From Paenibacillus mangrovi (lineage in GTDB: Bacteria > Bacillota > Bacilli > Paenibacillales > Paenibacillaceae): a stretch of 64,000 bases of DNA. The notes under the pieces were generated by a model. The model was not told the DNA's origin, did not search any database, and saw only the letters and a list, made by a program, of their open reading frames with translations. The stretch lies in the NCBI RefSeq assembly GCF_022898935.1, contig NZ_JALIRP010000006.1:310001-374000 (forward strand), written 5' to 3'. A program made the position numbers and the translations under genes. Of this stretch, positions 1 to 64,000 are shown piece after piece (the first letter of the stretch is position 1; each line of letters opens with the position of its first letter).

Positions 1-1
1 G

Positions 2-277
2 CTGCTCAAGCGCCCGGCTTGGAAAGGTTCCCGGTTTGAAGCGCCTGAGGGCGGCATGTTCATTTGGCTTCGCCTTCCGGAAGCGCTGGATAGCGTTGCT
101 CTGCTGAAATGCTCAGTGAATAAAGGAGCTGCGTTTTTACCCGGAACGCTGTGCTACACGAATGGGGAAGGCAGAGAATTTATCCGCCTGAACTTTACCC
201 ATCCGGGCCGGGATGAGCTGCTGCTAGGCATGAATTTGATCGGGGAGGCCATTACGGAATTCACAGCCCGCAGCTAA
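2..277 (+). CDS. PLP-dependent aminotransferase, C-terminal end (partial)
   Basis: The reading frame is open from the first bases of the window and ends at TAA 275-277, so only the last 91 codons are present. The visible stretch includes EAPEGGMFIWLRLPE near its start and FIRLNF further on. These match the C-terminal small domain of fold-type I aminotransferases (the LysN / MocR-regulator aminotransferase group), in which GGMF(I/L)W(L/V) is typical. The PLP lysine and the main catalytic domain lie outside the window, so substrate cannot be judged. It ends 4 bp inside the stop of the convergent downstream gene, so the two genes meet tail to tail with no room for a terminator. Confidence 0.7.
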   Translation: MLKRPAWKGSRFEAPEGGMFIWLRLPEALDSVALLKCSVNKGAAFLPGTLCYTNGEGREFIRLNFTHPGRDELLLGMNLIGEAITEFTARS

Positions 278-1020
278 CGCTTGAGCGGACTCGGATTCCC
301 TGCAGATGAAGGTGCGGTCTCCAGTACCCCCGCATACAGATTAAGGCTCTCCTTACCGGCTGGAGTAAGCACATACCGTCCGCGCCCGATCCGTTCAAAC
401 CATCCATAATAGTTGTTCCTCAAAATAGCGGCCGCATTACCGATACCGGTCAGGTCCCGTAGTGAGGCCGGAGAAGCGCCTTCCGGCGGAGCGCTGGTCA
501 TGGCGAGCGCCACCCGCAGTGCCTTTTCACGGTAAGCGGTCATAAGCTTTGCGCGGCTGCTGCCGCCAATGTTGTAATCACCGCTGCGTTCATGGAACTC
601 GTACAGAAGACGTTCCGTACGTTTTTTCTTGAAGCCCAGAGGCGCATCCGGCTTTTCCGGTTCACACAGAACCTCAACAAAGGGCTTTTTCGTTTTGAAA
701 AAAGTAATGGTGAGCAGTCCAAAACCCAGCTTGCGGCACAGCCTCGTGATTTCGCCCCACCGCTGGTTCACGGCTCCGCGCTTGGTGCGGCTGCGTTCTA
801 CCGCCAAATACACCTGTGAGCTCATTTGCTGACGTTCCATCCCCTGCAGAAGCAGTGCGAGATTGAACGTTTTTTTCATTTCGACAATCAGTGGCTCGCG
901 TTTCTCCGGATGGACTCCGACCATATCGCAGTTTCGAACCTCACCCTTGATTTCATATCCATGCTGCTCAAAAAAAGCCTTCAGCGGCTCATACAGCTCG
1001 GTTTCATGCTGTACGGTCAT
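274..1020 (-). CDS. DUF2161-type putative PD-(D/E)XK phosphodiesterase
   Basis: A 248-aa soluble protein. I chose the ATG at 1020 because AAAGGGG lies 6-8 nt upstream; an in-frame TTG ten codons earlier has no comparable site. The N-terminal part has a restriction-fold pattern: NCDMVGVHPE followed by PLIVEMKK (D...E-x-K). Family knowledge: this matches DUF2161 proteins, proposed PD-(D/E)XK phosphodiesterases with a C-terminal winged-helix-like region. Here the C-terminus has LRDLTGIGNAAAILRNNYYGW, which reads like a small DNA-binding segment. It is divergent from prkA. The function of the family is not established; the nuclease role is inferred from the motif. Confidence 0.6.
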   Translation of the reverse strand: MTVQHETELYEPLKAFFEQHGYEIKGEVRNCDMVGVHPEKREPLIVEMKKTFNLALLLQGMERQQMSSQVYLAVERSRTKRGAVNQRWGEITRLCRKLGFGLLTITFFKTKKPFVEVLCEPEKPDAPLGFKKKRTERLLYEFHERSGDYNIGGSSRAKLMTAYREKALRVALAMTSAPPEGASPASLRDLTGIGNAAAILRNNYYGWFERIGRGRYVLTPAGKESLNLYAGVLETAPSSAGNPSPLKR

Positions 1021-1269
1021 TCGAATTCCCCTTTGCCCAAAGGCGGTCAAGCCTCGTCTTTTTTAATCTAGATTTATTATAACATTTGATAAAAGACTAT
1101 CCTCCTTTCGCGAAAAAATAGGTCAACTAATCCCCATTTTCAGCATAGGTATGTAATACACTTTTTGATTCAGGATAATGCGAAAATTGGACCAAATGGG
1201 AGGAAGTTGACCCTTGACGCTTTGATGCAATTTTTGACAACTCAAAACGTAGTCATAGGAGGTACTAGC

Positions 1270-3165
1270 ATGGATATATTCGAACGCGTAGCGGCCTATC
1301 GGGCAGAAAGTGATCAACTTGCATGGAACGGCACCTTTAAAGATTACATTGAACTGCTCCGTCAGAATCCTTCAGCGGCCATTACCGCTCATGCACGCGT
1401 GTATGACATGATCAAGTCGTACGGCGTAGAGGAGGTGGGAGGCCATAAGCGCTATAAATTTTTTGAGCAGGAGATTTTTGGCCTGGACCGGTCTGTGGAG
1501 AAGCTAGTTGAGGAGTATTTCCACTCTTCAGCGCGCCGGCTCGATGTCCGCAAACGGATTCTGCTGCTGATGGGGCCAGTGAGCGGCGGTAAATCCACGC
1601 TGGTGACGCTCCTGAAGCGCGGCCTAGAAAAATATTCACGGACCGAGAAAGGAGCGCTGTATGCGATCGATGGCTGCCCAATGCATGAGGATCCGCTGCA
1701 CTTGATTCCGCTTGATCTGAGGCCCGAAGTGGAGAAAGAGCTCGGAGTACGTATTGAAGGAAACTTATGCCCGTCCTGCCAGATGCGCCTGAAGCTGGAG
1801 TACGACGGGGACATCGAAAAGGTGCCTGTAACCCGGGTGATTATTTCCGAGGATACGAGAGTGGGCATCGGGACTTTCAGTCCGTCGGATCCGAAATCGC
1901 AGGATATCGCCGACCTGACCGGAAGCATCGACTTCTCCACCATTACGGAGTTTGGCTCGGAATCCGATCCGCGCGCATACCGTTTTGACGGAGAGCTGAA
2001 CAAAGCTAACCGCGGCTTGATGGAATTCCAGGAAATGCTCAAATGCGATGAGAAGTTTCTATGGAATCTGCTTTCACTCACACAGGAAGGGAACTTCAAA
2101 GCGGGGCGATTTGCGCTTATCTCGGCAGATGAGCTCATTGTAGCCCATACGAATGAAGCCGAATACAAGGCGTTTATATCCAATAAGAAAAACGAGGCGC
2201 TGCAATCTCGGATGATTGTTATGCCAATTCCATATAACCTGAAGGTTTCCGAGGAAGAGAAAATTTATAACAAGCTGATCAAGCAAAGCGATATGAAGCA
2301 TGTGCATATTGCGCCGCATGCGCTGCGGTCCGCCGCTATTTTCTCCATACTGACGCGGCTGAAGGAAACGAAAAAGCATGGTATGGATCTGGTCAAAAAA
2401 ATGCGGATGTACGACGGTGAAGAAGTTGAAGGCTTCAAGGAAGCGGATCTGAAAGAGATGCAATCCGAATACCTGGAAGAAGGGATGTCCGGCGTGGATC
2501 CTCGCTATGTCATCAACCGGATATCCAGTGCTTTGATTAAGCAGGACCTTCAATGCATTAACGCGTTGGATATTTTGAGAGCGATCAAGGACGGATTAGA
2601 TCAGCATGCCTCCATCACCAAGGAAGAGCGGGAACGTTATCTGAATTTCATCGCGGTCGCGCGCAAGGAGTATGATGAGCTGGCCAAAAAAGAAGTTCAA
2701 AAGGCGTTTGTGTATTCCTTTGATGAATCGGCCAAGACGCTGTTTGAAAATTATCTAGATAATATCGAAGCCTTCTGCAATATGTCTAAAATCCGCGACC
2801 CGCTGACCGATGAGGAAATGAATCCGGATGAGCGGCTGATGCGTTCCATTGAAGAGCAGATCGGCATTTCGGAAAATGCCAAGAAGGCATTCAGGGAAGA
2901 AATTATGATCCGCATTTCGTCCTATTCGCGTAAAGGGAAAAAATTCGAGTACCATAATCATGACCGCCTGCGCGAAGCCATTGAGAAGAAGTTGTTTACT
3001 GACTTAAAGGATATCGTCAAAATCACCACCTCCACGAAAACGCCGGATGCGAATCAGCTCAAACGGATTAATGAAGTCAGCAAACGTCTGATGGACGATC
3101 ACGGATATTGCCCGGTGTGTGCGAATGAATTACTGAAGTATGTCGGAAGCTTGCTGAATCGATAA
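1270..3165 (+). CDS. prkA: PrkA, sporulation-associated AAA+/kinase-like protein
   Basis: Starting at the ATG at 1270, with a perfect AGGAGG at 1257-1262, the protein is 631 aa, the usual PrkA length. The frame is open upstream but without a good ribosome-binding site. The N-terminus (MDIFERVAAYR, then WNGTFKDYIELL) and the P-loop GPVSGGKS (about residues 102-109) are typical. Family knowledge: PrkA couples an AAA+ ATPase domain to a C-terminal kinase-like domain and is expressed in the mother cell under SigE; recent work on the B. subtilis protein favours ATP-dependent protease activity over kinase activity. In Bacillales it is usually found near yhbH and spoVR, all three affecting sporulation. 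Here spoVR lies 2.4 kb downstream on the opposite strand and is interrupted. A terminator follows directly. Confidence 0.95.
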   Translation: MDIFERVAAYRAESDQLAWNGTFKDYIELLRQNPSAAITAHARVYDMIKSYGVEEVGGHKRYKFFEQEIFGLDRSVEKLVEEYFHSSARRLDVRKRILLLMGPVSGGKSTLVTLLKRGLEKYSRTEKGALYAIDGCPMHEDPLHLIPLDLRPEVEKELGVRIEGNLCPSCQMRLKLEYDGDIEKVPVTRVIISEDTRVGIGTFSPSDPKSQDIADLTGSIDFSTITEFGSESDPRAYRFDGELNKANRGLMEFQEMLKCDEKFLWNLLSLTQEGNFKAGRFALISADELIVAHTNEAEYKAFISNKKNEALQSRMIVMPIPYNLKVSEEEKIYNKLIKQSDMKHVHIAPHALRSAAIFSILTRLKETKKHGMDLVKKMRMYDGEEVEGFKEADLKEMQSEYLEEGMSGVDPRYVINRISSALIKQDLQCINALDILRAIKDGLDQHASITKEERERYLNFIAVARKEYDELAKKEVQKAFVYSFDESAKTLFENYLDNIEAFCNMSKIRDPLTDEEMNPDERLMRSIEEQIGISENAKKAFREEIMIRISSYSRKGKKFEYHNHDRLREAIEKKLFTDLKDIVKITTSTKTPDANQLKRINEVSKRLMDDHGYCPVCANELLKYVGSLLNR

Positions 3166-3173
3166 TTTGTCGA

Positions 3174-3200
3174 ACCGTCCTCGCCTGAGGACGGTTTTTT
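3174..3200 (+). terminator. Rho-independent terminator of prkA
   Basis: A 9-bp perfect stem (ACCGTCCTC / GAGGACGGT) with a 4-nt loop is followed by a run of T, nine bases after the prkA stop codon. Confidence 0.9.
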
Positions 3201-3257
3201 GGCTGCGCGCTATAAAAAAGTTCACAAAAATCTAGTGGATATACTGTCGATATAGTC

Positions 3258-3263
3258 TATAAT
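3258..3263 (+). promoter_or_regulatory. Candidate -10 box of the globin-sensor gene
   Basis: A perfect TATAAT lies about 60 bp before the start codon of the globin-coupled sensor, in an AT-rich stretch. No good -35 hexamer sits 16-18 bp upstream, so this is a weak promoter call. Confidence 0.35.
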
Positions 3264-3322
3264 ATACAAAGTTACTGTATCAAACGGAAAATTTTAGGTA
3301 CAACGGAGGAGAATCTTTCTAG

Positions 3323-4330
3323 ATGATTAATGTATCCCCTAAGCGGAAGAAACAGATTGATTATATCAGACTGACTGAAAAAGATATGGAAAATCTTCTG
3401 CAATTCCGGCCTGTGTTCGCAAAAGTGGTAGAGGATGTTGTAGGCCATTTCTACAAGCATATCGCAACCGAACCGGAACTGATGGAGCTCATCGGGAAAA
3501 CCACCACGATTGAGAGATTGAAGAATACCCAAAGAGAATACTGGATGTCTCTTGCCGATGGAAGAATTGATGACGAATATTTGGAAAAGAGAATTGCGAT
3601 CGGGCTTGTGCACTCTCGTGTGGGCCTCAGCGTCGAGTATTATCTAGGAAGCTATATGACATACCTTGATATTGCAGCGGATTTATTGCGTCAGGCTGTA
3701 CCGGATCAATGGGTCTCCGTCATCCATTCGCTAAGTAAAATGTTTAACCTGGATTCGCAGCTGGTACTCGAGGCCTATGAACTGAAAGAAAAGGAAAAAT
3801 TGAAGGATCTGGCTAATGAAAAAGAGCATGTACTGCAAGCGGTTACAGAGGTTATGCAGCAGCTGACGGGTATGATTGCCGAACTCAATGAGAGTGCGGG
3901 ACAAATTGCTGCTACGGCGCAGATCACTGCGGAGTCCCAGGAGATGGCTCATGGTTTAATGGACGAGCTGCATGAGGATGTGAAGCAGATCGAGAGCATG
4001 GGAGCGCTCATTAAGGGGATTTCGGATCAGACGCATCTGCTTGGTCTGAATGCTGCAATTGAAGCAGCGCATGCCGGAGATATGGGCAGAGGGTTTGCCG
4101 TGGTTGCGGGAGAAGTGCGTAAGCTGGCGATGCATTCCCGTGAGGCACTCGAACAAATCCAGGATAAGGTATCCGGTATCATGAAAAGGCTGGACAGTGT
4201 CCGGAAGGAAACGGAAAAAACGACCGTACATGCGCGGGAACAGGCCAGCAGCTCTCAGGAGCTCGCTTCATTTGTGACGATGATCGAGAAGCTGACCCAG
4301 GACCTGGCGGAAATTCAGAAGCAAAGCTAG
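3323..4330 (+). CDS. HemAT-like globin-coupled sensor / soluble methyl-accepting transducer
   Basis: A 335-aa soluble protein with no signal peptide or membrane segment. Residues about 10-170 are a protoglobin-type sensor domain; H97 in IGLVHSRVG is at the expected proximal heme-ligand position. Residues about 185-330 are a short MCP signalling domain with LLGLNAAIEAAHAGDMGRGFAVVA, the conserved hairpin tip that contacts CheA/CheW. Family knowledge: HemAT proteins bind O2 and drive aerotaxis. At 335 aa it is clearly shorter than B. subtilis HemAT (432 aa), the loss being in the coiled-coil arms. The start is supported by GGAGGAGAA upstream. It may signal to chemotaxis or to another output; the locus has no partner genes. 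Confidence 0.85.
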   Translation: MINVSPKRKKQIDYIRLTEKDMENLLQFRPVFAKVVEDVVGHFYKHIATEPELMELIGKTTTIERLKNTQREYWMSLADGRIDDEYLEKRIAIGLVHSRVGLSVEYYLGSYMTYLDIAADLLRQAVPDQWVSVIHSLSKMFNLDSQLVLEAYELKEKEKLKDLANEKEHVLQAVTEVMQQLTGMIAELNESAGQIAATAQITAESQEMAHGLMDELHEDVKQIESMGALIKGISDQTHLLGLNAAIEAAHAGDMGRGFAVVAGEVRKLAMHSREALEQIQDKVSGIMKRLDSVRKETEKTTVHAREQASSSQELASFVTMIEKLTQDLAEIQKQS

Positions 4331-4489
4331 ATTTCTTTGAAAAGGATTGCTATTTTTCTATTTTCATGCAGAATTTCTGTATAACTAACCTGATATTTCA
4401 AGTATAATAAGGTACAACATCATGAGCTTAAGGGATAGAAGAACTGATTGAGCATGTTTTTGCAATCCGTATTCCGAGGTGATTTTAAG

Positions 4490-5503
4490 TTGGCTTCAAT
4501 TCATGATGTGGCTAAGGAAGCAGGGGTTTCAGTAGCGACAGTGTCCAAAGTGATTAACCACTATCCGGACGTAAGCGAGAAAACAAGAAAAAAAGTCAAA
4601 AATGCGATTGAACTCCTTCGCTATAGACCCAATGTTATTGCGCGTGGGCTGGTGACCGGGAGATCCTGGACTGTAGGGGTTCTAATTAATATACCTTTTA
4701 CCAATCCATATGTAGCGATGCTGCTAGAAGGAATCAAGACAGCCTTGGAAAACAGCGGGTATGATCTGATGAGGCTGTCTGCCCGGCTGAATGATCCGGA
4801 GTATTCTTTTGTCAATCACTGTCAAAGCCGTAATTTGGACGGAGTCGTGGTGTTTGGTGTGGATAAGGATCATCTCAGCATTCAGGAGCTGATTGAATCA
4901 GGAATTCCAACGATGTTCGTGGATACAGATGCGACCGGTCTCCGGGCAGGAAATATTACCACAGACAACCGGAACGGTGCACATATGTCGGTCCGGCACT
5001 TGGCCCAGCTTGGTCACCGCAGGATTGCCTATTTGGCAGGTACTCCCGGGCATGAAGTGAATGAGAGCCGGCTGGCCGGGTACCGTGACGGACTTGAAGC
5101 CTCCTCCATTCCCTATCGCAAGGAATATATCATGAGTGGGGATTATTCCTATGACAGCGGCTTTCAGGGCATGAAAATGCTGCTGGAGCTGGATGAGCCG
5201 CCGACGGCCGTGATTTGTATTTCAGATATGGCAGCCTTTGGCGTTATTCATGCGATTGAGACTCATGGACTTAACGTTCCTGGGGATATATCGGTCGTGG
5301 GATTCGACAATATTTATGAAGCGGAGCTTTTCAAGCCGGCACTGACGACCATCAACCAAAATATTCACACCATTGGGGTAAAGTTGATCGAAGAGTTGAT
5401 CTCGATGATTAAGAATCCGGATTATCCACCCCCGGTTGTAACGGAGCCTTCTAGTCTCATTATCCGGGAATCAACGGCCAAATGCCGGGAATTTGGTGAA
5501 TAA
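4490..5503 (+). CDS. LacI-family transcriptional regulator
   Basis: I set the start at TTG 4490 (GAGGTG at 4476-4481, 8 nt upstream), giving 337 aa that begin directly with the helix-turn-helix: ASIHDVAKEAGVSVATVSKVIN. Residues about 57-330 form the periplasmic-binding-protein-like effector domain, with VGVLINIPFTNPY at the start and SVVGFDN near the end. Family knowledge: these are sugar-responsive repressors. It stands alone, flanked by a sensor gene and the spoVR fragment, so its target and ligand are unknown. Confidence 0.9.
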   Translation: MASIHDVAKEAGVSVATVSKVINHYPDVSEKTRKKVKNAIELLRYRPNVIARGLVTGRSWTVGVLINIPFTNPYVAMLLEGIKTALENSGYDLMRLSARLNDPEYSFVNHCQSRNLDGVVVFGVDKDHLSIQELIESGIPTMFVDTDATGLRAGNITTDNRNGAHMSVRHLAQLGHRRIAYLAGTPGHEVNESRLAGYRDGLEASSIPYRKEYIMSGDYSYDSGFQGMKMLLELDEPPTAVICISDMAAFGVIHAIETHGLNVPGDISVVGFDNIYEAELFKPALTTINQNIHTIGVKLIEELISMIKNPDYPPPVVTEPSSLIIRESTAKCREFGE

Positions 5504-5548
5504 GGAATGAAAGAACGTGCTGTAATGAGTACGGCTACGTAAAATACT

Positions 5549-5586
5549 AAGCGGCCTTCCGGTTATTAAATCGGTAGGCCGCTTTT
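5549..5586. terminator. Bidirectional terminator between lacI-type gene and spoVR
   Basis: AAGCGGCC (5549-5556) pairs with GGCCGCTT (5577-5584), with further pairing inside (CCG/CGG) and T-rich ends on the plus strand. It sits between two convergent genes and probably serves both. Confidence 0.75.
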
Positions 5587-5609
5587 AATTTGCAAAACAT
5601 CAAAATAAA

Positions 5610-6248
5610 TTAAATAAACTTTCGGTGAAGCTTTTTGCCGTCATGGGTGAACATAACTTTTCGATCCTCGATAATGGTTTCCAGATGGACGGTGCGGCCC
5701 CACAGCTGATAGACGTAAGGCATCGTCCGCTCCATATATTTCAGATCAAGCTCGGTTCCCTCGTATTCATGGCGGAGGACCAGCTCGCCGTTTCGTAGAT
5801 AATCACCGTCTGACACGACCAGGAACGGATTGCCCCCGTTGACTCTGGAGACCACCAGCTGATCCCGCACGCGTTCCCAAGCCTTCTCGGTAATTTTCCA
5901 CTCGGGTCCTTTCTTCTCAAAAACGTACAGATCCAGGTCTTCGGTTAAGTCTTTCGTTAGGTAATTACGGATAAACGAGATATCGGAGTCAAACTCGCGC
6001 ACCTCAAATATTTTCTCCCTGCCTTGACCTGGTTTTCTCCCGCCCAGTTCCCGTTCTTCTTTCGTCGGATTATCCCAGCGGCGTTCGATATCCTCGAGAA
6101 TTTTAAGCCCCAGGTAATACGGATTCAAGCTGTTGCGGGAAGGCTGCACGACAGAGGCGTTCAGCTTCGCGAATTCGATGGTTTCCTCGCTGGTCAGATC
6201 CAGCTCCCGGATGATGCGCTGATGCCAGTAGGAAGCCCAGCCTTCGTT
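5610..6248 (-). pseudogene. spoVR: spoVR C-terminal part, separated from its N-terminus by the genomic island
   Basis: The minus-strand frame reads [11 protein letters not shown] at its upstream end and continues through [16 protein letters not shown] to the stop at 5610. This is the C-terminal part of SpoVR, about 212 codons. It has no start of its own: immediately upstream of NEGWAS (CGC, then TAG) the frame hits a stop inside the island. The first 17 bp (6232-6248) repeat the bases at the end of the N-terminal fragment at 27691-27707. Joined there, both fragments are in the same frame and give an uninterrupted protein of about 480 residues, close to the 468 aa of B. subtilis SpoVR. No decay (stops, frameshifts) is seen, so this may be a functional split gene rather than a true pseudogene. 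Confidence 0.95.
6232..6248. repeat. attL core: 17-bp direct repeat at left island end
   Basis: GAAGCCCAGCCTTCGTT, identical to 27691-27707. It encodes part of the conserved SpoVR motif NEGWAS. On the island side it continues into GCGCT and AAGGTGCTTA (6254-6263), the inverted counterpart of TAAGCACCTT at the other end. Confidence 0.92.
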
Positions 6249-6264
6249 GCGCTAAGGTGCTTAT

Positions 6265-8199
6265 TTAAGTAGTTTGTTGACGTAGGTCGACTAGAGAAGT
6301 AAGTTTGTTTTTAATTAGATTTACTATAAAGTGTTCCAGCTTATCAAATGGTCGTAATAAACTAAGTCCCATATATCCAGCTACAGGAAAGAACGAGATA
6401 AATAAAAGAACTACTGGTATATGCACCCAAAGTGGTATGGTGAAATTGAGCATATAATAGGCAAATGTTTGTCCTGCAAGCAGTATAAGAACAATTACTG
6501 CTTTGATAATTTTAACGATTCTGCGCCCCCATGAAATTGAAATATTGTTGATCCGATCATTTCTTATTTCAGTTGCTGAAGCCACTTCTCTAATATAGGA
6601 CTCGAATTCAGCTTGTACTTCATCCTTCTTGCGCTGAGTTTCTTCTGTAATACTTTGTTGGTCTTTAATTAATTCGGCTTTTGACGCTGCCAAGATTTCT
6701 TCAATTGTTCCAATAGTGATTGCGTTTTCATCCCCGCTCGTAATCTCCATCATCAAAGAGCGAGCTTCTTGTGAATATCTTAGGATATAATAATCATCAC
6801 TCGTAATTGTACCATTGTTTTTTATCTCTTCGATTTTCTCGAAATATCGCTTCCAAATGTATTCAGGTGTTGCTGTTGATGCAACACAATCAGCTATAAT
6901 TCGTTTTCTTGTTAAAGTAGGAGAAGCAGTTGGGTTCTTAAGCCAAAGTAAATTTGTTAGGATATAAGCAGGTAAAACTGGTGGGATAATTCTGTTATTG
7001 TCTGACTCTTTAAAGAAGTATCGCTTGGTTATCTCCGCCAAACTGTGATTTGTGGTTATAAATAGTGCTTTGCAATTCTCGATATATATCGATGATTGTA
7101 ATTTCCTGAGGCGCATTATCGCAGCAATGGAAGTAACATCTCGTTCTAATGCCTGTTCTTTCGTATATCTAATTGATCCCCGTAATGTTTCAGTCAGACC
7201 ACGTTCATCAATATTAAACTCCTCAATGTAAGAAGGTTTCTCAAAAACCCTAATTTTCAATCTTTGCTCAATTTCATTTTCAACACTATAGATAAGTCGA
7301 TCAATATCGGTCGCTGTATATTTGTTAGCTAAAAAGTATTCCATTGTTCCGTGGTTGTCGACAAGGTTACCTGTCCTTAACCTATATTGACACCCCTCTA
7401 AAATACCTATGATTTCGTTAATGGTGTGTTTAAAGCATCTTAACACTGCATTTGAATCTTTTAATAAAGATATTAATTCAAGGCAAGGAGCTTGACGGGC
7501 TTCACCAGCATATCCCAACGCGTATATTAGAAAAGTTGTATCGAAATAAATTTGAGTATTATTTTGAAACTTCATCCCGGTATGTGCGGGATCCGTAAAA
7601 TATATAGCATTAGCTAACATATCGCCTTTGACAATAGATTCAAAGTAGCGATACTCGATTGAGTCAATATCAAGGCTTTTTATATACTGTCCAATTATAA
7701 AGGCAGGACTACCGTTATACTCCTCAGTATTAGTTACACTGGACTTTTCAATATTTAATAACAGAAGATTATTTCTTTTCAAGTAATGGTCAAATGCATT
7801 CTCGGCATCTTCTTTTGTCCAATTAATAGTTGGATATTTTTTGGAGAAACTTATTAATTGATTAATGAGTTTTTCATGTTGTTCAAGAATTGATTCTTGT
7901 TTTGAAACAAAATTTAATGATTCAAGCATTTCTCTGTTTGGAATGAATTTCTTATCTTTGTATTGTATGTATTTTTTTGATGTAAGCCTTCTTCTAAGAA
8001 TAGTATCGATTACATTAATTGGAATTTTAATGCCAAACTGTTTAGAAAGATCGTATTGTACTTCATTTGCTGAAATATATGGGCTAGTTGATCTTCTTAT
8101 ACATTCTGCAATCATGGGAACAAAGTTGTCGTAATAATCTTTGTTTTCTTGGTCATTTACCATCAAAATAGCATAATTTATTGCAGCAGAAATATTCAA
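6265..8199 (-). CDS. PIN-like domain protein with C-terminal membrane anchor (possible defence effector)
   Basis: 644 aa, unrecognised as a named family. N-terminus: NEVQYDLSKQFGIKIPINVIDTILRRRL (residues 45-72) resembles a winged-helix segment. Residues about 215-395 have PIN-nuclease features: IYFDTTFLIYAL (D220), TINEIIGIL (E262), LERDVTSIAAIMRL (D354) and ALFITTNHSLA (N384), the usual spacing of acidic residues and a late TTN motif. Residues about 495-550 are charged and probably helical; two hydrophobic segments (about 562-582 and 592-615) then anchor the protein, leaving a short tail. It is the gene next to attL, its stop only 2 bp from the att arm, and is strongly AT-rich. A membrane-tethered RNase acting in defence or as a toxin is my inference; the sequence shows only the domain pattern. 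Confidence 0.6.
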   Translation of the reverse strand: MNISAAINYAILMVNDQENKDYYDNFVPMIAECIRRSTSPYISANEVQYDLSKQFGIKIPINVIDTILRRRLTSKKYIQYKDKKFIPNREMLESLNFVSKQESILEQHEKLINQLISFSKKYPTINWTKEDAENAFDHYLKRNNLLLLNIEKSSVTNTEEYNGSPAFIIGQYIKSLDIDSIEYRYFESIVKGDMLANAIYFTDPAHTGMKFQNNTQIYFDTTFLIYALGYAGEARQAPCLELISLLKDSNAVLRCFKHTINEIIGILEGCQYRLRTGNLVDNHGTMEYFLANKYTATDIDRLIYSVENEIEQRLKIRVFEKPSYIEEFNIDERGLTETLRGSIRYTKEQALERDVTSIAAIMRLRKLQSSIYIENCKALFITTNHSLAEITKRYFFKESDNNRIIPPVLPAYILTNLLWLKNPTASPTLTRKRIIADCVASTATPEYIWKRYFEKIEEIKNNGTITSDDYYILRYSQEARSLMMEITSGDENAITIGTIEEILAASKAELIKDQQSITEETQRKKDEVQAEFESYIREVASATEIRNDRINNISISWGRRIVKIIKAVIVLILLAGQTFAYYMLNFTIPLWVHIPVVLLFISFFPVAGYMGLSLLRPFDKLEHFIVNLIKNKLTSLVDLRQQTT

Positions 8200-8572
8200 G
8201 ATGACGTTCCTCCGTTTAAAATTTATAACAAATTACCCCAAAATAGTCGGTCACATTTAAGTATAGTCGTAACAGAAGTTACAATCAATTAGTTCATTTC
8301 CCAAAAGCAATAACCCCCAATAACCGAGAAACGTTTACCATCCTAAAATCCTGTCCATAATGATGAATGTACGAAACGGACAAACCCCAGTGGACAAGCA
8401 CTTCCTCGGCTTTTCATCTCGGTAGCCGGGTAGGCTACCGATCGGGTGCCTAACTCGTTACCGAGATTTGGGCACCCGCGAAGGACAAGCTAACCCATTA
8501 ACCGAGAGCTTGTCCAGTTTCAACGACAAACCTGGCTAACTAAAAAACCGACCATCCCTAAAGGACGGTCGG
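8200..8572. other. Non-coding interval rich in hairpins between recombinase and PIN-like gene
   Basis: This 373-bp gap has no credible gene. Its distal two thirds carry consecutive perfect inverted repeats, described separately, and the minus-strand terminator. It would form the 5' leader of the PIN-like gene on the minus strand, or a separate structured RNA. No recognised riboswitch class was identified. Confidence 0.6.
8392..8515. repeat. Three consecutive perfect hairpins with a shared loop motif
   Basis: Hairpin 1: GGTAGCC (8421-8427) with GGCTACC (8433-8439). Hairpin 2: CGGGTGCC (8443-8450) with GGCACCCG (8471-8478). Hairpin 3: GGACAAGCT (8483-8491) with AGCTTGTCC (8507-8515). GGACAAGC also occurs at 8392-8399. 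The loops of hairpins 2 and 3 share the pattern TAACyCrTTAmCCGAG, a match also seen as ATAACCGAG near 8320. The regular layout suggests a structured RNA or a protein-binding array. Confidence 0.6.
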
Positions 8573-8574
8573 TT
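8541..8574 (-). terminator. Terminator of the recombinase operon
   Basis: On the minus strand AACCGACC-type arms (8546-8557 and 8563-8574) form a 12-bp stem with one mismatch, followed by TTTTTT. It overlaps the stop codon of the 525-aa recombinase. Confidence 0.8.
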
Positions 8575-10150
8575 AACTGATGGTCGTTCTGACAAGGCTA
8601 CTTCTAGTTTGGATTGCGAGATCTCCTTTCGTTACTACATGCTTACTGTCAATCGTTATAGGAGTAAAAACAGCCTGCTGAACCAGATATGTGATCATCT
8701 TTCGAATATCGTGATCATTGTCACGGCTGGTCATGATACTCATGGTCTTGATGTTACGAGTGATCTCATGCTGATTTCCTTCAATCATTTCGAGGTACTG
8801 AGCGCTCTTGTTCATTCGATTGATTTCAGATTGGAGAGCGATGATCCGGCTGCTCAATTGTTGCTTCTGTAATGTAAGAACTTGAACCATCTTTGTATTC
8901 TCGTCGATGGTTTCGAGGTCCTTCACCTTCGAGGCGAGCCGTTTGGAGTGTACGTCTGCCAGCTGCAATTGATTGTCTGTAGCAGTTAATTCGGTTTTAG
9001 CTTTATTCAACCGCTCAGCGACAAGTTGACGTTCTTTCAACATCTGCGCGTATACAAGAGAGCTTACGGTTTCCAGATTTTGTGATTTCAGGTCATTCAG
9101 TACGGCATCTATGACAGAATGTATCCGACCTGACTTAATTTTATATTTGCAGGTTGGGCAGCAGTACCATTTCTTGAGGTATTGCTTACCTGTCTTCTTA
9201 TAAGTTGTGCTTTGATCCTTACAGTTCAACATTTGGTTGCAAACGGCGCAAGATAGCAGATTGCTTAGGTAGAAGCTCGTTTTGTACATCTTGGGATTAA
9301 GATCACCGGTTTTTCTTTGCTCATAGATCGCCCAAGTTTCTTTCCATTCCTCCAAGCTCATAATGGGTACGATCAGATCGCTTTTGATCATCAACCACCC
9401 TTCCATTGGAGTAATCGAGTTTCTTGATCGTTCGGACTTGCGTTGATGTGTCATGTAACCAGCGTAAAATGGGTTCGTTATGATCCAGCGTACCGCTGAC
9501 TTATTTATTGATTTTCCGAATTCATGGCTAACAATAGAAGCAATCGATTGGAAGCCTTCGCGATTGCGGTACAATTCGTAAACTCGGCGAACAATAGTTA
9601 ACTCCGCTTCATATTGCGAGAACGTCTTAGTCGCTTTGTCATATCGGTAACCAAATGGAGCTTTACCGCCAGTCCACTTTCCTTGCTTGAGAATGTTTCT
9701 TGCAGTATCGCGGGTGCGTATACGTGTATTATCGACTTCTAATTTTGAGGTTCCATCCTTAATAAGATCCACAATAAAATCCCCGGAGTCATATAAGCTC
9801 TCAGAACTTGTGATGACAACAGGGATGTTGCAGCCGCTCAAAGTCATTCGGATCTTCTGGTGCTCCATCGGATTTCTCGCCATTCTATCATGGTGATTCA
9901 TCAACACAAAGTCGAATTTACCGTCAATCGCATCCTTGAGAAGTTGGGATACACCTGGTCGGTCATCTAATTGTTTCTTTCTGGCTGATACGGAGGGATC
10001 AAGATACTCATAGGCAATCGTACAGCCATATTTTTCAGCAAAATCATGTGCCATGGATTGCTGTGTTTCCATGTTTTGCTTAGCTGTAGAGTGCCGTCCA
10101 TAGAAGGCACCCTTCATGCCAGGTTGAATGAGATTAGCTAACGGCAACAT
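8573..10150 (-). CDS. Large serine recombinase (second of a coupled pair)
   Basis: 525 aa. Resolvase catalytic domain about residues 14-150 with FYGRHSTAKQNMETQQ (nucleophile S21) and DRMARNP. The 'recombinase' domain follows (GQGKWTGGKAPFGYRYD-like segment, then the NPFYAGYMTHQR motif), then a zinc ribbon with CAVC and CCPTC pairs and a long coiled-coil region near the C-terminus, the layout of integrases such as SpoIVCA, CcrB or phiC31. Its start overlaps the stop of the 483-aa recombinase by 17 nt, indicating translational coupling. Family knowledge: these enzymes catalyse attP x attB integration, and reverse it only with a directionality factor. The paired arrangement recalls ccrA-ccrB of SCC elements; the two probably act together. 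Confidence 0.9.
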   Translation of the reverse strand: MLPLANLIQPGMKGAFYGRHSTAKQNMETQQSMAHDFAEKYGCTIAYEYLDPSVSARKKQLDDRPGVSQLLKDAIDGKFDFVLMNHHDRMARNPMEHQKIRMTLSGCNIPVVITSSESLYDSGDFIVDLIKDGTSKLEVDNTRIRTRDTARNILKQGKWTGGKAPFGYRYDKATKTFSQYEAELTIVRRVYELYRNREGFQSIASIVSHEFGKSINKSAVRWIITNPFYAGYMTHQRKSERSRNSITPMEGWLMIKSDLIVPIMSLEEWKETWAIYEQRKTGDLNPKMYKTSFYLSNLLSCAVCNQMLNCKDQSTTYKKTGKQYLKKWYCCPTCKYKIKSGRIHSVIDAVLNDLKSQNLETVSSLVYAQMLKERQLVAERLNKAKTELTATDNQLQLADVHSKRLASKVKDLETIDENTKMVQVLTLQKQQLSSRIIALQSEINRMNKSAQYLEMIEGNQHEITRNIKTMSIMTSRDNDHDIRKMITYLVQQAVFTPITIDSKHVVTKGDLAIQTRSSLVRTTIS

Positions 10151-11585
10151 GTACGACTACCGCCTTTCCATTAAACGGGTCCCGAAATTGGATACTTAAT
10201 GAAGGTGCATCAAGCCCAATGTAATGAACGATGTCGCGGATGAATGCTTCTCTTTGACTGGTATCATAGGAGAGCACTTCGGATAGAAGATCAACAGATT
10301 GCTGAAGCTGCTCCATGAGTAGGTATTTTTCCTGCAATTCAGCTAACTTCTTTGGGTAATTCTCCTGCAGTAATTCCTCCAATCTAATGCTATTGTGCAG
10401 GTGAAGGAGTGCTTCTTGTAAATCAGGCGTCGGATTTTGCATCCATATCGAGGTGTCTTCATAAAGCTTCTGTTTGTAAAATTGAATCGCTTCGCGGCTC
10501 TCCGTTATAGATTGTTCATAAAACGTAATAAGGTCGCTATGCGTAATCTTGTACACTTCGGAAAAATAAGTCTGGAACTGTAGTGTGATGAACTTTGCGC
10601 ATTCCTCCAGTAGGGCTTCTTCCAGAAGATCAGGAGCTAGACGGAGATAATTATGTTTTTTGCATGTGTAAAACGTTCTTGTACTGATGTCCGTGATTTC
10701 TTTGCCGAACATGGCATTGCCGCACTTGCTGCAAAATAACAGTCCGTCAAGCATCATAGGCACTCGATTATGATTTCGAGTGCGAGTTTGCTTAAGGCTG
10801 TTCATTCGTTCTTGTGCTTTGTCCCAAGTAATCTCGTCGACGATGATGAGGTTTTCGTTCTCAATCTCTACGTACTCGCCGAACTCTTCGATCTTACGTA
10901 TGCCTTTGTATATCATGTTACCAATCAGGCTTTGAATACGGTTATAATCCCATTTCACAGGGAACCAAGTGTATTGCTGCATGTCTCGTACGAAGTCAGA
11001 GAATGAAGCGCACTTTGTGTCAATGATTGCATCGTATAGTTTTCTTATAATCTCTGCCTGATCAGGTTGCACATGATACAGCTTATCCTTGTCGACAAAA
11101 TATCCATAGGCGATCCGACCTTGAGCGTGTTTTCCTTGTTTCGTCATCGTATATTTCGTTTCTTTTATGCGTTGGACAATTTGGTTCGCTTCACGCTGAT
11201 TGAAGCCGGCGATGATGAGCTCGAAGAATTCTCCTGCAGGAGAATATTGAATCGGGATTTCATTGTCGGCTGTGAATACAACCGTTACCTGCTTGGACCG
11301 AAGTAACTCGAAGAGCTCCATAGATTGCACTACATTTCTGGCAAGGCGATCGCGCTTATACACATAAATCGTTGAGACTAATCCGTTTTCGATGTCTTGT
11401 ACTAGACGGTTCAACTCAGGTCGCGCACGTATTTCGGTTTTTCGTGCGGACACGGCTTCATCCAAATACAAATCATCAAACAGGATGCCTTTCGCTTTAA
11501 CTTTCTCAAGTGCAAGAGCCTTCTGCATATCGATCGAATGCTCTTGTGATTTGATTGAGCTTCGAGCATACAAAACGGTCTTCAT
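10134..11585 (-). CDS. Large serine recombinase (first of a coupled pair)
   Basis: 483 aa. N-terminal resolvase domain (about residues 1-145): VLYARSSIKSQEHSIDMQ with S10 in the nucleophile position, and YKRDRLARN. The recombinase domain follows (RIAYGYFVDKDKLYHVQPDQAEIIRKLYDAI), then a zinc ribbon (LFCSKCGNAMFG and TCKKH) and a helical C-terminus. AGGAG is positioned 10 nt upstream of the ATG and overlaps the stop codon region of the preceding 52-aa ORF. With that ORF and the 525-aa recombinase it forms a three-gene operon. It is a candidate for the enzyme that inserted, and could excise, the island. Confidence 0.9.
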   Translation of the reverse strand: MKTVLYARSSIKSQEHSIDMQKALALEKVKAKGILFDDLYLDEAVSARKTEIRARPELNRLVQDIENGLVSTIYVYKRDRLARNVVQSMELFELLRSKQVTVVFTADNEIPIQYSPAGEFFELIIAGFNQREANQIVQRIKETKYTMTKQGKHAQGRIAYGYFVDKDKLYHVQPDQAEIIRKLYDAIIDTKCASFSDFVRDMQQYTWFPVKWDYNRIQSLIGNMIYKGIRKIEEFGEYVEIENENLIIVDEITWDKAQERMNSLKQTRTRNHNRVPMMLDGLLFCSKCGNAMFGKEITDISTRTFYTCKKHNYLRLAPDLLEEALLEECAKFITLQFQTYFSEVYKITHSDLITFYEQSITESREAIQFYKQKLYEDTSIWMQNPTPDLQEALLHLHNSIRLEELLQENYPKKLAELQEKYLLMEQLQQSVDLLSEVLSYDTSQREAFIRDIVHYIGLDAPSLSIQFRDPFNGKAVVVHVAVS

Positions 11586-11591
11586 TGTTGA

Positions 11592-11750
11592 TTACTCCTC
11601 TCCCTGGCTATCGCCTGAATGCTCAGCGATGAGCTGCTTTTTCAAAAGCTGCACGTATAGATCCATCCATTTACGTGCGGCATCCGGATCGTGAATTTGG
11701 GTGATGGATGAGATTTGAAAATCGGTGGTACGTGACTTTTTACGGTTCAT
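11592..11750 (-). CDS. Small 52-aa protein heading the recombinase operon
   Basis: I start at ATG 11750 because TAGGAGGA lies 9 nt upstream; a longer frame upstream lacks a site. It begins MNRKKSRTTDFQ and is rich in charged residues (DAARKWMDLYVQLLKKQLIAEH is probably a helix). No family recognised. Its stop is 6 bp before the first recombinase start, so it is cotranscribed and probably coupled. Position and size would suit a recombination directionality factor or an accessory DNA-binding protein; this is inference only. Confidence 0.65.
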   Translation of the reverse strand: MNRKKSRTTDFQISSITQIHDPDAARKWMDLYVQLLKKQLIAEHSGDSQGEE

Positions 11751-11783
11751 GGTGTTATTCCTCCTAAGGTGGTGATGAAGGTA
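11751..11783. promoter_or_regulatory. 33-bp divergent junction with back-to-back ribosome-binding sites
   Basis: The minus-strand 52-aa ORF and the plus-strand XRE gene are separated by only 33 bp, which hold AGGAGG for the former and AAGGTGG for the latter almost back to back. Both promoters must therefore lie inside the opposite gene, and the two transcripts overlap at their 5' ends. Confidence 0.7.
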
Positions 11784-12128
11784 ATGAGTAATTTTGGACA
11801 ACAACTTCGGCTAATCAGACAACAGAAGGGATTCGGACTTAATGAATTCGCGAAGGAGTTAGGTGTGTCGCCTGCATACTTAAGTAATTTGGAAACAGGT
11901 AAAACACAAACCATCCAATTGGAAGTATTGAGCAAGCTACAGTATGAGCTTCAAATGATCGTTGATGAGATGAATACGATGGATGATCCGGTCGCATGGC
12001 GTGCAGAGCGAATAAGCGAATTACTTCTAAACTTGAATCGTACGCATCCGACTGTGGCGGATTACTTCATGTCAATGATCGAGCAAGGGATAGAACTTTT
12101 CACAGCTAGATCATCCGGCATTCATTAA
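11784..12128 (+). CDS. XRE-family transcriptional regulator of the island
   Basis: 114 aa from ATG 11784 (AAGGTGG 11 nt upstream; in-frame ATG 11775 or GTG 11769 are alternatives). Residues about 5-60 form an HTH_3 domain: LRLIRQQKGFGLNEFAKELGVSPAYLSNLE. The C-terminal half is acidic and helical, perhaps for dimerisation. It is divergent from the recombinase operon, with overlapping 5' regions, so it is the natural candidate for a repressor that keeps the recombinases silent. It ends in a convergent terminator. Confidence 0.85.
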   Translation: MSNFGQQLRLIRQQKGFGLNEFAKELGVSPAYLSNLETGKTQTIQLEVLSKLQYELQMIVDEMNTMDDPVAWRAERISELLLNLNRTHPTVADYFMSMIEQGIELFTARSSGIH

Positions 12129-12154
12129 GCTGCCCCAAACATTGGAAGAGTATA

Positions 12155-12184
12155 CACGATCATAAACGATCATTTATGATCGTG
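12155..12184. repeat. 12-bp perfect inverted repeat with 6-nt spacer
   Basis: CACGATCATAAA (12155-12166) and TTTATGATCGTG (12173-12184) flank CGATCA. There is no T-tract, so it is not a terminator. It could be an operator for the adjacent XRE protein or a recombinase accessory site. Confidence 0.6.
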
Positions 12185-12205
12185 AATAAACTGGCGTCGT
12201 AGTGG

Positions 12206-12243
12206 AAAGCCTAACTCCTGTAATTGGAAGGAGTTAGGCTTTT
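12206..12243. terminator. Bidirectional terminator
   Basis: AAAGCCTAACTCCT pairs with AGGAGTTAGGCTTT around an 8-9-nt loop. It lies between the convergent XRE gene and the 86-aa gene and overlaps the latter's stop codon. Confidence 0.85.
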
Positions 12244-12494
12244 GGCGTGTATTCCGTTAATTCTAAAGTAAGACCTTCCTGTACCATCGCTACTTGGAGA
12301 TTGAAACGGTTATCTTTGCCGAGCCTTTGATGAAGCCAAACATCCGCTGCTGCGCGTCTTAGCTGATTTTCAAAATCATACAGTCGGCGTAAAACAAGGT
12401 CAGAGAATGAGTGCTGTTTTAAATCGGATAATGAGGTAAAGCTGTTCTGTGCGTCTCGATGTTCAATGGTGAAACGAACCTTGAGTTGTCCCAT
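12234..12494 (-). CDS. Conserved-looking 86-aa hypothetical protein
   Basis: Starts at ATG 12494 with GAGGTGATC just upstream. Short soluble protein with MGQLKVRFTIEHRD, a helical middle (DLVLRRLYDFENQLRRAAADVWLH) and a beta-rich end (VQEGLTLELTEYTP). Not recognised. It is divergent from the third recombinase across a 104-bp interval, so it may be part of that recombinase's control region. Confidence 0.55.
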   Translation of the reverse strand: MGQLKVRFTIEHRDAQNSFTSLSDLKQHSFSDLVLRRLYDFENQLRRAAADVWLHQRLGKDNRFNLQVAMVQEGLTLELTEYTPKA

Positions 12495-12532
12495 ATGATC
12501 ACCTCGATTCTATTCTATGCGGGAGAATCCAT

Positions 12533-12580
12533 TGGACAACCTTACGTTTTAACATAAATTTACGTGGACAGGCATAGGTA
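12533..12580 (+). promoter_or_regulatory. Candidate promoter region of the third recombinase
   Basis: A SigA-like reading is TGGACA (12533-12538), 16 bp, TAAATT (12555-12560). A SigE-like reading is cATAaat (12553-12559), 12 bp, gCATAGGTA (12572-12580), but its spacer is about 2 bp short and transcription would start almost on the ribosome-binding site. Neither is convincing without transcript data. Confidence 0.3.
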
Positions 12581-12598
12581 TGGACAAGGAGGGAAGTC

Positions 12599-14077
12599 AT
12601 GAGCAGAATACGTAAAACTGATCCAGAAGTCGATCTCTGCTATGTGGCTTTGTACTGCCGAGTCTCGACGGATGAGCAAGCACGGGAAGGCGTCTCGTTG
12701 GACGAACAGCAAGAACGTTTGAAAGCTTATTGCAGGGCAATGGGCTGGTCAGATCATGTGCAGGTTTTTGTGGACGATGGATTCTCCGCCAAAAATCTGG
12801 ACCGACCGGAGCTTAAGCGATTGATTCAGGCTGTCAAAAATGGTAGCGTCTCTCGAATCATGGTAACCAAGTTGGATCGAATGAGCAGAAGACTACTCGA
12901 TCTGCTTAACTTAATTGATTTATTTCAGGATTATGAAGTTTCATTTGTATCCATCAGTGAATCATTCGACACGAATACGCCTTCTGGTAGGCTTACGTTG
13001 CAGGTATTAGGGGCAGTAGCTGAATTTGAAAGGGAACGGATTCGTGAACGTGTGTTTGAAAATATGTTTCATGCCGCAAATACAGGGAAATGGCTGACAC
13101 AAAGTCCATATGGTTATGATTTGGTGGACAAGTCATTAGTTATCAATGATAAAGAAGCTGAGATCGTAAGGAGGGTCTATGATTTGTACCTCAATGAGGG
13201 ACTTGGATTCTATTCGATTGCCAAAGGATTAAATGAGGAAGGAGTTCCATCCAGACAGCGAAAAGAATGGTCGATTCGAGCAATTAAACTGATGCTAACC
13301 AATCCTGCTTACAAAGGCACATTGGTATGGAACCGGAAAGATTCAAGTAAATCGCAGCGTAAAGATAAGGATATAGCGGAATGGGTAACTGTCGAAGACT
13401 GCCTTCCTATTATTATAGAGAAGTCCGTCTGGGAACGGGTACAAAATCGGATGGGACAAATAACAATGGCTCCAAGAGCGAAATCAAGCCCACATTTATT
13501 GGGCGGTTTATTGAGGTGTGGAAAATGCGGTTCTGGTATGAGCATCGGTTTTTCGGGATCTCCTAGCAAAAGATACCGGGTTTATCGCTGCTCTGCGAAT
13601 AAAAACAAAGGTACCTGTACAAGTAAGCAATACCGGGCTGATTCGGTCGAGGAATGGTTTAAAGAAGGTTTGGTGCAGCTCATGGAAGATACATCAGGCA
13701 TTCTTATGATTATGGTGAAGGATGCTGCTGTTAAGTCGGAGCGAGAGCAGCTAGAGCAAAAGGTAAACACAGCAAAAGCGCGCTATAAGAGGAAAATTGA
13801 AGCTTACACCTCTGGACTAATCGAGTTGGAGGATTTGAATGAGGAAAAGGAAAGGCTTGATCAAATCCTCCTTGATCTGGAGAAAATGTCCCGCGGTGAA
13901 GTCGAAACGGTAGATATGGAGCAGCTTCAACAAGAACTTAATGATAAAGTGAATAATATCATTTCTGCAATAGATATATTGCCTGTCGAGCAAGCGAAAG
14001 GGATTATTCAGACGTTCATTCAGTACGTGGTTATTCATGGTGACAAGGATATTGAGATAAAATTGCAACCAATCTGA
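12599..14077 (+). CDS. Large serine recombinase, SpoIVCA/PinE type (third, separate)
   Basis: 492 aa with a strong AAGGAGG site. Resolvase domain residues about 13-160: ALYCRVSTDEQAREGVSLDEQ with catalytic S23, DGFSAKNLDRPELKRL and KLDRMSRRLLDL. Recombinase domain about 175-290 (KWLTQSPYGYDLVDKSLVIN, then NPAYKGTLVWNR). Zinc ribbon LLRCGKCGSGM ... YRCSANKNKGTC, then a coiled-coil region. It resembles the classic SpoIVCA/phage-integrase group more than the coupled pair does. It is transcribed away from them and ends in an 18-bp terminator stem. Any of the three may act on the spoVR att site. Confidence 0.92.
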   Translation: MSRIRKTDPEVDLCYVALYCRVSTDEQAREGVSLDEQQERLKAYCRAMGWSDHVQVFVDDGFSAKNLDRPELKRLIQAVKNGSVSRIMVTKLDRMSRRLLDLLNLIDLFQDYEVSFVSISESFDTNTPSGRLTLQVLGAVAEFERERIRERVFENMFHAANTGKWLTQSPYGYDLVDKSLVINDKEAEIVRRVYDLYLNEGLGFYSIAKGLNEEGVPSRQRKEWSIRAIKLMLTNPAYKGTLVWNRKDSSKSQRKDKDIAEWVTVEDCLPIIIEKSVWERVQNRMGQITMAPRAKSSPHLLGGLLRCGKCGSGMSIGFSGSPSKRYRVYRCSANKNKGTCTSKQYRADSVEEWFKEGLVQLMEDTSGILMIMVKDAAVKSEREQLEQKVNTAKARYKRKIEAYTSGLIELEDLNEEKERLDQILLDLEKMSRGEVETVDMEQLQQELNDKVNNIISAIDILPVEQAKGIIQTFIQYVVIHGDKDIEIKLQPI

Positions 14078-14104
14078 AAAGAGAAAATAGGTTCTGGAAT
14101 TCAT

Positions 14105-14151
14105 GCAAATAACCATAACCTTCGAAGAGCTACAAGGTTATGGTTATTTGC
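14105..14151. terminator. Long bidirectional terminator
   Basis: An 18-bp perfect stem (GCAAATAACCATAACCTT, 14105-14122, with its complement at 14134-14151) and an 11-nt loop separate the convergent recombinase and J-domain gene. Confidence 0.85.
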
Positions 14152-14155
14152 TATT

Positions 14156-16006
14156 TCATGGTTTTAATTTTAGATTATTATCTCTATTATCCCAGCCTGT
14201 TACCTTGCCGTTAGAAAATGAAATAGTGGAATTACCGTAATACCATGTACTTAGAGGACCAATCTCCATAATTTGATTGGGTGTTCCCATAACGGACTGA
14301 ACATCTTGATCCGTAGAACCTAATGAAAAATTGCCCACTTTAATCGAAGAATGTTTCAATTTTAAATTTCGGTCTCTATCATCCCAGCCTGTTACCTTGC
14401 CGTTAGAAAATGAAATAGTGGAATTACCGTAATACCATGTACTTAGAGGACCAATCTCCATAATTTGATTGGGTGTTCCCATAACGGACTGAACATCTTG
14501 ATCCGTAGAACCTAATGAAAAATTGCCCGCTTTAATCGAAGAATGTTTCAATTTTAAATTTCGGTCTCTATCATCCCAGCCTGTTACCTTGCCGTTAGAA
14601 AATGAAATAGTGGAATTACCGTAATACCATGTACTTAGAGGACCAATTTCCATAATTTGATCGGGTGTTCCCATAACGGACTGAACATCTTGATCCGTAG
14701 AACCTGATGAAAAATTACCTTCTTTAATCGAGGAATGTTTCAATTTTAAATTTCGGTCTTTATCATCCCAGCCCTTTACCTTGCCGTTAGAAAATGAAAT
14801 AGTGGAATTACCGTAATACCATGTACTTAGGGGACCGACTTCCATAATTTCATCGGGTGTCCCCATAACGGATTGAACATCTTCAGAAGAGGATCCAGAT
14901 GAAAAAGTGCCCTCTTTTGTAGTAGATGATGGATTATTATCTAACACTGAATTGTTTTGCTCAGTAACTTCCTCGATCTCTAATGGTTCATCCTTTGTTA
15001 TGTCAGGGGTGGAAACATCGTTTTCACTAAAAGTTTCAATGTTGGTTATTAAATCTGTTTCTTCAGATACGGGATCTGTATTTATGCTCGTTAGATCTTC
15101 GAGAGGAAAGGGATCCTCTTCGCCTTCAGCTTCAGTATCTAAAGCAGGCTGTTGTAAATTTAAATTTAATTCTGGTTCCTCAGATTTAAGGACTAATGGA
15201 GTGTCAGTGTTGCCAGTAAAATTAAAAATCTTAATGCATATTAATATTAAGATGACAACGCCTATGGTTTTTAAATAAGCTCTCCAATTAAATCCAACTC
15301 TGAAATCAAAATATGATTGTTTTGCAGTGCGTTCCGGATTAGCAAACTTGTTATAGTTTAGATCACCGAGAAAGAAATCATATTCAAATCGGTTTCGATA
15401 AAACCGATATTGTCTATCGAATATTCTGCGTCTGTCAGCGTCCATTAAGGTTTCATACGCATTTTTTAGTACCTTAAAAGATTCTTCATCTCCTCCTACA
15501 TCAGGATGGTTTGTTTTTGCTTTTAATCGAAAAGTTTTCTTTATTTCATCTGTATTGGCAGCTGAGGAGACGCCTAAAATTGAATAGTAATCAACAAATC
15601 CTTTGAATAAACCAAGAATATCTACTGAATCCCCATAGGGTTCAAACTCAACGCCATAATGTTTTTCGTAAATTAATTTTGAAATATGTAACTGTGCATT
15701 ATGATATGTACATTGATTGTACAGGGAATAAAATTCACCCTGTTGTTTTGAATCGATTTCTAGATTAATTTGAATCTGTTCTAATTGGGGGAATAATATG
15801 CAAGAAAGATGGTGAAAAAGAAAATTAATAGCCTCTTTGATCTGAGTTTGATTGTAATCCCGAAACAAGATAATGATCCAGTTGATTAGACATTTCTTTA
15901 TTTCATCATCAGCCCATAACTCACTATTTACAATCTCGTATTTTTTTAAATACCATAGAACAATTTTTGGAATTGATTCAATTCCCTTATACCGAGGTAG
16001 CCCCAT
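14156..16006 (-). CDS. Membrane J-domain protein with four 64-residue C-terminal repeats
   Basis: 616 aa. An N-terminal helical region (1-130) precedes a DnaJ domain (about 138-200: DYYSILGVSSAANTDEIKK, HPD at 167-169). One membrane segment (about 244-263) leads to an acidic Ser/Thr/Glu-rich linker (about 270-360) and four nearly identical 64-aa repeats to the end. Each repeat contains DVQSVMGTPD, STWYYGNSTISFSNGKV and GWDD, a small beta-rich unit recalling SmpA/OmlA-like folds. Family knowledge: HPD stimulates the ATPase of an Hsp70 partner, but no DnaK is encoded here, so it would use the host's. AGGAGATGG precedes the ATG. It is 20 bp downstream of a second J-domain gene in the same operon. 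Function unknown. Confidence 0.75.
   Translation of the reverse strand: MGLPRYKGIESIPKIVLWYLKKYEIVNSELWADDEIKKCLINWIIILFRDYNQTQIKEAINFLFHHLSCILFPQLEQIQINLEIDSKQQGEFYSLYNQCTYHNAQLHISKLIYEKHYGVEFEPYGDSVDILGLFKGFVDYYSILGVSSAANTDEIKKTFRLKAKTNHPDVGGDEESFKVLKNAYETLMDADRRRIFDRQYRFYRNRFEYDFFLGDLNYNKFANPERTAKQSYFDFRVGFNWRAYLKTIGVVILILICIKIFNFTGNTDTPLVLKSEEPELNLNLQQPALDTEAEGEEDPFPLEDLTSINTDPVSEETDLITNIETFSENDVSTPDITKDEPLEIEEVTEQNNSVLDNNPSSTTKEGTFSSGSSSEDVQSVMGTPDEIMEVGPLSTWYYGNSTISFSNGKVKGWDDKDRNLKLKHSSIKEGNFSSGSTDQDVQSVMGTPDQIMEIGPLSTWYYGNSTISFSNGKVTGWDDRDRNLKLKHSSIKAGNFSLGSTDQDVQSVMGTPNQIMEIGPLSTWYYGNSTISFSNGKVTGWDDRDRNLKLKHSSIKVGNFSLGSTDQDVQSVMGTPNQIMEIGPLSTWYYGNSTISFSNGKVTGWDNRDNNLKLKP
14159..14920. 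repeat. Four tandem 192-bp repeats inside the J-domain gene
   Basis: The anchor TACCATGTAC recurs at 14241, 14433, 14625 and 14817, an exact 192-bp (64-codon) period. The three units nearest the 3' end are almost identical at DNA level; the innermost (about 14729-14920) is more diverged. This implies recent expansion and likely copy-number variation. Confidence 0.95.
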
Positions 16007-16026
16007 GGTTCCATCTCCTAAATAAA

Positions 16027-16779
16027 TTATTGATCAAGATTTCTTGGAACAGGAACTTTCCCAAAAAGAATATGCTTTAGTGCAACAAGCATTTGGTATA
16101 TTCCGTAGATAATTGGTCCATAAGCAACCAGATATGCTCCCCCGCCTTTCGAGGCTTCGTTATATGTCGCGAAGGTAATTACACCACCGATTCCAAAGGC
16201 AACTAGTCCAATTATAAAAGGTTTGAAAGCAGCCCTTCGAATCATGCTTTTTCTGTAATTTACACAAGAACTCGCAATGGTTTTAGCAATATGTTCGGGA
16301 CATCCCCGTTGAATGAGCAAAGGCGATATTTGATTCCAACTTTTATTTTGAAATGCTAATTCGTAAGCCATTTGAAACATTTCTTCTTCGAATCGATATG
16401 CGGCATAATCATATTCCATTTCCTCATGCGTTGAAGCGTATTGTGAGAATTTATTTTGGTTTTGAAGTGATGCATCATATTTTTTACGTGATACGGGATC
16501 GGATAGAACCTCATAAGCATACCGAATCTTTTTAAATAAAGTGGTTGCAATCTGCATGTTTTCCTGGTTTTTGTCTGGGTGCCATTTCATTGCTAATTTC
16601 CGATAGGCTTGCTTGATTTCATCTTGACTGGAGTCCTCACCGATTTCCAAAATTTCATAAAGTGTTAAATGCAATAATTTCCCCTTACAGTTACCGCATT
16701 TAGCGAGTAACCTTTTTTCAGTCAATACGCGATTTTTGTTTCCACATTGGAAACAAGTAATAAGCTCGTATTCACTCAA
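16027..16779 (-). CDS. Membrane J-domain protein with N-terminal zinc ribbon
   Basis: I start at TTG 16779 (AGGTGA 8 nt upstream), giving 250 aa; longer in-frame starts lack a site. Residues about 6-34 have CFQCGN and AKCGNCKGK, a four-Cys zinc ribbon. Residues about 40-105 are a J domain (LYEILEIGEDSSQDEIKQAYRKLAMKWHPDKNQ, HPD present). The C-terminal third has two membrane helices (FIIGLVAFGIGGVITFATY; VAYGPIIYGIYQMLVALKHILF). Same operon as the 616-aa J-domain protein. Two membrane J-proteins side by side in an island suggest one functional unit, but no described system is recognised. Confidence 0.7.
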   Translation of the reverse strand: MSEYELITCFQCGNKNRVLTEKRLLAKCGNCKGKLLHLTLYEILEIGEDSSQDEIKQAYRKLAMKWHPDKNQENMQIATTLFKKIRYAYEVLSDPVSRKKYDASLQNQNKFSQYASTHEEMEYDYAAYRFEEEMFQMAYELAFQNKSWNQISPLLIQRGCPEHIAKTIASSCVNYRKSMIRRAAFKPFIIGLVAFGIGGVITFATYNEASKGGGAYLVAYGPIIYGIYQMLVALKHILFGKVPVPRNLDQ

Positions 16780-16972
16780 AATAACACTCACCTTTCGATG
16801 ATTAGCTAAAATCATCCATATTCTAACACTTATAGCACTTATATGTATATGTATCAAATAAAAATTATCATGTTAAAAACATTACTGGACGAATAGATAA
16901 TTTGCCTATTTCAAGCTGCGAAAATTGAGTAATATTAATATGCCCCCATTGATATTCAATGGGGGGTTAATT

Positions 16973-17887
16973 TTACTCATCTTGTGATTGAGGTAATTCG
17001 TCACCAAGCATTTCTTGGAGCTCCTCGGGATCTTCAGGAATATCAAAGAAGTCTGGGTCCAGTTGAGCATTGATTTTCTCGTAATCATCTACATTTAATT
17101 GCTGCTGCATGCTGAATGATGAGGTTAAATTTTCCTTTCTTGGGCGTCCTCTTTTTCTTGATGAGGTATTTTCATTTTCCTTTTGCGGTTTGCGTTGAAG
17201 GAGCAATTCGGTTTCTTTTCTTGCATATTCTGTTTTTAATTGCTCAACTTCCAACTTTCTTTCATATTCCATGCGTAACAGATCAATTTGGTGCTGCTGC
17301 TTTTGGCATTGTTCATTGAGTATACTGTTCTCTTCAGTTAGTCGTTGAACAATAGCTGGATAATCTGAAGATTCCCATTGTGTACGTTCATGTCTCATAA
17401 CCTCAACCACAGCTTCCTTATCAGCCAATGATTTCTTCAAAGTTCCACAAAGATCTTCAAGAACACTGTTTTGCTTGTGCCGTTCTAAAAGGTCTTTCGT
17501 TTGCTGATTTGACTGCTCTTCAATCTCGAGTAATCTGGCTCCCATTTTATCTTTCAATTGTTCGCTTTGCTGTAATTGATGTCTTAGCTCTTCCAATGTC
17601 GTCAACCATTCAGCTTCTTGATGTGCTGTTTCGTCGGCTGTCTTCTTCATCATTTGCACAATAGTTTCTTGAACCCGGGTTATGTTCTGTTCAATGTATT
17701 CCAAATCGTTAGCGTATCGTTTCGTTGCGTCTTGATGTTTTAACTGGTGAAGATCATAGATAGAGAGGAGATGCTGGAACCATTCTTTTTGCGTTTCGAA
17801 GTCTGAATTTTTGAACAGTTGATCAATCTTTTCCTTCAGTTCGGGAGCGACCTTTACTCCAAATGTTACATCCGCCATATTCTTCAT
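16973..17887 (-). CDS. RHH-like / coiled-coil / AT-hook DNA-binding protein (KfrA-like architecture)
   Basis: 304 aa; AAGGAG lies before ATG 17887. The N-terminus (VTFGVKVAPELKEKIDQLF, then QKEWFQHLLSIYDL) resembles a ribbon-helix-helix domain. Residues about 60-225 are a long coiled coil (ETIVQMMKK, QQSEQLKDKMGARLLEIEEQ). SRKRGRPRKE (about 243-252) is a classic AT-hook. The tail is acidic (DPDFFDIPEDPEELQEM). The layout recalls KfrA-type plasmid proteins that coat DNA and aid partition or silencing. In this island it could silence or organise AT-rich cargo; that is inference. Confidence 0.6.
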   Translation of the reverse strand: MKNMADVTFGVKVAPELKEKIDQLFKNSDFETQKEWFQHLLSIYDLHQLKHQDATKRYANDLEYIEQNITRVQETIVQMMKKTADETAHQEAEWLTTLEELRHQLQQSEQLKDKMGARLLEIEEQSNQQTKDLLERHKQNSVLEDLCGTLKKSLADKEAVVEVMRHERTQWESSDYPAIVQRLTEENSILNEQCQKQQHQIDLLRMEYERKLEVEQLKTEYARKETELLLQRKPQKENENTSSRKRGRPRKENLTSSFSMQQQLNVDDYEKINAQLDPDFFDIPEDPEELQEMLGDELPQSQDE

Positions 17888-18296
17888 ACGACTCCTTTAA
17901 TTTGGTTAACTGCATAACCCTTGACTAGCCTGAGGTTAACCGGTTTATTAAGTAAACTGGATATGTTTGCTCGTTATATATATACGCTTGAGATTTTTGA
18001 CTTATGAGAGGGCTGAGAAACTGAAATTGCAATTGACCTCAATATGTATAATTGCTACCATATTTTAGTTGGTTGTCTGATTTTCGATGAACAAATTGAT
18101 TCCTTGGAGGGTTAACGAATGCAATCAGTCCAACAAAAATAGGGTAATATATCTGGAACCATCTGGCATAGTTAATCGTAAAAATGGGCAGTGAATCATT
18201 AACTGTAGATCAAATCCAATTCAAAGATCGAACAGATAACTATTTTCCAAAGCAATCTCATCATAAGAGCTTAAATTATTGCTGTCAGATCTTCTT
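17888..18296. other. AT-rich 409-bp interval with no convincing gene
   Basis: This holds the upstream region of the AT-hook gene. A GGAGG followed by ATG (18119) opens only seven codons and stops, so it is a gene remnant or leader. I see no clear terminator or tRNA. Confidence 0.4.
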
Positions 18297-18515
18297 ATGT
18301 TTGTTAATTGCGAATGTAATGTCACTCTTCCAAGAGGTTTTGATAAAGTTGACGAATATGAACGGTTTCCTTTAGTAGCTGATATCTGGGTGTATTTTAT
18401 TCATCAGCTGGAGGATTTGGAAGCCTATGTACAGGATGAGGATGAAGTACATGAACTACATGAAGTGCGAAAGGTTATTCCGTTCCCAACTGATAGAATT
18501 AAAATAAAAGAATAA
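18297..18515 (+). CDS. Small acidic hypothetical protein (possibly a fragment)
   Basis: 72 codons from ATG 18297: MFVNCECNVTLPRG, then WVYFIHQLEDLEAYVQDEDEV. The amino-acid pattern looks coding, but there is no evident ribosome-binding site, so it may be the tail of a truncated gene. Not recognised. Confidence 0.35.
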   Translation: MFVNCECNVTLPRGFDKVDEYERFPLVADIWVYFIHQLEDLEAYVQDEDEVHELHEVRKVIPFPTDRIKIKE

Positions 18516-18610
18516 AGCTGATAATATTGCTTGTACATAATATTAAATCAATTGTGATTTATTTAGATTCTTTACTCTAATGAATCACTTATATACAAGG
18601 GGATAGGGAA

Positions 18611-19465
18611 ATGGGATTGCGATTTCGAAAAAGTATAAAAATTGCTCCAGGAATTCGACTTAATGTCAGTACCAAAAGTACAGGGATTAGTTTTGGAGGA
18701 AAAGGACTGCGCTACAGTATCAATTCCAGAACCGGCAGCCGTATAACCGCCAGTATTCCTGGTACGGGTCTTTCATATTCTGCTACATCCAGATCTGGCA
18801 GACAGTACAAAAGTCAAGCTTACCATAAACGAAATGAACTTGTTCGATTGCAAAGAGAAATGGATAAGCTGGAGAAACAAAAGCAGGCAATTTACGAAGT
18901 TCAGATGTTTGAAAATCAAGTTGAAATTATTAAATCTATTCATAAAGAATGCGATGAAGCATTCCATTGGAATGATATAAGGCAAATGCCGGCTCCATTT
19001 CTTTCAGGCGAAAAAGGACCTAGAGAGAGGTTTGCTCAGCAGGAATTGGATAATTTCAAGCCCAACATTATTCAAAAATGGTTTAAAACTGATGTGAAGA
19101 AACGGATACAACTGAGCGACAAAATTGACCAAGCTATTAGAGAAGATCAAGAAGATTATAAAAATTGGGAGAACGTTATATCGACTGCTTCTAAAATTGT
19201 ATCAGGTGATATTGATGAATATTTAAAGGTAATCGAAGAATTGTCGCCATTAGATGACCTCAGTGAGTTTGGAAGCGGATTTGAGTTTTTTATCGAGGAA
19301 CCGAAAACATTGGAGGTTGAATTTGAAGTCCATTCTCAGAATGTTATTCCTACAGAAACAAAAACACTGACGAAAAGCGGTAAGCTTTCAGTAAAACCAA
19401 TGACAAAAACAAACTATTTTGACTTATATCAAGAAAAGCAAAACAGCAGAGGCAAAGTTGCTTGA
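18611..19465 (+). CDS. DUF4236 domain protein
   Basis: 284 aa. Residues 1-58 match DUF4236: MGLRFRKSIKIAPGIRLNVS, then STGISFGGKGLRYSIN and SIPGTGLSYS. A coiled coil follows (LVRLQREMDKLEKQKQAIYE), then a charged region. GGGGATAGGG precedes the ATG. Family function is unknown. The 3' end overlaps, in another frame, an ORF encoding a DUF4357-like domain; see that entry. Confidence 0.75.
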   Translation: MGLRFRKSIKIAPGIRLNVSTKSTGISFGGKGLRYSINSRTGSRITASIPGTGLSYSATSRSGRQYKSQAYHKRNELVRLQREMDKLEKQKQAIYEVQMFENQVEIIKSIHKECDEAFHWNDIRQMPAPFLSGEKGPRERFAQQELDNFKPNIIQKWFKTDVKKRIQLSDKIDQAIREDQEDYKNWENVISTASKIVSGDIDEYLKVIEELSPLDDLSEFGSGFEFFIEEPKTLEVEFEVHSQNVIPTETKTLTKSGKLSVKPMTKTNYFDLYQEKQNSRGKVA

Positions 19466-19757
19466 AACTGAAGAGGGGTTCATTGTCTTAGAGAACTCCC
19501 AATGTCTGAAGCAGGTGCAGAATTCAATGCCTGAAGGTTATCTCAAACTCCGCGAGAAGTTAATTGAAACGAATGTTTTGGCGGATAACGGTAGCTTGTA
19601 TGTATTTAGAGAAAATGCAATATTCTCAAGTATCAGCGCCGCTGCGGCGGTTATTTTGGGAAGGTCGGCAGCTGGTCCAATCGAATGGGTGGATTCTGAT
19701 GGTTTATCGTATAAACAAAATCAGGAGAGAAAGTACAGCGTCCTAGAGCCCCAATAA
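19419..19757 (+). CDS. DUF4357-like domain, overlapping frame (frameshifted extension or separate ORF)
   Basis: About 90 residues resemble DUF4357, a domain found at the end of several restriction- and nucleic-acid-associated proteins: EEGFIVLENSQ, LREKLIETNVL, NGSLYVFRENAIFSS and AAAAVILGRSAAGPIEW. The frame opens at a weak TTG (19419) with no ribosome-binding site and overlaps the DUF4236 gene by 47 nt in the +1 phase. The simplest reading is that a single DUF4236-DUF4357 protein has lost frame near 19440, by mutation or by ribosomal frameshifting; a translationally coupled separate gene is also possible. Confidence 0.55.
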   Translation: MTYIKKSKTAEAKLLETEEGFIVLENSQCLKQVQNSMPEGYLKLREKLIETNVLADNGSLYVFRENAIFSSISAAAAVILGRSAAGPIEWVDSDGLSYKQNQERKYSVLEPQ

Positions 19758-19783
19758 GAAAGTAAATATTGATCTATTCGATA

Positions 19784-19817
19784 AGCTGGGCTGCTCATGG
19801 CATCCCGGCTTTGTTTT
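19784..19817 (+). terminator. Weak terminator-like hairpin after the DUF4357 ORF
   Basis: AAGC-T-GGG and CCC-G-GCTT can pair across a 13-nt loop and are followed by TTGTTTT. The stem is imperfect. Confidence 0.4.
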
Positions 19818-19985
19818 AGATGATGTAACACAGAGCTTGAATGAATTGATAATAAAAGGTGTTTAAGGACTTTATATCGAATAATGATAGAATCTGCTAC
19901 TATAGAACTAGTCTTATTATGCATTCGTGATAGATAGTTGTTATCAGAACCTGTAAATATCAACTGCGTATCGAGGTGTGGTGAA

Positions 19986-22900
19986 ATGGTTGGAAACTTT
20001 AAATTTTTGCAAAACCACTGGGAAATCTTATCGAACCTTGGCGAGATGGCGGAGCGTAATGTGCTCATTGATCCGAACACATCCCTGATTAAACTCCGCA
20101 TGTTCGGCGAGACATTAACGAAATACATATGTGCGATGGAAGAAATGGATGAGACGAAGGAGCTTTCGCAGGTCGACCGGTTGTCACAGCTGAAGCGGGA
20201 GGATCTCATAGCCGATGACATCGTGGATTACTTCCACACCCTTCGCAAGATCGGAAATAAAGCCGCTCACGAACCAGGTTACGGTTCAACGCGTGAAGCG
20301 CAAGCTTTGACGCTGCTGGCTTTCCGGCTTAGCGTTTGGTTTATGCAAGTATACGGTGATTGGAATTTCCAAGCGCCTGAATATATAGAGCCAGCAGAGC
20401 AGCAGGATACCGCTAGCAATGAAGAACAGCTGGATCAGTTGGCAAAAGCCTATGAAGAGAAGATGGCAAAGCTCCAGCAAGAGCTGGCTGCACTTCGCCA
20501 GCAACAGACTAATGTTACACAAGAGGATAAAAAGAAGCGTCATACGAAGTCGAAGCAAGCAGGCAGTGCCTTTACGCTTACGGAAGCTGAGACAAGGCTC
20601 ATTATCGATGAGAAGTTGTGTCAAGCTGGTTGGGAAGTAGATTCCCAAACGCTGCGTTATGGACTAGGCACTCGCCCGGAGAAAGGGCGCAATATTGCTA
20701 TCGCGGAATGGGCGCTAAAGACAGGATTCGCGGACTACGCACTGTTCTGCGGATTAGAATTAGTCGGGATCGTAGAAGCGAAGCGAATCAGCAAGAACGT
20801 AGAAGCGGACATCGCTCAAGCCAAAAAGTACGCGATGCAAGTCGTACGCCATGGCGATGAAATCATCCACGGACCGTGGGGCAACTATCAGGTGCCGTTC
20901 CTATTCTCGACGAATGGTCGTCCATACCTGGAGCAGCTGAAGCATATGTCCGGTATTTGGTTCCTGGACGCTCGCAAACCGACGAACCATCCGCGTCCAC
21001 TTCAAGCGTGGTATTCGCCGCAAGGGCTGAAGGATTTGCAACGGCAGGATGTAGAGAAGGCAGCCAAAGACTTGCAGGACGAGACGTTGGATTACTTGAA
21101 GCTACGTCCTTACCAGGAGGATGCAATTCTGTCTGTTGAGGGAGCGATTGATAACGGACAGCGTAGCATTTTGCTGGCGATGGCGACTGGCACCGGCAAA
21201 ACCCGTATGGCAATCGGGCTTATTTACCGTCTGATCAAGCATAACCGCTTTAAGCGTATTCTGTTCCTAGTGGACCGTTCGGCGCTGGGGCGTCAAGCAG
21301 AAGCGGCGTTCAAGGACTCCAAGCTGGAGAGCTATCATTCGTTTACGGAAATTTTTGAGCTTCAGACATTGGATGATAGGAAGCCGAATCCGGAGACGAA
21401 AGTGCAGATCGCTACTGTACAAGGGATGGTCAAGCGTATCTTCTATAACGAATCAGACGAGGCGGATATTCCATCCGTTGACCAATATGACTGCGTGATC
21501 GTCGATGAAGCCCATCGCGGTTATACTCTGGACAAGGAAATGTCCGAGCTGGAGCTAGAGTTCCGTGACCATGAGGACTATGTCAGCAAATACCGCAAGG
21601 TGCTTGATTATTTCGATGCGGTCCGGATCGGATTGACGGCAACGCCGGCTCTGCATACGGTTGAGATTTTTGGGCGTCCGGTCTTTAACTATTCATATCG
21701 TGAAGCGGTTATCGACGGGTATCTGATCGACCATGAACCTCCTATGCAGTTCGAAACTCAACTGAAGAAGCACGGGATCAAATGGCAGGTTGGCGAAGAA
21801 GTTGCAGTGTATGACATTTCGTCAGGTAATATTGAGAAAGAGCTGCTGCAGGATGAAATCAATTTGGAAGTGACCCAGTTCAATAAAACGGTCATTACGG
21901 AAAACTTCAACCGCGTCATTCTGGAAGAGCTGACGAAATATATCGATCCCGAATCAGACGGAAAGACGCTTATTTTCGCCGCGACCGACGATCATGCAGA
22001 TATGGTTGTGCGGATTTTCAAGGAAGAGTTGGAGAAAGCATATGGCGCGGTAGACGACAATGCCGTCCTCAAAATAACAGGATCGATCAAAGATCCGCTG
22101 CATGCCATTAAGCTGTTCAAAAATGAACGGCTGCCAAGCATCGTCGTAACGGTCGATTTGCTGACAACGGGCGTAGATATTCCAAGCATTACGAATCTCG
22201 TTTTTCTTCGTCGCGTGCGTTCGCGGATCTTGTATGAACAGATGCTAGGCAGAGCGACGAGAAGGTGCGACGAGATTGGCAAGGATCATTTTATGATCTA
22301 TGACGCCGTTGGAATCTATGAGACGTTGAAGCCGTACACGGACATGAAGCCGGTGGTGACGAAGCCGACGGTATCGCTTGATGTGCTGACGAATGAGCTG
22401 GCACATCTGGAGAGCGAAGAGCTGGGCAAGCCGCATAAAGATCAGATCATTGCCAAAATGCAGCGCAAGAAGCGTACTTGGATGCAGAAGGACCATGACG
22501 ACTTCAAGGCACTGTCCGGCGGGATGAGCATTGAGAAGTTTATCGAAGACTTAAAGAGCATGAGCGCTCTGCAAGCAAGCGCTGATTTGCAGGCGAAGAA
22601 GCCGCTGGTTGCTTTTATTGATGAGAATCGCGGCAGAGGACACCGGATCTATATATCGGAGCATGAAGATAAGCTGCTCTCCACCTCGCGTGGTTATGGT
22701 GACGCCGACAAGCCGGAGGATTACCTAGAAGGATTCCATGCATTTATCACAGAGAATCTGAACCTGATCCCGGCGCTCACGATTATTTGCACACGTCCGA
22801 ATGACCTGACACGTGATGAATTGCGCAAGCTTCGAGTGGAGCTCGACCAGAAGGGCTATTCGGAGAAAATGCTTCAGGCGGCATGGCGGGATGCGAAGAA

Positions 22901-23237
22901 CGAAGATATCGCAGCGGACATTATCAGCTTTATCCGTCAGCAGGCGCTCGGAGACCCATTAATTAGCCATGAAGAGCGGATTGAAGGCGCGATGAAAAAA
23001 ATATATGATATGAAAGTCTGGTCGAAGGTTCAAAAGGACTGGCTGAAACGAATCGAGAAACAGCTGCTCCAGGAATCGGTCTTAGACCCGAATCCAGAGA
23101 GAGCATTTGAGGTAGAGCCATTCAAGAGCAAGGGCGGCTATAAGCAGCTGAACAAGATTTTCGATGGCGAGATGGACACGATTGTAAAAACAATTAATAC
23201 AGCATTGTATACACCACGAAAGAGGGATTACGCGTAA
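19986..23237 (+). CDS. hsdR: HsdR, type I restriction enzyme translocase/nuclease subunit
   Basis: 1083 aa from ATG 19986 (GAGGTG at 19973-19978). Order of parts: N-terminal DUF4145-like region (FKFLQNHWEILSNLGEMAERN, HTLRKIGNKAAHE), coiled coil (EEKMAKLQQELAALRQQQ), a PD-(D/E)XK nuclease core (GFADYALF ... GIVEAKR, about residues 246-266), then a superfamily 2 motor: Walker A MATGTGKT (about 399-406), DEAH box VDEAHR (about 505), GLTATP motif, TTGVDIP and QMLGRATRR. The C-terminal part fits the EcoEI-type HsdR end. With HsdM and HsdS it forms the complex that cleaves unmodified DNA after translocation. The hsdM ATG follows its stop codon directly. All key motifs are intact. Confidence 0.96.
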   Translation: MVGNFKFLQNHWEILSNLGEMAERNVLIDPNTSLIKLRMFGETLTKYICAMEEMDETKELSQVDRLSQLKREDLIADDIVDYFHTLRKIGNKAAHEPGYGSTREAQALTLLAFRLSVWFMQVYGDWNFQAPEYIEPAEQQDTASNEEQLDQLAKAYEEKMAKLQQELAALRQQQTNVTQEDKKKRHTKSKQAGSAFTLTEAETRLIIDEKLCQAGWEVDSQTLRYGLGTRPEKGRNIAIAEWALKTGFADYALFCGLELVGIVEAKRISKNVEADIAQAKKYAMQVVRHGDEIIHGPWGNYQVPFLFSTNGRPYLEQLKHMSGIWFLDARKPTNHPRPLQAWYSPQGLKDLQRQDVEKAAKDLQDETLDYLKLRPYQEDAILSVEGAIDNGQRSILLAMATGTGKTRMAIGLIYRLIKHNRFKRILFLVDRSALGRQAEAAFKDSKLESYHSFTEIFELQTLDDRKPNPETKVQIATVQGMVKRIFYNESDEADIPSVDQYDCVIVDEAHRGYTLDKEMSELELEFRDHEDYVSKYRKVLDYFDAVRIGLTATPALHTVEIFGRPVFNYSYREAVIDGYLIDHEPPMQFETQLKKHGIKWQVGEEVAVYDISSGNIEKELLQDEINLEVTQFNKTVITENFNRVILEELTKYIDPESDGKTLIFAATDDHADMVVRIFKEELEKAYGAVDDNAVLKITGSIKDPLHAIKLFKNERLPSIVVTVDLLTTGVDIPSITNLVFLRRVRSRILYEQMLGRATRRCDEIGKDHFMIYDAVGIYETLKPYTDMKPVVTKPTVSLDVLTNELAHLESEELGKPHKDQIIAKMQRKKRTWMQKDHDDFKALSGGMSIEKFIEDLKSMSALQASADLQAKKPLVAFIDENRGRGHRIYISEHEDKLLSTSRGYGDADKPEDYLEGFHAFITENLNLIPALTIICTRPNDLTRDELRKLRVELDQKGYSEKMLQAAWRDAKNEDIAADIISFIRQQALGDPLISHEERIEGAMKKIYDMKVWSKVQKDWLKRIEKQLLQESVLDPNPERAFEVEPFKSKGGYKQLNKIFDGEMDTIVKTINTALYTPRKRDYA

Positions 23238-24725
23238 ATGGGCAATCAGGATATTGTACAGAAGCTTTGGAACTTGTGTAAGGTACTTAGAGGTGATGGT
23301 ATTACGTATCATCAATATGTAACGGAACTGACCTATGTATTGTTTTTGAAAATGATGAAGGAAACTGGTAACGAGGTTATACTGCCGGAAGAGTACCGAT
23401 GGGATTCGCTCACGGAACGCCATGGAATAGCGCTTCAACAACATTACAGACAGTTGCTGCTTGATCTTGGTAGCCAAGGTAACGAAACAATCAAGCAGAT
23501 TTATTTAAATGCAACCTCAAATATTAATGTACCTAAGAACCTGGAGAAAATCATTACGTTCATCGACCAGCTAGACTGGTACAGCGCAAAGGAAGAGGGT
23601 CTTGGCGATCTGTATGAGGGATTACTAGAAAAGAATGCTAGTGAGAGAAAATCGGGAGCAGGGCAATATTTTACGCCACGTCCTCTTATTGATGTGATCG
23701 TCAAGCTGGTCGACCCGCAGCCGGGCGAGCGTTGTAATGACCCTGCAGCAGGAACATTTGGTTTCATGATTGCGGCGGATCGCCATGTTCGCAGTAAAAC
23801 GGACGATTATTTCGATCTAGGGGAGAAGGAAGCCGAGTTCCAGAAGCACCAGGCATTCACCGGCGTTGAACTCGTAAAAGATACACATCGCCTCGCGATG
23901 ATGAATGCCATGCTTCACGATGTTCAAGGCAAAATTACGCATGGTGATACACTGTCTGACATTGGTTCAAATTTAAAAAACTATGATGTAATTTTGACGA
24001 ATCCTCCATTTGGAACGGATCAAGGTGGAGAACTTCCAACTCGTGAGGACCTAACATATACGACGACGAACAAACAACTTAATTTTCTTCAGCATATTTA
24101 TCGTGCCTTAAAAGCGAATGGTAAAACACGCGCGGCAGTTGTCCTGCCGGATAACGTATTGTTTGAGAGTGGAGTAGGTGCTAAGATCCGTGCCGATCTG
24201 ATGGACAAGTGCAATCTACATACTATTTTGCGTCTACCAACAGGCATTTTTTACGCGCAAGGCGTTAAGACGAACGTCTTATTCTTTACGCGTGAGAAGA
24301 CGGACAAGGACAGCACAAAGGACTTATGGGTATATGATATGCGTACAAATATGCCAAGCTTCGGCAAGCGGACTCCGCTGACTGTGGCTCATTTTGATGC
24401 TTTTGTGGCGGCTTATACGGCGGAGGATCGCATGAAGGTAGAAGATGAGCGCTGGAACGTTTTCACACGTGAGGATATTCGTAAGAAGGATGACAGCCTC
24501 GATATTGGCTTGATTGCCGACGAGTCTCTGTCCGCTTATGGTAACCTGCCTGACCCAATTGACTCGGCTGAGGAAGTGATTGGGAAGCTGGAAGAAGCGC
24601 TCGCATTGCTTGGCGAAGTTGTTGCCGAATTGAAAGCAATTGAGACGAAGCCGGTTAGTTATGAGGAAAACAAATCATCACTGGCAAAAGTCGCAGAAGC
24701 ATCCGGGGTGTACGGCAATGAGTAA
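23238..24725 (+). CDS. hsdM: HsdM, type I N6-adenine methyltransferase
   Basis: 495 aa; begins on the base after the hsdR stop. N-terminal HsdM_N helical bundle, then the N6-MTase domain: SGAGQYFTPRPLIDVIV, AdoMet motif I DPAAGTFGFM, and catalytic motif IV NPPFG (in DVILTNPPFGTDQ). The C-terminal region is helical. With HsdS it methylates the recognised adenines; with HsdR it forms the restriction complex. The 3' end overlaps hsdS by 8 nt, so expression is tightly coupled. Intact. Confidence 0.96.
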   Translation: MGNQDIVQKLWNLCKVLRGDGITYHQYVTELTYVLFLKMMKETGNEVILPEEYRWDSLTERHGIALQQHYRQLLLDLGSQGNETIKQIYLNATSNINVPKNLEKIITFIDQLDWYSAKEEGLGDLYEGLLEKNASERKSGAGQYFTPRPLIDVIVKLVDPQPGERCNDPAAGTFGFMIAADRHVRSKTDDYFDLGEKEAEFQKHQAFTGVELVKDTHRLAMMNAMLHDVQGKITHGDTLSDIGSNLKNYDVILTNPPFGTDQGGELPTREDLTYTTTNKQLNFLQHIYRALKANGKTRAAVVLPDNVLFESGVGAKIRADLMDKCNLHTILRLPTGIFYAQGVKTNVLFFTREKTDKDSTKDLWVYDMRTNMPSFGKRTPLTVAHFDAFVAAYTAEDRMKVEDERWNVFTREDIRKKDDSLDIGLIADESLSAYGNLPDPIDSAEEVIGKLEEALALLGEVVAELKAIETKPVSYEENKSSLAKVAEASGVYGNE

Positions 24726-26142
24726 GAAAAATTCTAAGTCGCAGGAAGAGCTGTTGAAAGAGGCTTTGGTTCCAGAAGATGAGCAGCCTTATGAGCTGCC
24801 GGCGAATTGGGTCTGGACTATAATGAATAAAGTCGTTGATGTAAGAGATGGTACTCACGATACACCTAAATATGTTGACAACGGCTATCCATTAGTAACA
24901 TCCAAAAATTTGAAAAATGGTTTGATTGATTTTTCAAATGTACAATATATCAGTGAAGAAGATCATATTGTAATAAATAAACGATCAAAAGTTGATGAAT
25001 ATGATACTTTATTTGCGATGATTGGTACGATAGGCAATCCATGCTATGTTGAGAATATACAGAATGAATTTAGTATAAAAAATGTTGCATTATTTAAGCC
25101 AAAGTTGATTGAAGCCAAGTTTTTATTCAGGTATTTAAGTAGCCCTCAGTATATTGAACCACTTGTTAATAATGCTAAAGGGAGTACACAGAAATTTGTA
25201 TCTTTAGGTGTTCTAAGAAACAGCAAGATCCCACTTCCACCATTAAACGAACAAAAACGAATCGCTGACAAAGTCGAAAAGCTCTTGAACAAAATCAATC
25301 ATGCCAAACAACTAATTGAAGAAGCCAGAGCAACCTTTGAACTTCGTCGAGCGGCGATTTTGGACAAGGCTTTTCGTGGGGAGTTTACAAAAAATAAGAT
25401 TTGTTTAGTAGACAATGTCATACTAAATTCAAACAAAGGTCAAATGATAGATGATGGAAAAAGCGAGGATTTACACAGACAATTAGTGAATATTATCCCG
25501 AAAAATTGGATTATTCATCCATTAGGTAATTTACTGCGTGAGGAAACGAGCATTTGTTACGGTATAGTCCAAACCGGTAAGGATACACCAGATGGAGTTC
25601 CAACAGTGCGTGCGGGTGATTTAAAGAATGGTTATTTTGATGTAAAAAGTTTGAAAAAAGTTGATAAAGAAATTGAAAAAAACTATCCACGTTCTAGACT
25701 TTCTGGAAGCGAATTATTAATTTCAATACGTGGTAGTGTTGGGTATGTTGGTATCCCTACTTCCGAGATGCAGGGAATAAATGTATCACGAGAAGTAGCA
25801 GTAATACCAATGAATAGGTCATTAACACAAAAATATTTGTCTTATTATTTCCAGTCTCCTATTGTACAAAACTATTTGAAATTAATTACCAAAGGTGTAG
25901 CCCAGCAAGGAATAAATTTAAATCAACTACGTACTTTACCTGTACCAGTACCTTCAATTATTGAACAAAATGATATAGTGAATTTTTTAGATGACCTGTT
26001 AGAAAAAGAAAAAATAATTAATCAAAATTTTGAAATGTTAAATGAAGATAATCTTAATAAATTGTCACAGACCTTGCTTTCCAGAGCGTTCCGTGGGGAA
26101 TTGGGAACAACTGACTTAGCTGAAAAAAATGCTCTGTGCTAA
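24718..26142 (+). CDS. hsdS: HsdS, type I specificity subunit
   Basis: 474 aa from ATG 24718. Two target-recognition domains, TRD1 (about residues 30-165, begins LPANWVWTIMNKVVDVRDGTHDTP) and TRD2 (about 255-400, IPKNWIIHPLGNLLREETS). Two conserved helical spacers follow them: LPPLNEQKRIADKVEKLLNKI with ILDKAFRGEF, and VPSIIEQNDIVNFLDDLLEKE with LLSRAFRGELG. TRD sequence sets the bipartite target, which cannot be deduced here. The gene is clearly more AT-rich than hsdR and hsdM, consistent with exchange of specificity genes between strains. Confidence 0.94.
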   Translation: MSKKNSKSQEELLKEALVPEDEQPYELPANWVWTIMNKVVDVRDGTHDTPKYVDNGYPLVTSKNLKNGLIDFSNVQYISEEDHIVINKRSKVDEYDTLFAMIGTIGNPCYVENIQNEFSIKNVALFKPKLIEAKFLFRYLSSPQYIEPLVNNAKGSTQKFVSLGVLRNSKIPLPPLNEQKRIADKVEKLLNKINHAKQLIEEARATFELRRAAILDKAFRGEFTKNKICLVDNVILNSNKGQMIDDGKSEDLHRQLVNIIPKNWIIHPLGNLLREETSICYGIVQTGKDTPDGVPTVRAGDLKNGYFDVKSLKKVDKEIEKNYPRSRLSGSELLISIRGSVGYVGIPTSEMQGINVSREVAVIPMNRSLTQKYLSYYFQSPIVQNYLKLITKGVAQQGINLNQLRTLPVPVPSIIEQNDIVNFLDDLLEKEKIINQNFEMLNEDNLNKLSQTLLSRAFRGELGTTDLAEKNALC

Positions 26143-26153
26143 AATTAATAAAA

Positions 26154-26192
26154 GAAATCATCTGGATAAACGAATAGGTTCCAGATGATTTC
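26154..26192 (+). terminator. Terminator of the hsd operon
   Basis: GAAATCATCTGGA (26154-26166) pairs with TCCAGATGATTTC (26180-26192), a 13-bp perfect stem, followed by TTATTT, 11 bp after the hsdS stop. Confidence 0.8.
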
Positions 26193-26527
26193 TTATTTAC
26201 TATTGATTTATATCGAAAAAACTTCCGACTAACCTTCTTCCCATCATACATAAACGATAAGGCTTTCTCCTCTACAACCGTCTCCAAATAAACCGTCTAA
26301 CCCCACAGCTGATAAACATAAGGCAGCGACCGCTCCACATATTTCAAATCCAATTCTACACTTTCAATTTGATACAGCAAGAAAAAGCTCGCCGTTGCGT
26401 AAATAATCGCCATCCTTAACAATGAGGGCTGCACAACGGAAGAGTTTAGCTTGGCGTATTCAACAGTCACCGGTATGTCGTCTCTTACAAAGTGCTGGAA
26501 AACGGAGAGCGCTATGTGATAACTCAT
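26190..26527 (-). pseudogene. Decayed second copy of the spoVR 3' end
   Basis: The minus strand encodes fragments of the SpoVR C-terminus: YAKLNSSVVQPS, then after a deletion and frame change [11 protein letters not shown], then [19 protein letters not shown], an in-frame stop (TAG), and TVYLETVVEE ... DGKKVSRKF. Over the last part about 30 of 47 residues match the intact C-terminus at 5610-6248, so it is a diverged homologue rather than a recent duplicate. About 100 codons are missing after VVQPS. It lies inside the island, 1.2 kb from attR. Confidence 0.85.
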
Positions 26528-26692
26528 TCAAGCACGGTGCAATGAAGCGCAATCTTAAATATTGATCCTAAACCGATTCCTGAGGGAGTAGGTATTTTTA
26601 TGCTCGAATCAAGGATGGATGCAGGTAAAATGTTTTTTTATGTCGAATAATGCAATGGAATTTGTGGTTGGATATGCAAGGAGGAAATTTTA

Positions 26693-27616
26693 ATGAGTCA
26701 GTTCTTAGGAAGTGCGTTCCGTAAGTCATTAATCGAGCAACTAGGAAAGAGTACCCGTTCAATTACCATTATCTCCCCATATGTGACAATGCCGGCTGTT
26801 AGAGAATTAATCAAAAGACTGCCAAGTACGGTAATAAAGCGTTCCCTTATTACGGTACCGCCAGGAGTTGAATATGTGAACGGAAGCGTGGATGTAGCAG
26901 CACTTGAGCAGCTAAATCAACATGGGTTTGAAATTCATTGGTTACCGAATCTACATGCAAAGATTTATTTGCTTGATGAGAAAATAGCTTTTGTAGGATC
27001 TGCGAATTTTACTACAAACGGCTGGGAATTGGATCAAAAGGGTAATGTAGAGGACATGATCATGTTCGAAACAAGCAAAAGTGACCGTGATCATATCAAC
27101 ACACGTTACATAACCACTTCTACGTTGCTTGACTTGAATGGAAAATGGAAAAAAGATGTAATTGCACAAAAACAGAAATTTCAAGAATTGAACTACCAGT
27201 TAATGAAATCCGTGCAAATTGACTTTCCGAATAATAATGGAGCAAACGAGCTCGCGGTATTTTCTGATTATAAATTACCGCCAAACGGATATCAGTTTTA
27301 CTTCAAATTCACTATTGCAAAAGTAACATGGCAAAAAATCAAGAAGGATAAATCCGCAATTCGATTAAAATTAGGTGGAGAGAAACAATCGCCAGATGCA
27401 ACAATTACAATCCCTTTCAGTAATTTCGGTAAGTATTTAACTAGTCTGTATACAACTGATAAACGACAAGATTGGCAATTTGGACTATATGTTGATAACG
27501 AACAAAATTTAACACTCAGAATAAGAGATAAAGTTATTTCAATTAACCGGAAAGATTTAATTGGTACACTTAGAGTAGATATCACTGTAACTAAGAAGAG
27601 AAGGGCAAATGGATAA
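26693..27616 (+). CDS. Phospholipase D-superfamily (single HKD) nuclease-like protein
   Basis: 307 aa, with CAAGGAGGAAATTTTA before the ATG. Residues about 1-155 are one PLD-type domain: IISPYVTMPAVRELI early, and LHAKIYLLDEKIAFVGSANFT (H88, K90, D95, G102, S103, N105), the HxKx4D active site. Single-HKD proteins act as dimers and include nucleases such as Nuc and the restriction enzyme BfiI. The C-terminal 150 residues are not recognised; a target-recognition domain as in BfiI is one possibility. It is the last gene before attR and follows a complete hsd operon, which supports a DNA-processing or defence role. No own methyltransferase is adjacent. Confidence 0.7.
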   Translation: MSQFLGSAFRKSLIEQLGKSTRSITIISPYVTMPAVRELIKRLPSTVIKRSLITVPPGVEYVNGSVDVAALEQLNQHGFEIHWLPNLHAKIYLLDEKIAFVGSANFTTNGWELDQKGNVEDMIMFETSKSDRDHINTRYITTSTLLDLNGKWKKDVIAQKQKFQELNYQLMKSVQIDFPNNNGANELAVFSDYKLPPNGYQFYFKFTIAKVTWQKIKKDKSAIRLKLGGEKQSPDATITIPFSNFGKYLTSLYTTDKRQDWQFGLYVDNEQNLTLRIRDKVISINRKDLIGTLRVDITVTKKRRANG

Positions 27617-27671
27617 TCTTAATTAGATGCGACCTGGCTTAAAGTGAGGTCGTTTCTTTTTGTAGTTAGAG

Positions 27672-28511
27672 CTAAGCACCTTGGCGAAACGAAGCCCAGC
27701 CTTCGTTCATGATTTTCGTTTCCATCTGAGGCCAGAAGTACAGCATTTCCTCCCGCAGCATGCTCATGATATCCCGCTGCCAGTCCTCCAGCACCTCAGA
27801 GAATTCCTGAATGAACCACATGATATCCTTCTCAGGCTCGGGCGGAAAATGGCGTGAAGCCGCTGTGCCCTTTTCTTTACTTTTGGGCTCACCCAGACTC
27901 CATAAATCATCATAATCGCCGGCAGGCCGTTCCTTCTTGGCGGATTCCTTTTGCTCCTTCATTTTGAACGCCATATAACTTTGCTTGTCAAAATGCTGCT
28001 GCGGCTTGATCAGCTGTGGATCGACATGCTCCTGTATGCTTAGAACGGCGTCGATGAAACTCTCAACGGCCTCCGTACCGTACTCCATCTCGTAACGGCT
28101 GATCCGTTCGGCTGTAGCGGACATGCTCTCGACCATATTGCGGTTGGAGGCGGAGAAACGGAAGTTGTTTTTAAAGAAATCGCAATGGGCGAGAACGTGA
28201 GCGACGATCAGCTTGTTCTGGATTAGCGAGTTGCCATCGAGCAGAAAAGCGTAGCACGGATTGGAGTTGATGACGAGCTCGTAAATTTTGCTGAGCCCGA
28301 AGTCGTACTGCATTTTCATTTTGTTGAACGTTTTGCCGAAGCTCCAGTGCGAGAAGCGGGTGGGCATACCGTATGCGCCAAACGTGTAGATGATATCAGC
28401 CGGGCAGATCTCGTAACGCATCGGATAATAATCCAAGCCGAAGCCGTCGGCTATTTCCATAATTTCGCTGATAGCATATTCGAGCTGCTTGATTTCGTCT
28501 TGATTACTCAT
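27672..28511 (-). pseudogene. spoVR: spoVR N-terminal part, interrupted by the genomic island
   Basis: The frame starts at ATG 28511 (AGGAAGGAG upstream) and runs 274 codons of SpoVR sequence to MNEGWAS, then leaves homology as FRQGA and stops in island DNA. It contains typical SpoVR features, such as [22 protein letters not shown] and [20 protein letters not shown]. Family knowledge: SpoVR is made in the mother cell and is needed for normal spore cortex. As it stands the cell would make a truncated protein lacking the C-terminal 206 residues. The coding sequence on both sides is undamaged, and fusion at the 17-bp repeat restores it exactly. Confidence 0.95.
27673..27707. repeat. attR: 17-bp core and inverted arm at right island end
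   Basis: The core GAAGCCCAGCCTTCGTT is at 27691-27707, as at 6232-6248. On the island side the arm TAAGCACCTT (27673-27682) plus GGCGAAAC mirrors GCGCT plus AAGGTGCTTA at 6249-6263. The two half-sites match at 21 of 25 positions when folded about the core centre. Confidence 0.92.
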
Positions 28512-28856
28512 GATTGGATGGCTCCTTCCTGTTTGCGGAAGAGTGTACGCAGGGATTTATTTATACATATTCACAAAAGGCGGAAGTATGAACTGACGTG
28601 ACCATTGCGGGAACAGCAAACGATACGATTGGCATCAGTGACAGACGCATCTTGAAGTTGATTCGAAAGGGTTGACATGCTCCTGAATGGCTAGGACATC
28701 AAGGACTTTCTTCAATATCAAGAGGTGTATACGAAAGTAAAGACTAGTATATGGAAATGGAGATGGGCTCTTTTCTATACTTAAAAGCAGGAAGGATCAT
28801 AAAGAGAAGAGAAATCATCTGCAGCGCACACATTGAGAACATTGAGGAGGGGTTAT
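28512..28856. other. 345-bp divergent intergenic region
   Basis: It lies between spoVR (minus) and the sugar-binding lipoprotein gene (plus) and must hold both promoters. TTGACA at 28672-28677 has no -10 at proper distance. On the spoVR side TATGTATA (28562-28569 complement) with CATACTT 13 bp upstream is a weak SigE-like pair. No decisive signal seen. Confidence 0.4.
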
Positions 28857-30530
28857 ATGAAAAGCAGCAAATTCTTGTTGAGTGTTGCCCTGGTTCTGTG
28901 CATGGCATTGACGGCATGTGGTAACTCCAACAACAGTGAAGGCACAAAAGAGGCAGAGAAAAAGCCTGAGACAACGCAAGAGCAGGGACAGAAAGAAGAT
29001 GAGAATCAGGTCATTGAAGTTTCGACGGTATCACCAAGCGACCCGTATCTTAAATTCGACGAGGGGGAAAGTTTCGATAAGAACGCCGTGTATGACGCTT
29101 ATGAGAAAGATGTCGGCGTAAAGATTACGAACAAATGGGTAGCGGCGGATGATCCTCAGTTCAAAGAAAAATTAAAAATGACGATTGCATCCAACGACCT
29201 GCCGGACTTCGTGCGTGTGAATGCAACACAATTGAAAGAACTGACGGAAGCGGACATGATCATGGACATCACGGATGTGTATGACCAAAACGCGACGGAT
29301 GAAACAAAGAAATTTTTGATGATGGACGGCGGCATGCAGATGAAAACGGCCACGTTCGACGGTAAATTAATGGGGATTCCGAGCTCCTATAATCCTTACC
29401 AATATCAGTACTTGTACGTACGTACGGACTGGCTTAAAAAGTTGAACCTGCCAGAACCGAAGACAATGGCTGACCTCCTGACGATCGCTGAAGCTTTCAA
29501 AACGAAAGATCCAGGCGGTTCAGGTAAAGCTTACGGTATTGCGGTAAGTAAAGATCCATTCAATAAAGATACAGGAGTGACCGGATTACGCGCATTCCTT
29601 AACGGTTACCATGCTTATGAAAATCTCTGGATGGAAGATGGAAACGGCGGACTGATGAATAGTGACATCCAACCGCAAGTGAAGGATGCACTTAAAGCAC
29701 TTCAAGATATGTTTAAAAAAGGTCTTATCGATCCTGAGTTCACGGTTAAAGATGCCGATAAAGAATCCGAGCTTATTTACAACAACAGCATAGGTCTTGT
29801 ATTCGGTGCTTCCTGGACACCGGCACAGCTGGCAAAAGGCGCAGTTGTAGACGGTAAAGTTGTTCAAGAATGGGGCGTATACCCGATTCCTTCCGTGGAC
29901 AGCAACCCAACGATGAACCAAATCGGTTTAGGTGTTGACGAGTACTATGTCATTTCCAAAAATGCTAAGCATCCTGAAGGCGTTATCAAATTACTGAACC
30001 AATATATCGTGACACAGTCTCATCCAACTGAAGAACAAAAAGTGTATGAATACGGTAAAGATCTGAAAGAAAAAGGAGCTAACTACTGGTTGCTTAACCC
30101 GCTTCGCGTAGGCAGACAAATCGATAACAACGGCGAAATCTTACCGAAAGCAATCGAAACGAAAGATACTAGCATTCTGGAAACAAAAGACCAAAAAACG
30201 CGTTATGAGCGTGCAATGAAATATGTTGACGGTAGCGACATCAACATGTGGTGGGAGTACCTGATTTCGGGTCCGAACGGAGCGGTATCGCATAACCCTA
30301 AAATCCAGCAAAATAAAGAATATCTGCAAAACAAATTCTATGGCGCTCCTACGCCAACAATGGCAGAACGTCAAGAAATCTTGACCAAGAAGCGTGACGA
30401 AGTATACTTCAAAATCATCATGAACCAAGTGTCTGTAGACGAATTCGACAAATTCGTTGAAGAGTGGAAAAAACTTGGCGGCGACGAAATTACGAAAGAA
30501 GTTAACGAATGGTACAAAGCAAGTAAATAA
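28857..30530 (+). CDS. Sugar ABC transporter substrate-binding lipoprotein (LplA/YtcQ type)
   Basis: 557 aa from ATG 28857 with GAGGAGGGG upstream. A lipoprotein signal (KFLLSVALVLCMALTAC) places the lipid-bearing Cys at residue 21. A Ser/Glu-rich tether and a large extracellular solute-binding domain follow (IASNDLPDFVRVN, LMGIPSSYNPYQYQYLYVRTDWLKKL). Family knowledge: these large Paenibacillaceae binding proteins serve oligosaccharide uptake with paired permeases, as here downstream. The ATPase is not encoded nearby, so a shared MsmX-type ATPase probably energises the transporter. Confidence 0.92.
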   Translation: MKSSKFLLSVALVLCMALTACGNSNNSEGTKEAEKKPETTQEQGQKEDENQVIEVSTVSPSDPYLKFDEGESFDKNAVYDAYEKDVGVKITNKWVAADDPQFKEKLKMTIASNDLPDFVRVNATQLKELTEADMIMDITDVYDQNATDETKKFLMMDGGMQMKTATFDGKLMGIPSSYNPYQYQYLYVRTDWLKKLNLPEPKTMADLLTIAEAFKTKDPGGSGKAYGIAVSKDPFNKDTGVTGLRAFLNGYHAYENLWMEDGNGGLMNSDIQPQVKDALKALQDMFKKGLIDPEFTVKDADKESELIYNNSIGLVFGASWTPAQLAKGAVVDGKVVQEWGVYPIPSVDSNPTMNQIGLGVDEYYVISKNAKHPEGVIKLLNQYIVTQSHPTEEQKVYEYGKDLKEKGANYWLLNPLRVGRQIDNNGEILPKAIETKDTSILETKDQKTRYERAMKYVDGSDINMWWEYLISGPNGAVSHNPKIQQNKEYLQNKFYGAPTPTMAERQEILTKKRDEVYFKIIMNQVSVDEFDKFVEEWKKLGGDEITKEVNEWYKASK

Positions 30531-30629
30531 TGTTTAGCACGGGCGATGTTTAGCAAAACCAATGGAGGGATTGATTTGATCGAAGTCAGTCCCTCTTTCT
30601 ATACAGAGAAACACTGCGAGGTGAAGGGC

Positions 30630-31535
30630 ATGAGTGGGTTAACGCGAATGTTTAAAAAAGAATGGCCGCTTCATATAATGCTGCTGCCAGGTCTTATCAT
30701 CGTTCTTATCTTCAGTTACATCCCTATGGCGGGAATTATGATGGCGTTTCAGAAATATATGCCTAATAAAGGGTTGTTCGGTTCACCTTTTATCGGTATG
30801 AAGAACTTCCGATTATTGATGGAGTATCCGGATATTGGCCAAATCTTTTTTAATACGATATTCATTGCGGTTATGAAAATCATCGCAGGGCTGATCGTTC
30901 CGATTACGATCGCGATTCTATTGAATGAACTGCGTAAGGAATGGGTTAAGAGAACCTTTCAGACGCTTGTATATTTGCCTCACTTTTTGTCTTGGGTTTT
31001 GTTAAGCGGTATTTTGATTGATATTTTGTCACCATCCTCCGGGATTCTCAATCAAGTTTTAGGATTGTTCGGAATTAAGCCGATCTTTTTCTTGGGCAGC
31101 AACAGCTGGTTCCCATATGTGATGGTTCTCTCGGACGTGTGGAAGGAATTCGGCTTTGGTACGATTGTCTATCTGGCGGCACTTACGAATATTAATCCGT
31201 CGCTTTATGAGGCAGCGCAAATCGATGGTGCAAGCCGCATCAAGCAGATTTTTCATATTACGCTTCCAGGCATGATGCCGATTATCATTCTGATGCTGAC
31301 CTTGAGTATTGGGAATGTACTTAATGCCGGATTTGATCAAATATTTAACATGTACAGTCCTCCGGTCTATGAAAGCGCGGATATTATCGATACATTCGTC
31401 TACCGTATGGGGATCCAGCAGGCTCAGTTCGGATTTGCAACGGCTGTAGGGCTGCTGAAATCAGTCGTAAGCTTTATTCTCATCTCATGTTCCTATGTGC
31501 TAGCTTATCGTGTAGCGAATTACCGCATTTTCTAG
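30630..31535 (+). CDS. ABC sugar permease, LplB type
   Basis: 301 aa from ATG 30630 (GAGGTG 6 nt before it). Six predicted membrane helices, starting LHIMLLPGLIIVLIFSYIPM. The coupling EAA motif reads YEAAQIDGASRIKQIFHITLPGM. It belongs to the MalF/LplB group that pairs with an LplC/MalG-type partner, which follows. It starts 100 bp after the binding-protein stop and is likely in the same transcript. Confidence 0.93.
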   Translation: MSGLTRMFKKEWPLHIMLLPGLIIVLIFSYIPMAGIMMAFQKYMPNKGLFGSPFIGMKNFRLLMEYPDIGQIFFNTIFIAVMKIIAGLIVPITIAILLNELRKEWVKRTFQTLVYLPHFLSWVLLSGILIDILSPSSGILNQVLGLFGIKPIFFLGSNSWFPYVMVLSDVWKEFGFGTIVYLAALTNINPSLYEAAQIDGASRIKQIFHITLPGMMPIIILMLTLSIGNVLNAGFDQIFNMYSPPVYESADIIDTFVYRMGIQQAQFGFATAVGLLKSVVSFILISCSYVLAYRVANYRIF

Positions 31536-31570
31536 TGTTATAGCAGGTAATTCAGAAGGGAGACGTACCC

Positions 31571-32455
31571 GTGCCTAACCATAGCTCATGGTCTAGAAAG
31601 GTGTTTCTGGTATTTAATTTCATCTTTCTAGCTTTTATATCCTTGTTGTGTCTTATGCCAATTATTCATATATTAGCAATCTCATTCAGCTCAGGAAATG
31701 CGGCAGCAGCTGGCAAAGTAACATTGTGGCCTGTTGATTTCACGACGGCTGCTTATGACAACGTATTCGGAAAGCCGGAATACTTACGCGCCTTCTGGGT
31801 GTCTATTAAACGCGTTGTGCTCGGTACGTCGATCAGCATGCTGCTGACGATTGTTACGGCGTATCCTTTATCGAAAGATACTTCGCAGTTTAGATTGCGT
31901 ACCTGGTATGCTTGGGTTTTTGTATTTACGATTCTCTTCAGCGGCGGCCTTGTACCAATGTATTTAACGGTGAAGTCGTTAGGCATGCTGGATTCCATTT
32001 GGGCCTTGGTCTTGCCAGGAGCGGTTCCGGTGTTCAACGTAATTCTATTGCTTAATTTTTATCGCAACTTACCGAAGGAGCTGGAGGAATCCTCACGAAT
32101 CGATGGGGCCAGTCACTTCACGACATTATGGAAAATCTATGTACCGCTGTCTTTACCCGCTCTTGCAACCACAGGTCTCTTCACGATTGTGGGACACTGG
32201 AACAGCTGGTTTGACGGGATTTTGTATATGAATCATCCGGAGAATTATCCGCTGCAGTCATTCTTACAGTCGATTATTATCAAAAATGATTTCCGCTTTC
32301 TTAAGGCGGAGAACGTTGAATTGATGATTAAGTTATCAGATCGTACAAGTAAGGCGGCGCAGATTTTCGTCGCAGCATTCCCGATTCTAATCGTCTATCC
32401 GTTCTTGCAACGGTTCTTCATTAAAGGAATTGTGATGGGCAGTGTCAAAGAATAG
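31571..32455 (+). CDS. ABC sugar permease, LplC/YtcP type
   Basis: 294 aa from GTG 31571 with AAGGGAG upstream. Six membrane helices, the first FNFIFLAFISLLCLMPIIHILA. The EAA-like loop reads LEESSRIDGASHFTTLWKIYVPLSLPAL. It is the second half of the heterodimeric permease, 35 bp after the first, and ends with RFFIKGIVMGSVKE, typical for the LplC group. Confidence 0.93.
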   Translation: MPNHSSWSRKVFLVFNFIFLAFISLLCLMPIIHILAISFSSGNAAAAGKVTLWPVDFTTAAYDNVFGKPEYLRAFWVSIKRVVLGTSISMLLTIVTAYPLSKDTSQFRLRTWYAWVFVFTILFSGGLVPMYLTVKSLGMLDSIWALVLPGAVPVFNVILLLNFYRNLPKELEESSRIDGASHFTTLWKIYVPLSLPALATTGLFTIVGHWNSWFDGILYMNHPENYPLQSFLQSIIIKNDFRFLKAENVELMIKLSDRTSKAAQIFVAAFPILIVYPFLQRFFIKGIVMGSVKE

Positions 32456-32494
32456 TATCGGATTGCTTACTAAACGAATGCAGGTGAACAGATC

Positions 32495-34228
32495 ATGAAA
32501 ATCCGATTTTTTCTGAACGATTCCTCCATATTCAAGAAGATAATGGCTGCCTTTCTGGCGGCCTTGTTGCCGCTTATGATGGTTACCTGGCTGATTAATG
32601 AGAAGGGTTCGAATAATATTCGGAGGGGGATTTCGGAGTCTATTCTGAACATGACAAGCTTCTATCTGGATTCACTGGATAACGAAGCGGATCGGATCAG
32701 CCGGTATTTGCCGAACTATGTAATGGATAAAGATTTGATGGAACTCGCGGCGACAGGCACAGAGATTAGTTATTACGACCGCTCACGAAAAATATTAGAC
32801 ATTCAGAGACGGCTCGATCTGATGAAGAATTCAAGCCCGTTTATACAAGAGGCAAGGGCCTATGTGCCATTGCTTGAACGTACCATTCTGAGTTCGAAAT
32901 ATGAAACATCCATTAACGAACCGGAATTTATAGCGATGCAGCAAAGCGCCAAAACATATGATGGACCGCTTGTGTATTGGAATGACCGGATATTTATTAC
33001 GATGCAGTATCCTGCCACTTCGGTGAGAAATCCGACTTATGTCGTGGCGGTTGAATTATCTAAAACGAAGATTAAGGAAATTCTGACGCAGATCAACGGC
33101 GCGCAGGGAGCGCAAAGCGTATTGATAAATTTGGATCGCGGATGGGAAGCGCAGAGCGATAAGGATCCGTTATTGCTGAAACGCATGAAAGCCTTTGCCA
33201 TCGACAAGCGGAATGCGAATTCTGAAGAAGGCTACGAGACGCTTAAATTCGATGGAAAGCGTTATCTTACCGTCTATAAATATTCGAAGTTATGGAATTC
33301 TTACTCGATTACGTGCGTTCCGGAAGCCAACGTGTTAGGACCGCTGCAAATGTATCGAATGTTGTTCTGGGTGGCATGTATTCTTGCGGTATGCATCGTG
33401 CTCTTCTTCTCTTATTTTCTATTAAGACTGATCTACCGTCCGCTCATGAAGCTTGTTCATTCGTTCCGGCGCATGCGGCAGAACATACTGGAACCGATCA
33501 CGATCGATCGCGGGGCAGACGAGTTCGGTTATTTGTATCAGGCATTTAATGATACGGTGATATCCTTGCGAACACTCATTGAGGAAAATTACGAACAGCA
33601 AATTCGCAATCAACGCTCGGAACTTAAGCGATTGCAGTCGCAGATTAATCCTCATTTTCTATATAACTGCTTTTTCGTGTTATGCCGTTTAATTAAGTCG
33701 GAGAACCAGAAGGAGAAAGCTTACCAATTTTGCCTTTATATCGGCCAATATTTCCAGTTTATTACCCGCAATGACGAGGATGACATTCCACTGGAGCTTG
33801 AAGTGAATCATTCCCGCACCTATGTGGATATGCAGAGGATTTGTTACGGTGATCGGATCGAAGTTCTATTTGAAGGAGAAGTACAGAATTTAACCGTTCC
33901 ACGGCTTATTTTGCAGCCGATTATTGAGAATGCTTACGAGCATGCCTTTGGCAATATGGTACAGACGGGTGAGCTGTGGGTTCACAGCAAGCTGCACGAT
34001 GATGTATTCTCAATTTATGTTGAAGATAACGGCCGAAGCATCACCGATGAAGAAATTGAGCAGCTTCAAACGCGGCTGCGGCGATCGTCCAAGCGAATGG
34101 AAGAGACGACCGGTATCATGAATGTCCATCGCAGAATACAATTGCGTTATGGCGAAGAATATGGCATAACCGTGTCACGATCTGAACTTGGCGGGCTTCA
34201 AGTTACAATCAATCTGAGTGCAAGCTAG
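32495..34228 (+). CDS. YesM-type sensor histidine kinase
   Basis: 577 aa. TM1 (about residues 15-35), a large extracellular sensing region, TM2 (about 287-310), HAMP (about 308-360), then a His_kinase (PF06580) core with the phospho-acceptor in QINPHFLYN (about H387) and the ATPase end with PRLILQPIIENAYEHAF and VEDNGRS. Family knowledge: YesM/LytS-type kinases control neighbouring sugar transporters through AraC-type response regulators. The next gene encodes such a regulator, with an 11-bp overlap-sized junction typical of a coupled pair. Confidence 0.93.
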   Translation: MKIRFFLNDSSIFKKIMAAFLAALLPLMMVTWLINEKGSNNIRRGISESILNMTSFYLDSLDNEADRISRYLPNYVMDKDLMELAATGTEISYYDRSRKILDIQRRLDLMKNSSPFIQEARAYVPLLERTILSSKYETSINEPEFIAMQQSAKTYDGPLVYWNDRIFITMQYPATSVRNPTYVVAVELSKTKIKEILTQINGAQGAQSVLINLDRGWEAQSDKDPLLLKRMKAFAIDKRNANSEEGYETLKFDGKRYLTVYKYSKLWNSYSITCVPEANVLGPLQMYRMLFWVACILAVCIVLFFSYFLLRLIYRPLMKLVHSFRRMRQNILEPITIDRGADEFGYLYQAFNDTVISLRTLIEENYEQQIRNQRSELKRLQSQINPHFLYNCFFVLCRLIKSENQKEKAYQFCLYIGQYFQFITRNDEDDIPLELEVNHSRTYVDMQRICYGDRIEVLFEGEVQNLTVPRLILQPIIENAYEHAFGNMVQTGELWVHSKLHDDVFSIYVEDNGRSITDEEIEQLQTRLRRSSKRMEETTGIMNVHRRIQLRYGEEYGITVSRSELGGLQVTINLSAS

Positions 34229-34241
34229 AGGAGGAATCAAC

Positions 34242-35897
34242 ATGTATAGGCTTCTAATCGTCGATGATCTGCCTATTATCGTCGATGGTCTTCTTGAGCT
34301 GTTAGAGCAAACCGATTTGCCGCTTCATGTCATGAAAGCCTATTCAGGAGAAGAGGCTTTGGAGTTATTGAAGAATAACAAGATTGATATTGTGATCTCG
34401 GATATTAAGATGCCAGGTATTGGAGGCATTGAGCTGCTTCAAAAAATTAAAGACCTGTGGCCGTCGTGTAAAGTCATATTCTTAACGGGCTATAATGATT
34501 TTAGTTACGCAAGAAGCGCGATTACGTATGGTGGCTTCGAATACTTACTTAAAGTTGAGAGCGATGAGAAGATAATAGAATCCGTCGAGCGGGCAATTGC
34601 CAAAATTGAAGAAGAGCAGGATCAGCAGCAGATTATCGCAAGAGCGCATAAGAAGATGAGGCAGGCGCTGCCTTCGCTGCAGAAAGAGTATATGTGGGGG
34701 TTATTCCAAGGCAAACAGGTCACGGAATGCCAGCTTCGGCAAGTATTCCATGAAGTCGATATCCCTTTGGATGCGGAAATGCCTGTCTATATGCTGCTTG
34801 GCAGAGTGGATGCTTGGAAAGAAATGTTTACGACACCAGATAAAGCACTGCTAACTTATGCCTATCAAAATATTACGGATGAGTACTTATCTGAGCATGT
34901 CCGTTGTTTCTCCTTAGTGTATGATCTATCTCGCATTGTCTGGTTGATTCAGCCGAAAGAAGGCATGGCTGACGCCTCGGATTCTTTAGAGTGGTCCAAA
35001 GCCTATCAATATACGAGAGATACTCTCGAATGTGCGCAGGAGACATGCAAGAAGTTGCTGGGGCTCTCGGTGTCCTTCGTCCTTGGTACGGAACAGACGG
35101 CATGGAGCCATGTATCCGATCGATTCCATTCGATCAAATATTGCTTTGTGTATGGTCACGGTTTATCGAGTGGAGTGATTCTGAGCGATACCGAGATGGA
35201 AGGAAATGATAATCAAGGAGCGGGAAGCCGTCAGGATTTCTTCTATCATACGAGGGTACAATTCTTGATGACCTGTCTTGAGAACAATCACAAAGAGCAA
35301 TTTTACAAGCAGTATGCTGAATTGACGGCCATTTGGAACGACCCGCTAACACCTTATGAACGCAAAACCGAATTGTATCATTCGCTTTCAGCGGTGTTCC
35401 TATCGTATATCAATAAAAATCAAGTTATTCGCGATTATGTGAATACACTGATCGATTTGGATCCTTTGTTCAAGCCAACCGACAATATTTCTTGGTCGGA
35501 TCTTACGCAATACTTTTACGAGATGGCTTCTTGTATCTTCGATTGGAATGATTCGTGCAGGACGGAGCTGCCAGCGGAAGTGATTCAAAAAGTCCATCGT
35601 TATATTGAAGAAAATATCGCGAAAGATATTTCCCTAAATGCACTGGCAGATTATGTGGGCCTCAATCCATCTTACTTCTCAAGGCTGTACAAACAAATGA
35701 CCGGCATAGGTCTATCGAAATATGTGAATGATTACCGGAATCTGATCTCGAAGGAAATGCTGCTGAATACGTCGATGAAAGTCAATGAAATTGCGGCTGC
35801 GCTTGGCTACAATTCCGCGCTTGCCTTCATTCGCTTTTTTAAGAAGCAAAACGAAATGACGCCACAAGAATATCGGATGATGCGTTCGAGTTCATAA
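34242..35897 (+). CDS. YesN-type response regulator with AraC DNA-binding domain
   Basis: 551 aa from ATG 34242 (GAGGAGGAAT upstream). REC domain residues 1-120: LLIVDDLPIIVDG, phospho-acceptor D54 in VISDIKMPG, K near FEYLLKVESDEK. A long central region follows. C-terminal AraC HTH (about 450-548): DISLNALADYVGLNPSYFSRLYKQ and MKVNEIAAALGYNSALAFIRFFKK. It presumably activates the upstream lipoprotein-permease genes when the YesM-type kinase senses sugar. Confidence 0.93.
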   Translation: MYRLLIVDDLPIIVDGLLELLEQTDLPLHVMKAYSGEEALELLKNNKIDIVISDIKMPGIGGIELLQKIKDLWPSCKVIFLTGYNDFSYARSAITYGGFEYLLKVESDEKIIESVERAIAKIEEEQDQQQIIARAHKKMRQALPSLQKEYMWGLFQGKQVTECQLRQVFHEVDIPLDAEMPVYMLLGRVDAWKEMFTTPDKALLTYAYQNITDEYLSEHVRCFSLVYDLSRIVWLIQPKEGMADASDSLEWSKAYQYTRDTLECAQETCKKLLGLSVSFVLGTEQTAWSHVSDRFHSIKYCFVYGHGLSSGVILSDTEMEGNDNQGAGSRQDFFYHTRVQFLMTCLENNHKEQFYKQYAELTAIWNDPLTPYERKTELYHSLSAVFLSYINKNQVIRDYVNTLIDLDPLFKPTDNISWSDLTQYFYEMASCIFDWNDSCRTELPAEVIQKVHRYIEENIAKDISLNALADYVGLNPSYFSRLYKQMTGIGLSKYVNDYRNLISKEMLLNTSMKVNEIAAALGYNSALAFIRFFKKQNEMTPQEYRMMRSSS

Positions 35898-35993
35898 ATG
35901 GAGCCTTAAATTCAAAGTCAACAATTGTATATAAAATGTAAGTAACGGTCTCTTTAACCGTCCGGTGCCCTATTTTAGAATGATGGTACGTGG

Positions 35994-36238
35994 GCTATAT
36001 AAGTTGAACCCCAAATTGATTTTACGGATGAAGGCAGCCGGGTGAAATGTTCTTACGATCGCTGTTGTTCCCAGATTTCTATGATTTGAACCTATCAATG
36101 GTTGAAATCCGCTCAGTAAAGCATATGCTTTCGATGTAGCTTTCCTACGGAAAGCTTTTAGGCGAACGCTCCGCTTCTTCAGAATCATTTCCCCCTCTAG
36201 CCTCTCCTTATCAATTTCTTTAGTTCAACTTATATAGC
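35994..36238. mobile_element. MITE-like element with 16-bp terminal inverted repeats
   Basis: GCTATATAAGTTGAAC (35994-36009) is exactly mirrored by GTTCAACTTATATAGC (36223-36238), bounding 245 bp with no convincing transposase. A minus-strand frame of 72 codons spans it but matches nothing known to me. No clear target-site duplication is visible. Size, perfect ends and lack of a gene fit a miniature inverted-repeat transposable element mobilised by a related IS. It fills most of the 363-bp gap between the YesN-type gene and the oxidoreductase. Confidence 0.6.
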
Positions 36239-36260
36239 AAGATGGAGGAGGAAGAAGTCT

Positions 36261-37538
36261 GTGAGAAAACTAACAGCAGTAGTATTGGGTGCTGGCAGCA
36301 GAGGTCGACTTATTTATGGACCTTATGCGGAGAAATTTCCGAATGAATTACACATTGTCGCTGTCGCGGAGCCTAATGAGGAACGAAGAAATCAGTTCGC
36401 GGCTATTCATAACATTGCGCCGGAGCATGTCTACAGCACATGGGAACCGGTATTTGAGCAGGGGCGTATTGCCGATGTGATGATTATCAGCACGTTGGAT
36501 CGTCTCCATTACGTACCCGCAATGAAAGCGATGGAGCTGGGCTATCATGTATTGCTTGAGAAACCGATGTCTCCATCGAAAGATGAATGTATTGAGCTGG
36601 AACAAGCTTCGCATCACTTCAAGCGGTTGCTTGTCGTTAGCCACGTTCTTCGTTATTCCCCATTCTGGTCAGGTATTAAGAAATGGATTGAGGCGGGCGA
36701 ACTTGGTACCATAGCAACCATTCAATTGACCGAGAATGTCGGCTATCAACATATGACGCATAGTTATGTGCGCGGGAATTGGCGAAAATCAGAAGAGACA
36801 AGTCCGATGATTCTAGCAAAATCGTGTCATGACCTGGATATTATCTCTTGGTTGATGGGACAACCATGTACTCATGTGAGTTCCTATGGATCACTGCTTC
36901 ATTTCCGTTCGGAGAATGCTCCGGAAGGCTCAACGGATCGTTGTATCAACGGATGTGAAGTGGAGAAGGAATGTGCGTTTTCTGCGCTTAAAATGTATAT
37001 GCAGCCGCCGGAGCATCCTTGGGCGCGTTATATGCATATCAATGATCTTTCACAAGAAAGCATCTTAAAGGCGCTTGAAGAAGGACCATTTGGACGTTGC
37101 GTCTATCGCTGCGATAACAATGTGGTCGATCATCAGGTCGTGAACATGGAATTCGAGAACGGCGCGAATGCTTCGTTCATCATGTCGGGCCTCACGCAGA
37201 GTGGAGCTCGCAGAGTTCAAATCATGGGTACGAAGGGCGAGATTATCGGAGATATGGATAAAGGCAGCTATACTTTATACCGTTATGTTACCGGTGAGAA
37301 GGTGGAGATTGATTGCAACGTAGCAGGAGACGGTCACGGCGGTGGCGACGAACGATTGATTAGCTCCTTCCTGCGAGATGTCCGTGATTTCGATACGAAC
37401 CCTTCCAAAGGTTTAACTTCGGCAACAGCCTCGCTGCAGAGTCATCTGATGGCCTTTGCAGCAGAGCAATCCCGGTTAAACAGCGGCCAGTCAATTAAGC
37501 TGGTGGATATGATAACGAAACGTGAAATAGGCGTATAA
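36261..37538 (+). CDS. Gfo/Idh/MocA-family oxidoreductase
   Basis: 425 aa from GTG 36261 with GGAGGAGGAAG upstream. Rossmann domain: TAVVLGAGSRGRLIYGPYA; family signature LLEKPMS (E100-K101-P102); C-terminal beta domain includes KSCHDLDIISWLMG, with the H of the catalytic region. A Cys-rich stretch (DRCINGCEVEKEC) may bind metal. NAD(P)-dependent sugar dehydrogenase activity is usual; the substrate is probably the sugar imported by the upstream ABC system. Confidence 0.9.
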   Translation: MRKLTAVVLGAGSRGRLIYGPYAEKFPNELHIVAVAEPNEERRNQFAAIHNIAPEHVYSTWEPVFEQGRIADVMIISTLDRLHYVPAMKAMELGYHVLLEKPMSPSKDECIELEQASHHFKRLLVVSHVLRYSPFWSGIKKWIEAGELGTIATIQLTENVGYQHMTHSYVRGNWRKSEETSPMILAKSCHDLDIISWLMGQPCTHVSSYGSLLHFRSENAPEGSTDRCINGCEVEKECAFSALKMYMQPPEHPWARYMHINDLSQESILKALEEGPFGRCVYRCDNNVVDHQVVNMEFENGANASFIMSGLTQSGARRVQIMGTKGEIIGDMDKGSYTLYRYVTGEKVEIDCNVAGDGHGGGDERLISSFLRDVRDFDTNPSKGLTSATASLQSHLMAFAAEQSRLNSGQSIKLVDMITKREIGV

Positions 37539-37606
37539 TTGAGTTCAAATCACTAAAAGCGGCATAGGATCGAGCGAAGTAGCGCAGATTGTCGGCCGAA
37601 TGACAG

Positions 37607-37654
37607 AAAAAGACGTTGCGCGGTTGCCCTGTGGCAGCCAAACAACGTCTTTTT
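37607..37654. terminator. Terminator after the oxidoreductase (copy A)
   Basis: AAAAAGACGTTG pairs with CAACGTCTTTTT. The sequence closely resembles the terminator after yhbH at 38141-38187, so the two are duplicates. Confidence 0.8.
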
Positions 37655-37770
37655 GCTCAACTCTGATAAGAAGGGATATTCAGGATAGCGCTCTATATTA
37701 AGGTATGTCGGCGTGGGTACTGCTGCGGTTGTATTGATTAACTACTCCGTAGTCGTAGTATTTTTTTCAG
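37655..37770 (-). pseudogene. Decayed copy of the yhbH 3' end
   Basis: The minus strand reads [12 protein letters not shown] in one frame, matching [12 protein letters not shown] of intact yhbH. GGTACTGCTGCGGTTGTATT is identical in both. The remaining 3' coding part is deleted, and the copied segment runs into terminator copy A. It was left by an earlier duplication or insertion at this site. Confidence 0.75.
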
Positions 37771-38006
37771 TAAAGCGTTGGAATCGGAGGACATTCGGCG
37801 GTATAAATATATCTTGGATCAAATCTATAAAACGTCCAGAATGCCCCGTACCATCTATAGCCTGAAACTTCATCGAACTCTATACTAGTTGGGTAAAACC
37901 AGAAATTCTCTCCAGTCCAGAGCCGGACATACGTTATTTGATATAAACACGGATTTGGTTGTACGAATGCAGGGGGATGAGGTGGTGCGGATGGCAAAAA
38001 TGACAT
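37767..38006 (-). CDS. Small Tyr/Trp/Pro-rich hypothetical protein
   Basis: 79 aa from ATG 38006 (AAAGGAG 9 nt upstream). Proline-rich start (FLPSAPPHPPAFVQPNP), then an aromatic domain (VRLWTGENFWFYPTSI, YRWYGAFWTFYRF). Similar small proteins occur in Paenibacillus, but I know no function. It sits between the intact yhbH 3' end and the decayed copy, so it was probably brought in with, or trapped by, the duplication. Confidence 0.55.
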   Translation of the reverse strand: MSFLPSAPPHPPAFVQPNPCLYQITYVRLWTGENFWFYPTSIEFDEVSGYRWYGAFWTFYRFDPRYIYTAECPPIPTLY

Positions 38007-38140
38007 TGGATTCCACTCCTTTAAGTAGATATTCACTAAGCTAAATTAAATCGTATTTCATGATACGTAGGTGAATACCTAATTGACTGTGCAGATGCCT
38101 ATTTGCTGGATAGAGGAAGTTCGCCTAAGCTGATGACAAC

Positions 38141-38187
38141 AAAAGACGTTGTTTGACTGCCCTGTAGGCAATCGCACAACGTCTTTT
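38141..38187. terminator. Terminator of yhbH (copy B)
   Basis: AAAAGACGTTG pairs with CAACGTCTTTT around a 25-nt region with inner pairing. On the minus strand it lies about 40 bp after the yhbH stop. Confidence 0.75.
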
Positions 38188-38228
38188 TACTTAACTCTGA
38201 TATGCAGGGCATAAACCACAGTCCGTAC

Positions 38229-39386
38229 TCAGGTCAACGCTCCTTCCTGCTTATGGAAGAACGTACGGAGGGCCTGGTAGACTTCACCCTTTTCCTTAAT
38301 GACATAGTACATAAACTGATTCATCTTAATATTGCGGTAGGCCGACATGAGGGTACTGCTGCGGTTGTATTGGTTGACCTCCCCGTATCCGAACATGTTG
38401 CTGACCTTAAGCAGCTCTCCGATCAGTCGAACGCAGCGTTCATTGTCCGAAGTCAGGTTATCGCCGTCCGAGAAGTGGAATGGATAAATATTGTATTTGG
38501 AGGGCGGATATCGGCGGTCGATGATTTCAAGCGCTTTCTGGTATGCGGATGAGCAGATGGTTCCGCCGCTTTCTCCCCGCGTAAAAAAGTCCTCTTCGGA
38601 CACTTCCTTCGCTTCGGTATGATGCGCCAGAAAGACGATGTCCACCTTTTCATACTGCCGCCGCAGAAAACGAGTCATCCAGAAAAAGAAGCTGCGCGCG
38701 CAGTATTTTTCAAAAGTGCCCATACTGCCGGATGTATCCATCATGGCGATGATGACGGCGCTAGAGTGAGGGACCACAATTTCCTCCCAGGTTTTGTAGC
38801 GCAGATCGTCAGGGCTGATGTGGTGGATGCCGGGATTTCCGGTGGTTGCATTGCGTCGTAGGTTCTCGAGAATCGTACGCTTTTTGTCGATGTTGGACTG
38901 CATGCCCTTTTTGCGGATATCGTTAAAGGTAATAGATTCGGTCTCCACATCCTGCTGTTCTTTGGGCTTCATGAAAGGGAGCTCCATTTCCTCGAAAAGC
39001 ATGTTTTCCAGATCCTCCATGCTGATTTCGGCTTCCATGATATCGTATCCGGGTTGATCTCCAGCCTTTTCGCCCTGCCCGGGCTTTTGCACTGGATCGC
39101 GTCCGAGTACATCGCCTACCTGACTGTCTCCATCTCCCTGACCCACATGCTTTTGCTTCTGGAAGTTATAGATAAAACGGTATTCATCCAGGCTCCGGAT
39201 AGGCACCTTGATGATCTGTTTACCGTCTGACATGACAATGCTTTCTTCTGTGATGAGATCGGGCAGGTTCTGTTTAATCATTTCTTTCACTTTTTCCTGA
39301 TGGCGGACCTGATCCTGATATCCTTTTCGGTGCAGCGACCAGTCCTCCTTGGACACGACAAACAGCGAATGATCGTTAGAATCCAT
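38229..39386 (-). CDS. yhbH: YhbH, sporulation protein of the PrkA/SpoVR group
   Basis: 385 aa from ATG 39386, chosen for GGGAGGTG 6 nt upstream. The N-terminus has [22 protein letters not shown] and the conserved IPVRSLDEY-like stretch ([10 protein letters not shown]), then [18 protein letters not shown]. The C-terminal half is DUF444/VWA-like ([13 protein letters not shown] with a MIDAS-type DTSGS). Family knowledge: YhbH is linked with PrkA and SpoVR in sporulation and stress. Here it is 9.7 kb from spoVR because a sugar operon lies between. The gene appears intact. Confidence 0.94.
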
Positions 39387-39785
39387 GTTCAGCACCTCCC
39401 AAATACGTATACTCGGCTTTAGATGTGATGAGTCATTATTAATCAATTATATTCACGCGTAGGGACGTTATGTGATGGAACGGAAGTAAAATACTGAGCT
39501 TTATTAATTGTAAGGAAATTCATTTTTAGGATGATTGAGTGTTTAATCGACTGTTTATGACAAATATTGCAAAAAACTTGGTGTATACTGCAATTGTCCT
39601 AGTTATTTAGGATGATAGATTCAGTCTTTTTTTAGCGTCACCTATACATAGGGTTTAAGGGAGGTATGCTCCAGATCATTCACGTGGGCAAGCAGTCCCG
39701 TAGGATAAAACAAAAGGAATTGGATTGTGCAGCGGCGACCGTTTTTAGGAAGACAAAAAATGTGATTGATAGGGAGTGTAGTTTC
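39387..39785. other. Intergenic region upstream of yhbH and the CuAO-stalk gene
   Basis: 399 bp with divergent promoters. TATACT (39584-39589) is a possible -10 for the plus-strand gene without a good -35. Nothing else is evident. Confidence 0.4.
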
Positions 39786-40724
39786 GTGAAAAAAGTGATA
39801 CCTATTTTGCTGGCAAGTTCTTTATTGTTATCAGGCGGTTTGATTGTGAAAGGTTCATCAGCCACGGCAGCTTCTGCTGCAGGGAAAATCGAGGTTCTTC
39901 TCGATGCCAAGAAAATTCAGTTTCCAGATGCACAGCCATATCAAGATGCACAAGGCAGCGTGATGGTTCCGATCCGTTTTGTTTCTGAAGCCCTGGGGGC
40001 TGAGGTAGGATGGGAAAAGGTAAACGGCCAAATGGCTGTATCGGTGAAAAATGGTGATCATACGGTAAATATGACGGTTGGCCAGGAAGTGGCGAGAGTG
40101 GATGGAAAGGACAAGTCCTACGGAACCAAAATTGAGCTGAAGCAAAACCGGACATTCGTTCCGTTGCGTTTGGTCAGTGAGGGCCTTGGCCAGACGGTAG
40201 AGTGGGATAAGGTGGGGCGCTGGGTTTGGATTGGGAAGAAGGAGGCTCCGAGGCTAGATGAGGCGGGGTTAAAGACAGTGGATATTGGTCCGTTTAAGAA
40301 ATATTTTAGCGGAAGTGATTACCTCTTGAAGGATGGTTATGACCAGCCTTACAAAAAGGTCTTACTCTTTAAACGATCAAATTTGCCTGCAGCGTTCATA
40401 GACGATTTTTATAGTTTGGATTACGTTGTAGAATCCAATGGTTTGGCATATATCAGGGCACGAACAAAGACCAAGTCTGATTCTCCGGGGGACATTTTCT
40501 TTTTAACAAAGGATAGCAAACCTCGTGCAAGGAACCCTGTCTACAAAAAAACGATTAATAATCAGGATGGTACAAAAACCTTCTTTTTTCCTGTAGTCTC
40601 TTGGCTCGATGATTTGGACGGGATCAAGAATTATACCAAATTTAAAATAAACGAAGTCCTCTACATTGGGATTAGACTTGCTTCTGATGAATACATCCCC
40701 TTAATGGAGAATCCATGGAAATGA
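39786..40724 (+). CDS. Secreted copper amine oxidase N-terminal-domain (stalk) protein
   Basis: 312 aa from GTG 39786 (GGGAGTG upstream). Signal peptide VIPILLASSLLLSGGLIV, cleavage near SATAASA. Two CuAO_N1-type repeats (about residues 35-90 and 90-150) carry VPIRFVSEALGAEVGWE and VPLRLVSEGLGQTVEWD. Family knowledge: this module is a wall-associated stalk in Paenibacillaceae. The rest is unrecognised. The gene overlaps the next by 10 nt, so the two are cotranslated and probably act together at the cell surface. Confidence 0.8.
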   Translation: MKKVIPILLASSLLLSGGLIVKGSSATAASAAGKIEVLLDAKKIQFPDAQPYQDAQGSVMVPIRFVSEALGAEVGWEKVNGQMAVSVKNGDHTVNMTVGQEVARVDGKDKSYGTKIELKQNRTFVPLRLVSEGLGQTVEWDKVGRWVWIGKKEAPRLDEAGLKTVDIGPFKKYFSGSDYLLKDGYDQPYKKVLLFKRSNLPAAFIDDFYSLDYVVESNGLAYIRARTKTKSDSPGDIFFLTKDSKPRARNPVYKKTINNQDGTKTFFFPVVSWLDDLDGIKNYTKFKINEVLYIGIRLASDEYIPLMENPWK

Positions 40725-43700
40725 AACCTTTACAGTTGTTGTGTATTAAGGGATGGAAGATCCTGCTCTCTCTAATTGTAATTTTGACTTCGATTCCTTT
40801 TTATATTTCAGCACCTAAAGCAGAGGCAGCGAGTGAGATTACACCCCTTAAGTATCACAAGGAAAGCAATTATCGTTACTTTGTCGGTATGTTTTATTAT
40901 GAAATGTGGCGTAATTCAGCTGGTGAATGGGTTCCAGACAAGGTTGGACCGAATATGGGGAAATATGGAGATGCCACAAATACGTATCGCTTTCAGTTTC
41001 CGGGACGGAAAATAAAGAAAGTTGAAACCCCTCAGATTTATGTTCATACGCCGGATAATGATATCTATTTCAGTGATTCGCGAGATGACGATTATTTTAT
41101 ATACAGAGATTCAGTTAGTGTAGGTGGTATCAATAACCAGATCAAACCGATTTCAACTACCGGTGTTGGTACAGATACGGCTACAATCCCTGTCACGGTT
41201 ACGATGTTGCTTAACGCACCCAAACCAAAAGACATTACCGAAGAATCAGGAGGCAACTTCGATCCCAATGTAAAAGGAGTCCGCATATACCAACCCATCC
41301 TCTTCAAAATCGAACTAGCCACCCAACTAAACGTCAAATATTACACCACCGACGGCAAGTCACTAAATGATATTTTCACACCACGAGTAAACGAAGAGAT
41401 GATTGTGGGGAAAGATTATTCGTTTACACCACCCACCCACAATGACTATGAATTTGTAGGCTTCAAAAAATCAACGACAGATGAACCGCCAAGCGGGGCG
41501 ATCCAGCCTGGAAATCCCTATTCTTTTAAGTATGATGGTTCATTTGAAAAGTACACATTATTCATGTATTACAAAAAAAAGAATGGTGATGAGTGCCCAC
41601 CCGGCCAAACATGTGGACCACCACCACCGAACCCACCATCTTGCACTACTCCGGCCCCGGCTCAATCAGTACACGGCGAACTACTTGATCCAAATGTCTC
41701 CGCAGTCATTAAAGCTGATAACAGGGGCAGCGAAAAGTTCGATGTATTGCAGGGGATTTCTACCTCCGAAAGTTTATACGGGAACGTCAAAACGAAGGAG
41801 TATCTCTACAAGAATACTTTTACGCAAATGAAAGGCGTTTGCACGTACGAGGTCAAGGTGAAAAAGACTTACAACCTGGAGTGGGACCCGGGCAAGACGG
41901 TACCAGACGCAGATGGAAAAGGGACCCACGAAGAGCCTGATCCACAGCATGATACCGAGGAAAAAGAGTACACATATACGGTTGAGCGCCCCTATTCTTT
42001 TTGGAAGATTGACAATCTTGAAGTTTATGACATTCATCATGCAACGCTGGGCAACTATGCTTGGGATACCGTGACAATAAACCCGGCTGGCTACACCTCT
42101 CCGGTGTATACCTCGGCTCAGGATGGCAATTTCTATCCTCCGGATCAGCCTGGAGAACAGACAGCGCCTTCAGAGACAAGGTCAGGAGGAAAAACAAGGC
42201 CGGACGTTCCGGATGAACAAGGAGCCTTTAAAGGATTAGCCGAGCAGGCCGTAGCCAAAGTGGAGGTCGAAAACGACTCTCTCATCTTTAACAGTCAAAA
42301 GATTATGAACAGCCAGCGTTCGCAGGAAAACGGTCCGACTCCCGTGCAAATTCCGCAGCCACAGATGATCAATGACAATGTGCTTTACAGCCCGGGACAT
42401 GTCATTAGCACAAGCAAGACGAATAAGAGCAACCAGCCCAGCACGGGAGAGATCTTTTACAATCTGATGAGCGGCAATATTAACGGTGGGGCAAACAAAA
42501 CGTTTGCGATCAATGGAATCAATCCGATAACGGTACATACTCCTGTTGTTATTTACGCTTCCATCTCGGATGACCAGGCGCATAACCAAAAGACCACACC
42601 GGCAGCCAGCCGGGATGCCACCATTCTGGATCGGCCTTTTACGATTTATATGCCAACGAGCGGGCAGCACCGCAATATTCCTGGCTATGGAAATCGGGAT
42701 TATGCCAAATACGTACGCGACAAGCAGGTAAGGTTTCCGTTTGATGTCTACACAGCAGACAAAAGCAAGTTCATCCCCAAGAACACCTGGGTTTCGATTC
42801 CGGTGATGCAAACGTCGTTTACTTTCTTTTTGCCGGTATGGGTGGACGAGGGATTTTATGATGTGGAGTTCCGTACAATTGCAGAGAATGCGCCGGCGAA
42901 CTTTACGACCGAATCGCAGGCCAATCTAGATCTTGCCAATCATGTTGCGACAGATGTAGTGCCTGTCGACGTCATCGGCCGACTCTATGATTTTCACATC
43001 ACCGATATTGCCGATTATAACTGGGAAAAAGTTTTCCGTACGCAGTCCGGCAGCGCCAACCCAACAGGCATTTCCTACTGGGTAGGCCAAAAAATGATCG
43101 ACGGCGATCCCCGCGGGAATAACGCAATCTTTACGCTGCCGATAAGGCCGGGCAGTAATCCGCTGCAGGGCTACAAAAACGTATCTGTCAAAATGGGGTA
43201 CCATTTCAAATTTGATTTTAAAACGAAAGGCAACATGTTCGGGTCGCTGGATGGCATCCGGATTACGCCAAGCTTTTACTATGTGAGCAAGGACGGCAAG
43301 GCAGTTAACGCAAAGGGAGAAACCCGTGTTCCGGTGGATCTCTACTACAACACCAGCAATAATAATTTCGTCAAAGTGGGCTCCGCCCAGGATCAGGTTC
43401 AGCGTTACGTTATTTTAAATGACCGGCTCCGCAATGTACCAACCGTGGAACTGAGCGACACCGCAAGCTATAAATTCGGGCATGGTGGACAAGCCGGAGG
43501 GACCAGCAAAAATCAATACATTCAAAACTATCTCAACGTCTTTACGAAGCAAAAAACGCCGGTTGGTAGCTATAGTCTGCTTATTTTACCGGAACAGTTG
43601 CGAACCTTCTTAAGGCTGCAGGACAGTATTCCAGCATCTGTCGATCCAGAAAGGGCAAACGTATCGATTCAAAAATGGTACGGGGAATATAGTCTGCCGG

Positions 43701-44026
43701 CAGAGCCTTTTGTAGTAGCAGCGGGAATGAATGTAGCCGAGTATGGACGAACGCATGGAGGACTAGACAGCAAGTCTCCGATTTTCCTGAAAAATGGCTA
43801 TATCGTCGTCAATTTCAACATTGAGTCGATCCAGCAGGGTGATCTGAAAAAGCCTCATTTGCAGTATATCTACGCACCGCTGATGAATCAGTGGGCTATG
43901 GAAGGCTTTAAGCGCAATATTCAGGATGCTTATGGCAACCGATTCACATTAATGGATGGTGACGTCGTATTTTACAATGCGGATCAATCCAGCCGGGATG
44001 ATTTTAGCTCGCAGGTACCGCATTAA
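40715..44026 (+). CDS. Large secreted DUF5704-type surface protein
   Basis: 1103 aa. Signal peptide KILLSLIVILTSIPFYISA, cleavage near AEA. Central Pro/Cys-rich segment (CPPGQTCGPPPPNPPSC) joins two halves. The rest is beta-rich (YRYFVGMFYYEMWRNSAGEWVPDKVG; FTFFLPVWVDEGFYDVEFRTIAENAP). It matches the general look of Bacillaceae/Paenibacillaceae DUF5704 proteins. Partner of the preceding stalk protein; role unknown, perhaps surface or spore matrix. No sortase motif seen at the end. Confidence 0.65.
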   Translation: MEMKPLQLLCIKGWKILLSLIVILTSIPFYISAPKAEAASEITPLKYHKESNYRYFVGMFYYEMWRNSAGEWVPDKVGPNMGKYGDATNTYRFQFPGRKIKKVETPQIYVHTPDNDIYFSDSRDDDYFIYRDSVSVGGINNQIKPISTTGVGTDTATIPVTVTMLLNAPKPKDITEESGGNFDPNVKGVRIYQPILFKIELATQLNVKYYTTDGKSLNDIFTPRVNEEMIVGKDYSFTPPTHNDYEFVGFKKSTTDEPPSGAIQPGNPYSFKYDGSFEKYTLFMYYKKKNGDECPPGQTCGPPPPNPPSCTTPAPAQSVHGELLDPNVSAVIKADNRGSEKFDVLQGISTSESLYGNVKTKEYLYKNTFTQMKGVCTYEVKVKKTYNLEWDPGKTVPDADGKGTHEEPDPQHDTEEKEYTYTVERPYSFWKIDNLEVYDIHHATLGNYAWDTVTINPAGYTSPVYTSAQDGNFYPPDQPGEQTAPSETRSGGKTRPDVPDEQGAFKGLAEQAVAKVEVENDSLIFNSQKIMNSQRSQENGPTPVQIPQPQMINDNVLYSPGHVISTSKTNKSNQPSTGEIFYNLMSGNINGGANKTFAINGINPITVHTPVVIYASISDDQAHNQKTTPAASRDATILDRPFTIYMPTSGQHRNIPGYGNRDYAKYVRDKQVRFPFDVYTADKSKFIPKNTWVSIPVMQTSFTFFLPVWVDEGFYDVEFRTIAENAPANFTTESQANLDLANHVATDVVPVDVIGRLYDFHITDIADYNWEKVFRTQSGSANPTGISYWVGQKMIDGDPRGNNAIFTLPIRPGSNPLQGYKNVSVKMGYHFKFDFKTKGNMFGSLDGIRITPSFYYVSKDGKAVNAKGETRVPVDLYYNTSNNNFVKVGSAQDQVQRYVILNDRLRNVPTVELSDTASYKFGHGGQAGGTSKNQYIQNYLNVFTKQKTPVGSYSLLILPEQLRTFLRLQDSIPASVDPERANVSIQKWYGEYSLPAEPFVVAAGMNVAEYGRTHGGLDSKSPIFLKNGYIVVNFNIESIQQGDLKKPHLQYIYAPLMNQWAMEGFKRNIQDAYGNRFTLMDGDVVFYNADQSSRDDFSSQVPH

Positions 44027-44256
44027 ACCGTCGGGATTACTATAAGAGAATATCGAAATCAGGGAACAGGTAGAATTTGATTGATCGTGTTATTAGAGGG
44101 GGAGCAACCAGCTCCCTCTTCTTTTTTAAGATGAATGTCTTTATTTTTTTGTGGTTTTTATCCAGTTTACTGGGGACTTTTCCCTCGGATTCCTTTACAA
44201 TATTTACAATAGCGGACAAATCATGTCTTGAACAATATCAAAAGCGGGGGATAGTG

Positions 44257-45255
44257 ATGTATTTCAAACCACTAGTGGAAGAATTTCGCGCAGGCGTGCT
44301 TGAAAATGTTCATCTGGGCGTTTTGTGTGGCGTGAATGACAAGGGTGAATTGATTCATGAGGTAGGAAGCGCGGAGCATGTGACGTTCCTCCGTTCCGCA
44401 GCCAAGCCTTTTCAAGCGATTCCGGTCATGAAGCAGAACATTGCCGGAAAATATGGATTGACCGATGCCGAATTAGCCATGTTCGCCGCATCGCATCGCG
44501 GAGAGACCTACCATATTGAAGCATTGGAATCGATTATGGGCAAAATCGGGCTGACGGAGGATCAACTGCTCTGCTGTCCGACCTATCCGCTGAATGACGA
44601 GCCGAAGTTCGCTTGCATGCGTGAAGGCAAAGCACCGAGAAGACTGTTTCATAACTGCTCCGGCAAGCATCTGGGAATTATCGCCACGGCCAAAGAGATG
44701 GGCTATGACACCGAAACCTACTGGCAGCTGTCGCATCCGATTCAGCAGGACATCCTGCATACGCTTGCTGACATGGCAGATTATCCGGCCGAGCAGATCC
44801 AAATCGGCATTGACGGCTGCGGCTTTCCGATCTTCGCGCTTCCACTGCAAAATATCGCCAAGGCTTATTTGAAGCTCGCCTGCCCGGATCTAATCCAGGA
44901 TGAAGAGACACGTGAAGCCGTGAAAAGAATGACGTCCTACATGCATGCCGCACCGGATAGCATCGCAAGCCATCGTTTTATTTGTTCCGAGCTGCTGCGT
45001 GACGACAATATAGTTGCTAAAGGCGGAGCCAAAGGCGTGTACTGTTTTTCTTTAATTCAGGAACGGGTAGCTTTTGCGCTTAAAGTCATTGATGGTTCGG
45101 AAACGCCGTGGCCGATTATTGTCGCTTCGATTCTGGAACAGATCGGTTACAGCAACCAGGAAACGATAGACAGACTTTACTCCGTCGTGCCGAAGGAAAT
45201 CCAAAATGATAATCATATTGTTGTCGGTGAGCGGAAAGCGGCTTTTACTTTTTGA
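44257..45255 (+). CDS. L-asparaginase II-family protein (PF06089)
   Basis: 332 aa from ATG 44257 (GGGGG 6 nt upstream); the frame is open further up but reads through hydrophobic non-homologous codons. Motifs: FLRSAAKPFQAIPV, FAASHRGE, HNCSGKH and IGIDGCGFPIFALPL. The family comprises thermolabile bacterial asparaginases, typified by Rhizobium etli. The next genes encode a dipeptidase and an aminopeptidase, indicating amino-acid or peptide scavenging. The end seems slightly short (KGGAKGVYCF then AFALKVIDGS), but no frameshift is visible. Confidence 0.85.
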   Translation: MYFKPLVEEFRAGVLENVHLGVLCGVNDKGELIHEVGSAEHVTFLRSAAKPFQAIPVMKQNIAGKYGLTDAELAMFAASHRGETYHIEALESIMGKIGLTEDQLLCCPTYPLNDEPKFACMREGKAPRRLFHNCSGKHLGIIATAKEMGYDTETYWQLSHPIQQDILHTLADMADYPAEQIQIGIDGCGFPIFALPLQNIAKAYLKLACPDLIQDEETREAVKRMTSYMHAAPDSIASHRFICSELLRDDNIVAKGGAKGVYCFSLIQERVAFALKVIDGSETPWPIIVASILEQIGYSNQETIDRLYSVVPKEIQNDNHIVVGERKAAFTF

Positions 45256-45304
45256 TATCAGGGTGCAATTATACATCAAAGGGGATCAAAAGGAGCGGAT
45301 ATTC

Positions 45305-46732
45305 ATGAATTGGTATGAGCAGGCGGTCAGCCGTAAGGCTGCCATGCTGCATGATTTAAAGGGATTGCTCGGCATTCCGAGCATTTTTGATCCTGACACC
45401 GCTGCTCCAGGGCAGCCGATGGGCGCCGGAATCGCGGAAGCACTCCGCTATATGCTGGATCTTTGTAAAGCGGAAGGGTTTCGGGTCTGTAATCATGACG
45501 GATTTGTCGGCTATGCCGAATACGGACCGGTGGATGCCGAGCATTACATAGCGGTGCTGAGTCATCTGGACGTGGTGCCTATATCGGGGGAGTGGGTAAC
45601 GCCTCCTTTTGAGCCTGCGGTTCGGGATGGCAGAATCTACTCCCGTGGAGCCATTGATGACAAGGGGCCGGCCATGGCTTCTTTTTATGCTTTGAAAATC
45701 GTGAAGGAGCTTGGATTGCCGCTGAAGCACCGGATTCGGCTCATTTTTGGGACGGATGAAGAACGGACGCACCGCTGCATGGAGAAATATAAGGAGCTGG
45801 AGCCGATGCCGGCCTGCGGATTCACGCCGGATGCGGAGTTTCCGATCGTTTGCGCGGAGAAGGGACAAATCAACACGCGCATCATGTTTCCTTCCGGACA
45901 TCCCGAGACGGGTACAAAAGGGGATTTCGAGCTGATTTCCTTTCATTCAGGTGTGGTGGCCAATATGGTGCCTGAAGCGGCTGAGGCTGTTGTGGTTGGT
46001 GATCCGGAGCGTCTGAAGGATATGGAGCATGAGTATCTCGCATATTGCAACGAAATGCAGCTTCAAGGCAAGGTTGAGCGTAGTGATCAAAGTCTTGTAC
46101 TTCATATGGCAGGAAAAGCTGCTCACGGAATGGAACCTCAGCTTGGTATCAATGCAGGTCTTGCGTTGATTCATTTTCTGAAGGACCTCGCTTGGAACGG
46201 CAGTGCGGGTCACTTTCTGTCAACGGTCGATACGCTGCTATACAACGATGTTTACGGGCAGGCACTCGGAATTGCAATGGAGGATGACATCAGCGGGCCA
46301 CTAACGGTCAACAGCGGACTTCTCCAATACGAGCCGCAGGGAGAGACCTTCTTTCATATCAATCTGAGATTTCCGATCTGCGGAAGTTATGATGAGCTGC
46401 TTAAGAAAATTTCGTCCAAAATAGCCGCATATCATCTGGTGATGGAGCCTCCAAGCTTGAAGAAACCGCATTATGTACCGGAGGGGCATCCGATGATCCG
46501 GGCACTTCAGGAGACGTATCTGGCCGAAACCGGTCAAGCCGCGGAGCTTCTCTCCACAGGAGGCGGTACATACGCTGCCCACTTCCCGATGGGCGTTGCT
46601 TTCGGGCCGTTGTTTCCCGGAATGGAATCTACGGCACATCAGTCTAATGAATATATCGAGATAGAGCTTCTGCTTCGGGCCACCGCTATTTATGCGAGAG
46701 CAGTAAGTAAGCTAGGTAATCTGGAGCTTTAA
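45305..46732 (+). CDS. pepV: M20 dipeptidase, PepV type
   Basis: 475 aa from ATG 45305 (AAAGGAGCGG upstream). Metal-site motifs: SHLDVVP (H ligand), SRGAIDDKGP (bridging D), GTDEERTHRCM (catalytic and metal E) and a lid domain of about 180 residues. PepV hydrolyses Xaa-His and other dipeptides in the cytoplasm with two zinc ions. It starts 50 bp after the asparaginase and belongs to the same operon. Confidence 0.88.
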   Translation: MNWYEQAVSRKAAMLHDLKGLLGIPSIFDPDTAAPGQPMGAGIAEALRYMLDLCKAEGFRVCNHDGFVGYAEYGPVDAEHYIAVLSHLDVVPISGEWVTPPFEPAVRDGRIYSRGAIDDKGPAMASFYALKIVKELGLPLKHRIRLIFGTDEERTHRCMEKYKELEPMPACGFTPDAEFPIVCAEKGQINTRIMFPSGHPETGTKGDFELISFHSGVVANMVPEAAEAVVVGDPERLKDMEHEYLAYCNEMQLQGKVERSDQSLVLHMAGKAAHGMEPQLGINAGLALIHFLKDLAWNGSAGHFLSTVDTLLYNDVYGQALGIAMEDDISGPLTVNSGLLQYEPQGETFFHINLRFPICGSYDELLKKISSKIAAYHLVMEPPSLKKPHYVPEGHPMIRALQETYLAETGQAAELLSTGGGTYAAHFPMGVAFGPLFPGMESTAHQSNEYIEIELLLRATAIYARAVSKLGNLEL

Positions 46733-46774
46733 GTATCATAAGTAGAACTAATTCTTTCGCAAAGGGATGCGTGG

Positions 46775-48232
46775 ATGATGGAAATCAAAACGGGAACAGA
46801 GCAAAACGCTAATGTGTTGATTGAATTGGTATTCAGCGATGGAGAATATTCACCCGAACTTCCGGTCTCTGCAAAAATGAAAGAACGCGGAGCGTTAGCC
46901 TGGTTTTACGGCCGAAGTTCCAGTGAGCAGGATATATTAATCATCGGACTCGGATCCCGCGCTAAATTCAGTATGGAAATGCTGCGCGAGGCTTCCGGAA
47001 ACGCCGGCCGTGCCATTTCGGATGCCGGGAAGCAGACAGCCGAAGTAAATCCGGCATGCCTTCATGACCTGTTCGGTTCCACCGTATGGCCCCATGAGGC
47101 GGTTACCGCTTGGGTGGAAGGTTGGGAGCTGGGAACGTATGAATTCAATAAATATAGAATGGCTGAGAACCGGACACCGGTAGAGTGGGTCCAGTTGAGT
47201 CCGGCTCCAGGGGAGTATGCCTATGCCGCGCAGTTAGGTCGGATTCGTGCCGAAGCCACATCCTTGGCGCGTGATCTGTGCAACGAAGCAGCGAGCGATC
47301 TGAATCCCGCAGCTTTTGTAGCACGAATCCGACAGATTTTTGACGGCAGAAATGTGAAAATCCATGTTTATCAAGGGGAAGAGCTGAAGCAGCGGCAGAT
47401 GAATGGCCTGCTGGCTGTTGGCGCTGGCAGCGAACATCAGCCTGCTATGGTTGAGATCAGCTATACAGGGGATCCGAATGCGGATCATCTGGCATTGATC
47501 GGTAAGGGCATAACCTTTGATATGGGCGGCATGAATCTGAAGGATGCCCGTGATCTAAGCGATGCGCGCTTCGATATGGGCGGGGCGGCTGCTGTGATCG
47601 GCGCGATGGATCTGCTGACACGTATGGAGGTAAAAGCGCGGATCAGCGCACTTATACCGATTGCCGAAAATGTGCCGGATGGCGGAGCCTATCTGCCTTC
47701 GGATGTGGTCCGTTATCCAAACGGACTTGCGGTTCATGTGGTGAATACGGATGCCGAAGGACGGTTAATTCTAGCTGACGCTATTTTGCATGCTATCCGG
47801 AGCGGCGCACGGCAGATTATCGATGTCGCTACGCTAACGGGGGCGGTTGGGCACGCGCTTGGACTGAAGGTTGCAGGTGTGTGGGGAGATGCGGATTATG
47901 CCGTGCAGTTGATGGAGATCGGAGAACATAATGGCGACCGCATCTGGCGGATGCCGCTTGTAGACGAGGACGAGGAGCTGCTAAACAGCCCTTATGCCGA
48001 TTTGGCCAATCTTCCTACGATTCCATATGGCGGCGCCAATATGGCTGCGCTGTTTCTGCGCCGTTTTGTAGATTCGAAAGCGCGTTGGTGCCATATTGAC
48101 ATGGCTAACACGGTTCAGGTACCGTCCACCCGTGGGTATAAAGTGACAGGAGCAACCGGATATGGCGTAAGACTTCTTGCCGATTTTGTGTGTGAGCAGA
48201 TTTCCAGAGGGGAAAGAGGAGAGAATTCATGA
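46775..48232 (+). CDS. Leucyl aminopeptidase, M17 family
   Basis: 485 aa. Two-metal core: IGKGITFDMGGMNLK (K and D ligands), DARFDMGGAAAVIGAM and NTDAEGRLILADA (D, E, R). Family members form hexamers and remove N-terminal residues. FDMGG replaces the usual FDSGG, a modest change. Its stop overlaps the cutC start by 4 nt. Confidence 0.9.
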   Translation: MMEIKTGTEQNANVLIELVFSDGEYSPELPVSAKMKERGALAWFYGRSSSEQDILIIGLGSRAKFSMEMLREASGNAGRAISDAGKQTAEVNPACLHDLFGSTVWPHEAVTAWVEGWELGTYEFNKYRMAENRTPVEWVQLSPAPGEYAYAAQLGRIRAEATSLARDLCNEAASDLNPAAFVARIRQIFDGRNVKIHVYQGEELKQRQMNGLLAVGAGSEHQPAMVEISYTGDPNADHLALIGKGITFDMGGMNLKDARDLSDARFDMGGAAAVIGAMDLLTRMEVKARISALIPIAENVPDGGAYLPSDVVRYPNGLAVHVVNTDAEGRLILADAILHAIRSGARQIIDVATLTGAVGHALGLKVAGVWGDADYAVQLMEIGEHNGDRIWRMPLVDEDEELLNSPYADLANLPTIPYGGANMAALFLRRFVDSKARWCHIDMANTVQVPSTRGYKVTGATGYGVRLLADFVCEQISRGERGENS

Positions 48233-48927
48233 AGCTTGAAGTCATAGCAACGAATTTGACGGACGCGCTTTTGGTTGAAGAGGGCGGCGCCGATCGGATT
48301 GAGCTCGTCACCGGAATTCTGGAAGGAGGGCTCACGCCGGGACCCGGTTTGATCCGGGAAACGGTCCGCCAGCTGCATATTCCGGTTCACGTGATGGTGC
48401 GTCCGCACAGTCAATCCTTTGTATACGACGAACATGACCTGCGAACCATGCAGGAAGATATCGCCTTTATTAAGGACTGTGGCGCGGCAGGCATCGTGCT
48501 TGGCGCCATGGCTCCAGATGGATCGATCGATACGGCGGCACTGGATCAGCTGCTTGCGGGAGCGGAAGGCTTGAATGTAACTTTTCACCGAGCGTTTGAC
48601 GAAATCGAGGACCAGTTGGCTGCCTTGAACGTGCTTGTCCGCTATCCGCAAATCAACCGTATTCTGACTTCGGGTGGCCCTCTGCCGGCTCCGAAGTCAG
48701 CTCCGCAGATCAGGAAATTGGTAGAAGCAGCCCAAGGCACAGGGATCCGCATTTTGGCAGGATACGGTCTCACGGTGCCTGTACTTCATGATTTTATACA
48801 AGCAACAGGCGTAGAGGAGGTCCACTTTGGATCGGCTTTGCGCAGCTATGGCGACAACCTGCAGCCAGTGGACCCTATCCGGGTTCGGGCTGCCAAACAG
48901 GTGATTGAGGATCTATTCAAGGGATGA
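48229..48927 (+). CDS. cutC: CutC-family protein
   Basis: 232 aa TIM barrel. Begins KLEVIATNLTDALLVEEGGADRIEL; contains HVMVRPHSQSFVYD, FHRAFDEIED, ILTSGGP and VHFGSALR. CutC was named for copper homeostasis in E. coli; the actual enzymatic role remains unclear. Translationally coupled to the M17 gene by an ATGA overlap. A strong terminator follows, ending the operon. Confidence 0.93.
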   Translation: MKLEVIATNLTDALLVEEGGADRIELVTGILEGGLTPGPGLIRETVRQLHIPVHVMVRPHSQSFVYDEHDLRTMQEDIAFIKDCGAAGIVLGAMAPDGSIDTAALDQLLAGAEGLNVTFHRAFDEIEDQLAALNVLVRYPQINRILTSGGPLPAPKSAPQIRKLVEAAQGTGIRILAGYGLTVPVLHDFIQATGVEEVHFGSALRSYGDNLQPVDPIRVRAAKQVIEDLFKG

Positions 48928-48953
48928 CGTGTATGACGATGTGGGTATCGGTG

Positions 48954-48990
48954 AAAGAGCAGGATGCGTAGTCGCAGCCTGCTCTTTTTA
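48954..48990 (+). terminator. Terminator of the asparaginase-cutC operon
   Basis: AAAGAGCAGG (48954-48963) pairs with CCTGCTCTTT (48978-48987), followed by T residues. Confidence 0.85.
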
Positions 48991-49061
48991 CGTGTAAGTA
49001 TGTAAATTCGATAGATCTTATCTTTTTATAATTTGCAAAAATATATCATATTTATGATTGA

Positions 49062-49083
49062 ATATTTCATTATAGTGAAATAT
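49062..49083. promoter_or_regulatory. Candidate operator of the amino-sugar operon
   Basis: ATATTTCA (49062-49069), a 6-nt spacer TTATAG, and TGAAATAT (49076-49083) form a perfect palindrome 55 bp before the SIS gene. The DeoR-family regulator encoded in the same operon is the likely ligand; a similar but poorer motif lies near 51041. Confidence 0.5.
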
Positions 49084-49137
49084 ACTGTCATTAGTAAGAC
49101 TCATCATTTCATTATTAACGACTGGGGTGGATATGAA

Positions 49138-50199
49138 GTGTCAGAACAGTATGGTGTATTGACGTATCCTGAAATCGGAGGGCAAAGCGAAGCGCTCGCA
49201 GCCGCTTGGAAACAGCTGGAGCAGCAGCAAGACTGGGTGGACCAGTATTTCAAGAGCGACAAATATGACGAAGTCATTTTTATCGGGTCGGGGACTTCTT
49301 ATTATCTTGCATTAACCGCGGCAAGCACCTTCCGCAAATGGACCGGCAAGAGCGCAAGCGCACATCCGTCTTCCGAGATCTATTTGTTCAGAGAGCAGGC
49401 CGTTGCAGCCAAGAAAGAAGTGCTTCTCGTCGGCATCTCCCGTTCCGGGGAATCTTCCGAAGTAATTCTGGCGCTGGATTCCGTGAAGGATCTTGCCGGA
49501 TGGACAACATGTGGCATCACCTGCGATGAGGAAAGTACGATGGCGAAAAACGTTCCATGTCTCGTGTCTCCGCTGGGCAAAGAGAAGAGCACGGTTATGA
49601 CGAAATCTTTCAGCAGTATGACATTCATGCTGCAGGCAGCGATGGCGAAGGCCGCTGGAAGCGAAGCTCATCTTTCCGAGTTGAAAGAAGTAATAGAGCT
49701 CAGCAAGGATATCGTAGCCAAAGGAGATGCAGCCGCCAAAGCGATGATCGACGGCCATCCGGAGCTTAACAAATTCATCTACCTGGGCATGGGCGCTTAT
49801 AACGGACTGGCTCAAGAGGCTTGCCTTAAATTAAAGGAAATGTCCTGTGTATGGACGGAAAGCTTTGGTACAATGGAATTCCGGCATGGTCCTAAATCGG
49901 TTGTGGAGCCTGGCACGATGGTATGCCTGTTCTTGTCCGAGAATGCCAGAGCCTATGAAGTCAAAGTAGCACAGGAAATGAAGGAATACGGCGCATATGT
50001 GGTGATCGTGACTGCAGAAGAGGGAGAAGACACATCTTTTGCGGATCTGGTCTTTGCCACCGGAGGACGCAACCTGAGCGATGAAGCCAGAGCCGCACTC
50101 AATATGCCGTTGGTTCAATATATCGGTTACTATACCGCATTGCGGGAAGGAAGAAACCCTGATAGCCCGCGGAATTTGACCCAGGTGGTCAAAATCTAA
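49138..50199 (+). CDS. SIS-domain sugar-phosphate isomerase/deaminase (AgaS-like)
   Basis: 353 aa from GTG 49138 with GGGGTGG upstream. Two SIS domains: VIFIGSGTSYYLALTAASTFRKW and VGISRSGESSEVI; second with YLGMGAYNGLAQEACLKLKEM and ESFGTMEFRHGPKSVVEPG. This is the isomerase half of GlmS without the amidotransferase domain, as in AgaS or fructoselysine-6-P deglycase. With a ROK kinase and an aldolase downstream it suggests catabolism of an amino sugar or glycated amine; the actual substrate is not shown. Confidence 0.85.
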   Translation: MSEQYGVLTYPEIGGQSEALAAAWKQLEQQQDWVDQYFKSDKYDEVIFIGSGTSYYLALTAASTFRKWTGKSASAHPSSEIYLFREQAVAAKKEVLLVGISRSGESSEVILALDSVKDLAGWTTCGITCDEESTMAKNVPCLVSPLGKEKSTVMTKSFSSMTFMLQAAMAKAAGSEAHLSELKEVIELSKDIVAKGDAAAKAMIDGHPELNKFIYLGMGAYNGLAQEACLKLKEMSCVWTESFGTMEFRHGPKSVVEPGTMVCLFLSENARAYEVKVAQEMKEYGAYVVIVTAEEGEDTSFADLVFATGGRNLSDEARAALNMPLVQYIGYYTALREGRNPDSPRNLTQVVKI

Positions 50200-50222
50200 T
50201 ATCAAAAAGGAGCGAATTAGCT

Positions 50223-51011
50223 TTGCGTGAACGAAATGGATCGAAAGAAGAACGTCAGGAACAGATACTGGATTATATCCTACAGCACGGTTCTATCTCT
50301 CTTCAGGAGGTCGTCTTGCAGTTCGAATGCTCGGAGGCGACAGCCAGACGTGACCTGGAGGCTTTGGAAAAGGCAGGAAAGGTCATCCGGACGATGGGCG
50401 GCGGAGCGAAGCCTGCGGGACTAGTCTCTGGAAGGGAGATTCCATTTCACGAAAAGCAAAACAAGCTCTACCGGGAAAAAGAAAGCATTGCACAGCTTGC
50501 AGCATCCCTTGTAGAAGAAGGGGATGTGATCGGTTTGACGGGGGGCACGACAACCTATCTGATTGCCAGGGCGCTTAAAAACCGCCGGAACATAACAGTC
50601 GTGACCAATGCGGTGAATATCGCGATGGAGCTGTCGGAAAATGAGGATGTTCAGGTTGTGCTGACCGGCGGCATGCTCCGCAGCAAAAACTTTGAGCTGT
50701 GCGGCCCGCTGGCCGAGCGGACACTTGAAGCGCTGAATATCCATACCATGTTCATGGGCATTGACGGCTTTTCCGTGGAACAAGGAGTCAGCACGTATTC
50801 CGAGCTCGAGGCAAATACGGCCAAAATGATGATGAAGCGGACGGAACGGACGATCGCCGTATTTGACCATACGAAGGCCGGACGGAATTCCCTGTTCCAG
50901 GTTGCTCCGGTGACGGCCTTGTATGGAATCATTACCGATGAAGAGCCTGGAGAGGAGCTCCGCGAACGTCTGACGAAGGAGCAAGTAAAGGTCTTCGTGA
51001 CATCAGATTAA
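50223..51011 (+). CDS. DeoR/GlpR-family regulator
   Basis: 262 aa from TTG 50223 with AAAAAGGAG upstream. N-terminal HTH: RQEQILDYILQHGSISLQEVVLQFECSEATARRDLEAL, a DeoR signature. The effector domain is GDVIGLTGGTTTYLIARAL with VTNAVNIAMELSE, binding a sugar phosphate. Second gene of the operon, 23 bp after the isomerase; probably its repressor. Confidence 0.92.
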   Translation: MRERNGSKEERQEQILDYILQHGSISLQEVVLQFECSEATARRDLEALEKAGKVIRTMGGGAKPAGLVSGREIPFHEKQNKLYREKESIAQLAASLVEEGDVIGLTGGTTTYLIARALKNRRNITVVTNAVNIAMELSENEDVQVVLTGGMLRSKNFELCGPLAERTLEALNIHTMFMGIDGFSVEQGVSTYSELEANTAKMMMKRTERTIAVFDHTKAGRNSLFQVAPVTALYGIITDEEPGEELRERLTKEQVKVFVTSD

Positions 51012-51114
51012 TTTTTCATCTTCTTGACTCATGATGTTATATCAGAAATAGTTTTCATTTCTTCAGTTCAATTCATAGAGTCAACAAAATTGAAGATGCA
51101 GGGCAGGTGTGAAG

Positions 51115-52098
51115 ATGGAAGTATATGCTGGCGTGGATGTTGGCGGTACCAACATCGTATGCGGCTTGGTTAGCTCTTCCGGCGATGTCGTATATCAAAT
51201 CAAACGTGCAACAGAAGTCTCGAAAGGACCGGACGCGATTTTGGAAAAAATCGCAGCGATGATCGAAGAGGCGGCAGTTGCATATGCAGAGCAATCAGGC
51301 GTGGATATCTCGGTCACAGCCGTTGGCATCGGACTACCGGGATTCGTTGATCCAGAGGAAGGGATCGCCCGGTTTGCAGGCAATCTTGGCTGGCGGAACT
51401 TGCCAGCGGTACAAAAGCTGCAGGCCAGACTAAATCTGCCGATTTATATTGATAATGACGTACGCACATACGTATACGGAGAAGCCATGTACGGAGCGGG
51501 TCAGGGATACAAAGATGTCTTGGGCATTACCGTTGGTACCGGTATCGCTTCGGCCGTGGTGAATGAAGGGAAGCTGTTTTACGGCTTTCGCAACATGTCC
51601 GGGGAACTCGGACACATTGTAATGGAAGGTCTTGAAGATCCTTGTCCATGCGGCCTGCATGGATGCCTGGAAACATACGCTTCCGCTTCGGGAATGGTCC
51701 GCCAGGCATTGAAGGCGCTTCGCGCCGGAGAACCGTCGATTCTTCAGAGCTGGTTCCCGGATGACAAGCTTGAGAAATTGTCCGCTGCGGATCTGTCGCG
51801 CGCCTACGATCTTGACGATCCATTGGCCAAATCCATCCTGGAAAAGGCGGGTACCTTGCTCGGACGTGCCTTGTCTTATGCCGTTCCGCTGGTCAGCCCT
51901 GAGCTGATCATTGTGGGCGGAGGTGGTGCCTTGGCAGGAGACCGTCTGCTAACACCGCTGAAAGAAGAACTGTACAGCCGGATTTTGCCGGATTACCGGG
52001 AGCACTTGAAAGTGGTGACGGCTCTTAATAATGACGATGCCGGAGTGACCGGCAGCGCCATGTACGCCAAGCAGAAGTATTGCAGCTCTTCAATGTAA
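51115..52098 (+). CDS. ROK-family sugar kinase
   Basis: 327 aa from ATG 51115 (AGGTG upstream; GTG at 51109 is possible). Nucleotide motif AGVDVGGTN; active-site DNDVRTYVYGEAMYGAG; zinc motif CPCGLHGCLETYAS. ROK enzymes phosphorylate hexoses or N-acetylhexosamines. Placed between the regulator and aldolase, it would supply the sugar phosphate for the pathway. Confidence 0.92.
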   Translation: MEVYAGVDVGGTNIVCGLVSSSGDVVYQIKRATEVSKGPDAILEKIAAMIEEAAVAYAEQSGVDISVTAVGIGLPGFVDPEEGIARFAGNLGWRNLPAVQKLQARLNLPIYIDNDVRTYVYGEAMYGAGQGYKDVLGITVGTGIASAVVNEGKLFYGFRNMSGELGHIVMEGLEDPCPCGLHGCLETYASASGMVRQALKALRAGEPSILQSWFPDDKLEKLSAADLSRAYDLDDPLAKSILEKAGTLLGRALSYAVPLVSPELIIVGGGGALAGDRLLTPLKEELYSRILPDYREHLKVVTALNNDDAGVTGSAMYAKQKYCSSSM

Positions 52099-52154
52099 GC
52101 CGTTTTTATCATCCTATCATTAACAGCAAATCCACACATAAAGGGGAAATTAAC

Positions 52155-53021
52155 ATGGCACTCGTTTCTTCTACTTCTTTATTGCAAACCGCAAGACAGA
52201 ATAAATACGCCATCGGCGCATTTAACGTGCATACACTTGAAATGCTGCAGGCTGTGGTGGAGGCGGCTGAAGAAGCCCAGTCCCCGCTGATCATTCAATC
52301 CACGGTAGGTACGGTGAAGCATCTGGGACCGGATTATATCGCTGCTGCGGCCACCGTCGCTGCCAACCGCGCCAGTGTACCGATCGCGCTGCATTTGGAC
52401 CACTGCTCCGATTTTGATATCATCATGAAATGCATCCGGGCCGGATATACATCGGTCATGATCGATGCATCACATTCGCCGTTTGAAGAGAATATAGCCA
52501 TGACGCAAAAGGTTGTGGAAGCAGCCAATGCGGTTGGCATCAATGTCGAAGCGGAGCTGGGCAAAGTCGGCGGCGTCGAGGATGACATCGTCGTGGACGA
52601 AAGAGACGCGCTGCTCGCTGATCCGGCCGAATGCGCCGAGTTCGTGGAACGCACGGGTGTGCATACGTTAGCACCGGCGATCGGAACGGCACACGGCATT
52701 TATAAAGGCGACCCGAACATCGACTTTGACCGCATCAAACGTATCGCCGATGTGGTGAGCGTGCCGCTAGTCCTGCACGGAGGCTCCGGCATTCCAGAGG
52801 AGCAGGTAAAGCGTGCGGTTTCTCTTGGCATGGCCAAGATGAACGTGGCGACTGAGCTGCGTATCATTTTCTCGGATGCAATCAAAGCGGTTTTCGCTGC
52901 AAATCCGGAGGAAAACGATCCACGCAAATATATGGTGCCTGCCAAACAAGCGCTTAAAAAAGCGACAATGGAAAAAATGCAGCTTTGCGGCTGCGTAGGA
53001 CGCGCCGGCGACTTCCGTTAA
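52155..53021 (+). CDS. Class II fructose/tagatose-bisphosphate aldolase
   Basis: 288 aa from ATG 52155 (GGGGAAA upstream). Signatures: IALHLDHCSDF (zinc His and catalytic Asp), EAELGKVGGVEDD (E ligand), ATHG-like GTAHGIYKG (H ligand), LHGGSGIPEEQVKRAV (H ligand) and KMNVATEL. Same size and motifs as GatY/KbaY or FbaA. Last gene of the four-gene operon; converts a ketohexose bisphosphate into triose phosphates. Confidence 0.93.
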   Translation: MALVSSTSLLQTARQNKYAIGAFNVHTLEMLQAVVEAAEEAQSPLIIQSTVGTVKHLGPDYIAAAATVAANRASVPIALHLDHCSDFDIIMKCIRAGYTSVMIDASHSPFEENIAMTQKVVEAANAVGINVEAELGKVGGVEDDIVVDERDALLADPAECAEFVERTGVHTLAPAIGTAHGIYKGDPNIDFDRIKRIADVVSVPLVLHGGSGIPEEQVKRAVSLGMAKMNVATELRIIFSDAIKAVFAANPEENDPRKYMVPAKQALKKATMEKMQLCGCVGRAGDFR

Positions 53022-53086
53022 TATTTGAGCATTAATAAGCTATTGATATACTTTTACAGAACATAGACTGTATCAGCGCTATATCT

Positions 53087-53138
53087 AAAAAAGCCTATCT
53101 CATTCCTGGATTTATGACCAGGGAGAGACAGGCTTTTT
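53087..53138 (+). terminator. Terminator of the amino-sugar operon
   Basis: AAAAAAGCCTATCTC pairs imperfectly with GAGACAGGCTTTTTT, and an inner CCTGG/CCAGG stem closes the loop. Confidence 0.85.
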
Positions 53139-53407
53139 TCCGTTCAACGCGGCTTTAAGTAGTCAATGAAGATACTTTTCACAATATTGAGCTGCATGAT
53201 ACAGACATCTTGATTGACTGCTATTTTAATTTTAGGAAAAGAAATATTTGATATTAGTTCTTAGGGGCGCATCTTATCATTAGATTAAATCATCTGAAAG
53301 AAAAAGTCTATTCATTTTTCAGGAATTCCTCTATATTTTGGTTAACTGCTTCCGCGGAGCAGATCATCTTCTGTAATCATTCCATGAATAAATTGAGGAG
53401 AACATAT
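53139..53407. other. AT-rich intergenic region before the aldo/keto reductase
   Basis: No gene, repeat or clear promoter is recognisable. A TTGACT near 53214 has no well-placed -10. Confidence 0.35.
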
Positions 53408-54379
53408 ATGGAAAAACGAAGGCTAGGTCAACTTGAAGTATCTGCAATGGGTCTTGGATGCATGGGGATGTCCGAATTTTATGGTGCAACAGATGAGAAA
53501 CAATCCATTCGAACGATCCATAAGGCACTGGACTTAGGTTTAAACTTCTTCGATAGCGCTGATATGTACGGTGTCGGAGGGTCAAATGAAAGCCTTATTG
53601 GCCATGCATTAAGGGGACGTCGTTCTCATGCGATTTTTGCTACAAAATTCGGAGTTGTTCGCGATTCACAGGGAAATGTTCTTGGAATAAATGGACACCC
53701 TCAGTATGTTTTTAAAGCTATTGATGAAAGTTTACGAAGACTTGGTACTGATTATATCGACTTGTATTATCAACATATGCCAGACCCTAATGTTCCGATT
53801 GAGGAAACAGTGGGAGCCATGAGTGAACTTGTGAAAAAAGGAAAAGTGCGTTATATAGGACTATCTAATGTCGGAGCAGAAGCTTTAATTAGAGCTAGTA
53901 AAATCCATCCGATTACGGCTCTACAAGCCGAATATTCCTTATGGAGCCGCGAGGTTGAGCAAGTACTGCCTACGATAAGGGAACTGGGATGCGGCCTCGT
54001 GGCATATAGTCCTCTAGGGAAAGGTTTTTTAACTGGAGCTATCAAACGTTACGAGGACTTTGCTGACAATGATATCAGACGCCACTTCACTCGATTTCAA
54101 GGTGATCATTTCAAAATAAATCTCGATCTAGTCTCTGAAATTGAAGAGATTGCTCGAGAAAATCAGGTAACATCTTCACAAGTTGCTCTTGCCTGGGTGC
54201 TGCTTCAAGGGAAAGATATTGTCCCTATTCCAGGCACAAGCAAGGAAAAAAGATTGATGGAGAACGTAAATGCTTTGCAAGTCCAATTAAAGCTAGAAGA
54301 TCTGATCAAGATCGACAATATTGCGAGTCAAATCGTAGGAGATTTCGATGTCTCAAGCGATACTCTTGAAGCTCTTTAG
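53408..54379 (+). CDS. Aldo/keto reductase
   Basis: 323 aa from ATG 53408 (GAGGAGAA upstream). Catalytic tetrad visible: D and Y in [10 protein letters not shown] in FATKFG, H in YYQHMPD. NADPH site near the end: [15 protein letters not shown]-type ([11 protein letters not shown]). TIM-barrel oxidoreductase of the AKR11/13 type; substrate unknown. Next to it downstream lies an SDR remnant. Confidence 0.92.
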
Positions 54380-54383
54380 TTAC

Positions 54384-54493
54384 AAACGGCGGCGGATCCA
54401 TCATCAACATTCCCTCGATCGCCGGCTTCTGATGAATCCTCCTTCATCACGGGTGCTGAACTTGCAATCAACGGCGGCGTATCTGCAAAATAA
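54384..54493 (+). pseudogene. Short-chain dehydrogenase remnant
   Basis: Two fragments of a classical SDR are readable: NGGGSIINIPSIAGF, and after a large deletion SFITGAELAINGGVSAK followed by TAA. The Rossmann start and active-site YxxxK are gone. Confidence 0.75.
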
Positions 54494-54517
54494 TATTTTT
54501 TTGAGAAAACAAGGCTC

Positions 54518-54550
54518 TTCGGGAATAGCTCCCGGGGAGCTTTTTTTGTG
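54518..54550 (+). terminator. Terminator after the SDR remnant
   Basis: AGCTCCC and GGGAGCT arms with a minimal loop, followed by seven T. Confidence 0.65.
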
Positions 54551-54624
54551 CACCTGCAACCTTCCAAATGATGGATTCGTTAGTAAATATAAGTGAAAAT
54601 AATAAATATCCAGGGGGGCTATTT

Positions 54625-55734
54625 ATGAAAAAATGGGGGGCATGGATTGCCGCGCTGCTGCTTATGATCATGCTGGTCAGCGGCTGCTCATCAGGGTCAC
54701 AGGACAAAGCAGCGGTGGCAGAAGACGGCAGAGCAACAGACCAAATGGCTAGTAGTGCGGATAGAATGGCCGTACATGGCATGAATGAAGCAGCAAGTGA
54801 ACCTTCAAGCAAGAACTCTGAAGCCAAAAGCGATAGCGTGTCAGAAGCACCTGCAGCACCCGCAAGTACCGAACCCAAGCTTCCCAATACTGCTTCGCAG
54901 ACATCTGCAGGGGTAGCTGGTTTTAATTCGCAGGATGGATCGGGCGGACTGAACAAGAAGCTGATGTACAAGGCCAATATTGTGATGGAGATTCCGGATT
55001 ACGGAAAGGCACAGTCGGAAATCCGCAACATGGTTACGCTGTCCGGCGGATATATCGTCAATTTCAGCGAAACCCAGTCCATGAGTGAAAAAGGCGGTAC
55101 GTTTGTCATTAAGGTGCCTGCGACCGGCTTTTCCCCTTTTCTAAACAGTCTGGAGAAAATCAAACATGAAAATATGCAGCAAAGCATTGAAGGCCAAGAC
55201 GTAACGGAGGAATATGTCGACCTCGAATCCAGGCTCAAGGCAAAGCAGATCATGGAGGAGCAGTATACCGACTTCATGAAAAAAGCAACCAAGACCAATG
55301 ATCTTGTCGCTTTTGCGAATGAACTGGAGCGCATTCAAACAGAGATCGAGCAGATTAAGGGACGGATGCGGTATATCGATCAGAATGTATCCTATTCCAC
55401 GATAGAAATTCGTATTTACGAAGCAGTAAAGGAACCTGTAAAAGAGAAGGAGAAGGATATCCAGGCGCCTTTGGGTAAGCGGGCTTCGAACGCTTTTCAG
55501 GGAAGTATCGATGTGATTACGCTGATACTGCAGTGGATTGTCGTTATTCTCTCCGGTTCTCTTCCGCTTCTGATCATCGCAGCCATCTTTTTGCTGGTTT
55601 TCTGGCTGGTTAGAAGATCGAGACGCAGCAGCCGGGAAGAAGCGGCCAAGAAACGAAAGGAACTGAACGCTGGTTCAATTGCGGATCCAAAAGATGAAAA
55701 AGCTGTAAGTGAAGATCCAAAGGATGAGCAATAA
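54625..55734 (+). CDS. DUF4349 lipoprotein with C-terminal membrane helix
   Basis: 369 aa from ATG 54625 (GGGGGG region upstream). Lipobox LVSGC. A low-complexity Ser/Ala/Glu tether follows, then the DUF4349 region (about residues 110-330): KLMYKANIVMEIPDYGKAQSEI, GGYIVNFSETQS, coiled-coil LESRLKAKQIMEEQYTDFM. A membrane helix near the end (VVILSGSLPLLIIAAIFLLVFWLV) and a charged tail complete it. Double anchoring is typical of the family; function unknown. Confidence 0.85.
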   Translation: MKKWGAWIAALLLMIMLVSGCSSGSQDKAAVAEDGRATDQMASSADRMAVHGMNEAASEPSSKNSEAKSDSVSEAPAAPASTEPKLPNTASQTSAGVAGFNSQDGSGGLNKKLMYKANIVMEIPDYGKAQSEIRNMVTLSGGYIVNFSETQSMSEKGGTFVIKVPATGFSPFLNSLEKIKHENMQQSIEGQDVTEEYVDLESRLKAKQIMEEQYTDFMKKATKTNDLVAFANELERIQTEIEQIKGRMRYIDQNVSYSTIEIRIYEAVKEPVKEKEKDIQAPLGKRASNAFQGSIDVITLILQWIVVILSGSLPLLIIAAIFLLVFWLVRRSRRSSREEAAKKRKELNAGSIADPKDEKAVSEDPKDEQ

Positions 55735-55860
55735 ATACCAGGTACCATCTTGCGGGACAGGAATTGCCGGAAAATAAACACATAACTTTGCCTGCGCTGT
55801 GGCATATTACCTCTAGTTTGTGAATGCAGACAATTCTTGAATGGAGGGGTGATTATCCAC

Positions 55861-56637
55861 ATGAAGCGTTTTGTGATCGTACTGGCAGCGGTTCTCCTTC
55901 TATGCTGCGGCTTCCAGCAAACGGCGTCTGCGGACGGTCCTTACCATTTTGGCTTCAAAAAAAGCAAAAACGGCCAGCCTGCTTCAATTAACGAAGAAGG
56001 CTTTAAAGAGGTTTTGCAGAAAAATGATGCTATTTTTCTGGGAGACACGTCCCGCAAGGAGCTTTATTTGACGTTTGACAACGGTTATGAGAACGGATTT
56101 ACGCCTAAAATTCTGGATGTGCTCAAGGAGAAAAAGGTTCCGGCTACTTTCTTCCTCACAGGCCATTACGTCAAGGATAAACCTGAGCTAGTGATGAGAA
56201 TGTTAACGGAAGGACATCTGGTCGGCAACCATTCCTGGTCTCATCCCGATATGACGCAAATCTCCGACCAACAGCTGAAGGAAGAGCTGGAAAAGGTGAA
56301 GAGGGCTGTATCGGATTCCACCCGTCAGCAGGTCATGATGAATTTTGTCCGGCCGCCACGGGGGATTTTCAGCGATCGCTCTTTGGCTCTAAGCCGTTCC
56401 GAGGGTTATGTTAGTGTGTTTTGGTCGATTGCCTACAAGGATTGGGACGTAAACGACCAGAAAGGCGCTGAATATGCCTACAGACAGGTGATGGCCCAGC
56501 TTCATCCGGGAGCCGTGATCCTTCTGCATTCGATCTCCAGAGACAACACGGAAGCACTCGGACGGATTATCGATGGGGCTAGGCAGCAGGGCTACGAGTT
56601 TAAGAGCCTGGATGCATTAAAGGTAAAGAACTACTGA
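55861..56637 (+). CDS. pdaA: PdaA, sporulation-type peptidoglycan N-acetylmuramic acid deacetylase
   Basis: 258 aa; GGAGGGG lies 11 nt before ATG 55861. Signal peptide FVIVLAAVLLLCCGF. NodB deacetylase domain: LYLTFDNGYENGF (metal-binding DN in place of DD), GNHSWSHPDMT (HxxxH), FVRPPRGIFS, and PGAVILLHS. The FDNGYENG signature and length separate PdaA from other deacetylases. Family knowledge: PdaA deacetylates muramic acid so that muramic-delta-lactam forms in spore cortex, needed for germination. Confidence 0.9.
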   Translation: MKRFVIVLAAVLLLCCGFQQTASADGPYHFGFKKSKNGQPASINEEGFKEVLQKNDAIFLGDTSRKELYLTFDNGYENGFTPKILDVLKEKKVPATFFLTGHYVKDKPELVMRMLTEGHLVGNHSWSHPDMTQISDQQLKEELEKVKRAVSDSTRQQVMMNFVRPPRGIFSDRSLALSRSEGYVSVFWSIAYKDWDVNDQKGAEYAYRQVMAQLHPGAVILLHSISRDNTEALGRIIDGARQQGYEFKSLDALKVKNY

Positions 56638-56663
56638 CCCGAGCCTTCAAGACGTCAGGAATC

Positions 56664-56694
56664 AAGAGGTAGCCATATAGGGCCGCCTCTTTTT
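56664..56694 (+). terminator. Terminator of pdaA
   Basis: AAGAGG-TA-GCC and GGC-CG-CCTCTT can pair, followed by TTTT. A second hairpin with T-run follows at 56726-56753. Confidence 0.7.
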
Positions 56695-56725
56695 ATATTA
56701 TTAAGTCAGCCGGAAACGGCCTTGT

Positions 56726-56753
56726 GTCCGCCCTTATGGGGCGGGCTTTTTTT
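56726..56753 (+). terminator. Second terminator downstream of pdaA
   Basis: GTCCGCCC and GGGCGGGC arms with a small loop, followed by a T-run. Confidence 0.7.
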
Positions 56754-56886
56754 ATGCGCCGCAGGAGCAGGATTTGAATGAAGTGGAGGAAATCTATTAT
56801 ACTGAACATCGAACCCAAGGACTTGTTGATAGAAACTTTGACATCTAAGAGCAATTACAGCAGGAGAGGGGAAGATTGTTATTTCT

Positions 56887-57471
56887 TTGACATCATGGGA
56901 TTATTCGCTGTTTAGCTGGATCAACAATGCAGCGGGCAATTATCCAGCCATAGACGCAATCATGCGATTTTTGTCTGAAAACGCGGAGTATTTGTTTTAT
57001 TTGGCCATCATTGTGTATTGGTTTACCCGTAAGCGGGAGAATCGGAAGATGGTTGCGCAGGCTTTGGTCTCTGCCTGTTTGGCATTTGGGATAGGAATGA
57101 TTCTTAGCCATCTGTTTTATCGGGACCGGCCGTTTGTGGCCCACCATGTTCACCAGATGATTGAGCATGCGGCCAATGCCTCGTTTCCGAGTGATCATTC
57201 CATCGGTTCGTTTGTGATTGCATCCTCGATTTTCTTGTACCGCAAAAGGGATGGGATCGTCTGGTTAGTGCTTGCGGCACTTATCTCTTTTTCGCGGATA
57301 TGGAATGGAGTCCATTATCCAATCGATGTTCTGAGCGGGGCGATAATTGGGATTCTGTCTTCTGTGGTCGTACATCAGTTGTTTACTAAGATGGATTGGC
57401 CGCGGAAACTGATGTCCGGTGCTATTAATCTATATGAAAGCGTGGAATTCCGAGTTTGGCGTAAATCGTAG
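56887..57471 (+). CDS. PAP2-family undecaprenyl-pyrophosphate phosphatase, BcrC type
   Basis: 194 aa. PAP2 motifs: RDRPFVAHHVH, NASFPSDHSIGSF (H nucleophile region), SRIWNGVHYPIDVLSG (catalytic H). Five or six membrane helices. Similarity to BcrC extends to RPFVAH and the C-terminal YESVEF region. BcrC recycles undecaprenyl pyrophosphate at the outer face of the membrane and gives bacitracin tolerance. Start is uncertain: TTG 56887 is 16 nt after GGGG, and codons upstream (ATT, GTT) are better spaced but non-canonical. Confidence 0.85.
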   Translation: MTSWDYSLFSWINNAAGNYPAIDAIMRFLSENAEYLFYLAIIVYWFTRKRENRKMVAQALVSACLAFGIGMILSHLFYRDRPFVAHHVHQMIEHAANASFPSDHSIGSFVIASSIFLYRKRDGIVWLVLAALISFSRIWNGVHYPIDVLSGAIIGILSSVVVHQLFTKMDWPRKLMSGAINLYESVEFRVWRKS

Positions 57472-57593
57472 CCTGAAAAATGCCTGTTTTTAGCTTTTTT
57501 TCGACAAATTTGAAACATTTATTTCCCGGGAAACGTCTATTTTACAAAAGCTGTATAAATTAGGATTCTAGTAAGTATGGGGGAGAAACGACG

Positions 57594-58739
57594 ATGGAGC
57601 ATACTCCACTGCCTAAAAGATCCACGGTAAGACAGCAAAATAAGACACCATCCGTTAAACATAAGAATCGAAAAAAACGTAAAAAAGGCTTTGGCTGGTT
57701 CGTATCTAGGCTGACATTGACCTTGCTGATTGTGTTCATACTTGGGGCAGGCTGGCTTTTTCTGACACCTTCAGGCAACGAGTACCGCTTTCTTGCTGCG
57801 GACACCTTAATTACGACACAGCATCGTTATTTGGCGAAATATATCATCGGGCAGGCCGAGCTTGATCGCAGGGTCGCAGAGTACAACAAACGGTTTGAAT
57901 CTATGGGAGAAGAAAAGGATACCCATCAAATTAAGCTTCCGGCTTCGGAGCAGACGTCCTCTGAGGCGAAGAAGCCTCTCGTTGAGATCGAAGAGATTTC
58001 GGGCAAGGGTTATCACGGGTATGTGATGACTGTTAATGATCCGACAAAAATACGCCTCGGTGTACCGCAAGCTCGTGGAAAAGGCGAAAAGGTCTCCAGC
58101 ATGGTAAAGCGTACGGGAGCTATAGCGGGCGTCAATGCCGGCGGATTTGCCGATCCGAACTGGAAAGGCAATGGCTTTAAGCCGATCGGTATTGTGATAT
58201 CTCAGGGTAAGCTGTATTACAATGGTCTTGGCAACAGTTCATCAACTCAAGTGGTTGGCATTGACAAGACCGGCAAGATGATAGCCGGCAATTACTCCTT
58301 GAAAGAACTAAGCAAAATGGGAGTTCAGGAGGCCGTAACTTTTCAGCCGCGTATTATTGTTAACGGCAAGGGCTTGATCAAGAATGCCAGCGAGGGCTGG
58401 GGAATTGCGCCACGTACGGCCATGGGACAGCGGGCGGACGGTGCCATTCTGTTCGTAGTCATCGACGGCCGTCAGCCGTCTTACAGCATCGGGGCGAACC
58501 TGTATGATGTTCAGCAAATTATGCTGAAGCATGGCGCCGTGATTGCGGCCAACCTCGACGGGGGATCGTCTACGGTACTGGTGAAAGACAACCAAATCGT
58601 CAATAAACCTTCCTCCGAATATGGAGAGCGTTATTTGCCAACAGCGTTTCTCGTGTTTGATCATCCGGAAGATGTGAAAATGCCTAATATTTGGGCCGGT
58701 TTAAATCCGAATGATATCGACCCGGGCAAAAAGAAATAA
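57594..58739 (+). CDS. Membrane-anchored phosphodiester glycosidase (NAGPA-domain) protein
   Basis: 381 aa. Basic N-terminus (KHKNRKKRKKG) then one membrane helix (LTLTLLIVFILGAGWLFLT), so the rest is extracellular. NAGPA/DUF2233 domain (about residues 130-370): AGVNAGGFADPNW, TAMGQRADGAILFVVIDGR, NLDGGSSTVLV. The family cleaves GlcNAc-type phosphodiesters of wall polymers or acts in exopolysaccharide metabolism. Confidence 0.88.
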   Translation: MEHTPLPKRSTVRQQNKTPSVKHKNRKKRKKGFGWFVSRLTLTLLIVFILGAGWLFLTPSGNEYRFLAADTLITTQHRYLAKYIIGQAELDRRVAEYNKRFESMGEEKDTHQIKLPASEQTSSEAKKPLVEIEEISGKGYHGYVMTVNDPTKIRLGVPQARGKGEKVSSMVKRTGAIAGVNAGGFADPNWKGNGFKPIGIVISQGKLYYNGLGNSSSTQVVGIDKTGKMIAGNYSLKELSKMGVQEAVTFQPRIIVNGKGLIKNASEGWGIAPRTAMGQRADGAILFVVIDGRQPSYSIGANLYDVQQIMLKHGAVIAANLDGGSSTVLVKDNQIVNKPSSEYGERYLPTAFLVFDHPEDVKMPNIWAGLNPNDIDPGKKK

Positions 58740-58793
58740 AGAAAAACGTCTATCGCCGTAATTTCACGGACTTATTAAACTTTTTCAGACAAC

Positions 58794-58824
58794 AAAGGAC
58801 AGCCGCCATGGCTGTCCTTTGTTT
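58794..58824. terminator. Bidirectional terminator
   Basis: AAAGGACAGCC and GGCTGTCCTTT with a 5-nt loop, between the convergent NAGPA and DegV genes. Confidence 0.9.
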
Positions 58825-58857
58825 GATCTATTAGAATTTATAATTTCCGGGGATATT

Positions 58858-59709
58858 TTATAATTTCTTACTGTACATGATGCCGATCGTTTTTGGGCCG
58901 CAGTGACTGGATATGACACAGCCTGCAGTTGAAATGGCCACTTCACGGGCGCTCGTTTTTTCCTGAAGCACCTGCTGCAAATATTTCGCTTCGTCCTCGG
59001 CAAAGGAATGGACGACGATCATCAGATCATTGTCCATCAGGCTGGTTTTCTCCAAGGCATTATGAAGCATTTGGTTCATTGCCTTTTCTTTCTTGCCCCT
59101 AACCTTGTAGGCCGGGGTCATTGAGCCGTCGATCACTTTAATGACCGGGCGGATATTCAACAGGCTTCCAAGAAAATTCTGAACACCGGAACAGCGTCCG
59201 CCTTTGTAAAGATATTCAAGGGTATCGATGACGAATTCGGTCTCAATCTCCGGCCTAACGGCCTCGAGCATGCTGACGATTGAATATAGGTCTCTGCCTT
59301 CTTTGGCTGCATGGACCGCTTTCATCACAAGCAGGCCAATGGCGCTCGACAGATTGCGGGAATCGACGATACGGATCATAGCATCCGGAAATTCAGCCGC
59401 AGCAATCAAGGCATTCTGGTAGGTAGCGGACAGCTCGGAAGACAAACTGATGTATAAAATAGAATGACCCTGCATGGCATACGGCTCAAAAGCAGCCATA
59501 AAATCCGCAGGGGAAGGGGCGGCTGTCTTCGGAAGGCTTCCGTTTCGGGCGACACGCTCATACAGCTCCGCTGGCGTAATGTCCACTCCGTCTCTTAACT
59601 GCTCGTCCCCAAACACGACATACAGAGGAATGATCCCGATATCATATTGATCAACCCATTCCTTAGGCAGGTCACTGGTGCTGTCCGTAAAAATTTTAAG
59701 ATTTGGCAT
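58858..59709 (-). CDS. DegV-family fatty-acid-binding protein (copy 2)
   Basis: 283 aa from ATG 59709 (AAGGGAG 6 nt upstream). DegV fold: IFTDSTSDLPKEW, GSLPKTAAPSPADF, YISLSSELSATYQNA, RCSGVQNFLGSLLNIRPV. Family proteins (FakB) bind a fatty acid for FakA kinase. It is a tandem paralogue of the preceding gene, largely alike from end to end, and overlaps it by 14 nt. Confidence 0.92.
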   Translation of the reverse strand: MPNLKIFTDSTSDLPKEWVDQYDIGIIPLYVVFGDEQLRDGVDITPAELYERVARNGSLPKTAAPSPADFMAAFEPYAMQGHSILYISLSSELSATYQNALIAAAEFPDAMIRIVDSRNLSSAIGLLVMKAVHAAKEGRDLYSIVSMLEAVRPEIETEFVIDTLEYLYKGGRCSGVQNFLGSLLNIRPVIKVIDGSMTPAYKVRGKKEKAMNQMLHNALEKTSLMDNDLMIVVHSFAEDEAKYLQQVLQEKTSAREVAISTAGCVISSHCGPKTIGIMYSKKL

Positions 59710-60574
59710 GAACATCTCCCTTACTATCTTTTTTCACATACAGGATTCCGATCGTTTTCGCACCGCAGTGGGAGGAAATGACGCAGCCGGCATCCGAGAT
59801 AGCGACTTCGCGCGCGCCGGTCTTTTCCTCAAGCATGCGCTTCAACTCTTGGGCATCCTCTTCTGCAAGTGAATGCGTCACAAAGATCAGATCATTGTCC
59901 ATTTGGTCATGCTTGTCCAAAGCGTTGTTCAACATTTGCTCCAGTGCCTTTTCCCTCTTGCCGCGAACCTTGTAGGCGGGCGTCATTTTACCGTCTATGA
60001 CTTTAATGACCGGGCGGATTTTGAGCAGGCTTCCGACGAGGTTTTGCATGCCGGAGCAGCGTCCGCCTTTGTAGAGATAATCGAGAGAGTCAATGACGAA
60101 TTCCGTCTCGACCAGCGGTTTGATTTCCTCAATCAGCTCAGCGATTTCCCGGGGACTTTTTCCCAGCTCTGCGGCTTTGACGGCTTTCATGACCTGAAGT
60201 CCGATCCCGGTGGACAGATTCAGTGAATCGATGACTGTAACTTTTCCTTCCGGAAATTCTTCCGCGGCGATCACTGCGTTCTGATATGTGGAAGAAAGCT
60301 CGGAGGATATACTGATGTAGACGATTTCCCGGCCTTCTTCAACAGAAGGGGCAAAAGCCTGAATGAAATCCGCTGGCGAAGGAGCGGCTGTTTTTGGCAG
60401 ACTGCCCGTTTCGTTCACTTTCACATACAGCTGCGGAGTTGTAAGATCCACCCCGTCTTTGTAAGTCTGGTCTCCAAACGTTACGTAGAGTGGAATAAGA
60501 CCGATATCATATTGGCGCAGCCATTCCGGAGGCAGATCGCAGGTACTGTCGGCAAATATTTTAACTTTTGGCAT
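59696..60574 (-). CDS. DegV-family fatty-acid-binding protein (copy 1)
   Basis: 292 aa. Same motifs as its neighbour: IFADSTCDLPPEWLRQYDIG, GSLPKTAAPSPADF, YISISSELSSTYQNA, GAREVAISDAGCVISSHCG. Probably FakB-like, delivering fatty acids for phosphorylation. In operon with a small membrane protein 2 bp upstream. The duplication may give different fatty-acid preferences. Confidence 0.92.
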   Translation of the reverse strand: MPKVKIFADSTCDLPPEWLRQYDIGLIPLYVTFGDQTYKDGVDLTTPQLYVKVNETGSLPKTAAPSPADFIQAFAPSVEEGREIVYISISSELSSTYQNAVIAAEEFPEGKVTVIDSLNLSTGIGLQVMKAVKAAELGKSPREIAELIEEIKPLVETEFVIDSLDYLYKGGRCSGMQNLVGSLLKIRPVIKVIDGKMTPAYKVRGKREKALEQMLNNALDKHDQMDNDLIFVTHSLAEEDAQELKRMLEEKTGAREVAISDAGCVISSHCGAKTIGILYVKKDSKGDVHAKS

Positions 60575-60576
60575 AT

Positions 60577-60957
60577 TTATCCCCTTCCAGCTCTAAGCAT
60601 CAGAATGACAAACATCAGACCAAAACTTAGAATAATAATCGCATTGAGAGACAGTCCGAGGATGGCGAATATTTTTATGCGGTTGCGGAGAACGGTACCG
60701 ATAATTCCCAGAATAATGCCTATAATGTTGGCTGCGAACAATCCAATGAGAATGATGGTAGTGACAGTTACACCCGTCGTGGTGCTTTGAGTCCAGGTAT
60801 CGTCGCCCGCCAGACCGTTAGAGAATATAGCTCCCATCGCAGCTACGCTTACGATATACGCCAGCATGGATACGAGACTGATAATGAAAGAAGCAATCCC
60901 GGGGCCGGCATGCCGTCTATAGTGAGGTAGATGATGGGGAGGCTGTTGTGATTCCAT
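60577..60957 (-). CDS. Small membrane protein (DUF4190-like)
   Basis: 126 aa. Pro/His-rich cytoplasmic start (MESQQPPHHLPHYRRHAGPG), then about three membrane helices: IASFIISLVSMLAYIVSVAA, TIILIGLFAANIIGIILGIIG, IFAILGLSLNAIIILSFGLM. Pattern resembles DUF4190-type proteins. Stop is 2 bp before the DegV start, indicating one operon. Function unknown. Confidence 0.7.
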   Translation of the reverse strand: MESQQPPHHLPHYRRHAGPGIASFIISLVSMLAYIVSVAAMGAIFSNGLAGDDTWTQSTTTGVTVTTIILIGLFAANIIGIILGIIGTVLRNRIKIFAILGLSLNAIIILSFGLMFVILMLRAGRG

Positions 60958-61138
60958 GTTTCAATTCTCTCCTTACCCAAAAAGATATGTATTGTTCTTA
61001 CTCTTCCACATAATGAGATAAAAATCAAGCAGGATGGAGGGCTGCCGTAGGTCTACAGTGGAAAATAGTATACCGGTTAGGGTAATATGAAGACAGATTG
61101 TATTGAATATTTTGCCAAGTTAAAAGGAGTGGAACAAC

Positions 61139-61519
61139 ATGCAGCGCAAATTTATGTTCATTGGTGCACTCATGGCCATGCTTTCCGTGGCGATCGGCGC
61201 TTTCGGGGCCCATTTGCTTGAACCGATTGTCGGCGAAGCGTCGATGAAGGTATACGAAACAGGGGTTCAATATCATATGGTGCATGCACTCGGAATTATT
61301 TTAGTTGCGGTTGCAGCCGGATTCTGGGGAGATTCACGTAAACTGGCCTGGGCGGGCTGGCTTTTATTCTCCGGCATTATTCTGTTCTCCGGCAGCTTGT
61401 ACCTGCTGACCATTACGGGAATTAAGGCTTTGGGCATTATTACCCCGTTTGGTGGCGTGGCTTTCATGGCAGGCTGGATTTGTCTAATGGCCGAAGCTGT
61501 TTCAAAAAAGAAAAAGTAG
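61139..61519 (+). CDS. DUF423-family membrane protein (YwdK-like)
   Basis: 126 aa with AAAAGGAGTGG upstream. Four membrane helices; family motifs GAFGAHLLEP, YETGVQYHMVHALGIILV, WLLFSGIILFSGSLYLL and ITPFGGVAFMAGW. Widely conserved, function unknown. Confidence 0.92.
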   Translation: MQRKFMFIGALMAMLSVAIGAFGAHLLEPIVGEASMKVYETGVQYHMVHALGIILVAVAAGFWGDSRKLAWAGWLLFSGIILFSGSLYLLTITGIKALGIITPFGGVAFMAGWICLMAEAVSKKKK

Positions 61520-61526
61520 ACAGCAG

Positions 61527-61568
61527 AAAGCCCTTGCCTTATTCGTTTTCACGGATGACAAGGGCTTT
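61527..61568. terminator. Bidirectional terminator
   Basis: AAAGCCCTTG (61527-61536) pairs with CAAGGGCTTT (61559-61568), between convergent genes. Confidence 0.8.
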
Positions 61569-61575
61569 AATCGTA

Positions 61576-62115
61576 TTAGATGACCTCGATAACCTCACTG
61601 AGCTTAAAAGAATATACCTGCTTCTCGTCAACATGATAGACGTTCAACAGCTCGTTGAATTCATCAAAATTCAATATGCGGCAAGGCATGCTGGCTGGTT
61701 GTCCATTGCGGTTGATCGTCAGTCGGGTCAGCCGGTTGTCGCGAATGCAGTCCGTAATCCATTCATGCAGCTGGGAGCTGTATTCTGTGGTGGTACTCAT
61801 CTTTTTCTCAGCGGGGGAGCTGGGGCTTTTAGCGTGTTGTTCAGTCTTTGCCTTCTGTTTGGTTCGACTGTCAGTCAAAGGCATTTCCGTAGAATCACCC
61901 GACTTGTTAATCAGAGATTTCCGTTTATCTTGAAGCATGGAATCAATCAGTTTTCCAAGCTCCATTCCTGATTTGATGCGGAAATCCTCGATGTGATCGC
62001 TGTTATTTAACATTTCAAGCATAGCCTGCAGAGCAAGAGCGTTCGAGCGGCTTTTAATCAGAATATCCACATTAAACAAATATCCCGACTCTTCATAACA
62101 TTGTTTGTTCTTCAT
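61576..62115 (-). CDS. Hypothetical soluble protein
   Basis: 179 aa. N-terminal part (YLFNVDILIKSRSNALALQAMLEMLN) and C-terminal part (LTINRNGQPASMPCRILNFDEFNELLNVYHVDEKQVYSFKL) look folded; a Lys/Ser-rich linker joins them. Similar pairs occur in Paenibacillus and Bacillus, but I recognise no function. GGGGGATAT precedes the ATG. Confidence 0.65.
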   Translation of the reverse strand: MKNKQCYEESGYLFNVDILIKSRSNALALQAMLEMLNNSDHIEDFRIKSGMELGKLIDSMLQDKRKSLINKSGDSTEMPLTDSRTKQKAKTEQHAKSPSSPAEKKMSTTTEYSSQLHEWITDCIRDNRLTRLTINRNGQPASMPCRILNFDEFNELLNVYHVDEKQVYSFKLSEVIEVI

Positions 62116-62328
62116 ATATCCCCCAGCCTATACCATATGTAAAAATTAGTATTGAACTTTTAAATAATATCATGATCGTGTAAACCTGAATAGTCCTAAT
62201 GTCGTATGATTACGTAACTTTATTCCTAGATAAAAAAGTGTTTTTACCACAGATTTGCATACACACCCAGATGCCTGCAGGAATACACTTATTTTGAACA
62301 CTTTATCCAAAGAGGGAGGTGTGAGCCC

Positions 62329-62475
62329 ATGGTGACTATGGAACCCATTCCGGTCGGCGAGCAAACGCTGGTCGGAGTAGAGGTGAAGCTGCCCAAGACG
62401 ACATTGCTGACGATCAGCACCTCGCGCGGCTATATTATGTGCGGGGCAACTAGCGTATGGGCAATTTCTCGTTGA
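62329..62475 (+). pseudogene. Truncated YunC-like (DUF1805) gene
   Basis: 48 codons from ATG 62329 with GGGAGGTG upstream. IPVGEQTLVGVEVKLPKTT and STSRGYIMCGA match the first half of DUF1805/YunC proteins (about 100 aa). After CGA the sequence leaves the family and stops (TSVWAISR*). The second half is not found downstream. Confidence 0.8.
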
Positions 62476-62834
62476 ACAATATATATCGTTGATACGGCAT
62501 AAGCCCTTATAGGACAAGCTTTCATTAGTTTTCAAAAGAATCTGAAAGGATTTGAAATGTATCAAAAATAATCGATAAAAGACCATAGTTGTGACCAAAT
62601 TTGTGACTTTTAGAATGGAGTAAGCTTGTGATTAATGCTTTCTTACGTAAGAACTACTTGACCAGAATTAGTTAGTTCTTAAGTAACAATAAATAAGAAT
62701 AATGTAAACTTTTTCAGTAAAGAATAAAAAGGCATCCATTTAGGACACCCTAAGGCCTTCTATTTTGGATTGTAAGACGTTTAAGGAAGCAGGGAAGAAA
62801 TACTTGTTCAAGGTTTGAAACGCAGTGCTGGGCA
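62476..62834. other. Intergenic 359 bp without a gene
   Basis: Holds an imperfect hairpin near 62731-62758 (AGGC ... TTAGG / CCTAA ... GCCT), followed on the minus strand by TTTTT, which could terminate the XRE pseudogene. Nothing else seen. Confidence 0.4.
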
Positions 62835-63043
62835 CTAATCCACTCTTTCAAACTGCATTAAAACTGCAATATCTTCTATGTCTAATGCATCGGCTATTTT
62901 TTCTAACATCAACAAGTTAACCTCTTGCCGATCCTCATTACATAATATTCTTGCTTGTGGAACTCCTGACATCTCCTCAAGTTTTTTTGTGTAATTCCTC
63001 TGCTTTTTAAAACTTCCTTCAACTTTATTTTTATTTTAAGCAA
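62835..63043 (-). pseudogene. XRE-family regulator, frameshifted in a poly-A run
   Basis: Starts at TTG 63043 (GGGAGGAG 5 nt upstream): LKIKIKLKEVLKSRGITQK. After seven A (complement of 62982-62988) the frame must shift by one base to continue KLEEMSGVPQARI ... LLMLEKIADALDIEDIAVL and end at 62835. Eight A would give an intact 70-aa HTH protein. Either a real mutation, phase variation, or a sequencing error. Confidence 0.75.
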
Positions 63044-63264
63044 AGAAGCTCCTCCCATCTGTTGACAAGATATGACCATAAGCGTTTGCTTATACAACTG
63101 TTAATTATTTTACGCTGTGCAGAATAAACATTTAGGGACTTTCCAAAGAAATCGCTTTAGGGTGACTTATTATTGGTTAAAACCAAAAAGGTATTTGTTC
63201 TATAACGAAGAATAATATTATCGAATGCTCCCTGGCACACGAATAATGATGAAGGAGAGATTGG

Positions 63265-63735
63265 ATGGAAAGGTTGATCGAGGAGTACAGCCAAGACTAT
63301 GCGCTGCTGCGAGAAGCCGTCGAAGGATTGTCTGAGGAAGAGCTGCGTTTCCAACCTGCACCGGACAAATGGAGCATCCATCAGATTGTGATCCATGTGA
63401 CGGATGACGAAATCCTGTCGACACATCGGATGAGAAAAGTCTTGGCGGAGGAAGAACCGCTTCTGCTATCATTTGATCAAGAAGCCTGGGCGGATAACCT
63501 GGGATATGAACGGTTGGACCGCGAGCAGCATCTGCTCCTGTTCCAAATTCTTCGGGCCAGCATGCTGCCGCTTCTGGAAAATCTGACTCCCGAGCAGCTT
63601 GAGCGGGTCGGGAAATATCCCGATGGAGTGCGGTACACGTTCAAAGAGCTGCTGGAATTTCGCGTCCAGCATGTCCGTGACCACCTCGCCCAGATCGAGC
63701 GGGTAAGGCAGGCATATCGGGAGGATAGGGTATAA
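63265..63735 (+). CDS. DinB-family protein
   Basis: 156 aa with GGAGAGA before the ATG. Four-helix bundle with three expected metal His: WSIHQIVIHVTDDE (H), and FRVQHVRDHLAQIERV (two H). DinB/YfiT-type proteins include thiol-dependent S-transferases such as BstA. Substrate not predictable. Confidence 0.85.
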   Translation: MERLIEEYSQDYALLREAVEGLSEEELRFQPAPDKWSIHQIVIHVTDDEILSTHRMRKVLAEEEPLLLSFDQEAWADNLGYERLDREQHLLLFQILRASMLPLLENLTPEQLERVGKYPDGVRYTFKELLEFRVQHVRDHLAQIERVRQAYREDRV

Positions 63736-63864
63736 CACTATATGCTAGTTGTGATTAAACTCCCTCGAAATGATTCAGTTTCCTCACTCAGACTCATGTG
63801 AAAGTTTTCAGGTTGCCCTCTTTTTTCTTAATGGAAAATTGATTTGCTTGGAACTTTACGAGTG

Positions 63865-64000
63865 GTGAAGAAATGGATGAGTGAAATTGGATATTTCCGA
63901 AAAGAAAATAATCTAGACCAATCTCAGTTTGCACAAAGTATAGGAATTTCTCAAGGGAAACTAAGTGAAATTGAAATGGGAAATAGTAATCCTTCAGCGG
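63865..64000 (+). CDS. XRE-family regulator, N-terminus (runs off window)
   Basis: Frame open to the window end. From GTG 63865 or ATG 63877: IGYFRKENNLDQSQFAQSIGIS, then QGKLSEIEMGNSNPS, a clear HTH_3 domain. No convincing ribosome-binding site, so start is unsure. Confidence 0.7.
   Translation, partial: MKKWMSEIGYFRKENNLDQSQFAQSIGISQGKLSEIEMGNSNPSA

Follow-up and report, generated by a model that had tools for sequence, protein, structure and literature searches.

A conserved serine recombinase pair and its candidate DNA site in a probable gin-type island that splits spoVR of Paenibacillus mangrovi

The closest known system to the locus described here is gin, which lies in gerE of Bacillus cereus ATCC 10987 and carries girA, girB, girC and girX (PMC5595907). 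According to the available part of that report, gin is a non-phage island with a restriction-modification system and three serine recombinases, two sharing one operon. Excision is carried out by GirC and the 42-aa GirX, which suffice for it in vitro; girAB is not needed, and its transcript was undetected in growth or sporulation. The role of girAB was left open in the same report, with multimer resolution proposed as one possibility (PMC5595907). The accessible parts of the respective sources also describe vrin, the intervening element that interrupts the Geobacillus thermoglucosidasius spoVR gene (PMC4191935), and SCC elements, which are excised by coupled pairs (PMC5595907).

We analysed a stretch of 64,000 nt from Paenibacillus mangrovi (GCF_022898935.1, NZ_JALIRP010000006.1, positions 310,001-374,000, forward strand), hereafter the window. 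A recombinase pair and its neighbouring genes sit, as a whole module, inside an insertion of 21,459 bp, which interrupts spoVR at a core of 17 bp. The insertion and its cargo comprise the following features.

6232-27707, minus strand: entire insertion in spoVR including both cores, with a core-to-core distance of 21,459 bp
5610-6251, minus strand: 3' part of spoVR (PF04293 positions 264-404; open frame 5613-6251)
27672-28511, minus strand: 5' part of spoVR (PF04293 positions 3-271), its ORF continuing past the core into the insertion
6232-6248, minus strand: 17-bp core at the 3'-spoVR junction, with the element arm GCACCTTAGC on its upper side
27691-27707, minus strand: 17-bp core at the 5'-spoVR junction, with the mirrored element arm on its inner side
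6265-8199, minus strand: 644-aa cargo protein with no significant family match, between the four-box site described below and the spoVR core
16973-17887, minus strand: 304-aa protein without assigned function; related proteins occur in spoVR elements of the A type and in some of the gerE elements
19938-26142, plus strand: type I restriction, modification and specificity genes (cargo)

Joining the flanks in silico yields an open 480-aa SpoVR with 93.3% identity over 480 aa to an intact relative; the island splits a mother-cell gene that is intact once the island is removed. Its three serine recombinases, two in an operon, agree with the gin type. A Pfam scan of the larger island ORFs found no phage structural genes, and a PHROGs search of eight proteins (six outside the recombinase pair) gave one weak structural match (E 0.084). 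Searches for tRNA and Rfam families across the 64-kb window returned no matches. The insertion setting was absent from the preliminary description of the locus.

The module itself consists of four genes, with a hairpin at its end.

8573-10150, minus strand: recB of the pair, 525-aa large serine recombinase (ORF list, Pfam)
10134-11585, minus strand: recA of the pair, 483-aa large serine recombinase, GirA/GirB-type by position (ORF list, Pfam)
11592-11750, minus strand: o52, 52-aa gene (ORF list, dN/dS)
11784-12128, plus strand: XRE-family regulator, head to head with o52 (ORF list, Pfam)
8546-8574, minus strand: terminator-like hairpin 3' of the 525-aa gene

By Pfam, each recombinase of the pair has Resolvase and Recombinase domains, and the XRE protein has an HTH domain. 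The preliminary description had proposed a coupled operon of the 52-aa ORF and the two recombinases, with the XRE gene head to head. Both proposals are borne out: 6 bp separate the end of o52 from the start of the 483-aa gene, the 483-aa and 525-aa ORFs overlap by 17 nt, and the o52 and XRE ATGs are 33 bp apart (11751-11783). The recombinase pair was found at 25 loci, preceded at 23 of them by a 52-aa-like ORF and accompanied at 19 by the head-to-head XRE gene; three related elements carrying this kind of module lie in gerE. In the A-type set, dN of o52 is below dS in all 14 computable comparisons out of 15 pairwise ones (dN/dS is at most 0.27 in 13; the remaining one, at 0.56, compares two near-identical copies). 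The small ORF put forward earlier is, by its recurrence and its dN below dS, a real gene, and o52 and the pair form a genuine conserved unit. The o52 protein matched no family in Pfam, PHROGs or NCBIfam, and its predicted structure is one helix at residues 22-45 (mean pLDDT 70.9, pTM 0.39, from a five-row alignment). As the preliminary description proposed, o52 may be a directionality factor. Among plasmids, the 525-aa query had no match at 1e-20 and 106 distant records at 1e-5, two other recB queries had none at 1e-25, and the 483-aa query had 2 weak matches. The 525-aa query also had no match among phages at 1e-20, and viral contigs gave none.

How is the pair controlled? The ATGs of o52 and xre leave too little room for ordinary promoters in between, in keeping with the earlier suggestion that the promoters lie inside each other's genes. 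However, no sigma-70-like site was found on either strand at 11600-11900 (9 were found in 8300-12700, against 8.6 expected), and synonymous-site conservation, used as a search for an XRE operator, showed nothing special at the xre 5' end. Across five of the six A-type genes (that of J45 was omitted because of an indel), invariant codons numbered 2/7, 0/9 and 1/9 in the first 30 and 16/39 in the remainder. The proposed switch, with either the repressor or the recombinases on, is plausible.

Two further genes bear on which enzyme excises the island.

12234-12494, minus strand: o86, 86-aa gene lying between xre and the gene of the 492-aa recombinase, for which it is a candidate directionality factor
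12599-14077, plus strand: 492-aa large serine recombinase, putative spoVR integrase and excision enzyme (Pfam, tree)

It is the third recombinase that follows the target gene. In its tree, the 17 spoVR-labelled rows, of which J45 and G129 carry the label because of their 492-aa-type enzyme, form one clade (98/94; 98% of 200 bootstrap trees). The recA and recB trees mix targets, with gerE rows grouping with G054 of spoVR (100/99 and 100/100). Similarly, G022, G053, G099, G054 and G083b have a nearly identical third recombinase, yet three pair types. The trees thus make the pair's type independent of the target gene. G116 is left out of the recA tree, G116 and G288 out of the recB tree, and G151 out of the recC tree, and recB stops in G040, G472 and G382 were entered as X. 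The spoVR context varies among these loci: J45 retains one element arm and a 34-residue spoVR remnant; G129 has its spoVR pieces on different contigs from the pair; in G191 and G082 they flank the pair's stretch on either side, outside it on the same contig; and in G288 the 5' piece lies beside the module and the 3' piece on another contig. In G040, recB, which was omitted from alignment A5, holds an in-frame TAG and the 492-aa-type gene is open; this break carries little weight because G040 also has an intact spoVR.

An excision switch, in which the pair, with o52 as directionality factor and XRE as regulator, removes the island from spoVR and the 492-aa enzyme is secondary, would account for the three staying together in spoVR elements of several families, and coupled pairs do excise SCC elements in the part of the literature available (PMC5595907). 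We nonetheless consider it improbable, since the target gene is followed by the 492-aa type and not by the pair type, and since the available report on gin found its pair dispensable for excision (PMC5595907). On these same two grounds, excision from spoVR is probably not the work of the pair; the 492-aa enzyme would excise the island during sporulation. The preliminary description saw in the module a possible control of recombination. The conserved unit it described stands, whereas control of excision is weakened by the tracking of the target by the 492-aa enzyme and by a gin pair that, in the available account, is dispensable and has no detected transcript (PMC5595907). An o86-like ORF, judged by eye, is present in all 16 intervals read. 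If o52 is a directionality factor, it more likely serves the pair than the 492-aa enzyme; a different small gene, o86, adjoins the 492-aa gene. A search for sigma-E-like promoters before 492-aa-type genes, using a consensus from general knowledge, gave a best match in the window that was equalled by 196 of 200 shuffles; G191 alone stands out (3/200).

What, then, might the pair act on? A candidate lies immediately downstream of it.

8316-8572, minus strand: conserved noncoding site 3' of the pair
8501-8506, 8460-8465, 8418-8423 and 8323-8328, minus strand: CTCGGT boxes R1, R2, R3 (inverted) and R4
8418-8465, minus strand: imperfect palindrome of 48 bp with R2 and R3 at its ends and A|T at its centre

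The attachment site of a large serine recombinase is an imperfect palindrome of about 50 bp around a central dinucleotide. The size and symmetry expected of such sites are also stated in the part of the gin report available (PMC5595907), and R2-R3 has both by its sequence. In the window's palindrome 18 of 24 positions pair, matched by none of 2000 inner shuffles. The four-box array spans about 180 bp and has a single palindrome and extra boxes at fixed spacing. It was found at 14 of the 24 loci examined, in both spoVR and gerE elements (0/200 shuffles each), although the loci already seen are not independent tests because the spacing windows were chosen after several arrays had been seen. At these 14 loci the palindrome is 48-50 bp with an A|T centre; its pairing in G054 is within chance (158/2000 inner shuffles). 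The array is absent at 8 of the 24 loci, including all three B-type spoVR elements, and partial at 2. G288 was left out of this search because its contig ends inside recB, and in G472 and G382 the stop within recB leaves the end of that gene uncertain. A two-adjacent-box exact pattern occurred in 1 of 100 genomes of the genus, its sole match being at a pair locus. An extra box, R5, 30-43 bp past R4, is exact at 6 of the 14 loci, has one mismatch at 2 and is absent at 6, including the window. Homology stops abruptly just past R4 in six A-type elements; this may be a recombination edge or simply the end of the functional site, and we do not count it as evidence of recombination.

Repeated boxes and a dyad would also fit an origin, transfer or regulatory site, with the pair acting elsewhere, and no recombination product has been seen. 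This seems unlikely to us, as the site adjoins recB in elements that differ in target and in family, and both the length and the symmetry of its palindrome are those expected of a large serine recombinase site. Alternatively, the site and the pair could resolve multimers of a circular island, the array being a resolution site with accessory boxes. Its length, single palindrome and extra boxes at fixed spacing would suit this role, which is also what the gin authors suggested for girAB in the available text (PMC5595907), but we noticed no replication gene in the island of the window, and we hold multimer resolution to be doubtful. It is a narrower form of the explanation that we prefer.

That explanation, which we favour with modest confidence, is an accessory, XRE-controlled pair acting on its own site in an island excised by the 492-aa enzyme. 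The module's anatomy and conservation, its independence of the target gene and the site are read directly from sequence comparison. The pair, o52 and XRE would constitute an accessory recombination module of a non-phage gin-type island in spoVR. The 492-aa recombinase and a directionality factor, for which o86 is a candidate, would excise the island at the 17-bp cores and restore spoVR, presumably in the mother cell, and the pair would be inactive at these cores. We infer that the pair, with o52 as its dedicated partner, recombines the four-box site and 48-bp palindrome just downstream, which would fuse, resolve or exchange circular or neighbouring islands; XRE would repress it, silencing the pair in a settled island. 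The four-box site and its palindrome are apparently new.

More tentatively, the pair, o52 and the four-box site could be an autonomous heteromeric serine-recombinase system that swaps or joins defence cargo between islands located in different spore genes, the sporulation gene serving as a protected dock and the third recombinase as a replaceable adaptor; we regard this as possible, short of probable. A girAB-like pair gains a putative partner protein family, a putative regulator and a candidate DNA site, and an unexplained accessory becomes a system whose substrate can be tested. Modules of one kind accompany different integrases in the spoVR and gerE elements and probably also in elements of further mother-cell genes, which points to a family of defence-carrying islands in genes needed solely by a cell that dies.

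In the available parts of the sources on SPbeta in spsM and skin in sigK, a serine integrase rejoins a mother-cell gene, together with a small directionality factor in the cases where one is known, as the 492-aa enzyme would do here; in contrast, these elements are phage or prophage-like, with a single recombinase (PMC4191935, PMC6957869, PMC5025042). vrin shares spoVR as its target but is described, in what is available, with phage-related genes, and the likeness is one of description (PMC4191935). SCC ccrA/ccrB, as partly reported, are likewise a coupled pair of large serine recombinases borne by a cargo island (PMC5595907); ccrAB, however, integrates the island that carries it, and here it is a third enzyme that tracks the site. 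Assignment of the pair to the SCC Ccr recombinases was rejected, with NCBIfam Ccr scores far below the cut-offs: against the CcrB model (cut-off 900 bits) the 525-aa, 483-aa and 492-aa proteins scored 75, 68 and 222. The earlier comparison with ccrA/ccrB holds as a resemblance between coupled pairs and fails as a family assignment. With gin, on the available account, the likeness extends to an apparently non-phage island in a mother-cell sporulation gene, an operon pair and a third serine recombinase, a restriction-modification system and a short repeated core with inverted arms, and our gerE elements occupy the same codons as gin; we liken the pair to girAB by position and description. Unlike gin, the window's island targets spoVR, its pair genes overlap, and it has o52 and a divergent XRE gene upstream and a four-box site downstream, the last three being features that the available part of the gin report does not mention (PMC5595907).

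The preliminary description had two coupled serine recombinase genes behind a 52-aa gene, with an XRE gene diverging from it. The ORFs in the window confirm its gene positions, overlap, gap and start-codon spacing:

8573-10150, minus strand: 525-aa ORF (pair member recB; ORF call), with Resolvase and Recombinase domains (Pfam)
10134-11585, minus strand: 483-aa ORF (pair member recA), overlapping the 525-aa ORF by 17 nt, with Resolvase and Recombinase domains (Pfam)
11592-11750, minus strand: 52-aa ORF (o52), separated from the 483-aa ORF by 6 bp
11784-12128, plus strand: XRE gene, with 33 bp between its ATG and that of o52
8574-8546: terminator-like hairpin just past the 525-aa gene

The domain make-up of the 483-aa and 525-aa proteins is that of large serine recombinases. 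The 525-aa type occurs in 10 of 100 genomes of the genus, at 12 loci. A scan of named genomes gave four loci, two repeating G032 and G054 and two new (Cohnella sp. WQ 127256 and Paenibacillus sp. J45TS6), and a class-wide draw (15 of 398 genomes) contributed 11 further loci from outside the genus, spread over eight other families, for a total of 25 loci compared. At 23 of these, a 52-aa-like ORF precedes the 483-aa-type gene (it was not detected at G151 or G116); the family has a core motif like SISYVHDPEAA..W...YV. The aligned o52 start codon is TTG in four A-type relatives and ATT in Cohnella, and hence the exact start is unsure in those five. An XRE gene is head to head with the module at 19 of the 25 loci and was not found in that position at G472, G382, G458, G151 and G339; at G083b, it adjoins a leftover 52-aa gene that belongs to a different type. 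The orientation of the module relative to spoVR in B and C type elements (L015, L017) is opposite to that in the A type (L023).

The window's spoVR gene is in two parts, matching profile positions 3-271 at 27684-28496 and 264-404 at 5838-6248. Joining the flanks at a 17-bp repeat common to both breaks gives an open 480-aa SpoVR that is 93.3% identical to an intact relative over 480 aa; the core-to-core length of the insertion is 21,459 bp. In six elements whose junctions were read, the arms are mirror images about the core, with small differences. The spoVR 5ʹ piece ends at profile position 270-271 in 7 of 61 genus genomes drawn. One of these, G040, also has an intact spoVR within the interval between the split pieces (L023/L024); in G042, an intact spoVR precedes a 492-aa-type remnant and an additional 3ʹ piece (L025), and the island of G032 contains a second 3ʹ piece, which is broken (L021/L022). 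These extra copies look like stacked insertions. In gerE elements, a ~90-175 bp stretch that includes the gerE 3ʹ end recurs several times between cargo genes (L077-L079 joined to L045, L047 and L048), as though the islands had accumulated one at a time.

Cargo of the window's island includes type I restriction-modification genes and one gene that PADLOC matches to ZacB/DrmC (E 8.4e-12); that of relatives includes JetABCD in G040, a CBASS-type cyclase with a phospholipase effector in Cohnella, SIR2-HerA in J45TS6, and a helicase like PDC-S37/Hhe in G057. The window's DnaJ-domain gene (14156-16006) has four tandem copies of a 192-bp period at 14161-15036. A 304-aa protein with a KRGRPRK-like end (16973-17887) recurs in A-type spoVR elements and has more distant relatives in gerE elements (e.g. 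L045 2588-3352).

Which recombinase goes with the target? The 492-aa type of third recombinase co-occurs with a spoVR split at the identical place, J45, G129 and G288 being weaker cases. Three loci (G057, the second of G082 and the first of G083) are gerE insertions, with a GerE domain in the 5ʹ piece and a third recombinase that differs from the 492-aa type. When the G057 pieces are fused at AACCACATCTC, a GerE-like frame reads through without a stop; only G057 has exact copies of AACCACATCTC at both junctions, the 3ʹ copies in G082 and G083 being different. The G472 locus adjoins a sigma-factor fragment covering regions 2 and 4, presumably sigK, and that of G382 a family-18 glycosyl hydrolase fragment; no target was assigned at G458, G151 or G339. 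All 17 rows labelled spoVR fall into a single clade of the third-recombinase tree (98/94; 98% of 200 bootstrap trees). For each pair member, the tree requires three changes for the spoVR target and groups the gerE rows with G054_spoVR (100/99, 100/100), a well-supported join in trees that have many weak deep forks and several long-branch rows. Furthermore, G022, G053, G099, G054 and G083b have B, C or D type pairs despite nearly identical third recombinases (end branches 0.015-0.04), and at G083b a D-type pair adjoins the leftover B-type 52-aa gene and XRE gene. Together, these sequence comparisons show that the pair is independent of the insertion target. In B and C type elements (L015, L017, L019), DNA homology ends in the last codons of the 492-aa-type gene; hence, the C-terminus of this enzyme varies with cargo.

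Six A-type elements share ~260 bp of noncoding DNA after the 525-aa gene, with an abrupt end. This DNA holds four CTCGGT boxes at offsets 0, +41 to +44, +83 to +86 (inverted) and +177 to +183. By our scoring, no shuffle is expected to give an array with four or fewer mismatches. Arrays with zero or one total mismatch occur at 14 of 24 loci examined, a score reached by 0 of 200 shuffles at each, with spacing windows that were set after several arrays had been seen and a wide last window (150-187). The arrays of G083b and G116 have five mismatches each (1/200 and 0/200 shuffles, respectively), and G022, G053, G099, G472, G382, G458, G151 and G339 lack the array. At all 14 array loci, the inner boxes flank a 48-50 bp palindrome with an A|T centre (GA|TC at 11). 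Its pairing is beyond chance at 13 (≤49 of 2000 inner shuffles) and within chance at G054 (158 of 2000). At G083b, the palindrome is perfect, spans 50 bp and has CTCGGT at its ends. In the 5.94-Mb genome, TTCTCGGTTATTNGG has one exact match and two at one mismatch; its backward control has four at ≤1 mismatch.

What, then, might the pair do? In gin, the gerE element of Bacillus cereus, the pair was dispensable for excision, and its transcript was not detected from growth to T6 (PMC5595907). Judged by element anatomy and by comparison with gin, the 492-aa enzyme is likely both the spoVR integrase and the excision enzyme. With the gin pair dispensable and the 492-aa enzyme likely excising, the pair would act elsewhere than the spoVR cores, most simply on the adjoining palindrome, with the 52-aa protein as its putative partner and XRE as a putative repressor. 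All 16 intervals read between xre and the 492-aa-type gene contain an ORF like o86, the 86-aa gene (similarity judged by eye); o86 is the better candidate for the directionality factor at spoVR.

Our literature search, which covered titles and the starts of abstracts and had most subscription journals outside its coverage, found no description of this module. The known system that it recalls is gin, which has a comparable recombinase triple and whose insertion point is given as the same codons as the G057 gerE junction (PMC5595907).
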